Of a stretch of 64,000 nt of DNA, positions 1 to 64,000 are shown in pieces. The stretch's first letter is position 1. The number at the start of each line of letters is the position of its first letter. A program made the position numbers and the translations under genes. Below the pieces are notes generated by a model. It saw nothing but the letters and a program-made list of their open reading frames with translations. It was not told where the DNA came from and searched no databases. Source of the DNA: Zestosphaera sp. (GTDB lineage Archaea > Thermoproteota > Thermoprotei_A > Sulfolobales > NBVN01); contig JAVYVJ010000003.1 of the NCBI GenBank assembly GCA_038727705.1, forward strand, positions 78,035-142,034. The letters are read 5' to 3'.

Positions 1-132
1 AAGAGCCCCCTTCCTCCTAAGCAACTCCCCTATGTTCCTCAGTAACACCTTATAGAATTTGGGTCTGCTCCGCCATGACTTGATGGGTAACTCGCCGGCC
101 ACTGTTATTAGATACCTGTACGCTGTACTCAC
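1..132 (-). CDS. ThiI-like tRNA sulfurtransferase, N-terminal fragment (partial)
   Basis: Reading the minus strand from a GTG at 132 gives 44 open residues that run off the window edge. They include the pattern Y-L-I-T-V-A-G-E-L-P-I-K-S and a basic K-F-Y-K-V-L-L-R-N-I segment, which resemble the N-terminal ferredoxin-like part of ThiI (4-thiouridine synthesis in tRNA, sulfur transfer). The rest of the protein (THUMP and PP-loop domains) lies outside the window, so the assignment rests on the N-terminus only. A purine-rich AGGTG overlaps the proposed GTG, so the exact start is uncertain. Another THUMP protein is the main alternative. Confidence 0.5.
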   Translation of the reverse strand, partial: MSTAYRYLITVAGELPIKSWRSRPKFYKVLLRNIGELLRRKGAL

Positions 133-180
133 CTAAGTATGTGAATCTGCACGCAGACTATTAATTGAGTCTCTCATGTT

Positions 181-1476
181 TCAGGGGATGTAGAAGTTTT
201 TAACGAAGGATATGTAGTATCCAGCAACTATAGCGGTCCCTATCACGCCGGCAACGTTCGGCGCTAGAGCGTGGAAGAGCACGTATGTAGTGGGGTCTAC
301 GGACTGAGCCTCACGTTGCGCCACCCTAGCCGATATCGGTACTGCAGACACCCCGGCGCATCCGATGACCGGGTTCACCTTACCTTTGGTCGCGACGTTG
401 AGTAGCCAGGCGAAGGCTATACCTCCCACAGTCGAGACGGCGAATGCTATCAGCCCCATACCCAATATGAGGAAAGCCTTACCTATGAAAGCCAAGTACG
501 CTTCATGAGTCTGAACAGTGACGAACTGTGTTAGGAAGTCGTAGGAGAGGGTTGACCCAACACCTATCATTGTCAGTATAGTCGCGATGTCAAGTAAGGG
601 ATCCGATATAGTCTTACCATACCTCGCGACCACCTCACTTATCCCCGACTCCCTGACTATGTTACCCAGCGCGAGGGCTATCACTAAAGGCAGTGCTGCC
701 GGAACTAAGAACGCTATAACAGCGATCACCACAATCCAGAAGATCACTATCTCCTTTGAGGAGACCTCCCTGGGTTTAGGCATCTTCATCCCCCTCACGC
801 TACGTGGCACCATAAGTCTGACTATCGGCGGCTGTATGACCGGCACTAATGCTATGTAACTGTAGACCGCGATTGTGAGAGGACCTATTAGGTTGGGTGC
901 TATGTTAGTCGCAGTATATATCGTTGTCGGCCCATCAGCACCGCCGACCACTCCTATAGCCATGGCCTCAGGTAAGTTGAATAAACCTGTGGAGAGCGCT
1001 ACTAAAGTAACTACAGTAATACCTAATTGTGCCGCCGAACCCACCAACGCCCCTACAGGGTATGAGAGGAGCGGTCTGAAGTCTGAGATAGCGCCTATAC
1101 CAACGAATATCATTATGGGGCCTATCTCAGTCCTAACCACCAAGTGGTAGAGCCACGCGAGAAGTGCGGTGGACTCCGGTGTACATACTTTGACTACATC
1201 CCCTAAAGTCACCACATTGGCGAGGCCCGCCAACCCACCCAGGTTGCTGGCGCTGAACTCCGTCGCTGAGAAGGTCTCACACACGTACTGAGCTAAGTGC
1301 AACGCGGGGGCGTTAGCTAGGATCATACCAACCCCCAGAGGTAACATCAGGAGGGGCTCAACCTTCCTGAGGCCTAGGTAGAGCAGAGCGAACCCCCATA
1401 CCATGAAAATTAGTCTGATGGTGAGCTCGACAGGATCTCCTAGCATTAGGCCAGGTAGCACGAATGAGAGGTCCAT
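181..1476 (-). CDS. Sodium-pumping carboxylic acid decarboxylase, beta subunit (OadB/GcdB family)
   Basis: A 431-residue, highly hydrophobic integral membrane protein of the family that couples decarboxylation of a carboxybiotin carrier to Na+ export (beta subunit of oxaloacetate, methylmalonyl-CoA or glutaconyl-CoA decarboxylase). The family hallmark G-G-A-D-G-P-T-T-I-Y is present near residue 180, and the length matches the usual 375-435. The start is an ATG preceded by GGAGTGATG. No alpha (carboxyltransferase) or gamma/biotin carrier gene lies in the window, so the substrate cannot be named. It would add to sodium-based energy conservation along with the Mrp-hydrogenase at 53-61 kb. The family is clear; the substrate is not. 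Confidence 0.88.
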   Translation of the reverse strand: MDLSFVLPGLMLGDPVELTIRLIFMVWGFALLYLGLRKVEPLLMLPLGVGMILANAPALHLAQYVCETFSATEFSASNLGGLAGLANVVTLGDVVKVCTPESTALLAWLYHLVVRTEIGPIMIFVGIGAISDFRPLLSYPVGALVGSAAQLGITVVTLVALSTGLFNLPEAMAIGVVGGADGPTTIYTATNIAPNLIGPLTIAVYSYIALVPVIQPPIVRLMVPRSVRGMKMPKPREVSSKEIVIFWIVVIAVIAFLVPAALPLVIALALGNIVRESGISEVVARYGKTISDPLLDIATILTMIGVGSTLSYDFLTQFVTVQTHEAYLAFIGKAFLILGMGLIAFAVSTVGGIAFAWLLNVATKGKVNPVIGCAGVSAVPISARVAQREAQSVDPTTYVLFHALAPNVAGVIGTAIVAGYYISFVKNFYIP

Positions 1477-1508
1477 GCATCATCACTCCAAATAGCTATC
1501 AGTTTAAG

Positions 1509-1520
1509 GTTTAAAAATGG
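1509..1520 (-). promoter_or_regulatory. TATA box for the decarboxylase beta-subunit gene
   Basis: The minus strand reads CCATTTTTAAAC about 33-44 bases before the ATG at 1476, followed by a GGAGTGATG ribosome site. This spacing fits an archaeal TATA box with a short leader. Confidence 0.4.
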
Positions 1521-1574
1521 CTTCCTAGCAGGCCCTTTCTTCCAGGCTCCCTCAGACTGGCTTACTGTGGTTTA

Positions 1575-1810
1575 TTATGGATTCGAGACTGTCCCCCCTA
1601 CCAACATTGCCGACCTCGAGGTCGGAACCCTCCGCCATGATTTTGCGTGAGAAACCTTCGCAGACTTACGGCTGGTGCTCGCAGTAGGCGGCTGACATAG
1701 GTCCCCCGTCATCATTCCCCTTAACGTGTCCCCACGTCCACCCACTTGGGGGTTAGCCCCCAAGCAAACGCGGAGACCTGGCGGCATTCCCACCCTCACC
1801 GCCAGTCAAA
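1575..1810 (-). other. GC-rich structured intergenic segment, possible TnpB 3'-end relic
   Basis: This lies in the 464-base gap between the decarboxylase and the nuclease gene. It holds three strong inverted repeats: a 16-base palindrome at 1610-1625, a perfect 8-bp hairpin with a TTAG loop at 1745-1764, and a 7-bp stem at 1778-1784 with 1799-1805. One minus-strand reading gives N-A-A-R-S from about 1788, recalling the last RuvC motif (D-R-D-x-N-A-A-x-N) of IS605-type TnpB. TnpB genes end in a structured RNA, which would explain the hairpins. No intact transposase or target duplication is seen. An unrelated small RNA is equally possible. Confidence 0.22.
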
Positions 1811-1940
1811 TCCTCCATATAATGATGCTTCAAAAATCCATGTAACGGTTTACTTTCAACACCGACTCGGATGCTGCTCAGGCTACATCACCCATTTATC
1901 AGGAAGCCTCATGCAATGATATTTCCTTCCAACTCAGTAA

Positions 1941-2633
1941 ATGGTTAGAGGGTTAAGCGCTTTGAATGAGCGTTTCAGGAAGTGCTGTGGCGAGGTGATC
2001 ACTCTTTTAGTTGCCAGAGCGTCCGATGTTGCTAAACTATTGAGCCAGCCTCCAGCAGGTGATGAGGTCTCGATGAAGTTCGGCAAGATCTTCGAGGAGG
2101 AGTACACTCTAGCTAATCATATATACATGAGGACTGGGTACACTCAGGTTCCCAGATGGTTCGCCAGGAAGGTCGCGGCCAGGCTGAGACTTGAAGGAAT
2201 TTACAGTAGGGAGCTAGTGGTTAAGGCTTACAGGGCTTACGCTACCCTGCTTAAGGCTGACATCGTTGGTGTGAAACCCCCAACTCACTTCAGGATGTTC
2301 AGCGGCTCCCTATTAATAGGGGCTCAACCGGATCTCTACGACGAATCTACAGGCACCTATTACGAATTCAAGCTCTATCCTATAAACGAGTATGCTATGG
2401 CTCAAGCAACTGTGTTCGCTTGGGTTCTCAGGAGGCCTGTGGTGCTGGCAGGCCTTAAGGAGGATTCAAGGGAATACATGGAGGTGGAGAAAGACGTTAT
2501 CAGTCCGCCAGACGACCTTAAGGTGGATCTCGAAGATCTTAGGAGAATAGCCATCAGCGAGGATTTCTGCACAGACCCAATGATCCCTCTTCATCGATAC
2601 GTGAGGTACCATAGTGAGTGTGGAGAATCGTAA
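1941..2633 (+). CDS. PD-(D/E)XK superfamily nuclease-like protein
   Basis: A 230-residue protein of no recognised specific family. The centre carries a PD-(D/E)XK signature: P-D at 130-131, E142-F-K144, and a following helix with Q155, the order seen in RecB/Cas4-like nucleases. The upstream helix holds a cluster of glutamates at 52-54 that could supply the first metal ligand. It lacks the four cysteines of Cas4's iron-sulfur cluster, and no cas gene is near. It is isolated between a structured intergenic region and pyrB. DNA cleavage or repair is a reasonable guess; the substrate is unknown. Confidence 0.6.
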   Translation: MVRGLSALNERFRKCCGEVITLLVARASDVAKLLSQPPAGDEVSMKFGKIFEEEYTLANHIYMRTGYTQVPRWFARKVAARLRLEGIYSRELVVKAYRAYATLLKADIVGVKPPTHFRMFSGSLLIGAQPDLYDESTGTYYEFKLYPINEYAMAQATVFAWVLRRPVVLAGLKEDSREYMEVEKDVISPPDDLKVDLEDLRRIAISEDFCTDPMIPLHRYVRYHSECGES

Positions 2634-2663
2634 GCGCCTGTTGGCTGGGGAACTATAGTAGAC

Positions 2664-2672
2664 GCTTATAAG
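2664..2672 (+). promoter_or_regulatory. TATA box of the pyrB-pyrI operon
   Basis: GCTTATAAG ends 29 bases before the GTG start of pyrB at 2702, a normal archaeal promoter distance that leaves a very short leader. Confidence 0.5.
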
Positions 2673-2701
2673 CTCGGCTTCAAAGTATTTCGTGGTCCCT
2701 C

Positions 2702-3634
2702 GTGGGTAATCCGTTCCTAGGCCGTGATGTAGTGTCTGTGTTGGATTTCAGGCGGGAGGATCTGGAAGTCTTGTTTGAGTACGCGGATAGAGCCAGGGGG
2801 TTTATCAGCGGCAAGCTCCGACTGCTTGAGGGTAAGATAGTTGCTTTAGCATTCTTCGAACCCTCTACGAGAACTAGATTCAGCTTTGAGGCGGCCGCGA
2901 AGAGGCTGGGTGCCGACACGATATCGGTGAGCGGGGAGGAGGCGATAAGCACCGCGAAGGGTGAGAGCCTTGCCGACACCATCAGGATGTTGGACAGCTA
3001 CAGCGACCTAATAATCATCAGGCATAAATATGATGGTGCAGCGCTCTTCGCCGCTGAAGTGGCTACCCATCCGGTTGTGAACGGCGGTGACGGGAAACAA
3101 CATCATCCAACCCAGGCGATGATAGACCTCTACACAGTGAGGGATCTATTCGGCTGTGTGGATGGTCTAAAGTACGCCGTGGTAGGAGACCTCAAGTACG
3201 GTAGGGCCGTCACTTCATTCCTCTACGCACTCACCAGATTCAAGCCGACGGTAGTGTACCTCATATCACCACCGTTGCTGAGACCTAGGGAGGAAGTTCT
3301 GAGGACCGTTAGCGAACTTGGTCTGAATTACAGGTTCGCTGAGAATCTCGAGGATGTCGTAGGAGATGTGGACGTGGTGTACGCAAGCAGGATTCAGAAG
3401 GAAAGGTTCCCTGACCCGATGGAGTATGAGAGGGTGAGGGGTTCATACGTGCTGAACCTCAAGACCATATCTAAAGCAAGGCCGACGCTGAAAATTCTGC
3501 ATCCACTGCCGCGCGTCGACGAGATTGCACCAGAGGTAGACCTTACCCCATACGCGGCGTACTTCCATCAGGCATCGCTCGGAGTGCCAGTTAGAATGGC
3601 ACTCCTATCACTTATAGTGGGTGTTGAGTTATGA
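2702..3634 (+). CDS. pyrB: Aspartate carbamoyltransferase, catalytic subunit
   Basis: A 310-residue enzyme that joins carbamoyl phosphate to aspartate, the first committed step of pyrimidine synthesis in the cytoplasm. The carbamoyl-phosphate motif F-E-P-S-T-R-T-R appears near residue 53. H-H-P-T-Q-A near 137 and the H-P-L-P-R-V-D-E-I loop near 265 are further active-site signatures. Length matches the family. The start is a GTG; an in-frame alternative is not needed because the family N-terminus fits. The last codons overlap the start of pyrI by four bases (ATGA), so the two chains are made together and assemble as the classic c6r6 enzyme. Confidence 0.97.
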
Positions 3635-4074
3635 GTTCCCCTACGCTGACGGTCTCTAAGATAAGGCGCGGCACCATAATAGACCACATACCCGCCGGGA
3701 GAGCGTTGGAAGTCCTGAGGATGCTCGGCATAACGGGTAGAGAAGGTTTTAGAACTGCTGTGTTGATGAACGTGGAGAGCAGGAGACTTGGTAGGAAGGA
3801 CATAGTGAAGATCGAGGATGAGTTCCTAGACCCTAAGGAACTCAACCTCATCGCCTTAGTAGCGCCGTCAGCAACCATAAACATAGTTGAGGACTACGAA
3901 GTCAAGAGGAAGTTCAAAGTAGCAGTGCCTGACATAGTGGAGGATCTACTGAAATGCCCCAACCCAACCTGCATATCGAATAAGGCTGGAGAGCCTGTTA
4001 GGTCAAGACTCAGAAGACTCAGGGATGACCCGCTTGAACTACAGTGCATGTACTGTGGAACTATCTTCCGATGA
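3631..4074 (+). CDS. pyrI: Aspartate carbamoyltransferase, regulatory subunit
   Basis: A 147-residue regulatory chain that binds nucleotides and tunes PyrB. The N-terminal nucleotide-binding part starts around the conserved I[13 protein letters not shown] segment. The C-terminal zinc domain has C-x4-C followed by C-x2-C (C-P-N-P-T-C and C-M-Y-C), the four zinc ligands that dock onto PyrB. It overlaps the pyrB stop by four bases, so translation is probably coupled. Length and motifs are complete. Confidence 0.96.
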
Positions 4075-4193
4075 CAAGTAACTCTAAATCATCACTAGCT
4101 ACGCATAGAGTCACAGGATCCTCACGACATGGACTCCAGCAAAACCCCTGCCGAACACCGTCACGTGGAATCTTAAACCTAACATGAGGAAGC

Positions 4194-4202
4194 CATATAT
4201 AG
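4194..4202 (+). promoter_or_regulatory. TATA box of the amidohydrolase gene
   Basis: CATATATAG lies about 17-25 bases before the ATG at 4219. That spacing would give an almost leaderless message from 4219; the ATG at 4237 is the alternative start. Confidence 0.5.
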
Positions 4203-4218
4203 TGGTCTGCCAACTACT

Positions 4219-5595
4219 ATGTTTAGGTGTTTCCAGATGGAGAAGGTTGATATCATGGTGTACGGTAGGTATATTCTGACACTTGACCACGCTGACCGAG
4301 TCATTCCTAGGGGGGCTGTGGCCATCAGAGACGGCCTCATCGTCGACGTAGGGGAGGAGAACGACATGCGTAGTAAGTACGTAGCTGACGAAGTCGTTGA
4401 GAGGAGGCACCACATCATCATTCCAGGCCTGATTGACTGCCACACTCACACACAGCAGTACCTCCTCAGATCAGCGATAAGTGATGCGATGCTTCAGTTA
4501 CCTCCAGTCTGGACTAAAGTGTTGGTCCCGTTCGAGAGGATAATGGGGGAGAGTCTCGCGAGACTCTCAACTCAGGCGAGCATAGTGAACATGTTGAAGA
4601 ACGGGGTGACGTACTTCATAGAGGCGGGGGCCCCCTACGCAGAAACACTCGCTGAGGAGGTTTTAAGGTCAGGTATTAGGGGGGTGGTTACCTACGCGAC
4701 TTACGACATATCTGAGGAGAGGGTTGATGAGGCACAGAGCGTGATGAGGAGGGTTAGAGAACTTTACAGGACGTATGTTGGGAGAGGTGCCAATCTTCGT
4801 GTGTGGATGAGCATAAGGCAGGTTATGATGGTTTCAGAGGAGCTGATGGAAGAGGTAATAGAGTTTAGCAGGGAGTACGGCTTAGGCCTTACGATTCACC
4901 TAGGTGAGTACCAGGGAGAGGTTGACTACACGCTCGCTAGGTACGGGATGAGACCCCTCGAATACATGGTTAGGAGGGGGCTTAAGGACATTAAGCCTGC
5001 GGTCATAGCTCACGGCGTCTTCCTATCGCCAAAGGAAGTTGACATCCTTAGGACGCACGGGATTGGAGTATGCTGGTGTCCGACAGTCGACTCCTGGTTG
5101 ATGGGTCCTCATTGGGTTGGTCTCACGGGGGTTGAGGATCTAAAGGTAGGATTAGGTAGCGACGGTGGGGCTTGGAACAGGCTGGACCTGCTTCATGAAG
5201 CAAAGGTTGCCAAAGCATTGGGCAAGGCAGTCGCCAACGCAGTCACCTACTTTAAGGCGGGCCTGGACTCCACCACCCTTTTAAGTATGATGACAGGCTC
5301 GAAAGGTTTGATGATCGGGGACAGAGTAGGAAGGGTAGAGAAAGGCTTTGCCGCAGACCTAACAATACTTGACGCAAGGACCCTCAAAACTCTGCCGTTG
5401 AATAATCCTGTGGACGCGGTAGTGAATTACCTGGAGGGGGATGATGTCACAGACGTCATGGTTGGCGGGAAGCTCGTGCTCGAGGACGGAAGAGTGCGTG
5501 CAATCGATGAGGAGAAGATATTGGAGGAACTGCTGAACAGGGAGGAGGAAGTTAAAGAGAAACTCAGCGAGCTGGTTAGGTGTCTTAAAATCTAG
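4219..5595 (+). CDS. Amidohydrolase of the SAH/MTA deaminase - guanine deaminase group
   Basis: A 458-residue TIM-barrel metal hydrolase. Visible signatures are D-C-H-T-H-T-Q (metal histidines), H-L-G-E in the middle of the barrel, A-H-G-V-F-L-S, and G-L-G-S-D-G-G near the C-terminal side, followed by the small beta-sandwich that closes the fold. This order is that of cytosine/guanine and S-adenosylhomocysteine/methylthioadenosine deaminases. An SAH deaminase role would suit an organism with methyltransferases, but the sequence does not fix the substrate, and chlorohydrolase-like members share the fold. Leaderless start at 4219 or ATG at 4237 are both possible. Confidence 0.8.
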   Translation: MFRCFQMEKVDIMVYGRYILTLDHADRVIPRGAVAIRDGLIVDVGEENDMRSKYVADEVVERRHHIIIPGLIDCHTHTQQYLLRSAISDAMLQLPPVWTKVLVPFERIMGESLARLSTQASIVNMLKNGVTYFIEAGAPYAETLAEEVLRSGIRGVVTYATYDISEERVDEAQSVMRRVRELYRTYVGRGANLRVWMSIRQVMMVSEELMEEVIEFSREYGLGLTIHLGEYQGEVDYTLARYGMRPLEYMVRRGLKDIKPAVIAHGVFLSPKEVDILRTHGIGVCWCPTVDSWLMGPHWVGLTGVEDLKVGLGSDGGAWNRLDLLHEAKVAKALGKAVANAVTYFKAGLDSTTLLSMMTGSKGLMIGDRVGRVEKGFAADLTILDARTLKTLPLNNPVDAVVNYLEGDDVTDVMVGGKLVLEDGRVRAIDEEKILEELLNREEEVKEKLSELVRCLKI

Positions 5596-5621
5596 TCCTC
5601 CAACTAGTAGCGTTTGAATCA

Positions 5622-6194
5622 CTAGCTTAGAATCGAAACCCACAGGTTTTCAGTTAGACCTCTTACATTAACCTTCCCAGCAAGCTTCTCTCTGATGGGC
5701 TCCGCATCCCTCCATTCTTCCTCACTTAATGGCGGAACACCTACTCTCCCCACCGTCTCCCTGAGCAAGTTAACTATCCTAACTGCTCCCTCCTCAGATT
5801 TAGGTATGACTATCCATATGTCGTAGAATACCGTCGGCCTGAAGGCCCTCGGGATCTCGGCAAGGAACTCGAGTATGATGTAATCATCGGTCTCGATCCC
5901 GGCTCTGTACAGGACTTTCTTCAGCATAGCCATGAACACTCCTGTGGGGAGCAGGAAGGCGAGCGCCAATCCCTTTATGAGCTGAGCGGTGGAGACGTTC
6001 ACACCCTTAGACTCGGCAACCCTGTCAAGAGCCTTCTGAGCCTCATCCCTCTCAAGCTCGGCAAAAGCGACGCCCATCTTCCTCAGAATATCCGCTAATG
6101 GTTTCCTGACTATCAAGCCAAGGCCAAACGCTTTGGAAGCTTTATCTAAGAACCTCTTGCTCACATACAGCATGAAAGGCTCTGTGCTAACCAT
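5622..6194 (-). CDS. Unrecognised 190-residue protein
   Basis: The reading frame has normal codon use for this genome and runs convergent with the amidohydrolase, 26 bases away. The protein is mixed alpha/beta, with a hydrophobic stretch around residues 90-112 (L-I-K-G-L-A-L-A-F-L-L-P) that could be one membrane helix or a buried core. It has no cysteine pair, P-loop or other catalytic signature that I recognise. The C-terminal third is rich in acidic and basic residues. I cannot assign a function. Confidence 0.7.
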   Translation of the reverse strand: MVSTEPFMLYVSKRFLDKASKAFGLGLIVRKPLADILRKMGVAFAELERDEAQKALDRVAESKGVNVSTAQLIKGLALAFLLPTGVFMAMLKKVLYRAGIETDDYIILEFLAEIPRAFRPTVFYDIWIVIPKSEEGAVRIVNLLRETVGRVGVPPLSEEEWRDAEPIREKLAGKVNVRGLTENLWVSILS

Positions 6195-6553
6195 AAAAGC
6201 TTTCCCTCAAATAATCCTAAACACAAAAACGCTTAAAAAACTGTAAGTATTAACAGCCTGAAATTAAATTATTGCATGAAGCATTAATCGACACCTTTCA
6301 TGCGGGGATGTTGGATTACACTCTCCGGGGTCATTGAACCTGTGCTGATTATTGTGATTCCCTGCCTCCTATCCTCCACACATACTTCTGGGCTTGCCCT
6401 TCAAAAGCTTATCCTCAGAGCATGGAGGGATGAGGATTAGAGGTGAATCAATACAGACTCGAGAATAAGTGATAGAGCTTCCCCCGCGAAGCAAGTCCTA
6501 AGCCCCTATGAAAGGAGCTATGAAGTACTCATGGATCTTGCGTAATGAAGACG
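6195..6553. other. 359-base intergenic region, no gene seen
   Basis: This separates two minus-strand genes. The part next to 6195 is A/T-rich (AAAAAAC and TTAAATTATT runs around 6220-6275) and probably holds the promoter of the 190-residue gene. No open frame with family resemblance, tRNA or clear hairpin was seen in the rest. Confidence 0.4.
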
Positions 6554-7258
6554 TTAGATGTATGCGTCCCTAGTCTTGTAGAGGTTGTATGCGGAATGAG
6601 CTAGTAGTCCTAAACCCGTCAGACTGCCCACTAAGAGAAGCACTAAGAACAATGTGGCGTAGGATTCACCCATCCCGTACTGCGATGCTACACCAGATCG
6701 TTCAGAGGCGTTAGTCAATGCGTAGATACAGTAATACGATATATTCGCCAGAATCACCATCGGTAGGGGCATAGTTGAGAGGGCCATCATATAGCCCATA
6801 GCCCTCCTCTTTTTCAGGAAAGACATAGCCATTATGCAGGGAAGGGCCAGCACGAGCGCTGAGACTGCAAAGGGCAATGAGTACGTCCCGCCCAAGACGA
6901 AGAAAACCACCATACCCAATACATAGCTTCTGTAAGCCCTCCTGACCTCCGCTATCCTGTCAGTGAACTCGTATACTGCAAGGCCGCACCATCTGACCAC
7001 CTTCTCCACATCCTCCACGAACTCCCTCGATAACTCTCGACCCCTCAGCGATGACGCCTTACTGTAGACCTCCCTCACCTTACCGTTTATGAGCTTAGCG
7101 AGCTCGACGTTGTCATGCTTGATGTTCTCTACCACATAGTCTAGGGAAGCCCTAGCCCTCCCAATATGCTTCCTCATCAACTTTGCAGATGTCATATTTT
7201 CAAGCTTCACTAGGAGATCACGTGCTTCACGTAACAAAGTAGCGCTCTCCAAGATCAC
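6554..7258 (-). CDS. Membrane protein of unknown function with an N-terminal helical domain
   Basis: A 234-residue protein. Residues 1-105 are charged, helical and soluble. About four hydrophobic segments follow, near 112-126, 130-150, 158-182 and 205-225, and the chain ends in a short polar tail. Start is a GTG shortly after an A/T-rich stretch that would act as promoter. It lies downstream of the symporter pair on the same strand, but a T-rich terminator-like tract at 7291-7308 separates them. I do not recognise the family. Confidence 0.7.
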   Translation of the reverse strand: MILESATLLREARDLLVKLENMTSAKLMRKHIGRARASLDYVVENIKHDNVELAKLINGKVREVYSKASSLRGRELSREFVEDVEKVVRWCGLAVYEFTDRIAEVRRAYRSYVLGMVVFFVLGGTYSLPFAVSALVLALPCIMAMSFLKKRRAMGYMMALSTMPLPMVILANISYYCIYALTNASERSGVASQYGMGESYATLFLVLLLVGSLTGLGLLAHSAYNLYKTRDAYI

Positions 7259-7290
7259 CAGACCTCGTGAGAGAATATGGATAATATCTT

Positions 7291-7308
7291 ATTAAAAATA
7301 AAAAATAA
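7291..7308 (-). terminator. T-rich terminator after the symporter operon
   Basis: On the minus strand the DNA reads TTATTTTTTATTTTTAAT, 25 bases after the stop of the small partner gene. Runs of T like this end transcription in archaea. The same A/T-rich stretch may also serve as promoter for the downstream membrane protein gene starting at 7258. Confidence 0.5.
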
Positions 7309-7332
7309 CAACTGGGTTTCAGACCTCTTGAG

Positions 7333-7449
7333 CTACCCTGACTTTTTCTCTCTAGCTCCGAACAGCTTCACAAAACAGTATGTCATGAGCCCTAAGATGA
7401 AGAACCACGACACCAACAGGAAGAACAACGCCGCAGGATCAAAAGGCAT
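7333..7449 (-). CDS. 38-residue single-span partner of the NSS symporter (MetS-like)
   Basis: A short minus-strand frame found by reading the DNA directly after the symporter. It encodes 38 residues: M-P-F-D-P-A-A, one membrane helix (L-F-F-L-L-V-S-W-F-F-I-L-G-L), and a basic tail ending K-K-S-G. The ATG is 10 bases after the symporter stop, with AGGTGATG just before it. Bacterial sodium:neurotransmitter-type transporters such as MetPS have a very short second subunit (MetS) encoded directly downstream, with the same one-helix plan. I infer a small subunit or stabiliser of the transporter. Confidence 0.7.
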   Translation of the reverse strand: MPFDPAALFFLLVSWFFILGLMTYCFVKLFGAREKKSG

Positions 7450-7459
7450 CACACATCAC

Positions 7460-9019
7460 CTACTCTACAATAACTAACTTCCTGTTCTCAGCCAGTTCCC
7501 TGGCATACTTCTTCTTTATGCCGTGATAGGTCTCCAACGCCCCTATCACCAGCGCCAGCACTATGGCCACTCTAGCAGCAACAACAAGCGGGTCTGTCTT
7601 AGCGAAGACCCCGCCGACGTAGTAGTCATAGGTAGTCCCAACCAAGAGGATGAGTATATAGATCGGTGTTAGGGTCATTAGGACGTACTTAAATATGGTG
7701 GGCACCTTCATTAACGCGCCTTCGTGGAGCTCCTTCCAGAGGTTGCTCGGCTTAAAGAGGTAAACCGCCACTAGGACGTCGAAGAATCCTAGCACTACCA
7801 GCACGTAGCTACCTACCCACGTGTCAAGCTCGTCGAAGTAGGTCAGCGTCGGGTCGAGCGCTACTGGCAGACCGAGCAGGAAGTATATAACAAACACTAG
7901 GAGCGCGCCCAGCTTCCTCTTCACGCCGAGATCCTCCTCAAACATTGCGGTGAGGTAGTTGTACATAGCTATAGCGGACGTCCATCCAGCGAAGAAGAGG
8001 AGGAGGAACCACATGGTGCCGAAAACCTTTCCAACATCCCCCAACGTTGTGAAGACGTTCGGCAACGCCATGAAGGCCAAGCCAGCCGAGCCTATCTCGC
8101 CAGTCCTTATCCCCTCCATGAACCCAGTCCCTAGATAGGCGAAGGCTATAGGTATCGCGATAGTTCCCCCCAGCACTACTTCGGCAACCTCGTTCAGCGA
8201 TGTGGTCGTCAAGGCGGAGAGCGCTATATCGTCCCCCTTCCTGACGTAGGATGCGTAGTTCTGAATGATGCCCATTCCAAGGCTTAAAGTGAAGAATATT
8301 TGGCCTGCAGCAGCTAGCGATATTCGCCAGAAGTTACTGCTTAACGTGTTGAAATCCGGCTTCCAGATGTACTCAAGACCAGCTACGGAGTTCCACTCAG
8401 GTCTTATGGGTGAACCCGTTGTTATGGACCTCACCATCAGTATTACCGCGAAGATATAGAGAAGCGGCATCATTACCTTGTTGAAAGTCTCAATACCTTT
8501 TGAAACGCCTCTATATGCCGCTATGAACAGTATGACAACCGGTATGAGCCACGTAGCTAAAACCATTGGCGTGTTGGCTATGTGATTTAGGAAGAACTTC
8601 ACGGTGTCAGCGCCGTAATAGGCTCCTGTCGCGCTGTAGATGGCATACGCGGCCGTCCACCCGATCACGTGTATGTAGTATGAGTTCAGTAAGGTGGTCA
8701 CTGCGAAGGCCAGCATCCCGCCGATGACTCCGAAGATTAGGGCTGACCTCGGCTTCAGCGTCTCTCTGGACATCAGGTAAAACATGGGTCCGAGCGTTCC
8801 ATGCCCGTACTTACCACCGTATCTACCGGTAGTCCACTCAACCCACATGAGTGGTATACCCAGCAGGAGGAGCGATATGAAGTACGGTACCATGAACGCG
8901 CCCCCACCGTTGGCGGCAAGAACCCTGGGGAATCTCCAGAAATTACCCAAACCTATCGCGTTGCCGGCCATGGATAGTATTAGTCCCACTCGAGTGGCCC
9001 ACGCCTCCCTTTCACCCAT
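7460..9019 (-). CDS. Sodium-dependent amino acid / osmolyte transporter, NSS (SNF) family
   Basis: A 519-residue, twelve-helix-type inner membrane protein. The first helix has the unwound substrate/sodium site G-N-A-I-G-L-G-N-F-W-R-F-P, followed by A-N-G-G-G-A-F and P-Y, all hallmarks of the LeuT/NSS family. It uses the Na+ gradient to import amino acids or related amines. The ATG start has GGAGGCGATG upstream and a TATA box near 9085. The very short gene directly downstream is a likely accessory subunit. Substrate is unknown; methionine/alanine import is suggested only by the MetPS-like pairing. Confidence 0.93.
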   Translation of the reverse strand: MGEREAWATRVGLILSMAGNAIGLGNFWRFPRVLAANGGGAFMVPYFISLLLLGIPLMWVEWTTGRYGGKYGHGTLGPMFYLMSRETLKPRSALIFGVIGGMLAFAVTTLLNSYYIHVIGWTAAYAIYSATGAYYGADTVKFFLNHIANTPMVLATWLIPVVILFIAAYRGVSKGIETFNKVMMPLLYIFAVILMVRSITTGSPIRPEWNSVAGLEYIWKPDFNTLSSNFWRISLAAAGQIFFTLSLGMGIIQNYASYVRKGDDIALSALTTTSLNEVAEVVLGGTIAIPIAFAYLGTGFMEGIRTGEIGSAGLAFMALPNVFTTLGDVGKVFGTMWFLLLFFAGWTSAIAMYNYLTAMFEEDLGVKRKLGALLVFVIYFLLGLPVALDPTLTYFDELDTWVGSYVLVVLGFFDVLVAVYLFKPSNLWKELHEGALMKVPTIFKYVLMTLTPIYILILLVGTTYDYYVGGVFAKTDPLVVAARVAIVLALVIGALETYHGIKKKYARELAENRKLVIVE

Positions 9020-9079
9020 TCACACATCGCCTCCAACGTTTTAGCAGAGTGTTACACTAAATCAATTTTTTACTTTACT

Positions 9080-9089
9080 TTTATAAATT
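9080..9089 (-). promoter_or_regulatory. TATA box of the NSS symporter operon
   Basis: The minus strand reads AATTTATAA here inside a long A/T-rich stretch (9060-9105), about 60-70 bases before the ATG at 9019. The region lies in a 408-base divergent intergenic gap. Confidence 0.45.
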
Positions 9090-9353
9090 TTTTCTTATAT
9101 CATCCTTTGGTCTGTCTAGTAATTGAGGGTACGTCCATATCACATTGTTCACGTCCTCGTTGAAAATTCTCCAATCCTACGCTGAAGCAGTGCAATTATG
9201 GCTTGAAGGTGTGGATGTATGAGGACTTACTGACCTTTAAGTGTTCTAGAATCCTCCTGCATACGGGAATGCTGAGTGTGTAAGGATGTCGAGCTGCTAA
9301 CACATCCTGACATCTAGGAGAACGTGCGCTAAGATAATGTTTTAGACAGCCTC

Positions 9354-9389
9354 AAAAATATTTAACCCGCTTAACGAATACCGTTAAGC
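9354..9389 (+). promoter_or_regulatory. Promoter with inverted-repeat operator for the HAD phosphatase gene
   Basis: An AAAATATTTAA TATA-like element at 9354-9364 is followed at once by a perfect 8-bp inverted repeat, GCTTAACG at 9369-9376 and CGTTAAGC at 9382-9389, separated by five bases. The repeat covers the expected transcription start, a typical place for a repressor site. The gene starts at 9428 after GGAGGTG. The rest of the gap (9090-9350) shows nothing I recognise. Confidence 0.45.
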
Positions 9390-9427
9390 AATGTGGAAAT
9401 GTCAGGGAGCGGAGGTGTTAAGTAAGA

Positions 9428-10174
9428 ATGGTGGACAGAGTCGGGCTGTTCTTTGATTATGACGGTGTTCTGGCCCCGATAGTGTCCACCCCAGATGGCG
9501 GGGACCCTGATTTAAGATTGATGGAGATCCTCAGAAAGTTAATGAACAAGTATAAAGTAGCAGTGGTTAGTGGGAGGGACTGCTGGTTCCTGCTTAAGAG
9601 AGTACCTGACCTCCACGGTTACGCATGTGTTTATGGTATGGAGATCCTGGCGGGCAACTACGCTGTGGTCGACAAGAATGTGTACTTGGGTGTGAAGTCT
9701 AAGACGCTCGAGGATCTGGAGTCAAAATTCGTTACCCTACTTAATGGTAGGGTGGGTGTGATCGTCGGTAAAACCCTTCAAGGAATACCGCTCGGAATAA
9801 GCGTCTACTGGTCCCTAAGCGACGGGATGCCTAAAGAACTCAACGCAATACTTGAGGAGGCTAGGGCTAGCGGGCTTGTCGTCTATCCTGTAATGAGGTG
9901 GGGTGACTACGCTGAGTTCACGGATATCCATGTGAGCAGAAGAAGTAAGGACGAAGCAATCAGGGTACTCAAGACCCTGCTTGACATCAGTAAGGTAATC
10001 TACTTCGGAGACAGCTCTAACGACATACCAGCATTCAGGGAGGCCGATGTGAGGATCTTAGTGAGACACGAGTACAACAGCGGTTTAAGGGTGGAAGCAG
10101 ATCACATAGTTAACGCGGCTGAGCTGGCCGAGTGGCTCTTACAGCAAGTTCCTCACCTGGAACATAGGGTTTAG
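9428..10174 (+). CDS. HAD-superfamily sugar phosphatase, trehalose-phosphatase type
   Basis: A 248-residue cytoplasmic phosphatase. The catalytic D-Y-D-G-V-L-A-P sits at residues 10-17, with D10 as nucleophile. V-V-S-G-R-D near 47-52 is motif II, and G-D-S-S-N-D-I-P-A-F near 194-203 is motif IV. The length and cap placement fit trehalose-6-phosphate phosphatase and related HAD-IIB enzymes. No trehalose-phosphate synthase is adjacent, so another sugar phosphate such as mannosyl- or glucosyl-phosphoglycerate remains possible. It stands alone, with a possible operator in its promoter. Confidence 0.78.
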   Translation: MVDRVGLFFDYDGVLAPIVSTPDGGDPDLRLMEILRKLMNKYKVAVVSGRDCWFLLKRVPDLHGYACVYGMEILAGNYAVVDKNVYLGVKSKTLEDLESKFVTLLNGRVGVIVGKTLQGIPLGISVYWSLSDGMPKELNAILEEARASGLVVYPVMRWGDYAEFTDIHVSRRSKDEAIRVLKTLLDISKVIYFGDSSNDIPAFREADVRILVRHEYNSGLRVEADHIVNAAELAEWLLQQVPHLEHRV

Positions 10175-10314
10175 ACCTACTCAAAAATATCAAACCCCGC
10201 CAGGCCAAGAGTCCTCCTTAAGAGCTCCTACCACAGACCCTCCACACCCCCCGCTCAGTGATGCACATGAAACCCTACTAACGTGGAATGCCTTTCCTTC
10301 AATGAGGGGTGGGA

Positions 10315-11100
10315 TCACTCAGGTAATGTAGGTATTATGATCTTACGTCCCTCAGCATCCACCTCGAGAACCTCCGTTCCGTAGGTCTTCCTCATTATAT
10401 CCTCACGTATTACGTCCTCCGGCCTTCCCTCAGCTACGATGGTTCCTGAACTTATGATGTAGGTTCTATCAGCGATGAGCAACGCCTCGTTGGGGTCGTG
10501 GGTAGTGAGTAGTGCCGCTCCCCCGCTTCTAGCAAATCCCCGTATCAACTTCAGCACCCTGACCCTATTACCGAGGTCCAGGTGGGAGGTAGGTTCGTCA
10601 AGAAGTAGGATCGTTGGTTCTTGAGCTAACGCTCTAGCCACCCTGGCCAACTGTCTCTCACCCCCCGATAATTCACTCACCCTCCTCCTGTAGATGTTTT
10701 GGAGTCCGACCCGAGTGATTGCCTCATGAACTCTCCTCACGTCATCCTGACTCATCACCAGCAAACCCATATGAGGGGTTCTCCCCAGTGACACATACTC
10801 GAAAAGCGTGAAAGGTAATGGTAAGTGCTCTTCCTGCGGTACGTAGGCGGTGATCCTAGCGTAGTCTCTCAGACCGTAACTAAGCAGACCCTTCCCACCA
10901 ACTTCAATCTCCCCCTCGTACCCACCAACAATCCTCGACAATATCTTCAGTAGTGTTGATTTACCGCTACCGTTAGGACCTAAGACCGCCACTACCTCTC
11001 CCTTACACATCCTTAGGCTCACGTCACGCAGGACGTATGGGGATCGCGGGCCATATCTAAAACTCAGTCTTCTGACAGACACAATCACTTCATCACCCAT
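10315..11100 (-). CDS. ABC importer ATPase, iron-siderophore / cobalamin type
   Basis: A 261-residue ATP-binding subunit. Walker A is G-P-N-G-S-G-K-S-T, the Q-loop reads V-P-Q-E-E, the signature is L-S-G-G-E-R, Walker B is I-L-L-L-D-E-P-T, and the switch histidine is in T-T-H-D. It forms the energy-coupling part of the BtuCDF/FecBCDE-type importer with the two genes upstream; its first eight bases overlap the permease gene. Corrinoid uptake would suit the corrinoid methyltransferase cluster at 30-34 kb, but the sequence does not separate B12 from iron chelates. Confidence 0.9.
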   Translation of the reverse strand: MGDEVIVSVRRLSFRYGPRSPYVLRDVSLRMCKGEVVAVLGPNGSGKSTLLKILSRIVGGYEGEIEVGGKGLLSYGLRDYARITAYVPQEEHLPLPFTLFEYVSLGRTPHMGLLVMSQDDVRRVHEAITRVGLQNIYRRRVSELSGGERQLARVARALAQEPTILLLDEPTSHLDLGNRVRVLKLIRGFARSGGAALLTTHDPNEALLIADRTYIISSGTIVAEGRPEDVIREDIMRKTYGTEVLEVDAEGRKIIIPTLPE

Positions 11101-12079
11101 GCCTCAGCCCCCTGCTTAAGATCACGATGAGTATCGGAACGCTCGCAAGCGATGTAACTATGTTCAGCGGAATCTCTGAAGGGCTTACAGTTCTAGCCAT
11201 GTCGTCACTAATCAGCAACAAGATACTCCCTATCAAGCATGATACTGGCATAGCCTTCCTGCTGTCCGCACCGACTAAACCTCTAGCTATGTGTGGCGAT
11301 ATGAGGCCAACCCAACTAACTATCCCGGAGACCGAGGTGACTGCAGAGACGCTCAACACAACCAGAGATATAGAGAGGGTCCTGACGGTAAGGGGATCTA
11401 TCCCAAGACTCTTCGACAGTTCATCTCCGAGTGAGAGGACGTTGATCCTCCAGGAAAGCATGAGAAGAACTGTGATCGACGTCAGTATCAGAGGGGATGT
11501 CCAGGTCAGCTCGTGAGACGTTACAGAAGCGAAGGAGCCCATAGTCCAGAAGACTATCTGCGGTAGTTTATTGTAGGGGTCAGCCATGTACTTCAGGTAA
11601 CCCACCCCAGCGCTGAAGAGCGCTGAGACCGCTATCCCAGCAAGAACTAGCCTCAGCACCTCATCCCCATATCTCATCAGCCTGCTGGTAGCTAGTGTGA
11701 AGGCTAGGGAGGCTGTAGCGAAGGTGAAGGAGAGCATCTGGACGCTGAGGATTGGTTGAGAGAGCAGGATCCCGAGCGCGGCTCCGAAAGCAGCGCCTTG
11801 AGAGACCCCCAGAATGTCGGGGGACGCTAAGGGATTTCTAAAGATTGCTTGCATTACAGCGCCGGCGACTCCCAGGCTGAACCCGGCTACGGTGGCGAAG
11901 AACACTCGAGAGGCTCTTAGAGGAATAACTACACTGGCTAGGCCGTCCCACCTAATTAAATCCTGAAGCGGGATCTGAAGCCTTCCGATAAAAAGAATTG
12001 ACGTTAAGATAAGAAGGGAGTCAGCGATTAGCAGGCAGATCACAACAGACCTGAATCCAAGTGCCCTCAGCCCAGCCAC
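11093..12079 (-). CDS. ABC importer permease, FecCD/BtuC family
   Basis: A 328-residue, about ten-helix membrane protein of the FecCD family. It carries the usual R-x-x-R (P-L-R-A-S-R-V) and A-x-x-G-x-x-L-Q-x-x-F-R-N-P-L-A-x-P-x-x-L-G segments near residues 50-95, and the coupling region G-L-x-x-P-H-I-A-R near 265. It overlaps the ATPase gene by eight bases and the binding-protein gene by 13, so all three are one operon. It imports an iron chelate or corrinoid across the membrane. Confidence 0.92.
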   Translation of the reverse strand: MAGLRALGFRSVVICLLIADSLLILTSILFIGRLQIPLQDLIRWDGLASVVIPLRASRVFFATVAGFSLGVAGAVMQAIFRNPLASPDILGVSQGAAFGAALGILLSQPILSVQMLSFTFATASLAFTLATSRLMRYGDEVLRLVLAGIAVSALFSAGVGYLKYMADPYNKLPQIVFWTMGSFASVTSHELTWTSPLILTSITVLLMLSWRINVLSLGDELSKSLGIDPLTVRTLSISLVVLSVSAVTSVSGIVSWVGLISPHIARGLVGADSRKAMPVSCLIGSILLLISDDMARTVSPSEIPLNIVTSLASVPILIVILSRGLRHG

Positions 12080-13245
12080 TTGATTCCCTCCAGATCGCGG
12101 GACGCCATCTCCTCAGCATCGGCTGGGTTGAGTTCGTACACCTTCGCGTAGAAGTCTACTGTAATATTTCTCACACTGACATCTGCAAACCTATCTGGAT
12201 GGATTGCCTTAGCCATGTAGATGAGGCATAACGTCCACTTAGGCCCTGGCATGTCCCAAGAATATGGGCCTCCAGGTATGGGGTACACCCTGCCATCCCT
12301 GACCGCCGCCACGTTACGCCACTCACTGCTACTGAGTACCTGCCTCACGTAGTCGACTGGCGAGGGGTCGTTGCTGTAGGTAGCGATGAACAGTACATTC
12401 GGGTTCCAGGTAATAATCTGCTCCAGACTCACCGGCTGGGCACTGCTACCCGGCAACTCCTTATTTACGGACTTACCCCCAGCCATCTCGACCAGCACAC
12501 TCTGAAGGTATCCTGCAGGAGGCGCCTTCACGACCTTATCCCTAACAGCGTCGTAATATATGAAGAGAGTGGTCGGCTTAACCGTCAAGCCCTCCAGCTT
12601 ACCCTCGACCAGCCTAGTCATGTTCCTAAAGAAATTGGTGAGTTCCGTTGCTCGAACCTCTTCCCCGAAGACCTTACCAAGCGTGGATACCGCCATGTAG
12701 AACTGATCAGGGGTCTCAACGTCAACGTAGATCACTCTTAGTCCTGCCTCTTCATACACCCGTCCTTGACTCATGAATGAGGATTTCAGTACGATTAAAT
12801 CCGGCCTAAGTTTGAGGAGCTCCTCCGCACTGGGGAAGCCGCTGAACAGCGTTTTTGTGCTTAAGTCAGGATCCCTTAACCTCAATACTGGATTTTCAGT
12901 AGAACTACTGTCAAGAGCCACGGTCTTGCGGGGCGCAGTAGCGAACATGTAAGCCGCCTCAATCAAGTATCTGGAGCCCTTCCCAACTATAGCCACCTTC
13001 TCAGGAGGCTTGCTAAGCACCACAGTCCTGTTCAACGCGTCAACAATGATTACGGGCTCTAACGAGGTGGACGGCCCTCCGGTCTGGGGCGACGTCCGCT
13101 CGGAGGTGCTGGCACTAGGGGATGTGTATTGAATGCTCGGTTGGCTGACGATCATGTAGGCAGTTAACCCAGCCATCAGGACAAGTACAAACATTGACAT
13201 TAGTACAGCGCGGTTCATAGGCACTCCACACCTCGTTGCCTGCAT
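12067..13245 (-). CDS. ABC importer substrate-binding lipoprotein-like, FepB/BtuF family
   Basis: A 392-residue surface protein. A basic N-terminus and hydrophobic helix (about residues 14-34) form a signal or anchor. A serine/threonine-rich linker to about residue 62 follows, then the two-lobed helical-backbone binding fold (V-A-I-V-G-K-G, P-S-A-E-E-L-L-K-L-R-P-D-L-I-V). The linker is typical of archaeal anchored binding proteins. A TATA-like CTTTTAAG about 25 bases upstream supports a leaderless start at 13245; the ATG at 13218, with GGAG before it, is the alternative. It delivers an iron chelate or corrinoid to the permease. Confidence 0.88.
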   Translation of the reverse strand: MQATRCGVPMNRAVLMSMFVLVLMAGLTAYMIVSQPSIQYTSPSASTSERTSPQTGGPSTSLEPVIIVDALNRTVVLSKPPEKVAIVGKGSRYLIEAAYMFATAPRKTVALDSSSTENPVLRLRDPDLSTKTLFSGFPSAEELLKLRPDLIVLKSSFMSQGRVYEEAGLRVIYVDVETPDQFYMAVSTLGKVFGEEVRATELTNFFRNMTRLVEGKLEGLTVKPTTLFIYYDAVRDKVVKAPPAGYLQSVLVEMAGGKSVNKELPGSSAQPVSLEQIITWNPNVLFIATYSNDPSPVDYVRQVLSSSEWRNVAAVRDGRVYPIPGGPYSWDMPGPKWTLCLIYMAKAIHPDRFADVSVRNITVDFYAKVYELNPADAEEMASRDLEGIKWLG

Positions 13246-13345
13246 ATTAAACCATGCGATAACACTTAAAAGCGCCAGCCACTGAACAACGTTTGCTCAC
13301 TAAACCACGGCTCCTAGGCCGGCCTCAGCCGACATCATCACGTGA

Positions 13346-13354
13346 CGTATATAT
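13346..13354 (+). promoter_or_regulatory. TATA box of the DUF973-like gene
   Basis: CGTATATATG-type sequence ends about 34 bases before the GTG at 13389. It is the only strong A/T motif in this divergent gap. Confidence 0.45.
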
Positions 13355-13388
13355 GACTTGAGCCCCATATACTACGTAGGGTGTTACA

Positions 13389-13980
13389 GTGTTAACTCAC
13401 TCGGGGGCAACGGTGGCTGATGCCTTAACGAGGATGAGGGATGGATTACTGCTGATATTCATCGCCTGGATCCTGCTAGGTGCTGGCATAATGTCTATAT
13501 TCATGGGGATGTTCGCAACACTTGCTCTAGGGGGGACTCATTATCGGTGGCGTGTTGTCACTCACCGGCGCTGTGCTGGCTCTCGTAGGCTTCTACAGCA
13601 AGTTTGTTCCGGGCGCCGGCGATCTGGCCCGCGCAAACCCTGAATTCGCTACATCCTCTACACTCATTAAAGTAGAGTACATATGGGGGTTGATTCTAAT
13701 CATGGTTGGCGTGGTGCTCACAATAATCCTAGTAGGTGTGTTCCTAATACTGGCTGGAGTGGTTCTTATGGTGCTGGGCTACGTCGGCGTGATAATAATG
13801 TGTTTTAAGCTGAACGATGCATACAGTAACACACTCTACATAGTCGCTGGCATACTTTTCATCATAGCCATATTCATACCCGTGCTCGGCGCGATATCCT
13901 GGATACTGCTCTACGCAGCGATGGGCGATACAATCAACAAAGTGCGTACGTCACTTCCGCAACAGCAACCACCGCTCTGA
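13389..13980 (+). pseudogene. DUF973-like multi-span membrane protein, split by a one-base frameshift
   Basis: Two overlapping frames together make one protein of about 196 residues. The first begins at a GTG at 13389 (M-L-T-H-S-G-A-T-V-A) and stays sensible to L-A-L-G-G. The second frame then continues L-I-I-G-G-V-L-S-L-T-G and ends at 13980. The switch falls at a run of six G at 13530-13535; with five G the whole gene reads through. The joined protein has an N-terminal helical start, four or five membrane helices and a Q/P tail, like the DUF973 proteins common in Thermoproteota. True loss of the gene, a slippage site and a sequencing error are all possible. Confidence 0.65.
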
Positions 13981-14051
13981 CCAGGTGCCTCCGTAAGGAC
14001 ACCAAAGGAGAGCCCCTCAAGGATAGGAAGGAGGTCAGCGTGTAGCAACGC

Positions 14052-15683
14052 TTAGAAGTGAATGTCAATCCAGAACAACGTCTCGGCCAATCCTCTGGAG
14101 AGGAGTCGGTAGAGGAGGTAGGAAATGAACACGGAAGCGATGGAGATTAACATCACGTGAGTGTGGGTCAAGACCCCAGTAATGATGAGGAAGAACGTAG
14201 CGAAGACGCTTAAGCAGGTAATTGAAATTAATAGAAACATCGGCAACAGGAGCACCTGCGAGATGGGGTCCGCTATCGGCAGGCCGCCACGCTGATATAT
14301 CTCAGTCACGGGCTCGTGGTGCCTAGCCCTCCTGACAAGCAACGCCGCCATGAAAAGGGTGGTGAAGACGGACAGGGTGAGGACAGGCAACATAACCAGA
14401 GGCGTTGCCAACACTGTAGGATTGAGGCTAAGCGAGGCTACGAAGCCGGCCACAGCCGTCATGCCCGCTAGATAAGCTACGGTATACTTTAACATCAGGA
14501 GCCTGCTGAAGTACCTTAAGTCAGGCATGTAGACTCTGACTATCCACAGACACTTAAGATCGTTGACCAGCAACTCCCTGAGGAAGTTGCTGTGGATCAG
14601 CAACGCGACCATAAACAAAAACATCGTAAGGTAGGGCTGACCTGTAATAGGATCCACACCCTGGTTCATGAGGACACTCCTAGCTAGAAAACCTCCTGCG
14701 AGAAGCCCTATGAAAATCGGCACGTACCTCCTCACAAGCAAGCGGGGGTTATAGACGGTGAACTCCAGCACGACACGCCTTAAAGCATCGGTCGGGGATG
14801 ACCAGCTGGTGAGGGCATCCCTTCTCAATAACTTCCTAAGCTCACTCGACAGCCTGGCCTCGTAAGCGTCCCTGAAGCTCATGAAGTCACTCACGTCAAG
14901 TCGCCTGCCGAGCGTAGAGGCAGTGAGTAGAGTGACCAGAAGTGCTGAAGCGAGGTAGATCAAGAAACTTAAGTAGCTGAATGACTCGTAAAGGCTTAGA
15001 GTGAGGATGTAGGGACCCTTGACCGGATAGCTCAGAAAGGGCGAGACCGTTGGCCGACCGTTTGAGTAGGAGATGAACAGCGTGTGAGTGAACCCGACGA
15101 GCAGGTAGGTCTGAGCAACTACTATCACCTTACCCGCGTGGCCTGACCTACGCAGAATTCTCGAAACCGTGAAGAACAGCGGATCAATCACCAGTAACAC
15201 ATACGTGAATCCGTAGATCACAAGAAAGGCAAACCACGGGATTAGGAATGAAAAAACCGCCCACAGGGCTGTGAGTGAGATTACGATGAATGCAGTGGAT
15301 CCGATAAGCATGCCGACATATATCTCCCAAGCATGGAGTGGTTGGTAGAGCAGGAACTCCAAGTCAGGCGGTATGCTCATCACGTTCTTACGAATGAAGT
15401 ACTGAACGAAGGAGTAGACGAGGAAGAGGGCTGATAAGATGTCTCCAGCTAAGCTTAACAACCAATTGTCGGGAGGACGGGGGTCAAACCAGGCTGGACC
15501 AGTGGAGTTCACATAGTCTCTGTAAGCCAGGTAGAGTATGTTGAGGAACATAAGGACGTAAAAAATCATTGCAACAACGAATCCCGGCTTCTTGTAAAGC
15601 CTTCCCGGCCTGAACTGCCTCCAGAGGGACTTGAATTGATTAACAAACACAATCCTAGTTACTCCCAGAACCCCCCTCAACAT
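14052..15683 (-). CDS. ABC-2 type exporter permease, large (543 residues)
   Basis: A polytopic membrane protein with about twelve predicted hydrophobic segments and a central charged cytoplasmic loop (residues about 255-305). The gene begins inside the 3' end of the ATPase gene (29-base overlap), so the pair is co-translated. The N-terminal T-R-I-V-F-V-N-Q-F-K-S-L-W-R-Q plan resembles large archaeal and Gram-positive ABC-2 permeases that act as exporters. The substrate is unknown. Placing it in the ABC-2 group rests mainly on the partner ATPase and general layout. Confidence 0.75.
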   Translation of the reverse strand: MLRGVLGVTRIVFVNQFKSLWRQFRPGRLYKKPGFVVAMIFYVLMFLNILYLAYRDYVNSTGPAWFDPRPPDNWLLSLAGDILSALFLVYSFVQYFIRKNVMSIPPDLEFLLYQPLHAWEIYVGMLIGSTAFIVISLTALWAVFSFLIPWFAFLVIYGFTYVLLVIDPLFFTVSRILRRSGHAGKVIVVAQTYLLVGFTHTLFISYSNGRPTVSPFLSYPVKGPYILTLSLYESFSYLSFLIYLASALLVTLLTASTLGRRLDVSDFMSFRDAYEARLSSELRKLLRRDALTSWSSPTDALRRVVLEFTVYNPRLLVRRYVPIFIGLLAGGFLARSVLMNQGVDPITGQPYLTMFLFMVALLIHSNFLRELLVNDLKCLWIVRVYMPDLRYFSRLLMLKYTVAYLAGMTAVAGFVASLSLNPTVLATPLVMLPVLTLSVFTTLFMAALLVRRARHHEPVTEIYQRGGLPIADPISQVLLLPMFLLISITCLSVFATFFLIITGVLTHTHVMLISIASVFISYLLYRLLSRGLAETLFWIDIHF

Positions 15684-16425
15684 CCCTCCCCAAGACCTTC
15701 ATGTAGACTTCCTCGAACCTGGCCCTCTCACCAACCAGCCTGAGTATTGACTCCATGCTACCCTCGGCGATTAGCCTACCCTTATCTATTATCCCCACCT
15801 CCGAGCAAACGCCCTCGATGAGCGAAAGCATGTGACTGGAGATCAGGAAAGAGACTTCCTCCTCAGTGGCCAGCTTCCTTACTACCCTCTTGAACATCAC
15901 CTGAGTATCTATCTCTATGTTTGTTAACGGCTCGTCCATGACTACAACCCGCGGTCTGGCAATCAGAGACGACACTATCGCGGTCTTCTGGAGGCCGCCG
16001 CGCGACAGGGTTCTTATGGGCTTCTTAATCTCGTCCACCATGTTAAAGACATCTACATAATACTTAACATAATCCTCAACCTCTGCCCTCCTGAAGCCGC
16101 GGAGGGCTGCAACATAGTACATGAACTCAAGGGGGGTTAGGAAGCTAGGGAGGTTCGGGTAGTCTGGAACATAGCCAACCCTCCTCAAGGCCTCGACTCT
16201 GTCCGCCTGGATGTCGAACCCTTCGATGAGGACCCTCCCCGAGTCGGGCTTGAGGAGACCCACAACCATCCTGAGTGTAGTGGTCTTCCCAGCACCGTTC
16301 GGCCCGACCAGGCAGTAGATGTCGCCGGCGTCAAGGCTGAATGAAAGGTGATTGACAGCTACAAGATCCCCGAACCTCTTCACCAAACCCTCGGCAACTA
16401 CCACCTTAGAAGACATGCCTACCAC
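15655..16425 (-). CDS. ABC-2 type exporter ATPase
   Basis: A 256-residue ATP-binding subunit. Y-x-L-V-G-P-N-G-A-G-K-T-T is Walker A, and V-V-M-D-E-P-L is Walker B. The signature reads L-S-R-G-G-L-Q, an altered version of the usual L-S-G-G-Q. The switch histidine is in S-S-H-M. The C-terminal extension after residue 215 is typical of exporters of the drug or multi-span type. It forms an operon with the 543-residue permease. Start could be the ATG at 16425 or the M-S-S four codons later. Confidence 0.9.
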   Translation of the reverse strand: MVGMSSKVVVAEGLVKRFGDLVAVNHLSFSLDAGDIYCLVGPNGAGKTTTLRMVVGLLKPDSGRVLIEGFDIQADRVEALRRVGYVPDYPNLPSFLTPLEFMYYVAALRGFRRAEVEDYVKYYVDVFNMVDEIKKPIRTLSRGGLQKTAIVSSLIARPRVVVMDEPLTNIEIDTQVMFKRVVRKLATEEEVSFLISSHMLSLIEGVCSEVGIIDKGRLIAEGSMESILRLVGERARFEEVYMKVLGRDVEGGSGSN

Positions 16426-16730
16426 TCAACCAAATCCGTAGCAAGCTCTCAAACACACTAAGTATTCTCCTTTACAATCAGTTTAATAAATCTAAACACA
16501 TCACAAAGACTGACGATGTCAGGTGGCTGAGGAGACTTCCCGAGGTTGACCTCCTCCCCGGCCCAAAGAGCAGAGTAAGGGTTCCTGATTGTAATTGACG
16601 CGCAGGCTCTGCATGCAGGGCTACTGCCCCTATCATTAAAGGCCTCTTCAAGACCCCCACCGCAGTACTATCCTAGACAGCCCTCATGGGAAGCTACCTC
16701 CGAGGGTGTTTAAAGCAGTTGTTGATTTAG
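16426..16730. other. 305-base intergenic region with GC-rich core
   Basis: Between the exporter ATPase and the MobB gene. The first 70 bases are A/T-rich (promoter of the ATPase). The core at 16510-16660 is GC-rich with GAGGAG pairing to CTCCTC (about 16529-16534 and 16551-16556). On the minus strand a start-less open frame contains two C-x-x-C-like cysteines and N-P-Y-S-A-L-W-A-G-E-E-V-N-L, which loosely recalls the tails of archaeal TnpB transposases. No start codon or full domain exists, so I do not call a gene. A TATA-like TTTAAAG near 16709 may serve mobB. Confidence 0.3.
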
Positions 16731-17513
16731 ATGTTTTGGGTGTGCATTACGATCTGCTACGTTGTTCGCTTTGTTTCGACCGCTAGAAAGCGAGGGAAAA
16801 CTTTGGTTGCTTCCCGCGTCATTTCATGCCTCGTTAACAGGGGTTACGTCGTAGGGGTTGTGAAGCATTCTCACCGCAACGTGGACTTAGCCAGTAAGGA
16901 CAGCAACAGATATTTGAGAGCTGGAGCAGACGTGGTTGTGATCTCATCAAGTCTTCTGGGCGCTGTACTTTACAGCAAGTGGGTCGACGATCTCGAAAGC
17001 GTTCTAAAGTTCTTGAGCACACCTATAGTGATTACAGAGGGCTTCAAGGAATCAAGTACGGGTGACGCAATAGCGGTGTTAAGCGATGATAAGGAGTTTG
17101 AAGCGCTAAGCAAGACTGTGCATGGCAACCTCATTGCTGTAGTATTGAATGGTGAAGGGGTGGAAAGTTCTATCAATAGACCCATCAAAGTGTTTAGGAT
17201 GAATGATGTGGAACGCCTGGCGGACCTAATTGAAGAAAAGGCGCTCGATTACATAGAGTCTCAAACACCTAGAATCAACTGCAAGCACTGCGGTTACGAA
17301 TCCTGTAGGGCGTTCGCTAAAGCCTACGCCGCAGGTAAGACGGCATGGTGTCCCGTGAGATCTGACGTAAGCCTCCTGATAGACAACAGGCCTGTGAGTA
17401 TGAAGCCCTTCGTCAAGAACATCATCAGGTCAACAGTGGAGGGTCTCGTAGGTTCCCTGAAGGGGGTCAGCCCTAACGCGAGGAGGATTACGATTGAAAT
17501 CAACCGCGTCTAG
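16731..17513 (+). CDS. MobB-like GTPase fused to a C-terminal Fe-S (CxxCGxxxC) domain
   Basis: A 260-residue protein. The N-terminal about 170 residues match MobB, the GTP-binding adapter of molybdopterin dinucleotide synthesis: a P-loop-like segment ending R-G-K-T near residue 24, then V-V-G-V-V-K-H-S-H-R and the A-G-A-D-V-V-V-I-S-S strand. The P-loop lacks the usual first glycine (S-T-A-R-K-R-G-K-T). The C-terminal domain has C-K-H-C-G-Y-E-S-C and a later W-C-P, the 4Fe-4S ligand pattern also found in the gamma subunit of acetyl-CoA synthase. It may prepare molybdenum or tungsten pterin. Start is uncertain; 16731 is the first ATG. Confidence 0.78.
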   Translation: MFWVCITICYVVRFVSTARKRGKTLVASRVISCLVNRGYVVGVVKHSHRNVDLASKDSNRYLRAGADVVVISSSLLGAVLYSKWVDDLESVLKFLSTPIVITEGFKESSTGDAIAVLSDDKEFEALSKTVHGNLIAVVLNGEGVESSINRPIKVFRMNDVERLADLIEEKALDYIESQTPRINCKHCGYESCRAFAKAYAAGKTAWCPVRSDVSLLIDNRPVSMKPFVKNIIRSTVEGLVGSLKGVSPNARRITIEINRV

Positions 17514-17670
17514 AGGTTACGACCTCGCCCACTACGCAAACGACGTGGCTTCTCAACTATAGGTTCTTGGCCAACCCTGTTGAGTCCATGACTAACAGTC
17601 CATCTTCGAGCGACGACCAGTTTTAATAATGCTGATGTATCTAGGTTTACGGAGGAGGGGCTGGACCTAA

Positions 17671-18507
17671 GTGTTCAGTTCAGGTAGAAAGTTACTAATC
17701 GGCATGATCCACCTTCCGAGGTTGCCAAGCACTTCAATCAGATGTGAGACTGACGTAAGTTCGATGCTCGAAACCGCCGTTAGGGAAGCAACAACCCTTA
17801 TTGGGGAGGGTTTTGACGCGGTGCTGGTTGAGAACTTCGGCGACAGTCCGTACCTTAAGAGGGTTGAGGATCCGCTCACCATAGCGTTCATGACCGTGGT
17901 CGTCAGGGAGGTGGTAAGAAGTGTCAACGCCCCTGTTGGAATTAACCTTCTGAGGAATTCAGGGCTTGAGGCATATTCAATAGCTGTTGCCTCAGGAGCT
18001 AAGTTCATAAGAGTCAACGCACTCGTTGAGACGCTGATCACCGACTCCGGCATTATAGAACCTGAAGCCCCCAGGATGAGGGGTGTGAGGCTAAACTACC
18101 CTGGAGTCAAGGTATTCGCTGACGTGGTGAGCAAGCACGCGGCAAGCCTTACATACACTCAGAGACACGCTCAAATCAAACACACCACGGCAACGGATTC
18201 GCATGAAAGGGTGCTAGAGTCCCTGATCCTGGATCTCGCGGAGAGGGGAGGTGCTGACGCAGTGGTAGTAACTGGGCTCAGAACGGGAGCTGAACCTGAT
18301 GAACGCACTTTGAAGGAGGTCAGGGAATACTCCAAGATACCAGTTCTGGTAGGTAGTGGCTTAAACCCTCGAAACGCTGAGAAACTTCTGAGGCACGCAG
18401 ATGGAGCTATAGTGGGCTCATATGTCAGAGTGGATGGCAGGGCTGGAAACCCACTAAGTATTGAGAGGGTACGTGAACTGGTTAAAGCGGTCAGATCCCT
18501 CGAGTGA
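17671..18507 (+). CDS. BtpA/SgcQ family TIM-barrel protein
   Basis: A 278-residue cytoplasmic protein. Conserved family segments are I-G-M-I-H-L-P-R-L-P near the N-terminus, A-V-L-V-E-N-F-G-D near residue 52, N-L-L-R-N-S near 92, and G-S-G-L-N-P-R-N-A near 228, which give a barrel related to nucleoside and phosphate-binding enzymes. BtpA was named for photosystem I biogenesis in cyanobacteria, but homologues are widespread in archaea that do not photosynthesise, so the biochemical role is unknown. Start is a GTG. The gene stands alone. Confidence 0.88.
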   Translation: MFSSGRKLLIGMIHLPRLPSTSIRCETDVSSMLETAVREATTLIGEGFDAVLVENFGDSPYLKRVEDPLTIAFMTVVVREVVRSVNAPVGINLLRNSGLEAYSIAVASGAKFIRVNALVETLITDSGIIEPEAPRMRGVRLNYPGVKVFADVVSKHAASLTYTQRHAQIKHTTATDSHERVLESLILDLAERGGADAVVVTGLRTGAEPDERTLKEVREYSKIPVLVGSGLNPRNAEKLLRHADGAIVGSYVRVDGRAGNPLSIERVRELVKAVRSLE

Positions 18508-18655
18508 CCTCCGCAGAGTCTCTAAACCCACTATGTACACAGATATGAGCACTACAGTTCTCAAGTAGCATGTCAGCGGTGGCAACAGACCATCATGCCT
18601 ACCTCACAGGCTCCCACCACACACTATGTACTGCCTATAATGCCGGTGGGATTGA

Positions 18656-19615
18656 TTAAGTCTCAAGGATTTTCTTAAGGGTCTTCAGATCTATCCTGCA
18701 CCCCGTCACCACCAGAACCACCCTCTTACCTCTGTAGGCAGTGGGATCCCTTAAATATGCCGCTATAGGGAGCGCTGCTGAACCTTCAATCAGCATATGG
18801 TGTTTCTCAAGCATTAGTTTTATTGTGCCAGCTATCTCCGCCTCAGATGTGAGGACGAAGTCATCCACGTACCTCTTGCAGAGATCAAACGTTATGGAGT
18901 TCTCTTCAACCCCTCCCGCAACCCCGTCAGCTAGTGTGGGCTTCGACTCCACGCTCAATATCCTGTCAGCCCTCAGCGAGTGATACATCACTGCGGAATT
19001 CTCGGGCTGTACACCGACAACCCTAACATCGGGGATCACGTTCTTCAGGTAGGTTGCAATACCCGAAACCAGCCCCCCACCCCCTACAGGCACGAGCACT
19101 ACATCAAAGACCTTGAGCTGCCTGACTAGCTCAACTCCGACAGTGCCCTGGCCTGCAACCACTTTAACGTCATTGTAGGGTGGGACGTAGGTAGCTCCGC
19201 ATGATTCAGCATACCTCCTTGCGTAAGTCTCAGTCTCCACGGAGTCTCTGCCGTAGAACCTAATGTCGACCTCATACAGCATTATGTCCTGAATCTTGGC
19301 CGGAGACGCGTTCTCTGGAAGGAAGACAAGCCCCTTCAGACCCAGCAATTTGGTAGCATAGGCGAAAGCTACACCGTGATTCCCGCTGGACGCGGTCACG
19401 AAGAACTCGCCACAGTTGTTGCAGGATAGTAGCTTATTGAAGACGCCTCGAGATTTGAAGGAACCGCTCACTTGAAGGTTCTCCAGCTTAAGGTAGATCT
19501 GAGCACCACCTAACCTGCTTAAGAAAGGCGAGTACTCCAGAGGCGTCTCCCTAACATAGCCCCTTATCCTCCCCTCAGCCTCTAGAATCTCCTTAAACAG
19601 ATCTATACGAGCCAC
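18656..19615 (-). CDS. Threonine dehydratase / serine racemase-type PLP enzyme
   Basis: A 319-residue fold-type II pyridoxal-phosphate enzyme. The PLP lysine is K54 in G-S-F-K-S-R-G. The S-S-G-N-H-G-V-A loop (near 76) and a glycine-rich phosphate cup (V-P-V-G-G-G-G-L) near 172 are intact. There is no C-terminal ACT regulatory domain, so this is the short catabolic or biosynthetic form, about 320 residues as usual. It would turn threonine into 2-oxobutanoate (or act on serine). It is divergent from the DapA-family aldolase 58 bases away and may share a control region. Confidence 0.88.
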   Translation of the reverse strand: MARIDLFKEILEAEGRIRGYVRETPLEYSPFLSRLGGAQIYLKLENLQVSGSFKSRGVFNKLLSCNNCGEFFVTASSGNHGVAFAYATKLLGLKGLVFLPENASPAKIQDIMLYEVDIRFYGRDSVETETYARRYAESCGATYVPPYNDVKVVAGQGTVGVELVRQLKVFDVVLVPVGGGGLVSGIATYLKNVIPDVRVVGVQPENSAVMYHSLRADRILSVESKPTLADGVAGGVEENSITFDLCKRYVDDFVLTSEAEIAGTIKLMLEKHHMLIEGSAALPIAAYLRDPTAYRGKRVVLVVTGCRIDLKTLKKILET

Positions 19616-19672
19616 CGGTAATCTATAGTGAGTGTGAGGTAAAAGACTTATTTACTGAGTTTCGCCCTATAT

Positions 19673-20617
19673 GTGGGATCTCAAATGCGTCCTAGATTCT
19701 ACGGGGTGATAACCCCTTTCATCACACCGTTCAGAGAGGACTTCGCGCTTGACCTAGAGGGAGCTCGCTGGCTAGTCAGATACCAAGTCGAGCGTGGAGT
19801 TCACGGAATATTTCCGAATAGCACCACTGGGGAGTTCGTACACCTTACTCGTGAGGAAGCAGTGACGTTGACTGAAGTTGTCTTAGAGGAGGCAGGTGAT
19901 AGGGTGTGGGTGCTACCTGGGATCAGCGCCAACGCGACTGACGACAGCATCTCCTTAGGTAAGAGGTTCGCCGACATGGGGGCTTCAGGAGTTATAGTCA
20001 CGCCCCCCTTCTTCTTTAAAGTCTCGGGAGATAGACTGAGACTTCACTTCACCACCATAGCTGAGAAACTCGAGCTTCCCATCATAATCTACAACATCCC
20101 CGCTACCACAGGGATCAACATACCTGTCCAGCTGTATGTGGAGCTTGCAAGAGAGTACAGTAATGTGGTCGGGGCCAAGATCACTTTTGACAACTTTACA
20201 TATCTCAGGAATCTTATACAGGAAGTCAAGAGCATCAGGAAGGACTTCACGATCCTAACAGGGCTGGATGACATGCTACTCCCAACCCTAATGATGGGCG
20301 GGGACGGAGGTATCATGGCGCTAGCGAACGCAACCCCGCAGATCCACCGCGCGGCTTACGACGCGTGGGAGGCTGGAGATCTACGTAGGGCATATGAAGA
20401 GTGGAGGAAGATATTGCAACTCGTCAGAGTCTACGACTATTCATCAACTTACCCCACCGCCGTGAAGACTCTCCTAAAAACAATCGGTGCGCCCATCAAA
20501 CCATACGTAAGACGCCCACTAACCCCGGAGCCTCCGGAGGTCGAGGAAAGGATCAAACAGGTGGTGAAGGAACTGGGTTTGTCTTTCAATCCAATGAACC
20601 CCGACGAGGAAAGATAG
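19673..20617 (+). CDS. DapA-family aldolase (dihydrodipicolinate synthase / 2-oxoacid aldolase type)
   Basis: A 314-residue TIM-barrel class I aldolase. The Schiff-base lysine is K169 in V-G-A-K-I-T and the catalytic tyrosine is Y140 in I-I-Y-N-I-P. The N-S-T-T-G-E segment (49-54) binds the carboxylate of the pyruvate part. The family covers dihydrodipicolinate synthase, N-acetylneuraminate lyase and 2-keto-3-deoxygluconate aldolase. lysA lies 20 kb away, but no dapB or other lysine gene of that route is seen, so a sugar-acid aldolase role is at least as likely. Start may be the GTG at 19673 or ATG at 19685. Confidence 0.85.
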   Translation: MGSQMRPRFYGVITPFITPFREDFALDLEGARWLVRYQVERGVHGIFPNSTTGEFVHLTREEAVTLTEVVLEEAGDRVWVLPGISANATDDSISLGKRFADMGASGVIVTPPFFFKVSGDRLRLHFTTIAEKLELPIIIYNIPATTGINIPVQLYVELAREYSNVVGAKITFDNFTYLRNLIQEVKSIRKDFTILTGLDDMLLPTLMMGGDGGIMALANATPQIHRAAYDAWEAGDLRRAYEEWRKILQLVRVYDYSSTYPTAVKTLLKTIGAPIKPYVRRPLTPEPPEVEERIKQVVKELGLSFNPMNPDEER

Positions 20618-20870
20618 ATTCTGAAGCCCTATGAAACTATTTCATGCAGGTTTAGGTGCTGTTCGTGTTTTATTTATTGGTGAGGCTGGCTTTGTATGCA
20701 GGCATGTGGTACAGTCCAAGGAGAGCCAGTTGAAGGTAAGTCGGAGGTGTGGGGCTGCGGTTCATGACCATCCTGCTTAGGGTGGTGGTAACCAACATTG
20801 CATGCAATGGAGCCCCAAACCCAATGGCGAATCACTCATGAAAACCAAGAACCACAGTAGGCGGGGGATT

Positions 20871-20879
20871 ATTTTAAAC
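20871..20879 (+). promoter_or_regulatory. TATA box of the mre11-nurA-herA-rad50 operon
   Basis: ATTTTAAAC lies about 45 bases before the GTG at 20922. Because this promoter would sit inside a longer in-frame extension starting at 20802, it supports the shorter Mre11 start. Confidence 0.5.
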
Positions 20880-20921
20880 ATAATATCTTTAACTGAGACT
20901 AGTGTGTTAGGGAGTGGGGGA

Positions 20922-22178
20922 GTGGTTGAGTTGTTGTTGACACATGTGAGTGACTTGCATATAGGGGCTTTCAGCAACACGTCACTCTTCAAAGCACCGT
21001 TAAATGCCTTCGGAAAGATAGCTGAGTTCGCACTTCATGAAAAGACGGAGTACTTGGTTGTTGCAGGCGATTTCTTCGAAAAGCCGGAGTTCAGGGACTT
21101 CCCCACACTGCTTGGAGTGCTGAAGATTTTACGCGAGCTTAAAGAGAGGGGGAGTGTTAAGGTAGTTGTTGGCCCGGGCAGTCACGACCGGAGCTACAGA
21201 TCCGTCAGCACGTTGGAGGTTCTAAGAGAGGCTGGACTCCTACATATTCCAGAGCACGAGGAGACCGGAGAGTATCTCGTACTTAAACCTCTTGAGGTGG
21301 GCGGCGTGACTTTCTACGCGCTCCCAGGATTAAACAACAATAGGGAGGTAGAGTATGTCCGTAGCGGCAGAGTCAGGCTTGAGAGGCTAGAGGAAGTGAA
21401 AGGACCTGTTGTGCTGATAGCGCATACCAACGTGAGGTTCGAAGGCTACAATCCAGCAGACTACAGCAACAGATACGGGGAACTAACCCTACTCCCTGAC
21501 GACTGGTTCAGAAGACTCCGCGATAAAGTCAATTACATCGCTCTGGGCCACGTGCATTTCCCCGTACCAGTATTTCATGAGGGCCATCATAGGATGGTCT
21601 ACGCTGGGGCGCCGGTAGGCAGGGACAAGGCAGACCTGAGGGAGACCCTCCAACTTAGAAGGAATGGCTTCAACCGCAGAGCAGTGCTAGTCGATCTCTC
21701 AGATGACCCTCCGAGATGTAGGAGTATTTGGGACGACTTTGGTGTGGAGATCGACGAGATCGACCTGGACTACAAGGGGTTGCAGGAACTGGGAGAAGCT
21801 ATTAAGTCAAGAGTCTCAGCCATGAGAGGGATCTTCAAGGCGTTGCTTGTCGAGCTACGTGGAGTCAATCCCGTGATCAGAGGCAGGGTACTCCACGAGC
21901 TTAGAGTACTGGAGCTAACTCTAGGGACGCTCATTTACACAGACATTAGGGAGGTGGAGGTGATGCTGAAATCTCCGATAATCTCAAGTGTAGTCACTAG
22001 GCTCTCAAAGGATATTCAGGAACTTAAGAAGGAGATAGCGCTGGACATAATCAAGAAATATAGACTCAACACAAGCGTTGAAAAGCTGCTGGAGCTCTTG
22101 GAGACCCTCGGCGAGGACGATGAGCCGGAGAAAATCTATGAGAAAATAAAGCCTATCCTGGAGGAGATGGTGAGGTGA
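20922..22178 (+). CDS. mre11: Mre11 DNA double-strand-break nuclease
   Basis: A 418-residue manganese phosphodiesterase that, with Rad50, recognises and trims broken DNA ends. Motifs in order are S-D-L-H-I-G (I), A-G-D-F-F (II), G-S-H-D (III), the histidine in I-A-H-T, and L-G-H-V-H-F. Motif III is normally G-N-H-D, so the asparagine is replaced by serine here. I chose the GTG at 20922, with GGAGTGGGGGAG before it. The frame is open further upstream, but those residues are unlike the family and contain the promoter. The stop overlaps the nurA start (GTGA). Confidence 0.92.
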   Translation: MVELLLTHVSDLHIGAFSNTSLFKAPLNAFGKIAEFALHEKTEYLVVAGDFFEKPEFRDFPTLLGVLKILRELKERGSVKVVVGPGSHDRSYRSVSTLEVLREAGLLHIPEHEETGEYLVLKPLEVGGVTFYALPGLNNNREVEYVRSGRVRLERLEEVKGPVVLIAHTNVRFEGYNPADYSNRYGELTLLPDDWFRRLRDKVNYIALGHVHFPVPVFHEGHHRMVYAGAPVGRDKADLRETLQLRRNGFNRRAVLVDLSDDPPRCRSIWDDFGVEIDEIDLDYKGLQELGEAIKSRVSAMRGIFKALLVELRGVNPVIRGRVLHELRVLELTLGTLIYTDIREVEVMLKSPIISSVVTRLSKDIQELKKEIALDIIKKYRLNTSVEKLLELLETLGEDDEPEKIYEKIKPILEEMVR

Positions 22179-23482
22179 ACGTAACCGCAAACCCGCTCAT
22201 CAACGCCTTCAGGGAGGTCCTGAAGGATGTTGAAATGGACTATAGGGAGAGCTCACATGATTCAACATCACAACTGGAGTGGGAGATCTACAGGAGAGCC
22301 TACAGGTTGATCGAACTCAACAAGACCGACACTACTAGGAAGGACATTCTATTCATTGACTCGGGCTTCAGAACTTACGAGACCGATGTGTGTAACGTGA
22401 CTTACATACAGCTGGGGGGTCTCTACAGGGATGTGGAAGGGAACCTCAAGCCGATGGTGAGAGGAAGGGACGCCCTAATCTTAAGCGTCTCAAGAGTCAG
22501 GTCAGGCGATGGGTACGATGTGAGGGCCAGAGTGAAGGGCATAGACTCCAGAGTGCTCCTCGGCAGACCTGATGAAGAATTCGTGGCCGGGCAGGAACTC
22601 ACCAGGCTGATCAGGAAGATTCGTCCAAGGATTTCTAAGGACTACCGTGCTTACAGACGGTTCTCCAGGTACCTGACAGCGTTGATCGAACTTTCCTACG
22701 CTCTGAAGCTTTATGACGTGTTGAGGCAGGAGCGATCGCTGAACCCCCTCATAGTCATCGACGGAACCCTCATGAGGTGGTTTGCCGTCAGGCGGCGGGG
22801 CGGCACAGTCGATGGAGTGGATGTGCTGACCGCTCTAACAGGGCTGGACGAGACTACGGTTCTCAAGTACCTTACGAACGTCGTGGGACTGAGCAAGTCA
22901 AGTAAGACAACGAATCTCCTGCGCGTCAGGAAGCTCGTCAGGGAGAAGGGGTATGACGAGCTGAGTGAGGTCTACGGGATATTTGACTGGAATGGACTTA
23001 GGGAGGCGGTCGATCTAATGGGTGACCGCGATGTAGACGAAGGGGTTGAGGGAACTCTGAAGGAGCATGTGAGGATCTACAACAGGATGGTATATCATGT
23101 TAGAGGGGTTTGGGCCGTTAGAGCCCCCGTTGTGACGGTGGGCCTCAATGTCTACATGGTGGACGTGCATAGCATGAAGCCCGTCATAGACTTCAACAGT
23201 GACTCGCTTATCGTGGATAAAGATGCATTAAACAATGTTAACGAGAGGCTGGCTGAGGCAATACCCTCAGTGTTCGCTTTCAGATCTAGGCTCGTAGGGG
23301 TACCGCCGTACGGCTTCATGGAGGTTGATCAGGCGGTGAGGGTGGGTGGCGATGAGGCAAGAGCGATCGACGTAGCCTTTATCAAGGCGATCAGCGAGTC
23401 AGGGGGAACGGACGTCGCGTGGGCATTCGCTCTGATAAGTAGCTCTGTCTTACGGAGGTATGGTTACAGATGGGGGGTGTGA
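22175..23482 (+). CDS. nurA: NurA 5'-3' nuclease
   Basis: A 435-residue nuclease that works with the HerA pump in resecting DNA ends. Metal-binding acidic residues are visible in F-I-D-S-G (D62), V-I-D-G-T-L-M (near 195) and M-E-V-D-Q-A-V-R (near 385), the NurA arrangement. It starts with a GTG overlapping the mre11 stop, and its end overlaps the herA start by 13 bases. It is longer than many crenarchaeal NurA proteins (about 340), but the motifs are complete. Confidence 0.92.
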   Translation: MNVTANPLINAFREVLKDVEMDYRESSHDSTSQLEWEIYRRAYRLIELNKTDTTRKDILFIDSGFRTYETDVCNVTYIQLGGLYRDVEGNLKPMVRGRDALILSVSRVRSGDGYDVRARVKGIDSRVLLGRPDEEFVAGQELTRLIRKIRPRISKDYRAYRRFSRYLTALIELSYALKLYDVLRQERSLNPLIVIDGTLMRWFAVRRRGGTVDGVDVLTALTGLDETTVLKYLTNVVGLSKSSKTTNLLRVRKLVREKGYDELSEVYGIFDWNGLREAVDLMGDRDVDEGVEGTLKEHVRIYNRMVYHVRGVWAVRAPVVTVGLNVYMVDVHSMKPVIDFNSDSLIVDKDALNNVNERLAEAIPSVFAFRSRLVGVPPYGFMEVDQAVRVGGDEARAIDVAFIKAISESGGTDVAWAFALISSSVLRRYGYRWGV

Positions 23483-25494
23483 CTAACGTGGAGGTAGGTC
23501 GTGTCACGTCCTGGGGTAGAGAGGGTGTTGAGGTTTCGTTCACAAGCGAGGAAGTTAACGTGAAACTTGGAGATCTACTGTACGTTGAACTTGCAGACAG
23601 GGTAGTGGTTCTGGAGGTAGTGAGTCATAGGGGAGGCGTGCCGACTCATCCGGCATCGCTGGCTGTGAGCACTCTAGTGGAGAGCGACATACTCCGTAGC
23701 ACCTCGAAGGTAATGTCGGTTATCACTTCACCTGTCTTTGAGGTCAGGCGGGGGAGCGGGAGGGCTATCGTGACGAGACCCCAGAGCCCGCCTCCGCTGG
23801 ACTCCGCAGTCCGTCTGATAACGCGTGGCGACGGTGTGAGTGACCGTATAATGAGGGATCTAAATGAGGGCATAACACCGTCCGACTCCGGTGTTGGCAT
23901 AGCATGGCTCAGGTCCGGTAGCGCTCAATATGAAGAGTTGAGGAAGGTGAGGTACTTCCCTGAGGCATGCCTGAGGCTGGATCTAGCTAAGACCATACCT
24001 AAGCACGTACTGCTGGTTGGTGCGACCGGGAGCGGTAAGACCACGAGCGTCATGGGCATGGTCCTCACCTGGTTCCTGGAGGGGGAGGGAGGGCTCGCGT
24101 GGCTGGTCATAGATAGGCATGGCGAGTACAGCAGGGCCGAGTTCATGGACGCGGTTAGGACGGCTGCCCGATTGAACTCGGGTAGGCTCCGTAACTCCGC
24201 TAACCTAAGTATCCTCAGGCTGGAGCCGAACGCCACGCGGCCGGGAGATCCCAACACGTACGTGGGTGGACTGAAGGCCTCCTCAGTGAACGCTAACGAC
24301 GTCCTGTACTCCATGGAATTATGGGAAACGGAGCACTCAGAACTCAGCGAGTCCCTTACCATACTTCAAGAGTTTCTGAGACTCTCAGAGTGCCCGGAGG
24401 AGGAATTCAGCACCGGCGGTAGGGAGCAGTGTTTACCGAAGAACGTCGTCAATCTATTCTTCCACGGCCCGGATGAACCGAACGTCAATACACTAGCACT
24501 CCTCGCGTTGGTGGTCGATAACGTGATCAGGTACGACCACAAGGAAAAGAGTGAGGGGAGGATCAGCGGTAAGACGTTCTATGACGTCTTCAAGGAAGCC
24601 GGGATATACGTGAACAAACTGAGGGCTTACAGGAGGAAGGTACTCTACGCGTTAGGACTAACGACGCGGATCGAGAAGATTGAGGGCTGGTCGGGGAACA
24701 CGGTTGTGCGTGTTCTCGACGACTCCCATAGCGTGATTAAGCTACCCGCATTCATGAAGGAGGCATCGAAGGTCGCGGCGTTCTTAGGCGCCCTGGTCAA
24801 GGCAGCGGGCTCCACGACCTCCTATAGGTGGAGGGTTGCTGGAGGTCATGCGGAGTATACCACCGCTGAGGAGGGGATCGACGCGTCCAGCATATTACTG
24901 GATCTTGATAAGGGAGGTCTGATGGTGTTGGACGTGTCTAAGGTGCCACCGCACGTGGCCGACATAATCGCCATGAGTATCTTACGGAATCTCTTCACTG
25001 CCAGGCTCATGGAGGGTGTAGAGGCCTGCGTGGGTAAATCGGTGGTTTCCGTCGTGTCTGAGGAGGCCCCCCTCTACCTATCGCCTGACAGGGTTAAGTC
25101 ACCCTACAACATATTCGCGAGGATTGCTAGGGAGGGGAGGAAGTTCGGCATAGGGCTGGTGGCAGTTGCCCAGCTGGCTTCAATGATTGACCGCCAGATA
25201 CTCGCTAACTTCAATACGATAGTGGCGTTGAGAACTAAGAATCTCCAGGACATCAGCTACCTGACGTCGATAGGCGTGCCGGGAGAGGCGCTCATATCGT
25301 TGGGGGACCGTGAGGGATTTCTCTACACACCTGATTTGAGGGTCAGGGAACCTATACCAGTCTACATACCGTCGTACTATGACCCGGAGGTCAAGGAGCG
25401 CTTGAGCAGGCTCCTTGAAGAAAGAATGAATGCGGAGACCGGAGTCCGTAGGGCCGCCTCGAAGCTGGCCGAACGCTTTGGTGGTGTGAAATGA
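23470..25494 (+). CDS. herA: HerA hexameric DNA-translocating ATPase
   Basis: A 674-residue motor. The N-terminal beta-barrel (HAS) domain occupies about the first 140 residues. Walker A is G-A-T-G-S-G-K-T-T near 184. I-D-R-H-G-E-Y is the HerA signature just after it, and the C-terminal V-A-Q-L-A-S segment belongs to the RecA core. It pumps DNA into the NurA nuclease. At 674 residues it is longer than the usual about 500, with the extra length inserted mid-protein (residues about 240-470). It overlaps nurA and rad50 (4 bases), so the operon is tightly coupled. Confidence 0.92.
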   Translation: MGGVTNVEVGRVTSWGREGVEVSFTSEEVNVKLGDLLYVELADRVVVLEVVSHRGGVPTHPASLAVSTLVESDILRSTSKVMSVITSPVFEVRRGSGRAIVTRPQSPPPLDSAVRLITRGDGVSDRIMRDLNEGITPSDSGVGIAWLRSGSAQYEELRKVRYFPEACLRLDLAKTIPKHVLLVGATGSGKTTSVMGMVLTWFLEGEGGLAWLVIDRHGEYSRAEFMDAVRTAARLNSGRLRNSANLSILRLEPNATRPGDPNTYVGGLKASSVNANDVLYSMELWETEHSELSESLTILQEFLRLSECPEEEFSTGGREQCLPKNVVNLFFHGPDEPNVNTLALLALVVDNVIRYDHKEKSEGRISGKTFYDVFKEAGIYVNKLRAYRRKVLYALGLTTRIEKIEGWSGNTVVRVLDDSHSVIKLPAFMKEASKVAAFLGALVKAAGSTTSYRWRVAGGHAEYTTAEEGIDASSILLDLDKGGLMVLDVSKVPPHVADIIAMSILRNLFTARLMEGVEACVGKSVVSVVSEEAPLYLSPDRVKSPYNIFARIAREGRKFGIGLVAVAQLASMIDRQILANFNTIVALRTKNLQDISYLTSIGVPGEALISLGDREGFLYTPDLRVREPIPVYIPSYYDPEVKERLSRLLEERMNAETGVRRAASKLAERFGGVK

Positions 25495-27872
25495 GAGTGC
25501 TTGGAATCAGACTCGTTAACGTGAGGACTTACAGGGACAGCACTATAGTCATCCCTTATAGTGGGGTGACGATCATCCACGGAGAAAACGGGTCCGGCAA
25601 GACATCAATATTCATGGCACTTCAATATGCGTTCTTCGGATCAGCAAGGAAGTACGGCGGGAGGAGTGTGTTCCGGGGCTTCAGCGACCCTACAGTTAAC
25701 GACCTACTGAGGACCGGCACTGCGAGGGGGTATGTGAGGGTTCTGTTTGAGCAGGCTGGTAAGGTATACCTGCTTGAGAGGACGCTCTCATCGACAGGTC
25801 AGTTCGGCGGCTACTTAGTTGAGTGCAGCTTCACGGAGGAAGTCGTCAAGTGTCCTGCCCAAAGGATACCGCTAAACACTGAGGCACTTAACCAGAGAAT
25901 CCTGAGTGTGCTGGGCCTGGCAGACATTAAGGGCCCGAGAGACCTCTTCACGAGTACTGTATACGTGCCGCAGTTCAACATTCACGAGATACTTACCCTC
26001 AGCAACGAGGAAAGGAGAGAATTGCTGAATGCCGCCTTCAGCTTAGGCGAGTACACGAGGGTCTACAAGAACATGGAGAGGCTCGCAGGCTCTGGGGACG
26101 TGAGCAAGCCGCGGAGAGACTCAGTAATAGGTAGCGAGATATATGTACAGAAGCAGAAAGTCGAGGAACTTAGGAGACGCTACGACAAGCTCGACTCGAA
26201 GTCCAAGATGCAGAGAGTTAAAGAGTTGGATGAGGAGATACCTGAGATCGAGAAGAGGCTGAAGGCCGTTGAAGCAGAGATGCAGGGGCTGAACGAAAAA
26301 ATAAAGAAGCTGAATGAGGAAAGCGTAGGAATTAAATATGAGCTGAACAACCTTGAGAGTGTTGAGAAACTCCATGATGAGCTCCTCAAGAATAAGAAAT
26401 CGTATGAGAAGGAACTGAATGAATTCTGCAGTAATGTGATGAGGATCTTAGAGCTGGAGGGGCCCTGCATTACAGTTTCAGATTTGCTGAAGGCGGTGGA
26501 GGATGCAAGAAGCGAGATGAAGAAACGGTTAAGCGAGATAGAGGACGGAATCACCTCACTCAGAAAGAAGCTCAACCTGCTGAGGGACGAGAAAAGCAAG
26601 CGGGAGAGCGAGAAAAGCCAGCTAGCACGTGAGGAGGGTGAGCTGACGGGACACATCAACTCCCTAAGAGAGTCTCTGAGGACGAAGGAGGAGGAGTATG
26701 AGGGGGTGAGGGAGCTGGTGTCCCGTGGCGTCTGCCCCAAGTGTAGACAGAAGATAATGCATGAACATGGCGTGAGGTTAGTGAAGGAGGTTGAGGAGAG
26801 TATTAAGAACCTTAACAATGACATAGAGAGCCTGACCCAGGAGCTCGAGGAAGTGAGAGGCAAACTCAGCAGAACGGAAGAGCTCCTGAAGCAGACTGAA
26901 GAGGAGATTGCGACTCTTCAAAAGGAACTGGATTCCTTGGAAGATGAAAAGAGCCTATTGAATGAAAAGCTGAACAACTTAAGCGAGTTCAGTTCCAGGC
27001 TTAAGTATCTCCATAATGAGGTGGTTAAAGTTGAGGAGCAGCTCAGGGGATTGCCGGACGTAGCTAAAAGGAGGGAGGAAATCCAAAGGAGGGAGGAAAT
27101 CCTGAAAGATGAGATTGGGGAGCTTAATGCAGAGCTCGAGTCCCTGGAGGTTGAGAAGGAGAAATTAGTTAGGGAGAAGGCAGAGAAGGAAGCTGAGAGG
27201 AAGCGGTGCGAGGACGATATCAAAGAGGCTGAGGAGATCTCCGTAAAGCTTGATACTGAGGAGAGCAGGCTTGAAACCCTGACGAAGCTGTACAGCTTCG
27301 TCGGTAGCAGGTTGGGGGATATTGTCAGGACGTTCGAGAGTACGATAAAGAATCACCTCCTCGATGCGTTCAAGACGAAATTAAGGGAATACTACGACGT
27401 GATCTTCGGGGTCCAGGGGTTTGAGGTTGACGTGGACAGTGATTTCAGGCCCGCTCTCAAGGACGCTGAGGGGCGGGAGCTAACACAGCCTAGCGGAGCT
27501 CAAATCACTGCACTGGCCCTCGCCTACAGACTCGCGCTGAATAATGTTGTGCGATCCGTCAACAAAAAACTTGAGGATGCGCCGCTAATCCTCGACGAAC
27601 CTACACTAGGGTTCGACAGCGAACACGTTACATATCTAGCTGAACTCCTGGAAGGTCTGAAAGGATTAAGAAACGGTGGTGTCCAGGTGATAGTCGTGAC
27701 GCACGCGGAGGAACTCCTCAACGCAGGGGACTGTAGAATAAGGCTAAAAACCAAGCCAGAACGCCCAGCGCCGAATGCTGAAGTCTCTGAGATAGAGTGC
27801 ATGGACTCAGGAATTGAGGGACTGCCATATCAGGACTACCAAGCATTAGTAAGGACAATCCTAATGAGCTAG
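25491..27872 (+). CDS. rad50: Rad50 SMC-like ATPase with zinc hook
   Basis: A 793-residue partner of Mre11. Walker A is G-E-N-G-S-G-K-T-S near residue 29. Two long coiled-coil arms flank the zinc hook C-P-K-C at about 415-418, and Walker B is L-I-L-D-E-P-T-L-G-F-D near 703. The signature region reads Q-P-S-G-A-Q-I-T-A-L-A-L-A, a variant of the common L-S-G-G-E/Q. The N- and C-terminal lobes form the ATP head that clamps DNA. It overlaps the herA stop by four bases (ATGA). Confidence 0.95.
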   Translation: MRVLGIRLVNVRTYRDSTIVIPYSGVTIIHGENGSGKTSIFMALQYAFFGSARKYGGRSVFRGFSDPTVNDLLRTGTARGYVRVLFEQAGKVYLLERTLSSTGQFGGYLVECSFTEEVVKCPAQRIPLNTEALNQRILSVLGLADIKGPRDLFTSTVYVPQFNIHEILTLSNEERRELLNAAFSLGEYTRVYKNMERLAGSGDVSKPRRDSVIGSEIYVQKQKVEELRRRYDKLDSKSKMQRVKELDEEIPEIEKRLKAVEAEMQGLNEKIKKLNEESVGIKYELNNLESVEKLHDELLKNKKSYEKELNEFCSNVMRILELEGPCITVSDLLKAVEDARSEMKKRLSEIEDGITSLRKKLNLLRDEKSKRESEKSQLAREEGELTGHINSLRESLRTKEEEYEGVRELVSRGVCPKCRQKIMHEHGVRLVKEVEESIKNLNNDIESLTQELEEVRGKLSRTEELLKQTEEEIATLQKELDSLEDEKSLLNEKLNNLSEFSSRLKYLHNEVVKVEEQLRGLPDVAKRREEIQRREEILKDEIGELNAELESLEVEKEKLVREKAEKEAERKRCEDDIKEAEEISVKLDTEESRLETLTKLYSFVGSRLGDIVRTFESTIKNHLLDAFKTKLREYYDVIFGVQGFEVDVDSDFRPALKDAEGRELTQPSGAQITALALAYRLALNNVVRSVNKKLEDAPLILDEPTLGFDSEHVTYLAELLEGLKGLRNGGVQVIVVTHAEELLNAGDCRIRLKTKPERPAPNAEVSEIECMDSGIEGLPYQDYQALVRTILMS

Positions 27873-27979
27873 GCTCAGACAGAAGAACCCCCTCCGAAAC
27901 ATGTGATGGAGTGGACTCAATTGAAAATCGCCTGCCTGTGGAATACGGCTTAATTCAACCCTGGCGTTAGATAATGTGA

Positions 27980-27987
27980 TTTATATG
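27980..27987 (+). promoter_or_regulatory. TATA box of the secreted-protein gene
   Basis: TTTATATG lies 35-42 bases before the TTG at 28022. Confidence 0.45.
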
Positions 27988-28021
27988 TAGCGCAGAGGAT
28001 TGAAATATTGGGTGTCTAAAT

Positions 28022-28954
28022 TTGAGGAACTTACTATTAGTTGTAATAATCCTAGTTGCTATGAGCGCGGTGGTTGGAGCCGCCCTCCACTTGATGGGAC
28101 CTACCGCACCGGCAACGCCAATCACAACACCCCTGCCCAGCACAACGGTGCCAACATCCACACCGACTGCAACCATCTCCACAACTACTACGCCCGTAAA
28201 GCCCACCCCCACAACTACGCAGGCAACCCAACCTTCAGGGTTAACCAAACCTATAATCACAGACGTGGTTCCCATGGGGTTTGTGCTCGTGGATGGGGAG
28301 GTTTACTGGAGGGTGAAGGTCCTTGGCACGGTAGATCTGCGGGATAAAATTGAGATTAACGGGGTCTATGCTTTTTGGTTTGGGCGTTTTAAAGTAACGC
28401 TCCCGGACGGTAGAGAACAGACGAGGCTCTTCATGCCAGGTGATTATGTCAACATAGTAAGAGACTTCAGATACATTCGGGAGGAAATGACCTTAGATGT
28501 TTACATACCTACCAACTGGTATGAGAACCCTTGTCTTGAGGGGACGTACAGGTTCGTAGTCTGGTTGCAGGGACCGTACGAGAACCGCTCACTACTCTTT
28601 GATAAGAGCTTTGTCTACAAGATGAACCTCAAAGCAAACATCTCCCCCACAGAATTGAGGTCTTGGAGCGAGAACCTAAAGCTTTCCCTCACCAACACTG
28701 GAGACGTGCCGTTAATCCTGCAGGGCGTTGGCATAGAGCGAACCGGCACCGGAACTGTTGTGGGGTGGGTGCTCGTCCCTGAAGAGATCATAATGCCAAA
28801 CGAGTCAAAGGAGTTAACAGCGCCGGTCCAGATACTTAATGACTTTAGGGAGGAGTTTAAAGGTAAAACAATCACAGTGGACTTCGTACTGAATGTCGTA
28901 GCAGCCCCACAAAGGTACGCGATAACTGCAGACGTGAGGTTCCCAGCAGGTTAA
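28022..28954 (+). CDS. Secreted or surface-anchored protein of unknown function
   Basis: A 310-residue protein. Residues 1-25 form a hydrophobic signal or anchor helix. Residues 28-75 are a threonine/proline-rich stalk, probably O-glycosylated. Residues 80-310 look like two beta-sandwich domains: an N-terminal one with aromatic patches, and a C-terminal one with the L-T-N-T-G-D-V-P pattern seen in CARDB- or COG1470-like extracellular domains. The start is a TTG, chosen because it leads straight into the signal helix and follows a TATA box. No enzyme motif is seen. Confidence 0.7.
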   Translation: MRNLLLVVIILVAMSAVVGAALHLMGPTAPATPITTPLPSTTVPTSTPTATISTTTTPVKPTPTTTQATQPSGLTKPIITDVVPMGFVLVDGEVYWRVKVLGTVDLRDKIEINGVYAFWFGRFKVTLPDGREQTRLFMPGDYVNIVRDFRYIREEMTLDVYIPTNWYENPCLEGTYRFVVWLQGPYENRSLLFDKSFVYKMNLKANISPTELRSWSENLKLSLTNTGDVPLILQGVGIERTGTGTVVGWVLVPEEIIMPNESKELTAPVQILNDFREEFKGKTITVDFVLNVVAAPQRYAITADVRFPAG

Positions 28955-29034
28955 TAATATTTTCACCTGATTTCTCGTAGGACGAAAGAGAGGGATTACA
29001 CCTAGGAAAACGCTTAAGGACTGGCTTGAGTTAG

Positions 29035-30045
29035 TTGGTGGGTGCAGCTGTGAGGAGTAGTCATGTTGGTAGTTTCCCTCTGGAGCACAGCCTCCAGAAC
29101 GTCGGGAGGATACTGAAGGACCTCGCAACCCTAGGTATCGATGTTCCCCCATATCCCCAAATGCGGGGCTTCATTGACATCTACGTAAGCCCGCTGATGG
29201 AGGTTGGTGTGGTTAGCTTAACGGAGGGCTTCCTGCGCACCGATGTGAATGCGCTAGCAAGCCAAGATCTTAGATCGTTATGCGTGCCTGAGGCTGAGCT
29301 TGCTGTCCGCACTGTCAAAGAGTCCGGGCTTAAGTTTAAGGGTTTAAGGGCCCCCGTCACAGGGGTCTTCACCCTAGCTTCTAGGATCTACCTGCGTGCA
29401 GGCACTACAGATTTATCATCGACGGCGCTGTCTAGCAAAGATTTACTTAAGGGATTCTTCACCGAGTACGTGTCCCGCTACGTCAGCTACATGAGTTCGA
29501 TAGGTTTTGACCTCGTGTTCATTGACGAGCCGACACTAGGTCTGATGGTTGGCGCTAGGAGGAACTTATTCAATTATAGGGACGAAGACCTAATCGAGGT
29601 TCTCGAGATGGTTGCAAGGGCCGCTGGCGCGGCTGAGGTGGGTGTGCACGTGTGCGGTCGAATTCACAGGAGGATACTCGAACTCCTGACTCAAGTGAAG
29701 AAGATAAAGTACCTAAGTTTCGAGTTTCACGACAACCCAGGGAACGTTGAGGTCATAGATAGGCACTTGCTCGAGACTAATGATAAAATCATCTCGCCAG
29801 GCATCGTCAGCTCAAGGAGGCCGATCCTTGAGAGCGAGAGTGAGGTGCTGGACCTGCTTAAGAGAATCTATGAGAAGGCTGGGGGTCGGGTGGACTTAGT
29901 TTGTGGTGACTGTGGATTCGCTGGCCTGAGGGGCTCGCTGGCCAATCGGGAGGAGGAGTACAGGTTGGCGCTCTCAAAGCTTGGGAGAGTTGTAAGGGCT
30001 GTTAAGTCCTTCTGTCAGGCAGGTCTAGACATACTTGGGTCTTGA
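29035..30045 (+). CDS. Core-MetE-like zinc methyltransferase (folate-independent methionine synthase type)
   Basis: A 336-residue protein equal to only the C-terminal catalytic half of cobalamin-independent methionine synthase. S-S-H-V-G-S-F-P is at residues 8-15. The zinc ligands are in place: H205 and C207 (V-H-V-C-G), E230 (S-F-E-F-H) and C293 (G-D-C-G-F). Such core enzymes are known in archaea and anaerobic bacteria to methylate homocysteine from a methyl-corrinoid rather than from methyl-folate. It lies convergent with, and overlaps by 21 bases, an MttB-family gene, beside a corrinoid protein. I infer that it takes methyl groups from that corrinoid. Start is TTG at 29035 or GTG at 29050. 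Confidence 0.85.
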   Translation: MVGAAVRSSHVGSFPLEHSLQNVGRILKDLATLGIDVPPYPQMRGFIDIYVSPLMEVGVVSLTEGFLRTDVNALASQDLRSLCVPEAELAVRTVKESGLKFKGLRAPVTGVFTLASRIYLRAGTTDLSSTALSSKDLLKGFFTEYVSRYVSYMSSIGFDLVFIDEPTLGLMVGARRNLFNYRDEDLIEVLEMVARAAGAAEVGVHVCGRIHRRILELLTQVKKIKYLSFEFHDNPGNVEVIDRHLLETNDKIISPGIVSSRRPILESESEVLDLLKRIYEKAGGRVDLVCGDCGFAGLRGSLANREEEYRLALSKLGRVVRAVKSFCQAGLDILGS

Positions 30046-31461
30046 ACCAGTCCTTTTCCATAATTCCGTGTAGACGGCGTTCAGCCTTTCCAGCGCATCG
30101 GGACTTAACTCGTTGCGTCTCCCTTCCTTAAGAAGGCTGCCGACCACGGCGTGCGCCTCCTCATATGCGTCTCTCCCACTCCACCTAGACCTCGGAGTTG
30201 AGTCCCATACACTTGGCATGTGAACATCTTTCCTCAGGTACTTTCTAGTGTGGGGGTGCGGCAGGAAGCTCCCCCCTTCCTTCAAAACCACACCTTCTAT
30301 GACATCAAGAGCCACGTCATCAACGCCCACTCCAAAACCTCTTGACAGCCTCTTAACCACCCCACAGACCTCATTGTCAAGGATCAGCTTTTCAAGCGAC
30401 TGAACGCTCTCGAATTCAAGCATCCCGGGCCCCGAGACCACATCAAACCTTGCAGCGGCTGCTGCCAGCGCTGAATACGCCCCCTCACTCCCTGCCTGAT
30501 AGTCAACAAGCTTAGCATCACTTAAACCCATGTATGTGTGAGTGGGGAGACCCAACAACCCTGCGAGATCCCTGTATGCCAGAGACACGAGGATCGACTC
30601 AGGCGCTACTATGATTGGCGTACCATACCTTGGATGCATGAGCGTTGGCGACCCGCCGTAGATGACTGGAGCCCCTCTGGAGGAGAGCTGAGCCAGGACA
30701 AAACCGCTCAGCACTTCAGCATGATGGAGTGTCACCGCCCCCGCCACAGTGACGGGTGCCGTGGCACCCAGACCAGGCATCGAAACTATCTCCGAGGGGA
30801 CCCCTGCCCTAGCCAGATCGACCACGTTCCTTGAGGTCACCCTACTCCATGAGAGAGGAGGCGAAGGGCAGGCATCGAATATGGTGAAGGGCCTCCTCCA
30901 CGCGTCCTCCCTAACTGCCTTAAGCATTTCAAGCATGTACGGCAGGTTCTCCACGGTGAACGCTCCAGTAACTATTGGTTTTCTTGAGTACTTCAGTATT
31001 GGGTAGAGTCTAACCGCATCCCTTACCTCGATTGGCGTGTCACCAGGAACGAGGGCGGTGCTTTGCGCGTCTATGTACTCCAGACCCTCAACAACTAGTG
31101 TGAAATCCCTAAGATCCTCCAGTGTGGGGGTTCTTGGCTCCCTCGAGTCGTAGTCGAGCATCTTTATGGCTGCAGAGCCCGGGTTGAATATTAGAGCGCC
31201 TTCACCTAACGTAGCCACCCTCCTGCCGTCCCTGTCGTAAAGGTCGAACTTTTTGGGGGTATTCCTCAAAGCCTCGTTAACCAACTCCTCGGGTATTAAC
31301 ACTCTGCCGTTCCTTTCCGTCGACCCAGCGTCGAGCAACAACCCCGCAACACTGGGATCCTCGAACTTAACACCCACTCTACTCAGTAGCTCTAGTGCTC
31401 TGCTGTGTATCTCCAGCGCCTCATCCCTGTTCAAGACCGCCAGGACAGGCTTGGGCATCAT
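30025..31461 (-). CDS. MttB-family corrinoid methyltransferase without pyrrolysine
   Basis: A 478-residue TIM-barrel protein of the trimethylamine methyltransferase (MttB) superfamily, which moves a methyl group from a quaternary or tertiary amine to a corrinoid protein. Family segments include V-G-V-K-F-E-D-P near residue 29, P-G-L-G-A-T-A-P-V-T near 230, and H-P-H-T-R-K-Y-L near 418. The gene has no in-frame TAG, so it is a non-pyrrolysine member like glycine betaine methyltransferase MtgB. The substrate is unknown. Its ATG overlaps the stop of the corrinoid protein gene (4 bases), so it is second in that operon. Confidence 0.9.
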   Translation of the reverse strand: MMPKPVLAVLNRDEALEIHSRALELLSRVGVKFEDPSVAGLLLDAGSTERNGRVLIPEELVNEALRNTPKKFDLYDRDGRRVATLGEGALIFNPGSAAIKMLDYDSREPRTPTLEDLRDFTLVVEGLEYIDAQSTALVPGDTPIEVRDAVRLYPILKYSRKPIVTGAFTVENLPYMLEMLKAVREDAWRRPFTIFDACPSPPLSWSRVTSRNVVDLARAGVPSEIVSMPGLGATAPVTVAGAVTLHHAEVLSGFVLAQLSSRGAPVIYGGSPTLMHPRYGTPIIVAPESILVSLAYRDLAGLLGLPTHTYMGLSDAKLVDYQAGSEGAYSALAAAAARFDVVSGPGMLEFESVQSLEKLILDNEVCGVVKRLSRGFGVGVDDVALDVIEGVVLKEGGSFLPHPHTRKYLRKDVHMPSVWDSTPRSRWSGRDAYEEAHAVVGSLLKEGRRNELSPDALERLNAVYTELWKRTGSRPKYV

Positions 31462-32123
31462 GCGACACCCAGCAGCTCCTTAACCCTCCTCAACGCTTTA
31501 AAAGCGTCGTCACCGCTGACGTCAGCGCCTATATCCCTCACCCACTCCTCAGTCACGGGAGCTCCGCCCACAACTACCACTACCCTGTCCCTGAGACCTC
31601 TACGCCTAAGCTCTTCAACAACCCTCCCCTGCTCAACCATGGTGGTAGTCATCAGGGCCGATACGCCCACAACCCTAGCACCATGGGACTCAACAGCCTC
31701 AGCGAACCTCTCCGGAGGGACGTCAACCCCCAGATCCACGACCTCAAAGCCCTCCGCCTCGAAGAGGGCCTTGGCTATGGTTTTTCCGAGTTCGTGGATA
31801 TCGCCTCTCACTGTGCCGAAAACTGCGACAATCTTTTTGCTTGGGGAAGTTAACGGCAGTCTGGGCTTGAGAACCTTCTCGAAAGCCTGTTTAAAAGCCT
31901 CGGCCGAGGCGATTAAATCCGCTATGAAGTACTCCCCTCTCTCATACAGTGCGCCGACCTCCCTCATGGCAGGGGCTAACACCTCAGAGACTACCTGCAG
32001 TACATTAACCCCCGAGTTAACCAATCCCTCAGCACACCTCACAGCCCCTTCAGGATCTCCCCCGACTATCGCCTCATGCAATCCCCTCTTAAGATCCTCG
32101 TCGAGCATTAACGTCACCCACAT
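31458..32123 (-). CDS. Corrinoid (B12) protein, MttC/MtgC type
   Basis: A methyl carrier with the classic two-part fold: an N-terminal four-helix cap (about residues 8-90) and a Rossmann-like B12 domain. The cobalt-ligand motif reads G-D-I-H-E-L-G, followed by the expected S-x-L and G-G-A-P segments. It accepts a methyl group from the MttB-like protein encoded directly downstream. The frame is open to an ATG at 32138, but a TATA box at 32143-32153 would put transcription start near 32123, so I prefer that leaderless ATG. It is divergent from the RACo gene. Confidence 0.93.
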   Translation of the reverse strand: MWVTLMLDEDLKRGLHEAIVGGDPEGAVRCAEGLVNSGVNVLQVVSEVLAPAMREVGALYERGEYFIADLIASAEAFKQAFEKVLKPRLPLTSPSKKIVAVFGTVRGDIHELGKTIAKALFEAEGFEVVDLGVDVPPERFAEAVESHGARVVGVSALMTTTMVEQGRVVEELRRRGLRDRVVVVVGGAPVTEEWVRDIGADVSGDDAFKALRRVKELLGVA

Positions 32124-32142
32124 AGAGCTATAACGCATGCGT

Positions 32143-32153
32143 GAATTTAAAGC
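32143..32153 (-). promoter_or_regulatory. TATA box of the corrinoid protein - MttB operon
   Basis: The minus strand reads GCTTTAAATTC, with its centre about 25 bases before the ATG at 32123. This is the standard distance for a leaderless archaeal message and decides the start. Confidence 0.55.
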
Positions 32154-32227
32154 AGATACGGTGAGACCTGAAGCGGCTCCTCATCCACACTTAACCCATA
32201 GACTGTGAAGGTTAAGTTTCCTCAAGG

Positions 32228-32236
32228 CTTATATAG
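32228..32236 (+). promoter_or_regulatory. TATA box of the RACo gene
   Basis: CTTATATAG predicts transcription start near 32256-32260. It stands back to back with the corrinoid-protein promoter, so one regulator could control both sides of the 200-base gap. Confidence 0.5.
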
Positions 32237-32320
32237 TTCGGTGGATGCCCGCTGAAGGTAGGGCTGAAAAAACCTGCCGTTAGTAAGACGCTGCTTGAAC
32301 TGCTTAGGGATCGTGGTGTC

Positions 32321-34069
32321 ATGATCAGGTCTGACTGCGGCGGACGTGGCGTGTGCGGTAAGTGCGTCGTCAGGGTTACAGGTGGTGAGACATCGCAGGG
32401 TAGTCTAAGTGAGTGTAGAGTTCTAGGCGGACGAATGCTTGAAGAGGGGTTTAGACTCGCCTGCCAGGCCCGTGTGGTTAGCGATGAAGTATATGTAGAG
32501 GTTCCTGAATCGAGCCTTGTGACTTCCTACGCGTCTGCGGACACGGGTTACGAGAGACCTGTCAAGCTATCACCACTGGTGCGTAAGCGGTTTCTTAAAG
32601 TCCCTCCCCCGAGCCTGGCGGATCAGAGATCCGACTTAAGGAGGTTGCTAGGCAACGATGTGGAGGGGCTTAAGATCCCGCTAGCACTGCTTAGGGCATT
32701 ACCTAAGGTGCTTCGTGAGTGTGGTTGGGAAGTCACGGTGACAGTTAGGGATAGCGAGCTGTTGGACGTCGAGTGCGGAGACTCTGAGGGTAGGCTGTAC
32801 GGCCTGGCTGTAGACGTGGGCACATCCAGAATCGTTGCGCACCTCCTTGATTTGAGAACTGGGGAGACGTTGGCGGTGCTTTCCTCACCGAACCCGCAGC
32901 AGCTCTTCGGCTCCGACATCGTGTCGAGGATAACTCACGCGGTCAGCAACGCCGAATATCTTGAGAGGCTACGTCAGGAAGTCATTTCCTCAATTAACAC
33001 GTTGCTACTTAAGGCAGCGTCTGAGGTCGGGGTTAACCCACAACACGTCTATGAGGTCGTGGCCGTCGGAAACACCGTGATGACGCACCTGCTGTTAGGG
33101 GTAGATCCCTACAGTCTAGGGGTCGCTCCCTACGTCCCAGCATTCTCACAAGGACTCGAGTTTAAAGTTAGGGACGTTGGTATCGAGTCAAACCGCAACA
33201 GCTACGTCTACATCGCCCCAGGGATTGCCGGGTTCGTCGGCGGGGATGCTGTAGCGGGTGCTCTGGCAGTGGGTCTCGACGAGTGTGAGGAGCCCTGCAT
33301 CTTAATGGATGTGGGGACGAACACTGAGGTTCTAGTTAACAACGGTAGGGAGCTCTATGCTGCCTCAGCACCTGCAGGACCTGCTTTCGAAGGATTCGGA
33401 ACTAGGCACGGCATGAAGGCTGTTGAGGGAGCCGTCGGGAAGGTTTTCATATACCAGAGCAGTTCCTCAGGTGATTACGAGGTCTCCTACGAGGTATTGG
33501 GTGGGGGGAAACCTCAAGGCATCTGCGGCTCAGCCTACATTGACACGCTAGCGCACCTCCGCAGACATGGAGTGATAGACGAGAGGGGAAGGTTCAGGGA
33601 CGTGGGTTCTAGAAGGCTTAGAAAGGATGGGGAGCCTAGGTTCGTGATAGTGTGGGAGGATGAGTCAGGCACGGGTAAGGATATAGCAGTATATAGTAAA
33701 GACATCGCGGCACTCCTTCTGGCTAAAGCGGCGGTAGCTGCAGTAACTCATCTCACGCTCAAGAGGGCAGGACTAATGCCTGAAGATGTGGGTAGGGTGT
33801 TCGTGGCGGGCTCGTTTGGCACAAGCTTAAACCCCGATAATGCCGCCGTCATAGGACTGCTTCCTCACGTTTGGGTCGACAGAACGGTCTTCACAGGGAA
33901 CACAGCGATCAGCGGGGCAAAGTTAATTCTAAAGTCGGCTGAGGCGAGGGAGAGGGCTGAGAAGATAGCCTCTAAAACAAAATATGTGGAAGCCTCGGCG
34001 GACGAGGAATTCGCTAAGATATATGTCAAGAACTTATTCTTGACAGACCTTAACTCGCATTCCAGGTAG
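32321..34069 (+). CDS. RACo-type reductive activator of corrinoid proteins (2Fe-2S + ASKHA ATPase)
   Basis: A protein that uses ATP and a low-potential electron to return inactive Co(II) corrinoid to Co(I). The N-terminal 2Fe-2S motif is C6, C12, C15 and C48 (S-D-C-G-G-R-G-V-C-G-K-C, then L-A-C-Q). From about residue 150 come actin-like ATPase segments (V-D-V-G-T-S, D-V-G-T-N-T-E, A-G-S-F-G). The first ATG is at 32321, but this cuts off the first strands of the ferredoxin fold. The frame stays open back to 32237 with fitting residues yet has no ATG, GTG or TTG; CTG at 32264 is a candidate. Confidence 0.9.
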   Translation: MIRSDCGGRGVCGKCVVRVTGGETSQGSLSECRVLGGRMLEEGFRLACQARVVSDEVYVEVPESSLVTSYASADTGYERPVKLSPLVRKRFLKVPPPSLADQRSDLRRLLGNDVEGLKIPLALLRALPKVLRECGWEVTVTVRDSELLDVECGDSEGRLYGLAVDVGTSRIVAHLLDLRTGETLAVLSSPNPQQLFGSDIVSRITHAVSNAEYLERLRQEVISSINTLLLKAASEVGVNPQHVYEVVAVGNTVMTHLLLGVDPYSLGVAPYVPAFSQGLEFKVRDVGIESNRNSYVYIAPGIAGFVGGDAVAGALAVGLDECEEPCILMDVGTNTEVLVNNGRELYAASAPAGPAFEGFGTRHGMKAVEGAVGKVFIYQSSSSGDYEVSYEVLGGGKPQGICGSAYIDTLAHLRRHGVIDERGRFRDVGSRRLRKDGEPRFVIVWEDESGTGKDIAVYSKDIAALLLAKAAVAAVTHLTLKRAGLMPEDVGRVFVAGSFGTSLNPDNAAVIGLLPHVWVDRTVFTGNTAISGAKLILKSAEARERAEKIASKTKYVEASADEEFAKIYVKNLFLTDLNSHSR

Positions 34070-34300
34070 GATTCACCAGAGTACGCACCTCCAACTCCTC
34101 ATCACGTCGGACGGATGCAAGGTCGAAGAGCATCTCGTACTCAGAGCTTTGGCAATCATGAACTAGAGTCCGTGAAGGATGCTTGATGCGTTCTGTGCCT
34201 GAGTTGCTCGCCCCCTACATAGACAAAATGCGGTGACGGACTCTACCGACTTACCATGCATTCATCCACTCAGAGTTCGTCCGTAAAAACTTTGAATAAC

Positions 34301-34332
34301 AATATATATAATGTGACGCTAGATATATCTAG
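34301..34332 (+). promoter_or_regulatory. TATA box and palindromic operator of the KaiC-like gene
   Basis: AATATATATA (34301-34310) is an ideal archaeal TATA box 26 bases before the ATG at 34336, so the message is probably leaderless. A perfect 14-base palindrome, CTAGATATATCTAG (34319-34332), covers the predicted transcription start and ends three bases before the ATG. A dimeric repressor bound there would block transcription. The gap 34070-34300 shows nothing else I recognise. Confidence 0.6.
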
Positions 34333-34335
34333 TAA

Positions 34336-35802
34336 ATGGCCAGTAGGGGGTTGACTGGGGTATTGTCTAACGATAACGGTTTCGTGTTCGGCATTGAGGG
34401 TTTGGATTCAGTGTTGAAGGGCTCTCTGGCCGGTGGCTCCCTCATCGTCATTGCAGGTCATCCGGGCTCCGGAAAGACCACACTGGCCTCAACCATGTGC
34501 TACCACAATGCGCTCAGGACCCATAAATGCCTATACATATCGCTTCAGGAGGATAAAGAAAAACTATACAGAAACATGCAGAAGCTGGGAATAAACCTAG
34601 AGGAAGTGGAAAAGAAAAATCAATACAGGCACGTAAAAATGCCGATAATAGTAAGCAAGGACACCGTAGTGGAAGCAATTACGGATATAGTTAACAATGC
34701 TCTAAGGAACTTCGATCCAAGGGTGATCGTCATTGATTCGATAACACCCGTGTTCAACGCGTTGTCCACAAACATAGAGGCTAGAGCAGTCCTTCAGAAT
34801 TTCTTCGCCAACCTAGCTAGATTGACCGACGGTCTAGTCATCCTGATCGCTGAGACGCCTTTAAGCAGGAATGACGCGGATTTAGGAGGACTCGAGTTCG
34901 TTGCCGACGTAATTCTTATGTTAACACACAAAATTATGGGGAGGCTACTGCTTAGGGAGTTGAGAATAGTTAAGTCGAGAGGCTCCTCCGTGCCTGTGAC
35001 CCTGATGACGTTCGCAATAATTGAGGGTCACGGGATCAGAGTCTACGCGCCGCCAAGGCTTGAGGAGATACCGCCGCCCAACTTACACAGGACCTTCAGA
35101 CTTCCGTGCAGGAGTTTGGAGGAGTTGGGGATGGCCCTACATGCCGGAGAGATAGTGTATGTACCCAGCCCTAAACCATACCTTCTATCCCACATACTCT
35201 TCCACCTCTTCATCTCAGCCGCACACAACAAAGTCAAGGCGTTGGTGGTAAGTTACGAGAGCTCTCCTAAATACACGTGGCATCAGGTAGCGGAGGTTGC
35301 TAAAAACCTTGCTGGACTTAACTTGACGTGGGAGAAGGTAGCGGAGGCGCTGAAGGATAACGTAGTGATCGTCTCCTACAACCCAACAGCCCACATCCCT
35401 GAGGAACTCTTCCACCTGAGTCTGGAGATAGTGGAGAAAACAAATCCGGATGTGGTAGTCTTCGTAGGGGACACCCCTGTAGGGATGGTGGTTGACGAGG
35501 ACGATTTCCTTAGAAATCACAGTGATCTAATGATTAACCATGTACTTTACCTCAGGAGGAAGGGCCTGACCACAGTGATTGTTGGAGGCAAACACGAAAA
35601 CGTCCGCAACCTGTTGAACAATATCGCCGACGTAATCATAGACTTCGAGTCACGGGATGTTGAAGGCGAGGGCGTTTTCAACCTTCTCTTCTCTAGGAAG
35701 GGAGGGTTCCCAGTAAGGTTGGCGGGAGAATGCCTGAGGGACTGCATCAACGATATTGTTAACATATCGGCTGAGATCTTCACAACGCCCGACGTAAGGT
35801 AA
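34336..35802 (+). CDS. KaiC/RadA-like ATPase with degenerate second domain
   Basis: A 488-residue RecA-fold protein. The first domain has Walker A G-H-P-G-S-G-K-T-T at 41-49 and Walker B V-I-V-I-D-S near 134, in the KaiC/RadB style. The second half (about 260-488) has strand-and-helix order like a second RecA domain but no Walker A, so it is probably structural or regulatory. A paralogue with the same layout lies at 43859. Unlike RadA it has no N-terminal helix-hairpin-helix. Its role (signalling, regulation or DNA) is unknown. The start is leaderless at 34336. Confidence 0.8.
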   Translation: MASRGLTGVLSNDNGFVFGIEGLDSVLKGSLAGGSLIVIAGHPGSGKTTLASTMCYHNALRTHKCLYISLQEDKEKLYRNMQKLGINLEEVEKKNQYRHVKMPIIVSKDTVVEAITDIVNNALRNFDPRVIVIDSITPVFNALSTNIEARAVLQNFFANLARLTDGLVILIAETPLSRNDADLGGLEFVADVILMLTHKIMGRLLLRELRIVKSRGSSVPVTLMTFAIIEGHGIRVYAPPRLEEIPPPNLHRTFRLPCRSLEELGMALHAGEIVYVPSPKPYLLSHILFHLFISAAHNKVKALVVSYESSPKYTWHQVAEVAKNLAGLNLTWEKVAEALKDNVVIVSYNPTAHIPEELFHLSLEIVEKTNPDVVVFVGDTPVGMVVDEDDFLRNHSDLMINHVLYLRRKGLTTVIVGGKHENVRNLLNNIADVIIDFESRDVEGEGVFNLLFSRKGGFPVRLAGECLRDCINDIVNISAEIFTTPDVR

Positions 35803-36002
35803 CCGTAAAAGAGGACGTGAACGTAGCGAGTCAATGCCAGGAGGCTTAAAGCAAGGACTGCTTTAGTTGCTGAGAATGGCAGGCGGGCGAGGCTATCATC
35901 AGAGCCGTAGGTACTACTTACGCTAAACCCGGCTGGGGTGACATGCCTGCATATCTTAGTGAAGCCCAGCTTAAAGCCTAACACGACATGTAGTAGTTAG
36001 GT

Positions 36003-36818
36003 GTGTCAACGTTGGATGTAGTGGTGTTAATCAAGCCAACCCCCGACATCAATAGAGTTAAGTTCGACGTCGAGAGTGGGGTTGTCGACAGGGCCTCAGC
36101 GGAGCTTGAGATCAATCAGTTCGACCTGTATGCTGTGGAGACCGCTCTGATCATTAAGGAGACTTTAGGCGGGCTTGTGACGGCGGTGTCTATGGCGCCC
36201 CCTCAGGGCGAGAGAGCTTTAAGGGAGGCAATAGCCAGGGGGGTTGACAGGGCAATCCTCCTGACGGACAGGAGGTTCGCAGGCGCTGACACCCTAGCCA
36301 CGTCCTACACTCTGGCAGCGGCTGTGAGGAAACTGGGGAGGTATGACCTCATACTGTGCGGGGAGAAGTCAGTAGACGGGGATACTGCTCACGTGGGTCC
36401 TGAGGTCGCTGAGTACCTCGGAGTGCCTCACGCCGCCTTCGTCACTAGAGTGGTGGACGTATCGAATGAAAGGATAGTCGTTGAGTCGGATTACGGTGAC
36501 GCCTACTACCTCCTGGAGCTCAGGCTGCCAGCTCTAATATCACTCTCTAGACCTTTGTTCTTCAGTGACAGAGCCGTAGAGCCCAGGACCCCTAAGCTGA
36601 GCGACGTACTCAGAGCGAGGAAGACTAAGGTTGAGGTCTGGAACGCCGACCACCTGATAGGCTTAGCGGACCCAGAGGGCTTCGGATTGGCCGGCTCGGC
36701 CACGAGGGTAGTGAGGGCGTTTAGCGCACTTGAGAGAGGCAGGAACCCAGTCATGGTGGTAGGTGATGAGGGGGTTGACCGCATTATAGAGGCTCTCAAA
36801 TCTAGGGGGTTGATTTAA
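36003..36818 (+). CDS. etfB: Electron transfer flavoprotein, beta subunit
   Basis: A 271-residue subunit that, with EtfA, carries electrons on flavins. Family signatures are V-V-L-I-K-P-T-P-D near the start, N-Q-F-D-L-Y-A-V-E near 39, and L-I-L-C-G-E-K-S-V-D-G-D near 118. It heads a tight operon with etfA (2-base gap) and a GlcD-type dehydrogenase, the order of the bifurcating lactate dehydrogenase LctBCD. Whether this ETF bifurcates cannot be decided from motifs alone. Start is a GTG. Confidence 0.93.
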   Translation: MSTLDVVVLIKPTPDINRVKFDVESGVVDRASAELEINQFDLYAVETALIIKETLGGLVTAVSMAPPQGERALREAIARGVDRAILLTDRRFAGADTLATSYTLAAAVRKLGRYDLILCGEKSVDGDTAHVGPEVAEYLGVPHAAFVTRVVDVSNERIVVESDYGDAYYLLELRLPALISLSRPLFFSDRAVEPRTPKLSDVLRARKTKVEVWNADHLIGLADPEGFGLAGSATRVVRAFSALERGRNPVMVVGDEGVDRIIEALKSRGLI

Positions 36819-36820
36819 CG

Positions 36821-37813
36821 TTGTGGAGCGGAGTCCTCATCTACGCTGAGAACTACGGCAAGGGCATTAAACCATCGACTTTCGAATTGCTAGGTAAGGC
36901 TAGTGAGTTGAGGTCTAGGTTAGGAGGCCTAATCCACTCCGTAGTTCTGGCATCAGAAGGGGCTGAGAGGCTGGCTGAGGAGTTAATCTCCTACGGGTCA
37001 GAGAAGGTGCTGACTTACAGAGTTCCGGAGGAACTGCTCCCAAACCAGCTTGCACACAGAGACGCGGTGGTTGACGCAATCGAGACTGTTAAGCCAAAGC
37101 TAGTCCTCATCAGCGCGACCCAGTGGGGAAGAGCTTTAGGCCCTAGAGTGGCTGCACGTCTTAAGACAGGGATAACCGCGGACTGCCTCGACGTGTACGT
37201 TGACGAGGGCGGCGATATCGTTCAGGTCAGACCGGCCTTCACCGGGAATATCATAGCCCATATAAAGACCCTGAGAAACCCGATCATAGCAACAGTGAGG
37301 CCTAAGGTATTCTCAATGCCAAAGCCCAACCGAGGTAGGGAAGGCGAGATTCTCCGCAGGGAGCTGAGCACTTTCGGAAGCGACGTTTCAGGGGTGAAGG
37401 TTTTGGGGATAGCTAGGGAGAAGTCTGCTAGGCTCTCAGAAGCTGAGGTAATAGTCTCCGTCGGTAAAGGTCTGAGGGGTAGAGAGGACTTGAAACTCTT
37501 CGAGGAACTCGCCAGAGTGTTAGGGGCGCAGATTGCATGTAGCAGACCCCTCGTTGACGCAGGGTGGATGGAGAGGGACAGGCAGGTAGGTTTCAGCGGG
37601 AATGTTGTGAGGCCCAGAGTGTACATAGCGTGTGGAATATCGGGCGCTCCACAGCACTTGACCGGCATGAAGGACTCCGAGTACATCATAGCGATCAACA
37701 AAGACCCTTCGGCCCCCATATCTAGGCATAGTGATCTGTTCGTAATTGGTGATATCTATGAAATCGCGCCGAAGTTGATGAAAAGGATTAATGAGCTCAG
37801 GGATAAGCTATAG
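36821..37813 (+). CDS. etfA: Electron transfer flavoprotein, alpha subunit
   Basis: A 330-residue FAD-binding subunit. The C-terminal FAD site is clear: S-G-A-P-Q-H-L-T-G-M and I-A-I-N-K-D-P-S-A-P-I, then S-D-L-F-V-I-G-D. There is no N-terminal ferredoxin domain, unlike LctC of Acetobacterium. The start is a TTG two bases after the etfB stop, preceded by a G-rich ribosome site. Its stop overlaps the GTG of the dehydrogenase gene by one base. Confidence 0.94.
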   Translation: MWSGVLIYAENYGKGIKPSTFELLGKASELRSRLGGLIHSVVLASEGAERLAEELISYGSEKVLTYRVPEELLPNQLAHRDAVVDAIETVKPKLVLISATQWGRALGPRVAARLKTGITADCLDVYVDEGGDIVQVRPAFTGNIIAHIKTLRNPIIATVRPKVFSMPKPNRGREGEILRRELSTFGSDVSGVKVLGIAREKSARLSEAEVIVSVGKGLRGREDLKLFEELARVLGAQIACSRPLVDAGWMERDRQVGFSGNVVRPRVYIACGISGAPQHLTGMKDSEYIIAINKDPSAPISRHSDLFVIGDIYEIAPKLMKRINELRDKL

Positions 37814-39207
37814 TGGTGTGTAGAATGACGTTCTCGAAGAGTTTGCTGGCGGAGCTTGCGGAGGTAGTTGGAAGCAGGTGGCTGGTTACTGAGAAGAGCA
37901 TTTTAGAGAGGTACCTGCAGGATGAGACCGTCCCAAGCGTCCGTCCGAAGGCTTCCGAAGAGGTTGTGGTTGTTAAGCCGGGATCTACTGAAGAGGTTGC
38001 GGAGGTCCTTAAAGTGGCGAACAAGTACAAGATCCCGGTATATCCTAGGGGCGGTGGCACAGGCCTCGTAGGAGGCGCCGTGCCGACGAAGCCCGGCATG
38101 GTGCTTTCCCTTGAGAGGCTTGATAGGATAGACGTGGACGCCGAGAATATGGTGGCTGAGGCCGAAGCTGGGGTAACCTTAGGCAGGCTCCTTGAGGAGG
38201 CTGAGAAGCATGATCTAATGTTCCCTCCACACCCTGGTGATGAGGGGGCATTCGTAGGGGGCCTAGTGGCCTGCAACGCCGGCGGCTCCAGGGCTGTGAG
38301 AACCGGGATCCTCAGGAACTACGTGCTAGGACTTGAGGTAGTCCTACCCACTGGAACCATACTTAAAATCGGTGGCAAGACCTTAAAGAACAACATGGGG
38401 CTCAACCTTGCTCACTTATTCATAGGGTGTGAGGGAGTGCTCGGCGTAATAACTAAGGCATGGCTGAGGCTCTACCCGAGGTGGAGGTACACAGCAACCC
38501 TCATAACACCATTCAACGAAAGCGCCGCAGCATTCAGAACGGCTAGGAAGATATTGGCAGCTGGTGTAGTCCCCCTCGCCATGGAGTACTTCGACAGAAG
38601 GGTTATCGAGGCTTCTGCAAAACACCTCGGGGTCCCGTGGCCTGTGACTGACGGACAGTACTTTCTGATGATTATACTGGCTGAAGCGCTGGAGGACATG
38701 CTGTACGTCCAGCTCGACCACATGAATAATATCGCAAGGGAGGAGGGAGGGCTCGAATCCTTCATAGCGCAGAGGAACGACGAGCAGAAACAGCTCCTCA
38801 GGATTAGGAGTGAGATATTCCCGGCACTGAAGAATGACACACACGACATCTTAGACACGACTGTTCCAATAGGGGCTGTGGAGAGGTTTATAGACGGCAT
38901 CGCACGCATTGAAAGCAAGCACGGCATCTGGCTGCCAGTCTTCGGACATGTGGGGGACGGCAACCTCCACGTCCACGTCCTCAACTACCCGAACTCTACG
39001 GTGGAGGAATTGGAGAGGGTCGTTGAGGAGGTCTACGAGACGGCGGTTGCGTTGGGTGGGACGATAACAGGCGAACATGGTGTAGGGTACGTCAGGAGGA
39101 AGTACGTTCGCAGGATACTTGGTGACACGTGGGTTGAGACCATGTCCGCCTTGAAGAGGACGCTTGACCCAAACAACATTCTCAACCCCGATAAAGTGCT
39201 ACCTTAA
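37813..39207 (+). CDS. FAD-linked 2-hydroxyacid dehydrogenase (GlcD/LctD family)
   Basis: A 464-residue flavoprotein that oxidises D-lactate, glycolate or a similar 2-hydroxyacid. The PP-loop FAD segment V-Y-P-R-G-G-G-T-G-L is near 76, the C-terminal metal/active-site motif G-H-V-G-D-G-N-L-H near 379, and G-E-H-G-V-G near 420. It follows etfB-etfA in one operon, so electrons probably pass to ETF rather than to the membrane. The last nine bases overlap the convergent lysA gene. Start is GTG; the ATG four codons in is the alternative. Confidence 0.92.
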   Translation: MVCRMTFSKSLLAELAEVVGSRWLVTEKSILERYLQDETVPSVRPKASEEVVVVKPGSTEEVAEVLKVANKYKIPVYPRGGGTGLVGGAVPTKPGMVLSLERLDRIDVDAENMVAEAEAGVTLGRLLEEAEKHDLMFPPHPGDEGAFVGGLVACNAGGSRAVRTGILRNYVLGLEVVLPTGTILKIGGKTLKNNMGLNLAHLFIGCEGVLGVITKAWLRLYPRWRYTATLITPFNESAAAFRTARKILAAGVVPLAMEYFDRRVIEASAKHLGVPWPVTDGQYFLMIILAEALEDMLYVQLDHMNNIAREEGGLESFIAQRNDEQKQLLRIRSEIFPALKNDTHDILDTTVPIGAVERFIDGIARIESKHGIWLPVFGHVGDGNLHVHVLNYPNSTVEELERVVEEVYETAVALGGTITGEHGVGYVRRKYVRRILGDTWVETMSALKRTLDPNNILNPDKVLP

Positions 39208-40407
39208 GAAGAGGATGAGATCATCTAGGACTGAAGTCCTCAACAGGTCGTCGAAGGTCTCTCTTCTACGCGTAAGTCTAACCTCACCACCGTGCACTAT
39301 TACTTCAGCAGGTCTTGGCCTCGTGTTGTAGTTAGTGCTCATTGAGTAGCCGTAGGCGCCGACATCCATTATCGCAAGTATGTCGCCCTCCTCAAGCCCC
39401 GGCAGGGATCTGTCTGAAGCTAGTACGTCCCCACTCTCACATATGTTGCCGACTATATCTGCTCTCACCTCCTTAGGATGATCAGCCTTAGATGCTGGAA
39501 TGACCTCATGGTACGCCCCGTAGAGGGCTGGTCTGATGAGGTGGTTCATCCCTGAGTCAACCCCTATGAACACCTTCCTCACCCCATCTACCTCAGCCTC
39601 CTTAACTTCAATCACCCTCACAAACAACACCCCAGCGTTCCCCACTATGTATCTGCCAGGCTCCATCCTAAGCCTTACCGGACCATACTTCCGGGTGAAT
39701 TCCTCCAGAAGGTTTGCTATACCGGAGCCGAGCTCCGTAAGGTTCAAAGGCTCCTCCCGGGGTCTGTAGGGCAGTCCAAAACCTCCCCCCACATCTATGA
39801 ACTCCAGCTCTTTAAACCCCTTCCCTATCTCAAGCAACGTTCTAAGTGCCCGTAGATACGGCGTCGGATCGAGAAGTCCGGAGCCTATATGCATGTGCAG
39901 CCCCACAATCTTCAGGCCGTATCCCTTGGCTAGCTCTTTAGCCTTCTCAACCTGGTTTGGATATATGCCGAACTTAGTGATCCCTCCAGTGACGACGTAC
40001 TCGTGATGCCCAGCACCCATTCCTGGATTGACTCTGAGGGAGACTTCAGTGCCTGGGAAGAGCCTCCCATACCTCTTCAGCTGCGGTATGGAGTCTATGT
40101 TCACTAGCACCCCTAGCTCGCCTCTGACAAGCATCATATCATCGTCCGTGACGTTGTTGCCCGTGAAGAGTATTTTCCTGATTGGAAAGCCCAACCTCAC
40201 GCCGAGCAAGGCCTCCCAGGGTGAGACCGCATCGAGACCGCACCCCAGGTCCTTCAAAGTCTTGAGGATCCCTAAGTTATTGTTCGCCTTGCAGGAGTAG
40301 AGGATCTCAACATCTCGGTACGGAATTGAATCAATCAACCTCCTGTAGTTCCCAACCAACGTTTCCACGTCGTACACGTAGAGCGGTGTTCCGAAGCGGT
40401 GAGCCAA
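39199..40407 (-). CDS. lysA: Diaminopimelate decarboxylase-type PLP enzyme
   Basis: A fold-type III PLP decarboxylase of about 400 residues. The PLP lysine is in Y-S-C-K-A-N (about residue 40), H-I-G-S-G binds phosphate, and C-E-S-G-D and D-V-G-A-Y-G-Y-S-M form the active site. Coordinates use the first ordinary start, a TTG at 40407. The family N-terminus (V-D-G-x-x-L-Y-V, then E-E-L-A) continues upstream to a CTG at 40461 that has GAGGTGG before it, so a non-standard start is likely. No other diaminopimelate-route gene is near except a DapA homologue at 19.7 kb. Substrate could be a different amino acid. Confidence 0.87.
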   Translation of the reverse strand: MAHRFGTPLYVYDVETLVGNYRRLIDSIPYRDVEILYSCKANNNLGILKTLKDLGCGLDAVSPWEALLGVRLGFPIRKILFTGNNVTDDDMMLVRGELGVLVNIDSIPQLKRYGRLFPGTEVSLRVNPGMGAGHHEYVVTGGITKFGIYPNQVEKAKELAKGYGLKIVGLHMHIGSGLLDPTPYLRALRTLLEIGKGFKELEFIDVGGGFGLPYRPREEPLNLTELGSGIANLLEEFTRKYGPVRLRMEPGRYIVGNAGVLFVRVIEVKEAEVDGVRKVFIGVDSGMNHLIRPALYGAYHEVIPASKADHPKEVRADIVGNICESGDVLASDRSLPGLEEGDILAIMDVGAYGYSMSTNYNTRPRPAEVIVHGGEVRLTRRRETFDDLLRTSVLDDLILFLR

Positions 40408-40518
40408 CTCCTCCGCTTTAAAGCACCCTACGTATAGATAGGGGCCGTCAACTCTAATCAGGCCTAACCACCTCTATGGAACAGGCATCCGATGAGGGAA
40501 TGGCATGATTACACTTCG

Positions 40519-41148
40519 TTAGGCTTGAACACTCAGAGCTTCTATTATCGCTTGGCAGAACTCCGGAAGGTCGTCAGGAACTCTTGACGTTATCAGGTTC
40601 CCGTCTCTGACGACCGGCACGTCCTCGTAGGTGGCTCCAGCGTTAATTATGTCATCCTTAACGGCCGACACCCCTGTCATCCTCCTGCCCTTCGCTATGC
40701 CTGCAGATATCAGCACCCAGGGGCCGTGGCATATGGCTGCCACTACCTTACCCTTCTGATGTGCCTCCCTCACTAAGCTCAGCACTTCAGGCAGCCTTCT
40801 CAGGTAGTCTGGCGAGAACCCGCCCGGGATTATGATAGCGTCGAACTCGTCAACGCTGACTTCCTTGAGCTCTCTTATCACGTGTCTCTCACCCTCTCTA
40901 AACACCAGGAAGGGCACCGGTATGCCAAACCTGCCGGTGACGGGCTTGCTTGGATCTGAAGGCCTTGGGTGGTGGCCCGCCCTCACAGGAACCACGACGA
41001 CTTCAGCTCCCTCCTCACTCAAGCGGACGAAGGGGTAAAGTAACTCAATATCCTCGAATTCATTAGCAACTATAAACACGACCTTCTTACCCTTTAGCCT
41101 AGACCCAGGACCCGCCCTCCTGACGAGTGAACTCATGCTATCAACCAA
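40519..41148 (-). CDS. DJ-1/PfpI family protein
   Basis: A 209-residue class I glutamine amidotransferase-like protein. The nucleophile elbow A-I-C-H-G-P-W places cysteine at 140, and the paired acidic residue is in N-E-F-E-D-I-E near 30-34. Such proteins are reported as intracellular proteases or glyoxal-detoxifying deglycases (PfpI of Pyrococcus). A stretch of 30 residues at 55-85 between the two is slightly longer than in short PfpI. It stands alone between lysA and the thi operon. Confidence 0.88.
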   Translation of the reverse strand: MVDSMSSLVRRAGPGSRLKGKKVVFIVANEFEDIELLYPFVRLSEEGAEVVVVPVRAGHHPRPSDPSKPVTGRFGIPVPFLVFREGERHVIRELKEVSVDEFDAIIIPGGFSPDYLRRLPEVLSLVREAHQKGKVVAAICHGPWVLISAGIAKGRRMTGVSAVKDDIINAGATYEDVPVVRDGNLITSRVPDDLPEFCQAIIEALSVQA

Positions 41149-41209
41149 ATAATAAATGGTGCACGGAGTATATATTTCACTACGAACCCCGGTCGGGGAG
41201 GGATAGAGC

Positions 41210-42181
41210 TTACTGAGTAATGGTTACGCGGCCCGCCACATAGTCCCAGACAATGCTCGGCACCTTGACACCTCTCCACGTCACCCCACCCACCCCAGTC
41301 ACGGTGCCTAAGACCCTTGGCTCTAGGTGCAGCGCCTCAAGACGCTCACATACCTCATCAACACACCATGGCCTTATAGCCATTATGGGTACGTACTCCT
41401 CGTTAGAGCCCAGTAGCATGTGGAGTGGATCCACCCCCTCGCTGTGCGCGTAAGCCAGCGCCTGCTGATGCAGGAGGTCACTCGGGGCCCCGGTCATGTA
41501 GACACCCGTTCCACTCACCTCACTTATCTGTTGCAGGGACTCAAGCAACGTGTCACTCACGTCTATGGAACCAGCGACGCACGATCTATCCTCCACCAGA
41601 AACCTTGCAAGTCTTAGGTCTGCCTCAGGTCTGCAGGAGAAGGCTCTGACCTCATCAGTAAGGGGGGTCCTACCCCGTACAAAGTCTATGAAAGCTATAG
41701 CCGATAATCCAACTCTCCTGGGTAGTAGAAGGATGTCAGCCGGCCTCACAGTTCTTGAGAGTGGCGTGTTCCTGCACTCAGCGAGAACAAATACATCCAC
41801 CCAACCATCTGAACCCACGTTCGTATCCATGTTCTCAACATACCCGCCATAGAGGCGCACCGCACTCTCAACCCCTCTCACAATCTCCTCAACTCTGTCC
41901 ACCTGATCCGGAGTGACTCCTATGGAGACTGCGTATAAGTAAGGACTGCAACCCTTAGCGACGACATCACTCACAGCCGCAGTAACCCCTCTAAAGCCGA
42001 AGTCCCCCAAACCACACCATGGATACAGAGCCCTCGAGACAGCGAAGCCGTCGACCTTGACCAGGATGTAGCCCCTGTCAAACCTCACGGCGCCGGCGTC
42101 ATCGAACCACGTCAGGAGGGTCTTGGGATGCCTCCTCACTCCCCTGGCTAAGTTCTTGACGATCTCATCTAGTCTGCTCAT
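41210..42181 (-). CDS. thiL: Thiamine-monophosphate kinase-like (ThiL/PurM fold)
   Basis: A 323-residue ATP-dependent enzyme that would convert thiamine phosphate to the active diphosphate. It carries F-D-D-A-G-A near 26, a V-D-G segment, and a glycine/alanine-rich central region (V-S-D-V-V-A-K-G-C-S-P), in the PurM/ThiL order. The sequence is divergent from bacterial ThiL, so the call leans on position: it follows thiM and thiE on the same strand, 36 bases after thiE. Another PurM-fold enzyme cannot be ruled out. Confidence 0.72.
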   Translation of the reverse strand: MSRLDEIVKNLARGVRRHPKTLLTWFDDAGAVRFDRGYILVKVDGFAVSRALYPWCGLGDFGFRGVTAAVSDVVAKGCSPYLYAVSIGVTPDQVDRVEEIVRGVESAVRLYGGYVENMDTNVGSDGWVDVFVLAECRNTPLSRTVRPADILLLPRRVGLSAIAFIDFVRGRTPLTDEVRAFSCRPEADLRLARFLVEDRSCVAGSIDVSDTLLESLQQISEVSGTGVYMTGAPSDLLHQQALAYAHSEGVDPLHMLLGSNEEYVPIMAIRPWCVDEVCERLEALHLEPRVLGTVTGVGGVTWRGVKVPSIVWDYVAGRVTITQ

Positions 42182-42217
42182 AACTCAGACCACAAGCTAT
42201 CTTTGTAGACAGAGATC

Positions 42218-42847
42218 TTAACTCTGCAACCCCTCGTCCACCGCTTTCCTCAATTCACAGGCGGCCTTCATGACATCGTCAGCCCCCATGACTGCAGAGA
42301 TGACTGCAACACCTACAACGCCCGTCTTTAGAACGAGTCCTACGTTATTCCTATCGATGCCACCTATGGCAACTACAGGTATCTTGACGGCCTTAACCAC
42401 TCTAGCCAACCCCTCTATACCTAAGATTCTCACACCGGTCTTGGAGGGAGTTGGGAAGACGGAGCCCGCGCCAAGGAAGTGTGCACCCTCACTCTCAGCC
42501 GCCTTAGCCTCACCAACACTGTAGACTGAAGCCCCTATTATTAGATTTGGGGCCAACTCTCTAGCTAGGCCCACCGGCATGTCCTCGGGGCCGAGCTGCA
42601 CCCCATCCGCTTCTGTGGCCAGGGCGACGTCGAGCCTGTCGTCAACAAAGTACAGCACGCCGTAGTCGGTCGCTAACCTCCTGACAGCCCTGCCGACTTC
42701 GATCATCTCACGTGTTGAGGAATCCTTCAACCTGAGCTGTATGGAAGTAGCGCCGCCCTCGAGGGCCTCTCTAACAGCTTGAGGGATGTTCGGCTTCAAT
42801 TTCTTGTCTGTTATAACGATTAACCTTAACGACTCCCTAAGGCCCAA
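42218..42847 (-). CDS. thiE: Thiamine-phosphate synthase
   Basis: A 209-residue TIM barrel joining the pyrimidine and thiazole parts of thiamine. I-Q-L-R-L-K-D is at about 36, V-D-D-R-L-D-V-A-L near 67, Q-L-G-P-E-D-M-P near 84, and the phosphate-binding G-A-G-S-V-F-P-T-P-S-K near 125 and G-G-I-D near 165. It overlaps the thiM stop by 11 bases and is followed by the ThiL-like gene. Confidence 0.95.
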   Translation of the reverse strand: MGLRESLRLIVITDKKLKPNIPQAVREALEGGATSIQLRLKDSSTREMIEVGRAVRRLATDYGVLYFVDDRLDVALATEADGVQLGPEDMPVGLARELAPNLIIGASVYSVGEAKAAESEGAHFLGAGSVFPTPSKTGVRILGIEGLARVVKAVKIPVVAIGGIDRNNVGLVLKTGVVGVAVISAVMGADDVMKAACELRKAVDEGLQS

Positions 42848-43655
42848 CCTCGATCACCTCGACCTCCTTGACTATGTCATCGCCCGTTATTTTGTAGAGC
42901 CAGTCATACAGTTTAACGTGGAAGCTGCCAGGATATGGAGCCTCCTCAGAGGCCTTGGAGGCCGCGGCCTTGAATGTTGTGAGGCCCGCCATCGTCGCTC
43001 TTAAAGGATTCTCAACCGCTAGGTAAGCCCCTATCAATGCTGCGACCACGCAACCGAGTCCCGTAACCCTGCCGATGACTCTAGAGACGTTCGTGGATCT
43101 TGCTCTGATGGCGTATGTCTTCCGTCCATCGCTCACGAAGTCCGCCGGACCCGTTACAGTAGCGACCGTGCCGAACTTCCTAGCAACCTCAATAACTAAG
43201 TACTTAGCAACACTCTCGTCGTAGACCGTCGTATCAACTCCCTTGGTCTTCCCGACCTCGCCGAGGAGCGCCGAAACCTCTCCGAAGTTCCCCTTAACAA
43301 CGCTCACCTTACCGTTCTCTAGGAGCGTAAGCGCTACCCTAGTCCTGAATCTAGTGGCTCCAGCCCCAACAGGATCCAGGACAACAGGCTTACCCAACTC
43401 CCTAGCCAGCTGAACAGCCCTCAGCATCGAGTATGCCCAACCCTCGTCAAGGGTACCTATGTTCACAACTAAGGAGTCCGCCGCCCGTACTAGGTCCTCA
43501 AGCTCCTCCACAGCATGCGCCATGATCGGCGAGGCGCCTAGAGCCAGAAGAGCGTTGGCAGTCGTGTTCATGACGACGAAGTTCGTTATGTTATGGACAA
43601 GGGGTCTCTTGCCCCTAACCTCATCAAGGGATAATTGCACCCAGGAGATATCCAC
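42837..43655 (-). CDS. thiM: Hydroxyethylthiazole kinase
   Basis: A 272-residue ribokinase-like enzyme that salvages the thiazole half of thiamine. H-N-I-T-N-F-V-V near residue 21, G-A-S-P-I-M-A near 40, L-D-P-V-G-A-G-A near 96, V-K-G-N-F-G-E near 118, and G-x-G-C (G-L-G-C-V) near 208 with the catalytic cysteine are all present. The GTG start is preceded by GGTGAG. First gene of the thiM-thiE-thiL operon. No thiC or thi4 lies in the window, so salvage is the supported route. No TPP riboswitch was recognised upstream. Confidence 0.95.
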   Translation of the reverse strand: MDISWVQLSLDEVRGKRPLVHNITNFVVMNTTANALLALGASPIMAHAVEELEDLVRAADSLVVNIGTLDEGWAYSMLRAVQLARELGKPVVLDPVGAGATRFRTRVALTLLENGKVSVVKGNFGEVSALLGEVGKTKGVDTTVYDESVAKYLVIEVARKFGTVATVTGPADFVSDGRKTYAIRARSTNVSRVIGRVTGLGCVVAALIGAYLAVENPLRATMAGLTTFKAAASKASEEAPYPGSFHVKLYDWLYKITGDDIVKEVEVIEVGP

Positions 43656-43769
43656 GCATACTCACCACAAATATCCTGAATGTATCGTAAAATAATAACG
43701 AGCCGTCCAAACTTACAGAAATTGAAGCGCGTCACAATACGAAACCCTGACCGCGGAAAGACAAAACGG

Positions 43770-43779
43770 TTTTAAATAT
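43770..43779 (+). promoter_or_regulatory. TATA box of the second KaiC-like gene
   Basis: TTTTAAATAT lies about 80 bases before the ATG at 43859; unlike the first paralogue this message has a leader, with GGGTGAT as ribosome site. Confidence 0.45.
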
Positions 43780-43858
43780 TGCTCTAAGGTAAGGATAGCT
43801 TTAGTGGTGAATAGTGCTTCACTACGTGAGCCCCTATCAGCATGTCTGGGTGATATGA

Positions 43859-45260
43859 ATGACCTATACCGACTTAAGCTCGGGTGTCTACATTCTGAAG
43901 GAGTTCTTAAGCGATCTCTTTGAGAAAGAAGGTATGGTGATGGTCGCCGGACATCCAGGCACTGGCAAGACGCTTTTAGCCTCCACCGTATGCTATGAGA
44001 AGGCCCGCAACGGACATAGGTGCCTCTACGTGAGTCTACAAGAGGATAAGGAGAAGCTGTACTTGCATCTCTCAAACGTCGGCATAGACTTCAACGAGGT
44101 TGAGAAGAAAGGATTGCTGAAACATATTAGGATCCCGGTCTTCTCAGAGGAGGAGGTGGTTCCCGATTTCATTGAAACCATATCAAGATGCATAGCTGAA
44201 TTCAAGCCAAACATCCTCGTAATGGATTCAGTAACGCCTGTACTAGACGCCGTTGGGAGCGACGTGAGGGCAAGAGCGTACCTTCAGAACTTTTTCTACG
44301 AGGTCGCTAGGGTGTTTAAGGGGGTTGTCATCCTCGTGGCTGAGATACCGATAGGGGATGAGAGGGTAGGTGCTGGTGGTGTGGAGTTCGTCGCGGACGC
44401 TATACTGGTGATGAAGCAGAGAGTGGAGAAAGGGTTGCTCACTAGAAGCATGGAGGTAAGGAAAGTCCGCGGTGCGCCGCTGACGGTCGCCGAGATACCG
44501 TACTCGATCCAGCCTAAGAAGGGTTTAGTCTTTATCCCGCCTTACAGACTAGGGGAGGTGAAGGAGACCCTCAACAACTTAACCATACCATGCGATGGGT
44601 TGAGGCAGGTGTTAAGAGATCTCTGGATAACTGATCACATTTACTATGAATACCCGGCTGAGTACCGTGCACTCACACCAGCGCTCTTGATCCCTCTAAT
44701 ATGGATTGCCAACGAACTGAAAGTGCTGCTCATCAGCTACAGGTATCCGGAGGACGTGTTACTCAAAACTGCTCAGCACGCGCCTTGCAGAAGCCGGGGC
44801 ACAGGATGAGGTAGTTCGGTGGGTGATGGAGAAGCCCGCCTTCAAATCCATTAACCCATTTATGTACAGCTTAGTTGAGCTGAATGCCCTTGAAAATTCC
44901 CTCGTAGATCAGGTTAAGCCAAGTATGGTGGTCTTTCACGGCGTTGAAGTGTTGATGAATTCAGAGCCCAACGTTGATAAATACTTTACCCTCCTATACA
45001 ACCAGTCCCTGCTTATGAAGAGACTTGGCGTTAGTATGACGAGATTCTCAAGTTTCGTCAACGAGGAATACAGCAGAATAAGCACTGCAGTGGCTGATAT
45101 AGTCATTAAAGTAAGGTGTGGGGAGTTGTGCGTAGATCATCAAGCATACGTATGGAGGAGGTTTGGGGAACCGATGGTGCTGAAGCCGCATCAGCTGGAG
45201 ACATGCTTGAAGCAGGTACTTGAGTATCTTAACAGCAGAATTGTAAAAAGCGTTAAGTAA
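43859..45260 (+). pseudogene. KaiC/RadA-like ATPase paralogue, broken by a one-base frameshift
   Basis: Two frames, 43859-44809 and 44823-45260, together form a protein of about 466 residues that parallels the gene at 34336 along its length. The intact N-part has Walker A G-H-P-G-T-G-K-T and Walker B I-L-V-M-D-S. After L-L-K-T-A-Q the frame goes wrong (P-C-R-S-R-G-T-G-stop), while the neighbouring frame continues A-E-A-G-A-Q-D-E-V-V-R-W. Removing one C near 44783 restores one frame. The C-terminal frame keeps normal codon use, so the break is recent or a sequence error. A GTG at 44823 could also start a separate C-terminal protein. Confidence 0.7.
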
Positions 45261-45696
45261 CCGCGAGCCAGCGATTGGTTTCGTTGCGCTTGATGCTGTC
45301 TGTCTATCCTCGACTCTTGCCTACCTCAGGCAAGGTCGGGCTTTTGTCTGGCTTAGCGTTGGTCCCTCACCTCTACCGAAGCCATTGCAGGACGTCATGG
45401 AATTACCTCAGAGCACTTGAGGAATGAGCCCTTAGCTCTAGCCTTAAATACCGTTGCCCTTGAGCTCTGCATAGTACGGAGTGGGAGTAAATGTGTGTGG
45501 GACTGGACGCGGGGCTGAACCCTGCACTAGGAGGCGAGGGCGACCCCTAAACCACCTCGCAGGAACCTCACTCCTTCAAGGCGAGGAGGGGGGTCAGATA
45601 CGTGTCAAGCGTGGTCGAGGGTCACGGAATGTAAAAGCTCTTCATGGACTTAAAAACGGCGGTCAAGATAGGAACTTAACTGAGGAGGACTTTAGA
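45261..45696. other. 436-base intergenic region with GC-rich repeats, possible TnpB 3'-end relic
   Basis: Between the second KaiC-like gene and sufS (convergent). The core 45500-45640 contains GGCGAGG, CCTCGC and GGCGAGG again within about 65 bases, so two alternative hairpins can form. One frame reads D-A-G-L-N-P-A-L-G-G-E-G-D-P, which loosely recalls the non-conserved tails of archaeal IS605 TnpB. No transposase core is present. The 45481-45846 open frame runs into sufS on the other strand and is not credible as a gene. Confidence 0.25.
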
Positions 45697-46980
45697 TTAA
45701 GTTCCAGTACATACTTCCTCCACGGGTTCTTTAGCAAGTCTCTCCCTCAGCGATATTATCAACCTCAACGCCTCGATGAACGTCTCCACTTCCTCCGGTG
45801 TGTTGTAGACGTAGTAGCTCGCTCTCACGGATCCTCTGAACCCTAGGCTGTAGTGCAGTGGGTGAGCGCAATGCCCTCCAGTCCTAACGGCTATTCCGAA
45901 AAGATCTAACGCCTTCCCTACCGTGTGGTGGTGAAGGTCCTTCACGTTGAACGCTATTAAGCCTGTTCGTGCCCTAGGGTCTCTCGGTCCTAGAACTATC
46001 ACATCCTCCCCTACCTCGCTGAAGCCCTTTAACGTCTTCTCCACAAGCAACACGTCATGTTGCCTTACGTTCTCCATTCCGAGCTTCGTGAGGTACCTTA
46101 CTGCCTCAGCCAGTCCTATCATGCCGGCGATGTTCGGTGTCCCTGCAATATGTCTCCAAGGGAGGTCGTGCCATACCACTGAGTCGAGCGTGACGTCCTT
46201 TATCGTGTCCCCGCCAACCCTGAAAGGCTTCATGGACTCAAGGAGATCCTTCCTGCCCCACAGCACACCTATCCCCGTCGGTCCGAGCATCTTGTGCCCA
46301 CTGAACGCCATGAAGTCCAGTTCAAGCTCCCTCACATTCGTTGGGACGTGCGGTACGTATTGAGCCCCATCCCCGACAACTATAGCCCCCACGGAGTGCG
46401 CCAGCCTCGCTATCCTCCTCACGTCATTTATGGTCCCAACAACGTTGCTCGCCATGGGGAACGCCACCACCCTAGTCCTCTCGCTAATCAGGCTCTCGAA
46501 CTCCCTGTAGTTCAGAAGTCCGTCTTCAGTGACGCTGACATACCTCACCCTAGCTCCAACCCTCTCCGCAACAGCCCTCCAAGGGAGCATGTTGCTGTGA
46601 TGCTCCATAGTCGTAACCAGTATCTCGTCTCCCGTCCTCAGGTTTTCAAGGCCCCAGCCCCACGCCACTAGGTTAAGACCGTCAGTAGTATTTGCCACAT
46701 CAACAACCTCCTCCCAAGAGTAAGCGTTGATGAATTTAGCCACCACCTCGTGCGCCTCCTCGTAAGCCCTGCTGGCCTCCTGCGAGAGGGTGTGGAATCC
46801 TCTGTGAACGTTCGCGTTGTAATGAAGGTAAAACCTAGCTATAGCGGCGACAACCTGCCTCGGCTTCTGAGTAGTCGCCGCGTTATCGAAGTATATGAGG
46901 GGCTTCCCATGCACCCTACGCTTCAATATCGGGAAGTCCTCCCTAACCCTCTGGACGTCAAACATCTTTATCGCCCTCAC
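45697..46980 (-). CDS. sufS: Cysteine desulfurase, SufS type
   Basis: A 427-residue PLP enzyme that takes sulfur from cysteine for Fe-S cluster assembly. F-D-N-A-A-T-T-Q-K-P at the N-terminus, the PLP lysine in A-F-S-G-H-K-M-L-G-P, and the sulfur-carrying cysteine in R-T-G-G-H-C-A-H-P near residue 375 identify the SufS group. It starts inside the end of the thioredoxin-fold gene (23-base overlap), so the two are co-translated. Its position beside the hyp genes suits the high Fe-S demand of the hydrogenase. Confidence 0.95.
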   Translation of the reverse strand: MRAIKMFDVQRVREDFPILKRRVHGKPLIYFDNAATTQKPRQVVAAIARFYLHYNANVHRGFHTLSQEASRAYEEAHEVVAKFINAYSWEEVVDVANTTDGLNLVAWGWGLENLRTGDEILVTTMEHHSNMLPWRAVAERVGARVRYVSVTEDGLLNYREFESLISERTRVVAFPMASNVVGTINDVRRIARLAHSVGAIVVGDGAQYVPHVPTNVRELELDFMAFSGHKMLGPTGIGVLWGRKDLLESMKPFRVGGDTIKDVTLDSVVWHDLPWRHIAGTPNIAGMIGLAEAVRYLTKLGMENVRQHDVLLVEKTLKGFSEVGEDVIVLGPRDPRARTGLIAFNVKDLHHHTVGKALDLFGIAVRTGGHCAHPLHYSLGFRGSVRASYYVYNTPEEVETFIEALRLIISLRERLAKEPVEEVCTGT

Positions 46981-47521
46981 TCTTCAGCAACTTGTTTATG
47001 AGGCTCAGTAAGGTGTCCTCCTTACTTATAGGGGGCTTCACAGGCTTCCCCTTCAGAAACTTCTCGACCCTCTCTGGGAAGGTCGGGACAACAGTCTTGA
47101 GGTCAACGTCGCTTAGAACACCCTCATACTTCTCCTTATATGCCAGCCTCCCATCAACCCAACTCGTCAATATTGTTGTGGGGGATGAGTGAACGTCAAA
47201 GTGCATGTAGGTTACGGAGGCCGGGACCGAGTTACAGTCTTTTGCGAACCAACCACACAAAATTACATAGAAGGCGAAGTCACTGCTGCCCTCCCTACAC
47301 ATCCCTCTAACAAATGGATACCAGTAAATGTCGTACCTCCTGCAGGCGGAGCATTTAGTGTTGCCGAAGTAAATGACTGAATATTTGTCGTGAGGAATGA
47401 AGGGGTCCAGCCCCTGAACATCCAGATATTCCCACTCATCGCTATCCGGCGCGTACCTGTAGATACCATGTCGGCTCTCGGCACCCAACTCCCTGACCCC
47501 TAGACCCACGTCAACCACCAA
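46958..47521 (-). CDS. Thioredoxin-fold protein coupled to SufS
   Basis: A 187-residue protein. F-G-N-T-K-C-S-A-C-R-R near residue 55 is a redox C-x-x-C at the usual place of a thioredoxin fold, and S-S-P-T-T-I-L-T near 113 supplies the cis-proline. Further cysteines at C-R-E-G, L-C-G-W and D-C-N lie between. No signal peptide, so it acts in the cytoplasm. The gene overlaps sufS by 23 bases and lies first in the pair. I infer a role in reducing or receiving sulfur from SufS; this is not a known fixed partner. Confidence 0.75.
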   Translation of the reverse strand: MVVDVGLGVRELGAESRHGIYRYAPDSDEWEYLDVQGLDPFIPHDKYSVIYFGNTKCSACRRYDIYWYPFVRGMCREGSSDFAFYVILCGWFAKDCNSVPASVTYMHFDVHSSPTTILTSWVDGRLAYKEKYEGVLSDVDLKTVVPTFPERVEKFLKGKPVKPPISKEDTLLSLINKLLKSEGDKDV

Positions 47522-47567
47522 GATAATAAGAGCAGGGGGAGAGTTAAAATAAAATTTCGAGAGCGAT

Positions 47568-47579
47568 GAGTTATAACTC
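47568..47579 (+). promoter_or_regulatory. Palindrome GAGTTATAACTC with TATA core before hypD
   Basis: A perfect 12-base palindrome whose centre, TTATAA, sits about 32 bases before the hypD ATG at 47607. It can serve as the TATA box of hypD. The A/T-rich stretch 47545-47556 faces the other way toward the thioredoxin-fold gene. Confidence 0.4.
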
Positions 47580-47606
47580 CCTTCATCATAGTTAAGTGGT
47601 GGCTAG

Positions 47607-48743
47607 ATGGACTTAAGGTCTAGGATAAGAGAGATATACGTAACCAACCCCAACACCTCCAAGATAGTTGAGAGTATCAAGCATTTGGCCGGACTCCTTG
47701 AAGGGGAGACCGTTAGGATAATGAGTTTCTGCGGAACTCACGAGTGGACAGTAACGAGCTACGGGTTGAGAACCATCATGCCCGAGAACGTGGAACTCAT
47801 CGCCGGTCCTGGTTGCCCAGTCTGCGTGACGCCGGGCCACTACGTTGAGGGTCTGATCAAGCTATCTATGGAGGGAGTTAACATTCTCACCTACGGTGAT
47901 GCATTCAAACTACCTTCACTCCGGGGGAGAGCACTCAGAAGCCTAGCAGAGGCGAAGGTGGCGGGAGGCAAGGTGACGGTGGTTTATAGCTTCCTAGACG
48001 CAGTTAAGGAGGCCTTGAGGAAACCAAGCGAGGAACACGTTTTCTTCGCTGTAGGTTTTGAGACTACTATGCCGTCTGTGGCAGAGCTCCTGCACGGCAA
48101 TGCTGTGCCGCCGAACATGACAGTACTGAGTGCTTACAGACTAACGCCACCGGTAATGAGGTATTTACTGAAGAGCGTTAAGGAGGTGAAGATTGACGGG
48201 ATTATAGCTCCGGGTCACGTGTCGGCCGTTATAGGGTCGAAGGCCTGGGAGTTCTTGGTTACTGAGCACGGTATACCCACGGTGGTGGCGGGATTCGAAC
48301 CCGTTGATGTACTCCTAGCCGTACTGACCGTACTTAAGAGTAGGGTGGACAACAGACCGGCCCTCATCAATGAATACGGGAGAGTCGTCAAGCCTGACGG
48401 GAATTTGAGGGCAAAGAGACTGATCAGTGAGGTATTCGACATTGTCGACTCATACTGGAGAGGGATCGGTGTGATTGAGTTAAGCGGCGCTGTCTTGAGA
48501 AGGTACTTCGAGTGTAGAGATGCTTCAGCTAGGTACGGCATTAGGGAATCACCAGATTTCAGCGATGTCTTGCTTGGTTGCAGGTGTGGTGAGGTGACCC
48601 TCGGTAAGGTTAGGCCCACTGAATGCCCCCTTTTCATGAAGACCTGCACCCCAGAAAACCCATATGGACCGTGCATGGTGAGCTCTGAGGGCACTTGCAG
48701 GATATGGGCTGAGAACCTCCCTGCAGTGCTTGAGGGTCTGTAA
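47607..48743 (+). CDS. hypD: Hydrogenase maturation factor HypD
   Basis: A 378-residue iron-sulfur protein that, with HypC, builds the Fe(CN)2CO part of the [NiFe] centre. C-G-T-H-E-W (near 42), G-P-G-C-P-V-C-V-T-P (near 68-77), F-E-T-T-x-P near 152, and the C-terminal cysteine-rich part (C-R-C-G, C-P-L-F, C-T-P-E, C-R-I-W) are complete. The start ATG has GTGGTGG before it. It serves the hydrogenase encoded at 53-61 kb. hypC, its usual partner, was not found in the window. Confidence 0.97.
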   Translation: MDLRSRIREIYVTNPNTSKIVESIKHLAGLLEGETVRIMSFCGTHEWTVTSYGLRTIMPENVELIAGPGCPVCVTPGHYVEGLIKLSMEGVNILTYGDAFKLPSLRGRALRSLAEAKVAGGKVTVVYSFLDAVKEALRKPSEEHVFFAVGFETTMPSVAELLHGNAVPPNMTVLSAYRLTPPVMRYLLKSVKEVKIDGIIAPGHVSAVIGSKAWEFLVTEHGIPTVVAGFEPVDVLLAVLTVLKSRVDNRPALINEYGRVVKPDGNLRAKRLISEVFDIVDSYWRGIGVIELSGAVLRRYFECRDASARYGIRESPDFSDVLLGCRCGEVTLGKVRPTECPLFMKTCTPENPYGPCMVSSEGTCRIWAENLPAVLEGL

Positions 48744-48765
48744 AGTCCTTCATGGTGGTCGGCGA

Positions 48766-50070
48766 ATGAGGGCGAGAGGGGAGGTCAGTAGGATAGCCCT
48801 ACCAATCCTGCTGGCGATGATCCCTGACTCGATAATAAGTCTCGTGAGCATGACCACCGCATCCAGAGTTGGTACTGAGGCCGTGGCGGGCACAGGTCTC
48901 GCTTCCTACCTCTTCTTCATAATGAACGCCGTGGCTTCGATATTTATGGTCGGGCTGTTGGTCGTCGCTTCCCAGGCCTACGGAGGCGGTAACATGAAGC
49001 TCGTTGAGAGGGCTTTAGGGGAGTCCATCACCGCCTCCCTCACGCTCGCTCTTGCTGTCATGCTTTCATCATCAGTCTGGCTTACCCCCTACGTGGAGGT
49101 CCTCTCAGGCGGTCAGGCTGAGGTTGGTGGAGTAGCTCTAACTTACTTAAACCTCAGAATGTTGTCCCTACCCGCTCTAATGCTGAACACAGTCATCGCC
49201 ACTGCCTACAGAGCTGTGGAGAAGCCATGGCCCTCAACCTACTCCTCCCTCAGTGTTGGAGTGGCTGGATCTCTGCTGATACCATCGTTGACGCTGGGGC
49301 TTGCTGGGTTGCCGGCTCTGGGAGTCTCCGGGATGGGTTTAGCGTCAGCGACCTCACAGTACGTGGGGCTGGGGGTCTACCTCTTCTTCAGGTTACCGGT
49401 GAGAATAAGGCCTTACATCCCTTCGAGAACCCTCCTCAAGGTGTTGGCCATTGGGATCCCAGCGTCCGTTGAGAGGGTCGTGGGCAGTGTAGGTCAGAAC
49501 ATATACATCAACGCGGTGGCGAGGTCTGGGGTGGAGGCCCTCGCTGCCCACAACATAGGATTGAGTGTGGAAAACCTTGTAATCAATCCAGTGTTTGCGG
49601 TCGGAGTTGCTGCGTCCGCTAAGGTCGGTCATAGAGTTGGGTCTAACAGCATCAAGGACCTGGACTATCTGACTAGAGAGTCCCTCAGAATAGGTATATC
49701 CTGGATGTCCATAGCGACTGCAGTCCTCGTGATACTCTCACCGTTTGTAGGAAGCTTCTTCACGAGCGAGCCGGAGGTCTCCAGACTCGTCACAGTCTAC
49801 CTGGTCCTAGCAGCGATCTCTGAGGTCGGCCTAGGGGCTTCACAGGCTCTCTACGGGGTGTTCAGAGGGCTCGGAAGCACCTGGGTTCCTCTCATGATAA
49901 GTTCCTTTACAGTACTCATACTCAGGGCGTTTCTAGCTCAAGCACTCCAGCCCCTTCACGGCATATACGGTGTGTGGTTCACCCAGATAACTGACATGTA
50001 CGGCAGACTCGCGATATCCTATATTACGTACTCGAGGCTGAGGACTAGACTGGTTATCAAGGTCGTGTAA
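48766..50070 (+). CDS. MATE-family efflux transporter
   Basis: A membrane protein of 434 residues with twelve hydrophobic segments in two similar halves, the layout of multidrug and toxic-compound extrusion exporters driven by Na+ or H+. N-terminal family features are A-L-P-I-L-L-A-M-I and A-S-Q-A-Y-G-G-G near 75. The ATG at 48766 is chosen over an upstream TTG at 48730, because the longer form overlaps hypD and adds a charged tail. Located between hypD and hypA, but nothing shows a link to hydrogenase. Confidence 0.88.
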   Translation: MRARGEVSRIALPILLAMIPDSIISLVSMTTASRVGTEAVAGTGLASYLFFIMNAVASIFMVGLLVVASQAYGGGNMKLVERALGESITASLTLALAVMLSSSVWLTPYVEVLSGGQAEVGGVALTYLNLRMLSLPALMLNTVIATAYRAVEKPWPSTYSSLSVGVAGSLLIPSLTLGLAGLPALGVSGMGLASATSQYVGLGVYLFFRLPVRIRPYIPSRTLLKVLAIGIPASVERVVGSVGQNIYINAVARSGVEALAAHNIGLSVENLVINPVFAVGVAASAKVGHRVGSNSIKDLDYLTRESLRIGISWMSIATAVLVILSPFVGSFFTSEPEVSRLVTVYLVLAAISEVGLGASQALYGVFRGLGSTWVPLMISSFTVLILRAFLAQALQPLHGIYGVWFTQITDMYGRLAISYITYSRLRTRLVIKVV

Positions 50071-50140
50071 AGTCTGATGACGTTAAAGGGGCTCCCACAC
50101 CTTAATTAGGGGGTCTCTTTACATACTCTTAGGGGTTAGG

Positions 50141-50539
50141 ATGGTTCACGAGTGGGCTCTGGCTGAGGGCGTTTGCAGGTACGTTACCAACGTGGCGGGA
50201 GGAAGGAGGTTAAAGAAGGTCAAGATCGCTTTAGGGGAGCTTCAGTCTGTGGATGAGGAGGTGCTTAAATTCGCGTTGACAGAGCTTCTTAAGGCGCAGG
50301 GTTTCGAGATTGGAGAGGGTCTGATTGAGCTTGTGGTGAAGCACGCGGTCATGCAGTGCAGGAGGTGCGGGCACTTATGGAGTCTCGGGGAAGCAGGCCT
50401 GTCTGAGGAGGAGAGAGAGGCGGTTCACTTCATCCCTGAGGTGATCCGTGCCTACACCTCATGTCCGAAATGTAACTCCAGAGACTTTGAAGTGGTTGAG
50501 GGCAGGGGTGTCGAGATCCTAGAGGTGTCGCTGGAGTGA
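50141..50539 (+). CDS. hypA: Hydrogenase nickel chaperone HypA
   Basis: A 132-residue nickel-delivery protein. The start reads M-V-H-E-W, with one extra residue before the nickel-binding H-E that normally follows Met directly. The zinc domain has C-R-R-C-G and a later C-P-K-C, with a long insertion between them as in thermococcal HypA. The ATG follows GGGGTTAGG. Its stop overlaps the start of the Mrp-type hypB gene (ATGA-like overlap of four bases). Confidence 0.94.
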   Translation: MVHEWALAEGVCRYVTNVAGGRRLKKVKIALGELQSVDEEVLKFALTELLKAQGFEIGEGLIELVVKHAVMQCRRCGHLWSLGEAGLSEEEREAVHFIPEVIRAYTSCPKCNSRDFEVVEGRGVEILEVSLE

Positions 50540-51300
50540 CTCGATGGAGAGCGTTGTTTCATGACCCCCGTAGATTAGTCATCGAGGACAGGCTCAAGGG
50601 GGTAGAGAGGGTTGTGCCGGTCATGAGCCCTAAGGGAGGGGTGGGGAAGACCGTAGTATCAGTGCTCATAGCACTGGCTCTGGTTGACGAGGGTCTGAAG
50701 GTTGGAGTGCTTGACCTCGACGTAACTAATCCCTCCATCCATCTTGCTTTAGGTGTTGACACACAACTCAGGCCTTCGGAGGAGAGGGGGGTAATCCCCC
50801 CTGACGTGAAGGGGGTCAAGGTGATGACTGTCGCCTACTACTCCAGTGGAAACCCTCTCCCGTTAAGGGGGGCTGAGCTCGTGGACGTCGTGAGGGAGGT
50901 GCTGGCAATCACAGTTTGGGGGGTGCTTGACTACCTTATAGTGGACACACCGCCTGGCATGAGCGACGTCTTCATGGAGGTTCTCAACAACGTCAGGGGG
51001 GCTGAACCCCTCGTAGTCACCACGCCTAGCGTTCTTTCACTGAACCCCGTCAAGTCTCTGTTAAAGATCCTAGGAGAGGTGGGAACCCCCATCCTAGGAG
51101 TGGTTGAGAACATGAGCGATCGATCCTCCGAGCACGTTGTCAGTCTATGCAGGGAACACGGTGTAAGATACCTGGGGAACATCCCCCTCGACCCTCTCCT
51201 GAACGTAAGCTTAGGAGATGTATACAAGATCAGGGAAACGCAGGCGTATGGGAGAGTTAAGGAGCTACTCCGTACACAAAGACTACCACATTATGCATAA
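50536..51300 (+). CDS. Mrp/MinD-type HypB, nickel-insertion ATPase
   Basis: A 254-residue P-loop ATPase with the deviant Walker A P-K-G-G-V-G-K-T near 32, L-D-L-D-V-T-N-P-S near 62, and D-T-P-P-G-M-S-D near 138, typical of the Mrp/MinD family. In Thermococcus this family replaces GTPase HypB and acts with HypA in delivering nickel. Here it directly overlaps hypA, which strongly supports that role. It lacks the C-x-x-C ends of Fe-S carrier Mrp/Nbp35, so cluster carriage is less likely. Confidence 0.85.
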   Translation: MTRWRALFHDPRRLVIEDRLKGVERVVPVMSPKGGVGKTVVSVLIALALVDEGLKVGVLDLDVTNPSIHLALGVDTQLRPSEERGVIPPDVKGVKVMTVAYYSSGNPLPLRGAELVDVVREVLAITVWGVLDYLIVDTPPGMSDVFMEVLNNVRGAEPLVVTTPSVLSLNPVKSLLKILGEVGTPILGVVENMSDRSSEHVVSLCREHGVRYLGNIPLDPLLNVSLGDVYKIRETQAYGRVKELLRTQRLPHYA

Positions 51301-51430
51301 TTCCTAAACCCAGCGGTACAAGACTCTCAACCAGACAACTTACAGTAAGTTTCGGGCGTTACCCTCGTCGTCCTTCTAGATTATCTTTCATCCATAACTT
51401 CACCCCCCACCTCTAAAAGAGTTAAGATCT

Positions 51431-51682
51431 TCAGCTGTAATACCTTCTATGGAGGAGTATTCCAGCAAGTAATATGATTACGCTTGACGCTCCAACCGCA
51501 AGGAGGTCTAGCAACACTGTAGGGCTTGTTGGGGGTTGCGTCGCTCCGGCCCCACCGAAGGATATGCCGAAAGCCGTAACGAACACTATCGGAAACATTA
51601 TTATCATGAAAACCACTGCCGGCTCCCTGAACATCTTCTTGACCTCCTTCCCAGCCAGGGCCTTAACTCGCTGAAGCCTCAC
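51431..51682 (-). pseudogene. ABC-2 permease remnant (83 residues, internal deletion)
   Basis: The first about 45 residues (K-E-V-K-K-M-F-R-E-P, then a membrane helix) match the beginning of ABC-2 permeases such as NatB. The last about 30 residues look like their final helix followed by a basic tail (L-L-H-R-R-Y). The roughly 300 residues that should lie between are absent. The GTG start follows one base after the stop of the ATPase. A tiny functional membrane protein is possible, but a decayed permease is the simpler reading. Confidence 0.6.
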
Positions 51683-51683
51683 C

Positions 51684-52406
51684 TTAAATCTCCTCCCTTA
51701 TCCTCCTTCCCGTCAACGCTATGAAGACCTCCTCAAGATTCCTCACGCCATGTTCGCTTATGAGTTCTCCCGGAGTGTTCAATGCAATAATCTTCCCGTA
51801 ATCAATCACCCCCACGCGATCACAAAGTTCTTCAGCCTCCTCCATGTAGTGAGTCGTTAGAAGCACTGTCTTCCCGGCATTCCTTAACTCCATCACTAGG
51901 TTCCACACTGCGCGGCGGGACTGGGGATTCATACCAACTGTGGGTTCGTCCAAAAACACCACCTCCGGATCATGCATTAAAGCGAGGATCAGGCTCAACC
52001 TCCTTCTCATACCACCGCTATACTTAGCGACCTTCCTCCCGATGTCGTGCTCGAGACCCATTTCATTGACAAGCCCTCCGCCTCTAGCCCTAACGACCTC
52101 CTTATTGAGTATGTAAAGATTGCCGAAGAGTTCAATGTTTTCCCAGCCTCTCAGGTAATTATAGACTGCGGTCTCCTGCGGACATACTCCTATCAGTCCC
52201 TTAATTCTGGGAGCATCAACGCTCGCGTCATACCCAAGCACTACAGCCCGCCCGCTCGTAGGTCTTATGCGTCCTATAAGGATTTTCACGAGTGTGGTCT
52301 TACCGGCACCATCCGGTCCTAGGATCCCGAAGACCTCCTTCTTAAAGACCTCAAATGTGACCCCATCTAATGCCCTGACGTTTTCTGTTTTTATCGTCAC
52401 ACTCAT
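51684..52406 (-). CDS. ABC-2 type transporter ATPase, possibly decaying
   Basis: An ATP-binding subunit with G-P-D-G-A-G-K-T-T (Walker A), C-P-Q-E-T (Q-loop), Y-S-G-G-M-R-R-R (signature), V-V-F-L-D-E-P-T (Walker B) and T-T-H-Y (switch). The N-terminus is about eight residues shorter than normal and lacks the aromatic A-loop that stacks on adenine. Its permease, directly downstream, is reduced to 83 residues. I place the start at the ATG at 52406, since a TATA box at 52440-52449 fits; the frame is open to a TTG at 52424. Confidence 0.82.
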   Translation of the reverse strand: MSVTIKTENVRALDGVTFEVFKKEVFGILGPDGAGKTTLVKILIGRIRPTSGRAVVLGYDASVDAPRIKGLIGVCPQETAVYNYLRGWENIELFGNLYILNKEVVRARGGGLVNEMGLEHDIGRKVAKYSGGMRRRLSLILALMHDPEVVFLDEPTVGMNPQSRRAVWNLVMELRNAGKTVLLTTHYMEEAEELCDRVGVIDYGKIIALNTPGELISEHGVRNLEEVFIALTGRRIREEI

Positions 52407-52439
52407 TACGAAACACGTTCGCAATCTTATGAATTTCTA

Positions 52440-52449
52440 GCTTATAAAG
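52440..52449 (-). promoter_or_regulatory. TATA box of the decaying ABC-2 operon
   Basis: The minus strand reads CTTTATAAGC about 35-44 bases before the ATG at 52406. It lies in a 200-base A/T-rich divergent gap shared with the hydrogenase protease gene. Confidence 0.45.
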
Positions 52450-52606
52450 TTAATAAGCATAAAAGAAAACCAGGTTCTATATAGTAATAATTGAAATATT
52501 AAACATATTGTTAATGCCTATTCAAACTATGAATGTAGTTATCAAACAAGTTCACTGGGTAAGTACCTTTGTTGTCACTCCCCGATCATTTACTATCGCG
52601 TAGTTA

Positions 52607-53200
52607 ATGTGGTGTAAGGTTTATGAGGTTATGGAGCAATACTTAAACTTGGGTGGTGTGTTGCACAGCGCTTCTGGAGCTCCTCTTAAGGGCCTGGTAT
52701 GCAGTGATTACTTCTTTCTCTGCATAGGGACTGAGTTGAGGAGGGATGATGCTGCCGGTCTACGTTTCTGCGACATTCTTGAGTCAGGCGGGTTCCCTAA
52801 GGAAAGGCTCGTAAAGTGTGAGTTCGGTCTTGAGAATTGCGCGTCAGTTGTTGAGGAGGCGCTGGTCAGGAAGGCGGTCTTAGTCGATGCCATGATATCT
52901 CTCAAGGGGGAGGACGAGAACGTTGACTACATACTTACGGACTTGAAGTCAGTCGACGATGAGAGAATGTTCCTAGTCACAACGCACTCTATCCCCGTTA
53001 AGTTCGTAGTAGAGGTGCTGAGGAGTGAAGGATTACTGAGGGATGTTCTTGTCCTGGGCATTGTAGCGAGGGATCTTAGTCTGGGTGAGGGGCTGAGTGA
53101 GAGGGTTCAGGAGGTGGTGGAGGGCCTCGCTAGGATGGTTCTTGATCTGTGGAGGGAATGTTCTGAGGCAGGCCGTGATGCCGAGAGCGGGTCACGCTAA
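52607..53200 (+). CDS. [NiFe] hydrogenase maturation protease (HycI/HyaD family)
   Basis: A 197-residue endopeptidase that clips the C-terminus of the hydrogenase large subunit after nickel insertion. C-I-G-T-E-L-R-R-D-D-A-A-G (about 37-49) holds the first nickel-sensing acid, V-L-V-D-A supplies the second, and T-T-H-S near 126 gives the histidine. An N-terminal extension of about 25 residues precedes the usual start. It is convergent with the last gene of the hydrogenase operon, with a 9-base overlap of ends. The ATG at 52631 is an alternative start. Confidence 0.87.
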   Translation: MWCKVYEVMEQYLNLGGVLHSASGAPLKGLVCSDYFFLCIGTELRRDDAAGLRFCDILESGGFPKERLVKCEFGLENCASVVEEALVRKAVLVDAMISLKGEDENVDYILTDLKSVDDERMFLVTTHSIPVKFVVEVLRSEGLLRDVLVLGIVARDLSLGEGLSERVQEVVEGLARMVLDLWRECSEAGRDAESGSR

Positions 53201-54196
53201 CATTAACTGATTCAAGACTGTCGAAATGACTATGGCTAGCACTGCTGGGAGCAACGCATACCTGACTAGAGTCTTCACTCCCTGCTCCACTCTGAACCTC
53301 CCGAAGGATGACTTGATCAGCGTTATGATGGTGAGGACTGCGAGGTACTTGATCACGACCGCAACGATTCCTGCGACTGGATTCCCGATGAAGGGGTGTG
53401 GTCCTCCAAGGAGGAGGTACGTAACCACTAGAGATAATGCGTAAAGGTCGGCGTCGTGGAGGAAGTTGAATATTGCGAGGAGCGGGCCGCTGAACTCTGT
53501 TGCAACGCCTGCTATCAGCTCCTGCTCGGCCTCAGGTATGTTGAACGGCGGTAGCATGAGCTTTGACTGGAGAGCTATTAGGGCAGCCACCGTAGCCAGG
53601 AACATCGGGACCGCTGTCAGCGGGTTAGTCCATAACCCCCATGCTGCATCCACCGCAGCCTTGACCGAGAAGGCGGGCTCTGCCACCCGGTGAGAGAGAT
53701 AGGCAGGCGTCAGGACAGCGGTGAAGAAGGCGGGTTCAGCAACTGCAAGTATGGTTGTGAGTCTTGAGACCCCCTTGACTGCGAAGGGATTCAGCAACGA
53801 CGTAGCCATCACGAGTTCTGAGATCGCAACCCACACGCCCAAAAGGTAGACCAGGAGTATCACGTCGAATTTAGCTGCTATGCTGAGCGGGGCTATAGGT
53901 AGTAGGAGGAGTGAGGCCACCACCGCTCCCAACCCCAGGCAACCGAAGGCACGGGCTACTGAGATGCTACCATACTTATAGTTAGGCTCTGTCTTAACTA
54001 GTAGGAGTTTAATGAAGTCCGCGAAGGGCTGCAGGACTCCGATAGGGCCCACATAGGAGGGCCCCATCCTCCTCTGAGATCTGGCGAACAGTTTTCTGAC
54101 CCACCACTCACTAAACATGGACATAACCCACAGCCCCAGGAGACCGGGGAACAGCAGGACCTCCACCAGAAGCACTAAAATAGTTGTCACATCCAC
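53192..54196 (-). CDS. mbhM: Membrane-bound hydrogenase subunit M (NuoH-like)
   Basis: A 334-residue, eight-helix protein of the NuoH/complex I subunit 1 family, which anchors the peripheral arm and joins it to the ion-pumping module. S-Q-R-R-M-G-P-S-Y-V-G-P near residue 40, and F-N-I-P-E-A-E-Q-E-L near 218, are the two conserved loops. It is the last gene of the 13-gene hydrogenase operon, detached from the other hydrogenase-module genes, which lie at the beginning. Confidence 0.94.
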   Translation of the reverse strand: MDVTTILVLLVEVLLFPGLLGLWVMSMFSEWWVRKLFARSQRRMGPSYVGPIGVLQPFADFIKLLLVKTEPNYKYGSISVARAFGCLGLGAVVASLLLLPIAPLSIAAKFDVILLVYLLGVWVAISELVMATSLLNPFAVKGVSRLTTILAVAEPAFFTAVLTPAYLSHRVAEPAFSVKAAVDAAWGLWTNPLTAVPMFLATVAALIALQSKLMLPPFNIPEAEQELIAGVATEFSGPLLAIFNFLHDADLYALSLVVTYLLLGGPHPFIGNPVAGIVAVVIKYLAVLTIITLIKSSFGRFRVEQGVKTLVRYALLPAVLAIVISTVLNQLMLA

Positions 54197-54202
54197 CGCT
54201 CA

Positions 54203-54559
54203 TCACCTCATGCTAATGAAGTATATGAGTGCCATCAGTGAGAGCGCACCGATATACGTAATCATGTAGACACTCCACTCATTCATCACTCCACTATGCA
54301 TCCTGTCTCTCAGATAATTGTAGAGTCTGCGTCCAGCGCCCCACACGAGCCCCCAGAAGAGGTTACGAACCGGTACGTCGAGAGATCTGACCACGGTCTT
54401 CGGCTCACCTCCTATGTAGGCCTCGCCGTACTCCTCACTGCTCGGCCTGTCCCTCCTGGATAAAGTTGCGTAGGCCAGGTACATCGTGGCCGCGGTCAAC
54501 ACCAAAGCACTGCTTAGTAGGAGCGTGGCTGACGCGGGATCCAGTATGAGAACTTCCAT
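54203..54559 (-). CDS. Membrane-bound hydrogenase subunit I-like
   Basis: A 118-residue protein with one N-terminal membrane helix, a loop with E-E-Y-G-E-A-Y-I-G-G-E-P, an amphipathic stretch, and a C-terminal helix after S-G-V-M-N-E-W-S-V-Y. This ending resembles the lateral-helix tail of NuoL/antiporter subunits that MbhI supplies as a separate protein. It lies between the MnhD-like and NuoH-like genes, where MbhI belongs functionally. The identification rests on position and layout more than on motifs. Confidence 0.65.
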   Translation of the reverse strand: MEVLILDPASATLLLSSALVLTAATMYLAYATLSRRDRPSSEEYGEAYIGGEPKTVVRSLDVPVRNLFWGLVWGAGRRLYNYLRDRMHSGVMNEWSVYMITYIGALSLMALIYFISMR

Positions 54560-54565
54560 TCCTAC

Positions 54566-56161
54566 TCACCCACCCCAGAATAAATAGTATCCCTGAATCC
54601 AGTAGTTGTAGATGCCCTGCAGGGAAGTAGCCCCGTTGACTACCGTCTGAAGCCAGTCAATCAGAACTCCTGAGAGGAGTCCAGTGGCTATGCACGCGGC
54701 TGCAAGTGTCAGGAGGACAGCAATCGGTATTAGGCCAACCTTGGGAAGGTCCTGAACTTTAGACGTCTTGAAGAGTACAGCGTAAAGTAGCCTTACGTAA
54801 CCTAGTAGCGAGACTGCCGAGATAGCGTTGATGAGGACCGCTATGTAGGGCATCCCAGCCTCCATGAAAGATGAGTAGAGGAGATACTTACTGAAGAAGC
54901 CGCCGAAGGGTGGAACCCCAAGTAACTGCAATACCCCTACCATCAGGACGAATGCCAGCAACGGATTCCTCCTCACAAGACCTCCGAGTTCATCAAGCCT
55001 CCTGCTGCCCCCAGCCATGAATATGACAACGCCGGAGGCGAGGAAGAGGAGGGACTTACCTAAACTGTGATTTATGAGGTGATAGAGGGCACCTGAAAGC
55101 CCGTCAATGTAGGCCGGTGTGCCGGGAGCGGCTACAGTGGTCATCCCTATTGAGAGTCCTGCGAGCACTAACCCTAGGTGGCTGACGGTTGAGTAGGCTA
55201 GCAGTCTCTTTATATCGTCTTGGACCGCCATCATAAATGCCCCTACAAACCCCGATGCGATCCCCAAGACTAGGGTGGTCAGTAACATCATGTCCCTCAA
55301 GCCCACTACCGCCGAGTAAGGGTTAAATATAGTGTACATGAATCTGAAGACCGCATAGACCCCCACGTTAACCACAAGTCCTGAGAGAGCTGCCGAGACT
55401 GGTGTGGGAGCTTCCGGGTGCGCATCAGGCAACCAGAAGTGGTTGGGGAATATCGCTGACTTAAATGTGAAGGTCCAGAGTGAGAGTGCTAGAGCCACTG
55501 CGGTGGCGGCATAGACCTGGCCATAATATGGTCCTGAAGCTGTGTTGTAGCCGAACGTCACTTTATTAATGAGATCCGCCATGTTGAGTGTTCCGAAAGA
55601 CGCGTAGATGAATACAAGTCCTATAAAGTAGAGGGTGGTTGCTACAGCACCGAAGAGTCCGTACTTGATGGCCGCCTCAACGGCCTCGGGCTTGCTCCTG
55701 TAGAACCCTACTAACGCGTACGCACTTATAGACATGACCTCGAGCATTACGAACAGGTTGAACGCGTCGCCAGTGTATATGCACCCCAGCATCCCCACCT
55801 CCAGACCTAGGAGTAATGTGTAATAGTAGGGTGCGGCCTTAAGGTCTCTGACGTACCAGGCACTGTAGACAGTTATCAAGAACATCACCGAGGTGGTGAG
55901 AAGTGCCAGGAGTGCGTTCACGTAATCGACCTCATAGCTTATCCCCATCGGAGGCCACCAGCCGCCGAACGGATACGCCTTAACACCTCCCTCAAGGACT
56001 AGGTGGAAATTGTATGTAGCAGTGATCAACGCGTAAAGCGACGCAAGCGACGCGTAGATGTGGAAGAATCTGACGTTCTTAACTAACATTCCTAGGAGTG
56101 GAAGTACGAATGCAAGCCCTATGAGGGACGGAACCAGCATACCCACGCTCAGGACGTTCAC
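54566..56161 (-). CDS. mbhH: Antiporter/NuoN-like subunit (MrpD, MbhH)
   Basis: A 531-residue, about fourteen-helix ion-translocating subunit. Family residues are visible: the glutamate in M-L-E-V-M-S-I-S-A-Y-A-L-V near 140, the lysine in the F-K-S-A-I-F-P-N-H-F-W-L-P-D-A-H-P-E-A-P-T-P-V-S-A segment near 230, and the lysine/histidine pairs at H-L-I-N-H-S-L-G-K near 365. It forms the proton (or sodium) channel of the Mrp module. Confidence 0.95.
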   Translation of the reverse strand: MNVLSVGMLVPSLIGLAFVLPLLGMLVKNVRFFHIYASLASLYALITATYNFHLVLEGGVKAYPFGGWWPPMGISYEVDYVNALLALLTTSVMFLITVYSAWYVRDLKAAPYYYTLLLGLEVGMLGCIYTGDAFNLFVMLEVMSISAYALVGFYRSKPEAVEAAIKYGLFGAVATTLYFIGLVFIYASFGTLNMADLINKVTFGYNTASGPYYGQVYAATAVALALSLWTFTFKSAIFPNHFWLPDAHPEAPTPVSAALSGLVVNVGVYAVFRFMYTIFNPYSAVVGLRDMMLLTTLVLGIASGFVGAFMMAVQDDIKRLLAYSTVSHLGLVLAGLSIGMTTVAAPGTPAYIDGLSGALYHLINHSLGKSLLFLASGVVIFMAGGSRRLDELGGLVRRNPLLAFVLMVGVLQLLGVPPFGGFFSKYLLYSSFMEAGMPYIAVLINAISAVSLLGYVRLLYAVLFKTSKVQDLPKVGLIPIAVLLTLAAACIATGLLSGVLIDWLQTVVNGATSLQGIYNYWIQGYYLFWGG

Positions 56162-56172
56162 CCACCATCACC

Positions 56173-56688
56173 TCAGTCGAATATCACCCGAGCGAACCTC
56201 TCAAAAACCTCCGAGACCTGTCTCCTTGCTTCGCCCGGTTCTGTCGTAGTGGTGTCTATCCAGTGTACATAGAACACCTTCTTACTCCGGTCAACCTCCA
56301 CAACGACAGTGCCAGGGGTGTTTGTTATCGAGTTAGCTATGGTGAGCATGGAATAGTCGCTAGCTACATCGTAGGGGATCTTGACGATGCCGGGGTTTAT
56401 GGGCATCCTCGGGTGGAGTATTCGCTTCATCACATCCACGTGAGCCTTCACCTCATCCACGAAGAAGTACCTGAATGCGTACGTAATAAGCCATGCAAGC
56501 CTCTGTGGCTGAAGCAGTTTGCGGGGATCCTTCACAGTCAAGTTGGCGGTTATCACAGACGTAACTAGAGCTACTACCACCCCAGTAGTTACGTCATACA
56601 GCGACGTGGAACCCGAGAAGATCACGTAGACCACGAAGACCGGGAAGAAGACCCCAACCACCTTACCTACGTAATCCATCGAACTCAC
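56173..56688 (-). CDS. mbhA: Mrp antiporter subunit E-like (MbhA)
   Basis: A 171-residue subunit. Two or three N-terminal membrane helices are followed by a soluble alpha/beta domain (residues about 75-171) with N-S-I-T-N-T-P-G-T and H-W-I-D, the MnhE signatures. It overlaps the preceding MnhC-like gene by four bases. In Thermococcus this gene comes first in the mbh operon; here it has moved behind MbhG. Confidence 0.92.
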   Translation of the reverse strand: MSSMDYVGKVVGVFFPVFVVYVIFSGSTSLYDVTTGVVVALVTSVITANLTVKDPRKLLQPQRLAWLITYAFRYFFVDEVKAHVDVMKRILHPRMPINPGIVKIPYDVASDYSMLTIANSITNTPGTVVVEVDRSKKVFYVHWIDTTTTEPGEARRQVSEVFERFARVIFD

Positions 56689-57092
56689 CCCTTAAGCCTC
56701 GCCACCTTCCTCATGTCGGTGGTTCCGTAGAGTCTGTAGATCTGTAGGGTTAGGAATACTAGGAATAACGTGACCGCAAGGCCTATGACTATAGCCGTCA
56801 ACACCAGAGCTTGAGGGAGAGGGTCTACAGCCACGTCCAGAAACCTCAGGAGCTCGCTCGGCGTGGGCTCACTCACAGTGACGACGGGGGGTACGGGCGG
56901 CTTATCCGGCGACGGCCATCCTCTGTAGCCTACAGCTATCGCTAGCACGTTCGCGCTGTCGGAGAATATGGTCAGGGCTATCACCTTCTTGATCAGGCTA
57001 GGTCTGACGAAGACCCCGTAGAGCGATAGTCCTGTGTTTATTATTATGCTGAAGAGAAATACGTTGAAGAGGAATGTATTCAAGTCACTCAT
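56685..57092 (-). CDS. mbhG: Mrp antiporter subunit C-like (NuoK type, MbhG)
   Basis: A 135-residue, three-helix protein of the NuoK/MnhC family, with S-L-Y-G-V-F-V-R-P-S-L-I-K-K and D-P-L-P-Q-A-L-V-L-T-A-I-V-I-G, the latter being the strongly conserved MnhC segment. The ATG at 57092 (M-S-D-L-N-T-F) is chosen because it gives an 8-base overlap with the previous gene. A longer frame to 57215 adds 41 polar residues unlike the family. Confidence 0.93.
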   Translation of the reverse strand: MSDLNTFLFNVFLFSIIINTGLSLYGVFVRPSLIKKVIALTIFSDSANVLAIAVGYRGWPSPDKPPVPPVVTVSEPTPSELLRFLDVAVDPLPQALVLTAIVIGLAVTLFLVFLTLQIYRLYGTTDMRKVARLKG

Positions 57093-57924
57093 ACTCCTCA
57101 CCACCCAATACACTCCTAGCAATCTCTTCAGGTATTGAGAGTAGTATGAAGACCAGGGTAAAGCCCCCGGCCACCGCCAGATACTCGAAGAGGTTAAATA
57201 GGAAGAGAGTTCCACTTAAAAGTGTGTTGAAGACGTAGGCAGGCACCCCGACTGGTGCGTCAAACTTCGGTTGATTCTGAAAGACGTAAGCGTTGACGCC
57301 GAGAACTAGGCCAGCGATCACAGCCAGAAACGCTGTGACGTATATTCCCAGCAACCCAACAGTCCTCAAAACCAGCATGGGCTTCTCCGATATGCCTCTC
57401 TTCACGAGGAAGTAGACGGAGAAGATCACTAAGAGTAGCAGGGGCGCCACAGCCGCTGCAGAACCTCCCTGGAAGCCTCCGCCGGGCGTCAGGTGGCCGT
57501 GGAGCGCTATAGAAGCACTGACCGCTATTATGAGCGGGGTCAGCGGTCTGGACGCCGTCTTGACTATCGGGCTCAGCCCGTTGCCCTCTACCTCAACGGT
57601 AGCTGTGTTATTCTCAACGACGCTCTTGAGGGAGATCCCCCTCATCAGGGCGAGGGCGCCCACTATTGCAAGGAAGAACACCGCTGTTTCGAACAACGTG
57701 TCAAGCCCTCTATAGTCCCAGACTATTGCAGTGACTGCCTCAGGGCTCATAGCACTAAACTCCGGGAACTGTGGGTTGAGCGTCGTGTAGAGGTACCAGG
57801 ACGCCAGCATCCTGACGCCGGGAAGTGGGAAGTAGTACCCAAGAGCGCCTGAGGTAAATGCAAGCGAGAGCGTGAGGATCAGAATCGAGAGACTGAGTAG
57901 TGGGAGTATCTTCCTAATCCTCAT
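57085..57924 (-). CDS. Fused Mrp antiporter subunits E+F of Mbh (MnhB-like)
   Basis: A 279-residue membrane protein joining two subunits that are separate in Thermococcus. The first about 100 residues match MbhE (C-terminal part of MrpA: W-D-Y-R-G-L-D-T-L-F-E-T near 70). The rest is MnhB/MbhF with H-G-H-L-T-P-G-G-G-F-Q-G-G near 140 and several helices. The fusion is in frame and its codon use is normal. It overlaps the 89-residue MbhD gene by four bases. Confidence 0.9.
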   Translation of the reverse strand: MRIRKILPLLSLSILILTLSLAFTSGALGYYFPLPGVRMLASWYLYTTLNPQFPEFSAMSPEAVTAIVWDYRGLDTLFETAVFFLAIVGALALMRGISLKSVVENNTATVEVEGNGLSPIVKTASRPLTPLIIAVSASIALHGHLTPGGGFQGGSAAAVAPLLLLVIFSVYFLVKRGISEKPMLVLRTVGLLGIYVTAFLAVIAGLVLGVNAYVFQNQPKFDAPVGVPAYVFNTLLSGTLFLFNLFEYLAVAGGFTLVFILLSIPEEIARSVLGGEEYE

Positions 57925-58190
57925 TTCTCATCACCCTCCATCCTCTCCGTCTTCTTTATTAGGAAAAGAATGACAGCCGGGTACAGCCCAACCGCAACCG
58001 GGATGTAGACAAGCGATATGTCTGGTGCCATGAGTAGGTAGAAGAGTAGAGTATATGCCGTGCTTTGCAACGCTGAATAGACAACCGCCTTAACCAGGTC
58101 TTTCTCCAAGACAGCCAGATAGGTCGCGATCATGGAGATTACGCCCGTTACAGCCATAAAGAGGTAGGTCAGGGTGCTCAGCTCTATCAC
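57921..58190 (-). CDS. mbhD: Mrp subunit, MbhD-like (DUF4040)
   Basis: An 89-residue, three-helix protein equal to a piece of MrpA. E-K-D-L-V-K-A-V-V-Y-S-A-L-Q-S and P-D-I-S-L-V-Y-I-P-V-A-V-G are the conserved DUF4040 segments. Both neighbours overlap it by four bases, so the operon is translated as a chain. Confidence 0.92.
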   Translation of the reverse strand: MIELSTLTYLFMAVTGVISMIATYLAVLEKDLVKAVVYSALQSTAYTLLFYLLMAPDISLVYIPVAVGLYPAVILFLIKKTERMEGDEK

Positions 58191-58576
58191 TTCTCCTCAT
58201 CCTCCTTGAGTTTCTCGCCCAAGGCGTCGTGAATTATTGGTTGGGGTACAGCAGCCCTCGACTTATAGGCTGCTCTGGCGAGGGCGTGGGACCCTACAGG
58301 ACCTAAGAGCAGTATGAGGGATGCCGTTACGGCAGAACCCCCAGCCACAAACCACCTATACTGACCTAAGTCAGTATAGCCGGCAGCGAAGAGAGCGACG
58401 CCGACGAGAGGGACGAAAGCCCCCCATATAGTCCCGACGGTCGCCGCGTGGAGTCTGACGAAGAAGTTAGGAAATCTAAGCAATCCTACGGAGGCTATTA
58501 AGTCAGCAACAGCTCCCACTACGATCATCACGGTCCCAAACATCATGAGGACCTGATTAAGGATGTCCTCGACCAT
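58187..58576 (-). CDS. mbhC: Mrp antiporter subunit G-like (MbhC)
   Basis: A 129-residue, three-helix protein of the MnhG/PhaG family. G-L-L-R-F-P-N-F-F-V-R-L-H-A-A-T near residues 30-45 is the hallmark, including the conserved R-L-H. The tail after residue 100 is polar. It overlaps the MbhD gene. Confidence 0.93.
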   Translation of the reverse strand: MVEDILNQVLMMFGTVMIVVGAVADLIASVGLLRFPNFFVRLHAATVGTIWGAFVPLVGVALFAAGYTDLGQYRWFVAGGSAVTASLILLLGPVGSHALARAAYKSRAAVPQPIIHDALGEKLKEDEEK

Positions 58577-58578
58577 GC

Positions 58579-58860
58579 CTACTCACCCATCTCCCTCGAC
58601 TCCAGATATTTAGCTACGTAAATGTCCAGAGCGAACACCCACAGCGCGAGAACTATAGCCACCGCAATCAACACAGAAGATTTGAATAGCACACTCAGCA
58701 CAGCTATGAAGGCCGCTAACTCATAGCTCATAGAGTCTATAGCCAACACGGCATCAGGTATGGTGGGTCCCTTGACGGCCCTCACAGCATAGAGGGTGAA
58801 TGCCGTCAGGTAGACCGGTATCGAGTAGAGGATCGCACTAACCAGGATCTCGACGTCCAT
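58579..58860 (-). CDS. mbhB: Mrp antiporter subunit F-like (MbhB)
   Basis: A 93-residue, three-helix MnhF/PhaF protein. V-K-G-P-T-I-P-D-A-V-L-A-I-D is the family signature near residues 28-41. It starts at the end of the ferredoxin-like subunit gene and is followed two bases later by MbhC. Confidence 0.92.
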   Translation of the reverse strand: MDVEILVSAILYSIPVYLTAFTLYAVRAVKGPTIPDAVLAIDSMSYELAAFIAVLSVLFKSSVLIAVAIVLALWVFALDIYVAKYLESREMGE

Positions 58861-59258
58861 TACACGCCACCCGCTTTAGGCGTTGTGCTTAGTGAGAGAT
58901 TACTTGAATCCGTCGGGGCTGGCGACGCTAGCCTGTAATCATTGCTAACTGTGTAAGCATTTGTGGGACACACGGTCACACACCTGTAGCAAAAAACGCA
59001 TTTAAAGTAGTTGATCACAGGATAGATCTTCCTCGCGTTCGTCTTCGGGACCTCATATCCATCAGGTATTTTCGTCATGGTTATCGCGTTGGAGGGGCAC
59101 TCCACAGCACAGAGGGAGCAACCCACACACTTCCTCAGGTCAGCGTACTGCCTCCCTCTAAAGTCAGGCTCTATGATCGTCTGCTCCTTTGGGTATTGAA
59201 TGGTCACAGGCCTGCTGAAGATGCCTCTAACTATCTCTTTAAGTAGGGCAGGCCTCAC
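58860..59258 (-). CDS. mbhN: Hydrogenase ferredoxin-like subunit N (NuoI type)
   Basis: A 132-residue subunit with two 4Fe-4S sites: C-V-G-C-S-L-C-A-V-E-C-P and C-V-F-C-Y-R-C-V-T-V-C-P. It passes electrons from ferredoxin to the small subunit. The C-terminal 25 residues are serine/proline-rich and probably flexible. It overlaps the large-subunit gene by four bases. Confidence 0.95.
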   Translation of the reverse strand: MRPALLKEIVRGIFSRPVTIQYPKEQTIIEPDFRGRQYADLRKCVGCSLCAVECPSNAITMTKIPDGYEVPKTNARKIYPVINYFKCVFCYRCVTVCPTNAYTVSNDYRLASPAPTDSSNLSLSTTPKAGGV

Positions 59259-60457
59259 TCACTCGCACCTCCAAGCTTCTTAAGGGGTATTGAATACCTC
59301 ACCCCGCTTCTAAGATTCGTAACTACTGCCCTCTCCATGCAAGATATGCATGGATCAAAGCTCCCTAGAATTATAGGGACGTCGGCGATCATTTGATCAA
59401 TGTAGGCGAAGGCCGAGTTAACCAAGTTGTTGAGTGAAGGGGTCCTTATCTTCACTCTGTAGGGCTTGTCACCACCTGAGCTACTCACGTAGTAGGTCAG
59501 CTCACCTCGGGGGGCCTCCACAGCCGTGTAGGTCTCCCCAGCTGGGAATCTTCTGGGAAGCTTCTTCTCGTCTGGGACGGGATTGCCTTGAGGTAGGTGA
59601 GTCAGGATGTACTTGACCATGTTTATCGACTCATAGAGCTCTCCAAACCTGACCATCGCCCTTGCATAACTATCCCCGTAGTCCTCGGTTATGACGTTGA
59701 ACGGTATTTCCCCGTAAGCGTCGTACCTGTCCTGCGCCCTGATGTCGGTCCTCACCCCAGAGCCTCTGGCTATCGGGCCTACTAGCGAGTGCGCGACTAT
59801 GTCCCGCGGCTTTATCCTCCCCACATCCCTCAACCTCTTGTTAATGGTCGCGTCCTCCTGGAAGACTCTGTGATAGTACTTGACCCTCTCCTCCACCCTC
59901 GACACCACGTCCATTATCCTTGAGATCTTCACTTCATCGACATCTCTTCTAACCCCGCCAACCATCATGTAATCCGCCAGAACCCTCTGCCCAGTAAGCA
60001 TCTCCTTAGCCTTCATGACAGGCTCCCTGTCCTTCATCACGTACATGAAGAGCGTCTCGTACCCCGCCAGCTCGGCTGCGATCGCTAGTATGAGCATGTG
60101 ACTGTGTATCCTCTCAAGCTCCATCGCCAGGACCCTTAGGTACTTTGCTCTGGGCGGCGGATCCACGTCGAGGATCTGCTCCAGGGCCCTGACGTAGCAG
60201 TTGGCGTGAACCGTGTTACATATGCCGCACACACGGCCAACTATGAATATATCCCTGTAGAATGAGTTCTTCTCGGCAAGCTTCTCAATTCCACGGTGGT
60301 TATAGCCTGTTATCACATCAACCTTAACTACCCTCTCTCCGTCAGCGTGGAGCTTGAGGAGCAACGGCTCGTGAAGTGCGGGATGCTGAGGTCCCACAGG
60401 TATCTCAACAGTCAGCGGTATCTCCACCACGTGAGTTACCTCACCCATCCTAGACAC
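59255..60457 (-). CDS. mbhL: Group 4 [NiFe] hydrogenase large subunit (NuoD-like, MbhL)
   Basis: A 400-residue catalytic subunit where protons are reduced to H2 (or the reverse). All four nickel cysteines are present: C77 and C80 in R-V-C-G-I-C-N-T-V-H, and C370 and C373 in D-P-C-I-S-C-M-E-R. Sulfur-reducing Mbs/Mbx relatives have lost part of this set, so a true hydrogenase is indicated. The chain continues 27 residues past the last cysteine, a tail that the protease at 52607 would trim. It overlaps the NuoC-like gene by eight bases. Confidence 0.96.
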   Translation of the reverse strand: MSRMGEVTHVVEIPLTVEIPVGPQHPALHEPLLLKLHADGERVVKVDVITGYNHRGIEKLAEKNSFYRDIFIVGRVCGICNTVHANCYVRALEQILDVDPPPRAKYLRVLAMELERIHSHMLILAIAAELAGYETLFMYVMKDREPVMKAKEMLTGQRVLADYMMVGGVRRDVDEVKISRIMDVVSRVEERVKYYHRVFQEDATINKRLRDVGRIKPRDIVAHSLVGPIARGSGVRTDIRAQDRYDAYGEIPFNVITEDYGDSYARAMVRFGELYESINMVKYILTHLPQGNPVPDEKKLPRRFPAGETYTAVEAPRGELTYYVSSSGGDKPYRVKIRTPSLNNLVNSAFAYIDQMIADVPIILGSFDPCISCMERAVVTNLRSGVRYSIPLKKLGGASE

Positions 60458-60911
60458 CCGAGTCCTTCCTTAGCGGGTAGATCCCCTTAGACGAGACGTC
60501 CTCGGGGATGAAGAAAGACCTCCTCATGTATGCATTACCCTCAAAGAGCACTCCCAGGAGATCGTGGGCCTCCAGCTCGCCGGCCAGCGCTCCCGGCATC
60601 AAGTCGATGAGGGTCTGGATCACCGGCCTCTCCCTAGGCAGGTAAGTCCTGACTACTACGTAGAGGTCGTGTTTGAACACATTTATGAAGTAGTCTAGTC
60701 TTATCAGGCCCTTCTCAGGGAGGTCAGTCCCCTCAATAGTCGCAATATACAGCGAGTCCTCACCCACCGTACTAACAAGTCTGGTGAGTAAATCCCTAAC
60801 ACTGCCCGAGTCGACCTCCAGCACCACCCTATTGGGCCTCATCACGTAAGACGACGTGATGAGGTCCTTCAACAACTCACTTAGATTCAGACTCACTGCC
60901 ATCACCATCAT
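60450..60911 (-). CDS. mbhK: Hydrogenase subunit K (NuoC-like)
   Basis: A 153-residue protein matching the 30-kDa complex I subunit: mixed alpha/beta fold with R-L-D-Y-F-I-N-V, then Y-L-P-R-E-R-P-V-I-Q-T-L and A-G-E-L-E-A-H-D-L-L-G-V-L-F-E-G-N near 120, the conserved NuoC end. It has no cofactors and holds the catalytic arm together. It overlaps the small-subunit gene by 35 bases in the frame as called; a later ATG would reduce that. Confidence 0.9.
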   Translation of the reverse strand: MMVMAVSLNLSELLKDLITSSYVMRPNRVVLEVDSGSVRDLLTRLVSTVGEDSLYIATIEGTDLPEKGLIRLDYFINVFKHDLYVVVRTYLPRERPVIQTLIDLMPGALAGELEAHDLLGVLFEGNAYMRRSFFIPEDVSSKGIYPLRKDSGV

Positions 60912-61320
60912 TCAGCTTCCTCAGAAGCTTGAGGACGCCGTCAAGTATCGCCTCCGGCCTGGGCGGGCATCCAGGCACGTACATGTCGACCTTAACGACT
61001 TTGTCAGCCCCGCCAACGACGGGGTATGAGCCGGAGAAAACCCCACCGGAGGAGGCGCATGCCCCCACAGCCACAACGAACTTAGGCTCAGGCATCTGTT
61101 CGTAGAGCCTCTTCAACCTCTCAGCAGCTTTCTTAGTCACGGCACCCGTTACAACCAACACGTCGCCGTGCCTCACGGACGGCGCTAGCTTGACGCCGAA
61201 CCTCTCAGGGTCGTAGTGCGGGGTTATTGATGCAAGGACCTCGATATCGCATCCGTTACATGCACCGGTATTGAAGTGCACTAGCCAAGGCGAGTACTTA
61301 ACTATTTTTACCCGCTCCAT
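60877..61320 (-). CDS. mbhJ: Hydrogenase small subunit J (NuoB-like)
   Basis: A 147-residue subunit holding the proximal 4Fe-4S cluster. Ligands are C21 and C24 (G-A-C-N-G-C), C88 (G-A-C-A-S-S-G-G) and C118 (P-G-C-P-P-R-P). It is the first gene of the 13-gene operon and follows a TATA-like TTTATAATGG and a GGAGGTTTAAGC ribosome site. The gene lies 79 bases downstream of hypF on the same strand. Confidence 0.95.
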   Translation of the reverse strand: MERVKIVKYSPWLVHFNTGACNGCDIEVLASITPHYDPERFGVKLAPSVRHGDVLVVTGAVTKKAAERLKRLYEQMPEPKFVVAVGACASSGGVFSGSYPVVGGADKVVKVDMYVPGCPPRPEAILDGVLKLLRKLNDGDGSESESK

Positions 61321-61339
61321 GATGCTTAAACCTCCCTTC

Positions 61340-61350
61340 CCCCATTATAA
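61340..61350 (-). promoter_or_regulatory. TATA box of the hydrogenase operon
   Basis: The minus strand reads TTTATAATGG, 20-30 bases before the ATG at 61320, with GGAGGT in between. This suggests that the 13 structural genes are transcribed separately from hypF. Confidence 0.45.
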
Positions 61351-61399
61351 ACATGGCCGAGTTTAAAAGCGATTGCGCACTAGATCTGCAGACATCTCA

Positions 61400-63736
61400 T
61401 CACTGCCTCAGCACCAGTGTTGCCGCAACCTGACCCAGCGGCAGTCCACCGTCATTCGGCGGTGTCCTGGAAGGCAGTAGTGCAGTTATGCCGAACTCCC
61501 TGAGCACTTCCTTAACTCCCTTCACAATGTAGTCGTTGACGGAGGCCCCGCCGCCCAACACCACCACGTCGGGGTTTGCTGAGCCCTCGTCGATGAGTTT
61601 AGACGCGATCCTCCCTAACGCCAACCCGAGGCCGTACTGCGACGTCAGACCGACGCAGGCCTTAACTCTTGAGTTCCCGCCGGAATCCAGTAGTCTGCTG
61701 ACAGCTTGTTCAATGAACTGTTTTACATCCACCACGTACATGCCGTCACTCCGTAGGATCTTGAACCCACTGAGTAGTTCCTCATCAACTGTCCCGCTCC
61801 TGCATGATGCTTCAAGAGCTATCGCTGGCTCGCCCTCGTACGTCCTCAGGTAGCAGACGCCTGTAAGAGCTGAGACCGCGTCGAGGAACCTCCCGGTTGA
61901 TGAGGATTTAACATATTCACCACGTCTAATTAACGTGTGAAGCAGGTCAATCTCATCAAAGTTCCTCAGCCCTCTCAGAAAGCCCAGCCTGGACGCCAGC
62001 TCCTTCACCTCCTCAGGATCCATGAAGGTCAACATGCTCGACGTCAAGTACCTGGCAGGTCTGTAAGTAGCCTCATCCCCTATTAGGGGGAGGTAGCTTA
62101 AGTGACCCGACCTCGTGTAACTCAAATCCTCGTTTATGATGAAGACCTCCCCACCCCAAACACCACCGTCGTCACCATACCCAACCCCGTCAACCACTAT
62201 AGCTAAAGCCGACCTGCCGAGGATGTTCCTGTCAGCCATAGTGGCTAGTGCGTGAGCATAGTGATGCTGGACCTCGAGGACCTTCAGCCCGTGCTCCGCG
62301 GCGAAGAACCTGCCCAACCTGCTGGAATTGTATTGAGGATGCTTATCAATGACCACAACTGACCTGTTGACCTCAACCCTGTAGTTAGTGATTAGGTACT
62401 TCAGGTATTTCGAGAGGTCCTCAAGAGTATCGAGGTCGTCAGCATCCCCTATATATTGAGTCAAGACAACCTTGTCCTCAAAACCTACTGCCCCTGCGGA
62501 CTGAAGCTCGGCCCCGAACGCCACGACGTTCTTCGGAAGCCTGGCCCCGAGTTTGATCCAGGTTGGCGCGTAACCCCTCCCCCTTCTGAGGAGGACTGGA
62601 ACACCGTCCGTGAACCGGACGACCGAGTCGTCCGCCCTGTTCACGATCTCCCTGTCGTGAGTCAGGACGTAGTCCACAACCTTGCCGAGCTTCCCATACA
62701 CACACTCTTCGCTGACACACATCGGTTGCCCCTTAGGGTTGCCGCTGGTCATTATGAGGAACTTGTCCCTGGTCTCTAGCAGAAGCAGGTAATGGAGGGC
62801 TGTGTAGGGTGTGAACACTCCCTCCACGTCCATCCCAGGCGACACGTGCTTGGAGACTGGCGTATCCTCCCTCTTCGGGAGTAACAGGATTGGTCTTTCA
62901 GGGGACTCCAGGAATTCTCTCGCCTCCTCGCCGATCACGACCAGCCTGCTGAGGACTTGAACGTCCAAACCCATAACTGCGAAAGGTTTGGTTGGCCTCT
63001 CCTTCCTCCTCCTCAGCTCAAGCACTACCTCGTCGTCGCTGGCCAGTGCCGCCACGTGGTACCCACCGACCCCTTTAACCGCCACTATGTAGCCCTCATC
63101 AATCAGCTTGGCGGCCTCCTTAACCGGGTCCTCCACCACTACCTTACTGCCGAGGCTGTCGGTGAGCCATAGTTTAGGGCCGTCTTCAGGGCAACTTATC
63201 CCCTGCGCGTGGTATCTCCTCAGATTCTCGACGTCCCGGTACTCACTGAGGCATTTATTGCATAGTCTGTACTTACTCATCGACGTGTTCTCCCTGTCGT
63301 AGGGGATTCTGTATATCATTGTGAACCGGGGGCCGCACCACGCACACGAGTTGAAGGCATACCTATACCTCCTGTCGCTTGAGTTCAGAACCTCCTTCAG
63401 GCAATCATCGCATATGGCGAAGTCTGGAGGTATCATAGATCTCCTTAACGCTCTCACATCGCTCTCCACTATGGTGAAGTCTTGAAAACCACCAGGGCCT
63501 TCAATCAGCTCTACCTCCATGCCCTCAACGCGCGCTACTGGCGGCCTCTCTCTCATTAAACCCTCGATAAACTTGGAGAGGACGCTCCAGTCGCCCTCAA
63601 TAACCACCTCTACCTCCGACCCCCCTACGTTCCTCAGGTAGCCCCTCACGCCAAGTCTGATGCCCAGTCTGTGGAGGAACGGTCTGAAGCCGACGCCCTG
63701 CACAATCCCTTCAATCACTAACCTCAGCACCGGCAT
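61400..63736 (-). CDS. hypF: Carbamoyltransferase HypF
   Basis: A 778-residue multidomain enzyme making the cyanide ligands of the [NiFe] centre from carbamoyl phosphate. Domains in order: acylphosphatase (G-I-V-Q-G-V-G-F-R-P at 10-19), two C-x2-C zinc fingers (C-D-D-C to C-A-W-C, C-N-K-C to C-P-E-D, about 109-190; the second pair's last cysteine is replaced by D/G), YrdC-like (K-P-F-A-V-M near 250), and a Kae1-like domain with V-Q-H-H-Y-A-H near 480. It precedes the hydrogenase operon on the same strand. Confidence 0.95.
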   Translation of the reverse strand: MPVLRLVIEGIVQGVGFRPFLHRLGIRLGVRGYLRNVGGSEVEVVIEGDWSVLSKFIEGLMRERPPVARVEGMEVELIEGPGGFQDFTIVESDVRALRRSMIPPDFAICDDCLKEVLNSSDRRYRYAFNSCAWCGPRFTMIYRIPYDRENTSMSKYRLCNKCLSEYRDVENLRRYHAQGISCPEDGPKLWLTDSLGSKVVVEDPVKEAAKLIDEGYIVAVKGVGGYHVAALASDDEVVLELRRRKERPTKPFAVMGLDVQVLSRLVVIGEEAREFLESPERPILLLPKREDTPVSKHVSPGMDVEGVFTPYTALHYLLLLETRDKFLIMTSGNPKGQPMCVSEECVYGKLGKVVDYVLTHDREIVNRADDSVVRFTDGVPVLLRRGRGYAPTWIKLGARLPKNVVAFGAELQSAGAVGFEDKVVLTQYIGDADDLDTLEDLSKYLKYLITNYRVEVNRSVVVIDKHPQYNSSRLGRFFAAEHGLKVLEVQHHYAHALATMADRNILGRSALAIVVDGVGYGDDGGVWGGEVFIINEDLSYTRSGHLSYLPLIGDEATYRPARYLTSSMLTFMDPEEVKELASRLGFLRGLRNFDEIDLLHTLIRRGEYVKSSSTGRFLDAVSALTGVCYLRTYEGEPAIALEASCRSGTVDEELLSGFKILRSDGMYVVDVKQFIEQAVSRLLDSGGNSRVKACVGLTSQYGLGLALGRIASKLIDEGSANPDVVVLGGGASVNDYIVKGVKEVLREFGITALLPSRTPPNDGGLPLGQVAATLVLRQ

Positions 63737-63872
63737 CCTGCGTCAACCCCTCACCCCATTGATGTAACTCTCTCAACCGCGTTAATTAGTACTACGTCTA
63801 GTGAAACCGTTTTGGGTCTCATGTGAAGGGCATACGTTATGAGAGTGAGAGGCTGGCAGCCAACGTAGATCC

Positions 63873-64000
63873 CTAAACTGAGGACTGACCGCTAGGTAAG
63901 TTTTTAAGAGCCGCGATATGATTAGCTACGTAGAGCCTCCTGAGAAGCTCCAGCGTCGCTTGGTCGACTCCCTTCTTCAGTGCTTTCTTCACTCTGAATG
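63873..64000 (-). CDS. C-terminal fragment of an unidentified gene (partial)
   Basis: The last 128 bases read on the minus strand as 41 codons ending in a TAG at 63875-63873: F-R-V-K-K-A-L-K-K-G-V-D-Q, then L-E-L-L-R-R-L-Y-V-A-N-H. Codon choice (AGG, GAG, AAG, CTC) is like the neighbours. A plus-strand frame from an ATG at 63919 is a weaker alternative. I cannot name the family from this piece. Confidence 0.35.
   Translation of the reverse strand, partial: FRVKKALKKGVDQATLELLRRLYVANHIAALKNLPSGQSSV

Follow-up and report, generated by a model that had tools for sequence, protein, structure and literature searches.

A probable corrinoid-dependent methionine-synthesis module with an exchangeable methyl donor in an archaeon related to Zestosphaera

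We describe a four-gene cluster (29035–34069) that is probably a methionine-synthesis module, in which a core-MetE-like zinc methyltransferase (MET) with a swappable methyl donor would here be charged by an MttB-superfamily methyltransferase from a scavenged methyl compound. The cluster lies in a 64,000-nucleotide stretch (the window, C3:78035–142034) of an archaeal genome of 1.59 Mb in 4 contigs, 98.6% complete, whose named neighbours in the genome collection are Zestosphaera tikiterensis and Desulfurococcaceae. The data are metagenome-assembled genomes, and genome incompleteness weakens the absences reported below.

The cluster begins with MET (336 aa, 29035–30045, + strand), which was assigned to Meth_synt_2 in Pfam with 24.7 bits against a cut-off of 21. 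It is followed by the MttB-superfamily methyltransferase (478 aa, 30025–31461, − strand; PF06253, E = 7.5e-75), a stand-alone corrinoid protein, COR (226 aa, 31458–32138, − strand; B12-binding 3e-28, B12-binding_2 1e-18), and a RACo-type reductive corrinoid activator (582 aa counted from its ATG, 32321–34069, + strand; Pfam RACo C-terminal domain 1e-74, middle domain 2e-55, linker and 2Fe-2S). All four are complete open reading frames with the expected domains, as the preliminary description had proposed. COR and MttB share 4 bp and are probably co-transcribed, a prediction from this overlap, while MET and MttB are convergent with a 21 bp overlap. A 182-bp intergenic region (32139–32320) separates the divergent COR and RACo, and a TATA-like cttatatag directed towards RACo was noted in it by eye at about 32228–32236. 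COR carries a DIHELG cobalt-ligand motif (DxHxxG) and a GVSAL motif. The identical layout occurs in three sibling genomes (L018, L019 and L020), hence the arrangement is not due to chance. An Rfam search of the window gave zero matches, and a promoter and terminator scan stayed at or below chance level with models that are bacterial and uninformative for archaea.

MET consists of a single MetE C-terminal-type domain (Meth_synt_2 alone) and does not possess the N-terminal folate domain. The top PDB matches of its AlphaFold model (pLDDT 92.4) were MetE structures (E 5.7e-13, TM 0.70 by query length), including the core-type MetE 3RPD (TM 0.69/0.68), and matches to coenzyme M methyltransferases (4AY7) and most URO-D structures were weaker (E ~2e-9). 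As the model matches MetE structures best, the weak Pfam assignment is upheld. The counterparts of the E. coli MetE zinc ligands H641, C643, E665 and C726 are H205, C207, E230 and C293; the first three are kept in 59 of 59 MET proteins and C293 in all 58 that reach that position. Two homocysteine residues are also conserved, D164 (MetE D599) in every MET protein and S13 (MetE S433) in every one covering it. The equivalent of MetE Glu484 varies in the alignment of 59 MET proteins; MesB is likewise without a conserved equivalent (PMC7857596).

These features bear out the core-MetE-like identity given in the preliminary description through both fold and zinc residues, but MET falls outside the two known Mes families that could be tested, MesA and MesC. 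MesC was rejected on the model NF004712 (55 bits against a cut-off of 387), on the tree and on the zinc residues. We took NF004712 as the MesC model because Methanosarcina acetivorans was the sole control above its cut-off. The MesC-like proteins of the phylum share 24–27% identity with MET and fall outside the MET clade, and the position of C643 is a cysteine in all MET proteins but a histidine in 17 of 20 MesC-like proteins. MesA was likewise rejected, with NF002119 (PRK00957, which we take to be the MesA model) reaching 47 bits against a cut-off of 258 and MtrH missing from the genome. A split-MetE subunit was rejected as the genome has no Meth_synt_1 partner, and DUF1852 (MesX, which MesD needs along with oxygen) had no match among the cluster neighbours scanned. 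MET is therefore predicted, from models, tree and residues that set it apart from MesA and MesC, to form an undescribed family with a clade of its own. Distant MET homologues with all zinc ligands kept were also observed in Bathyarchaeota and marine Nitrososphaerales (L073–L088), in most cases without a COR, RACo, MtrH or MttB counterpart in the vicinity.

Comparative genomics makes it very probable that MET serves as the methionine synthase of the cell, which the corrinoid protein would charge. Profile searches of the genome found no MetE-N/Meth_synt_1 (the split MetE partner), PF02574 (MetH/BHMT), MtrH or MTHFR. Thus MetE and MetH are missing elsewhere in the genome, as the preliminary description's reading called for, and so is MtrH, which it had named as evidence that would count against that reading. 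A PF01717 search of the same genome also found nothing, MET itself included, and this absence was not used as evidence because the search misses this divergent family. SAH hydrolase is present, hence homocysteine is made. Across 229 genomes of the class, MET was found in 57 and split MetE (by its N-terminal-type domain) in 125, and the two occurred together in 3 genomes against 31 expected (Fisher P = 1.2e-19, not phylogenetically corrected and inflated by shared ancestry). The two also alternate within two families (f1 and f2). Approximately 50 of the 229 genomes have neither, which suggests that many members of the class are methionine auxotrophs and that the pathway need not be essential.

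The methyl donor, by comparison, varies among relatives. We compared MET neighbourhoods around 52 named loci and relatives, where MET was repeatedly accompanied by COR and RACo. Among 36 Thermoprotei MET loci, some clipped by contig ends, 25 had COR, 23 had RACo and 19 had a donor enzyme. In many lineages MtrH stands beside MET, COR and RACo, often with an MTHFR-like protein (by Pfam on L025). MttB takes the donor place in the window's clade, in L109 and in L041/L110, the latter being the third case of MET–MttB linkage. A URO-D-type donor was identified in L044 (by Pfam) and L045 (by the start of its sequence), and in L043, on the same contig as that of G007, MET and COR occur with both MtrH and a URO-D-type protein. 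L109 belongs to another family of the class and has an independent, collinear MET-RACo-COR-MttB operon with a MET only 39% identical to that of the window; together with the sibling genomes, it shows the conserved co-occurrence of the four genes for which the preliminary description had suggested a search. Within 41 relatives, MtrH (n = 9) and MttB (n = 5) are disjoint and jointly cover 14 of the 15 MET genomes. In the class as a whole, all 16 MttB genomes carry MET (naive P = 3.6e-11, kinship ignored), and in the window's own genome MttB is the sole donor module found adjoining MET. Donor exclusion is not strict, as L102 has MttB, COR and MtrH in one genome, and the MttB loci of the Ignisphaera family are COR-MttB-permease units located away from MET. 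These loci indicate that MttB can feed other acceptors too.

The MttB of the cluster scores 252 bits against PF06253 (cut-off 25) and is 29–30% identical to MtgB (9YCE) and MttB (7XCL). A pyrrolysine (trimethylamine) MttB was rejected, as there is no in-frame stop, the pyrrolysine column holds a leucine, as in MtgB, and TIGR02369 reached 302 bits against 525. The genes around related MttB loci point to an imported, amino-acid-like methylated compound as the candidate substrate. Amino-acid permeases adjoin the Ignisphaera-family MttB, and an SSF symporter is present in L102. Furthermore, a conserved 348-aa protein with no Pfam match forms a block with DUF917 and two Asp/Glu/hydantoin racemases that adjoins the MttB clusters of two siblings (L018:1458–4970, L020:5261–8788), there with an Opp-type transporter, and L019 carries one of these racemases. 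A second family has the block as well, next to COR and MttB in L101 (13066–16217), with 59–79% identity between the two families; the block may process the MttB substrate. In the window, an SNF-family sodium symporter about 20 kb away (7460–9019, − strand) is a possible importer of the substrate. SNF-family relatives carry amino acids or betaine.

The activator possesses 2Fe-2S, linker, middle and ASKHA domains. Its score against the AcsV equivalog (416, cut-off 800) did not reach the cut-off, hence the activator is RACo-like rather than AcsV. The 2Fe-2S domain seems to start upstream of the first ATG, with in-frame KKPAVSKTLLELLRDRGV before MIRSDCGG. The frame is open from 32237, and no ATG, GTG or TTG start was found between 32237 and 32321 (+ strand); the extension would reflect either an unusual start or an indel within an A6 run. 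Other genes of the window touch on cobamide and electron supply. A BtuCDF/FecCD-type ABC importer (10315–13245, − strand; permease, ATPase and binding protein), for which no BtuCDF equivalog cut-off was reached, possibly takes up cobamide for COR. An operon of EtfB, EtfA and a GlcD-like FAD oxidase (36003–39207, + strand) resembles bifurcating lactate/2-hydroxyacid dehydrogenases and could supply low-potential electrons. Membrane-bound hydrogenase/Mrp-type antiporter genes (NADHdh, Proton_antipo_M, MnhB and the 49-kDa subunit) occupy 53192–63736 (− strand), with HypF nearby.

We computed the genes, folds, residues, co-occurrence and absences, and infer the transfer steps, the substrate and the physiological role. 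MttB would demethylate a scavenged compound, probably either a quaternary amine or an N-methylated molecule resembling an amino acid, and load the methyl group onto the Co(I) of COR. MET would then pass the methyl from methyl-COR to zinc-bound homocysteine, supplied through SAH hydrolase, to yield methionine, and RACo would reduce the cobalt of COR again whenever it has been oxidised to Co(II). Each step is in keeping with the known chemistry of MtgB/MttB, MesA/MesB and RACo. MET, COR and RACo stay constant across the order, with the donor swapped between MtrH in many lineages (using methyl-pterin), MttB here and a URO-D-type protein in a few, and MttB would take over from the pterin route in this genome.

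Three other explanations were weighed against this one. MET could be a methionine synthase that draws its main methyl supply from another route, such as a pterin methyltransferase or another corrinoid protein, with MttB and COR mainly demethylating a nutrient. The Ignisphaera-type MttB, which occurs with COR and a permease far from MET, and the MttB-COR-MtrH set of L102 are in line with this; but MtrH and MTHFR, the pterin routes searched for, are absent from the genome, a single COR-RACo pair adjoins MET and is common to MttB, and the MET–MttB linkage repeats in L109 and L041, so that we regard this explanation as unlikely, though the strongest of the three. MET might instead methylate another thiol, coenzyme M-like or other, in the manner of MtaA/MtbA or Mlp proteins, which would make the cluster catabolic. 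This is improbable in our view, as MetE structures match about three orders of magnitude better in score than the coenzyme M methyltransferases (4AY7) and URO-D proteins that share the fold, and although the Glu484 equivalent varies, the position of the fourth MetE zinc ligand is occupied in MET by an invariant glutamate. Moreover, exclusion with split MetE is unexpected for a catabolic enzyme.

An orphan MttB or MtrH with a corrinoid protein in non-methanogenic archaea is usually read as energy-yielding methylotrophy, and on that reading the acceptor would be something other than MET and MET a chance neighbour. MttB systems are classically catabolic, and the Brockarchaeota MttB was interpreted in this way (PMC8065059). 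Within the class, however, MttB never occurs without MET, and the MET-COR-RACo linkage repeats with three different donor enzymes, which leaves methylotrophy, by a narrow step, the least probable of these explanations. The methionine-synthesis module with MET as acceptor is the reading we retain.

Parts of this module have precedents. Folate-independent core methionine synthases are known (PMC7857596, PMC7005905), and Price et al. raised the possibility, as speculation, that certain MesC paralogues rely on corrinoid proteins dedicated to particular substrates (PMC7857596). Like MET as read here, MesA, MesB and MesC have the C-terminal MetE-like domain alone, the zinc residues, homocysteine residues (in MET the counterparts of S433 and D599), and a methyl supply from a corrinoid rather than folate. 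MesA is known only from methanogens, and the predicted donors of MesA–C are MtrA or CoFeSP, whereas MET is accompanied by a donor enzyme and a dedicated COR that has a RACo of its own. In the MtgBCDE system of Ruegeria and Phaeobacter, MttB-type demethylation and methionine synthesis meet, as they would here, at one common corrinoid protein (PMC12478193). The acceptor in that system is MtgE, which resembles BHMT/MetH modules, and methyl groups are exchanged with folate via MtgD; here a core MetE would accept the methyl group, in a genome where the searches detected neither PF02574 nor MtrH nor MTHFR. The MttB/MtgB amine systems of methanogens and acetogens similarly combine an MttB-family enzyme, a cognate corrinoid protein and a reductive activator, but their acceptor is a coenzyme M or tetrahydrofolate methyltransferase in place of a MetE-like enzyme. 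The Brockarchaeota MttB is without a known acceptor (PMC8065059).

An archaeal parallel is the CoP-MtrH pair found in Bathyarchaeia and Ca. Methanomethylicus, which likewise joins a corrinoid protein with a methyltransferase. In Ca. Methanomethylicus a MetE homologue adjoins the pair, and a possible anabolic role was considered, in passages that include no MttB, activator or family definition (PMC7886697). In contrast to that account, the set described here is kept over many lineages, MtrH and MttB alternate, and split MetE is excluded. A literature search on Zestosphaera methyltransferases and on MttB or methionine in Thermoprotei, covering few subscription papers and preprints, found no prior description. 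The preliminary description had suggested that the combination may be undescribed, which is only partly so. New here are the MET family, the mutual exclusion of MET and split MetE, and the exchange of donor enzymes, for which we found no earlier account; the suggestion is tempered by the three precedents (PMC12478193, PMC7857596, PMC7886697).

Our results offer a possible answer to how methionine is made in the many Desulfurococcales-type archaea that lack MetE and MetH, and define a testable enzyme family with modular methyl supply. On balance, and with less assurance than for the locus itself, we favour MET as a fifth corrinoid-dependent core synthase family, widespread among anaerobic Thermoprotei and related to proteins of Bathyarchaeia and Nitrososphaeria, that combines a fixed COR-RACo pair with interchangeable MtrH, MttB or URO-D-type donors and would allow the window's lineage to make methionine directly from a methylated compound of its environment, without a pterin or folate step. 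A methionine synthase running on scavenged methyl groups would tie core biosynthesis to the excretions of neighbours. It would also provide a non-catabolic explanation for MttB and MtrH in non-methanogens, and, if true, the orphan copies of these enzymes in such archaea would serve anabolism and would not point to an energy metabolism based on methylotrophy.
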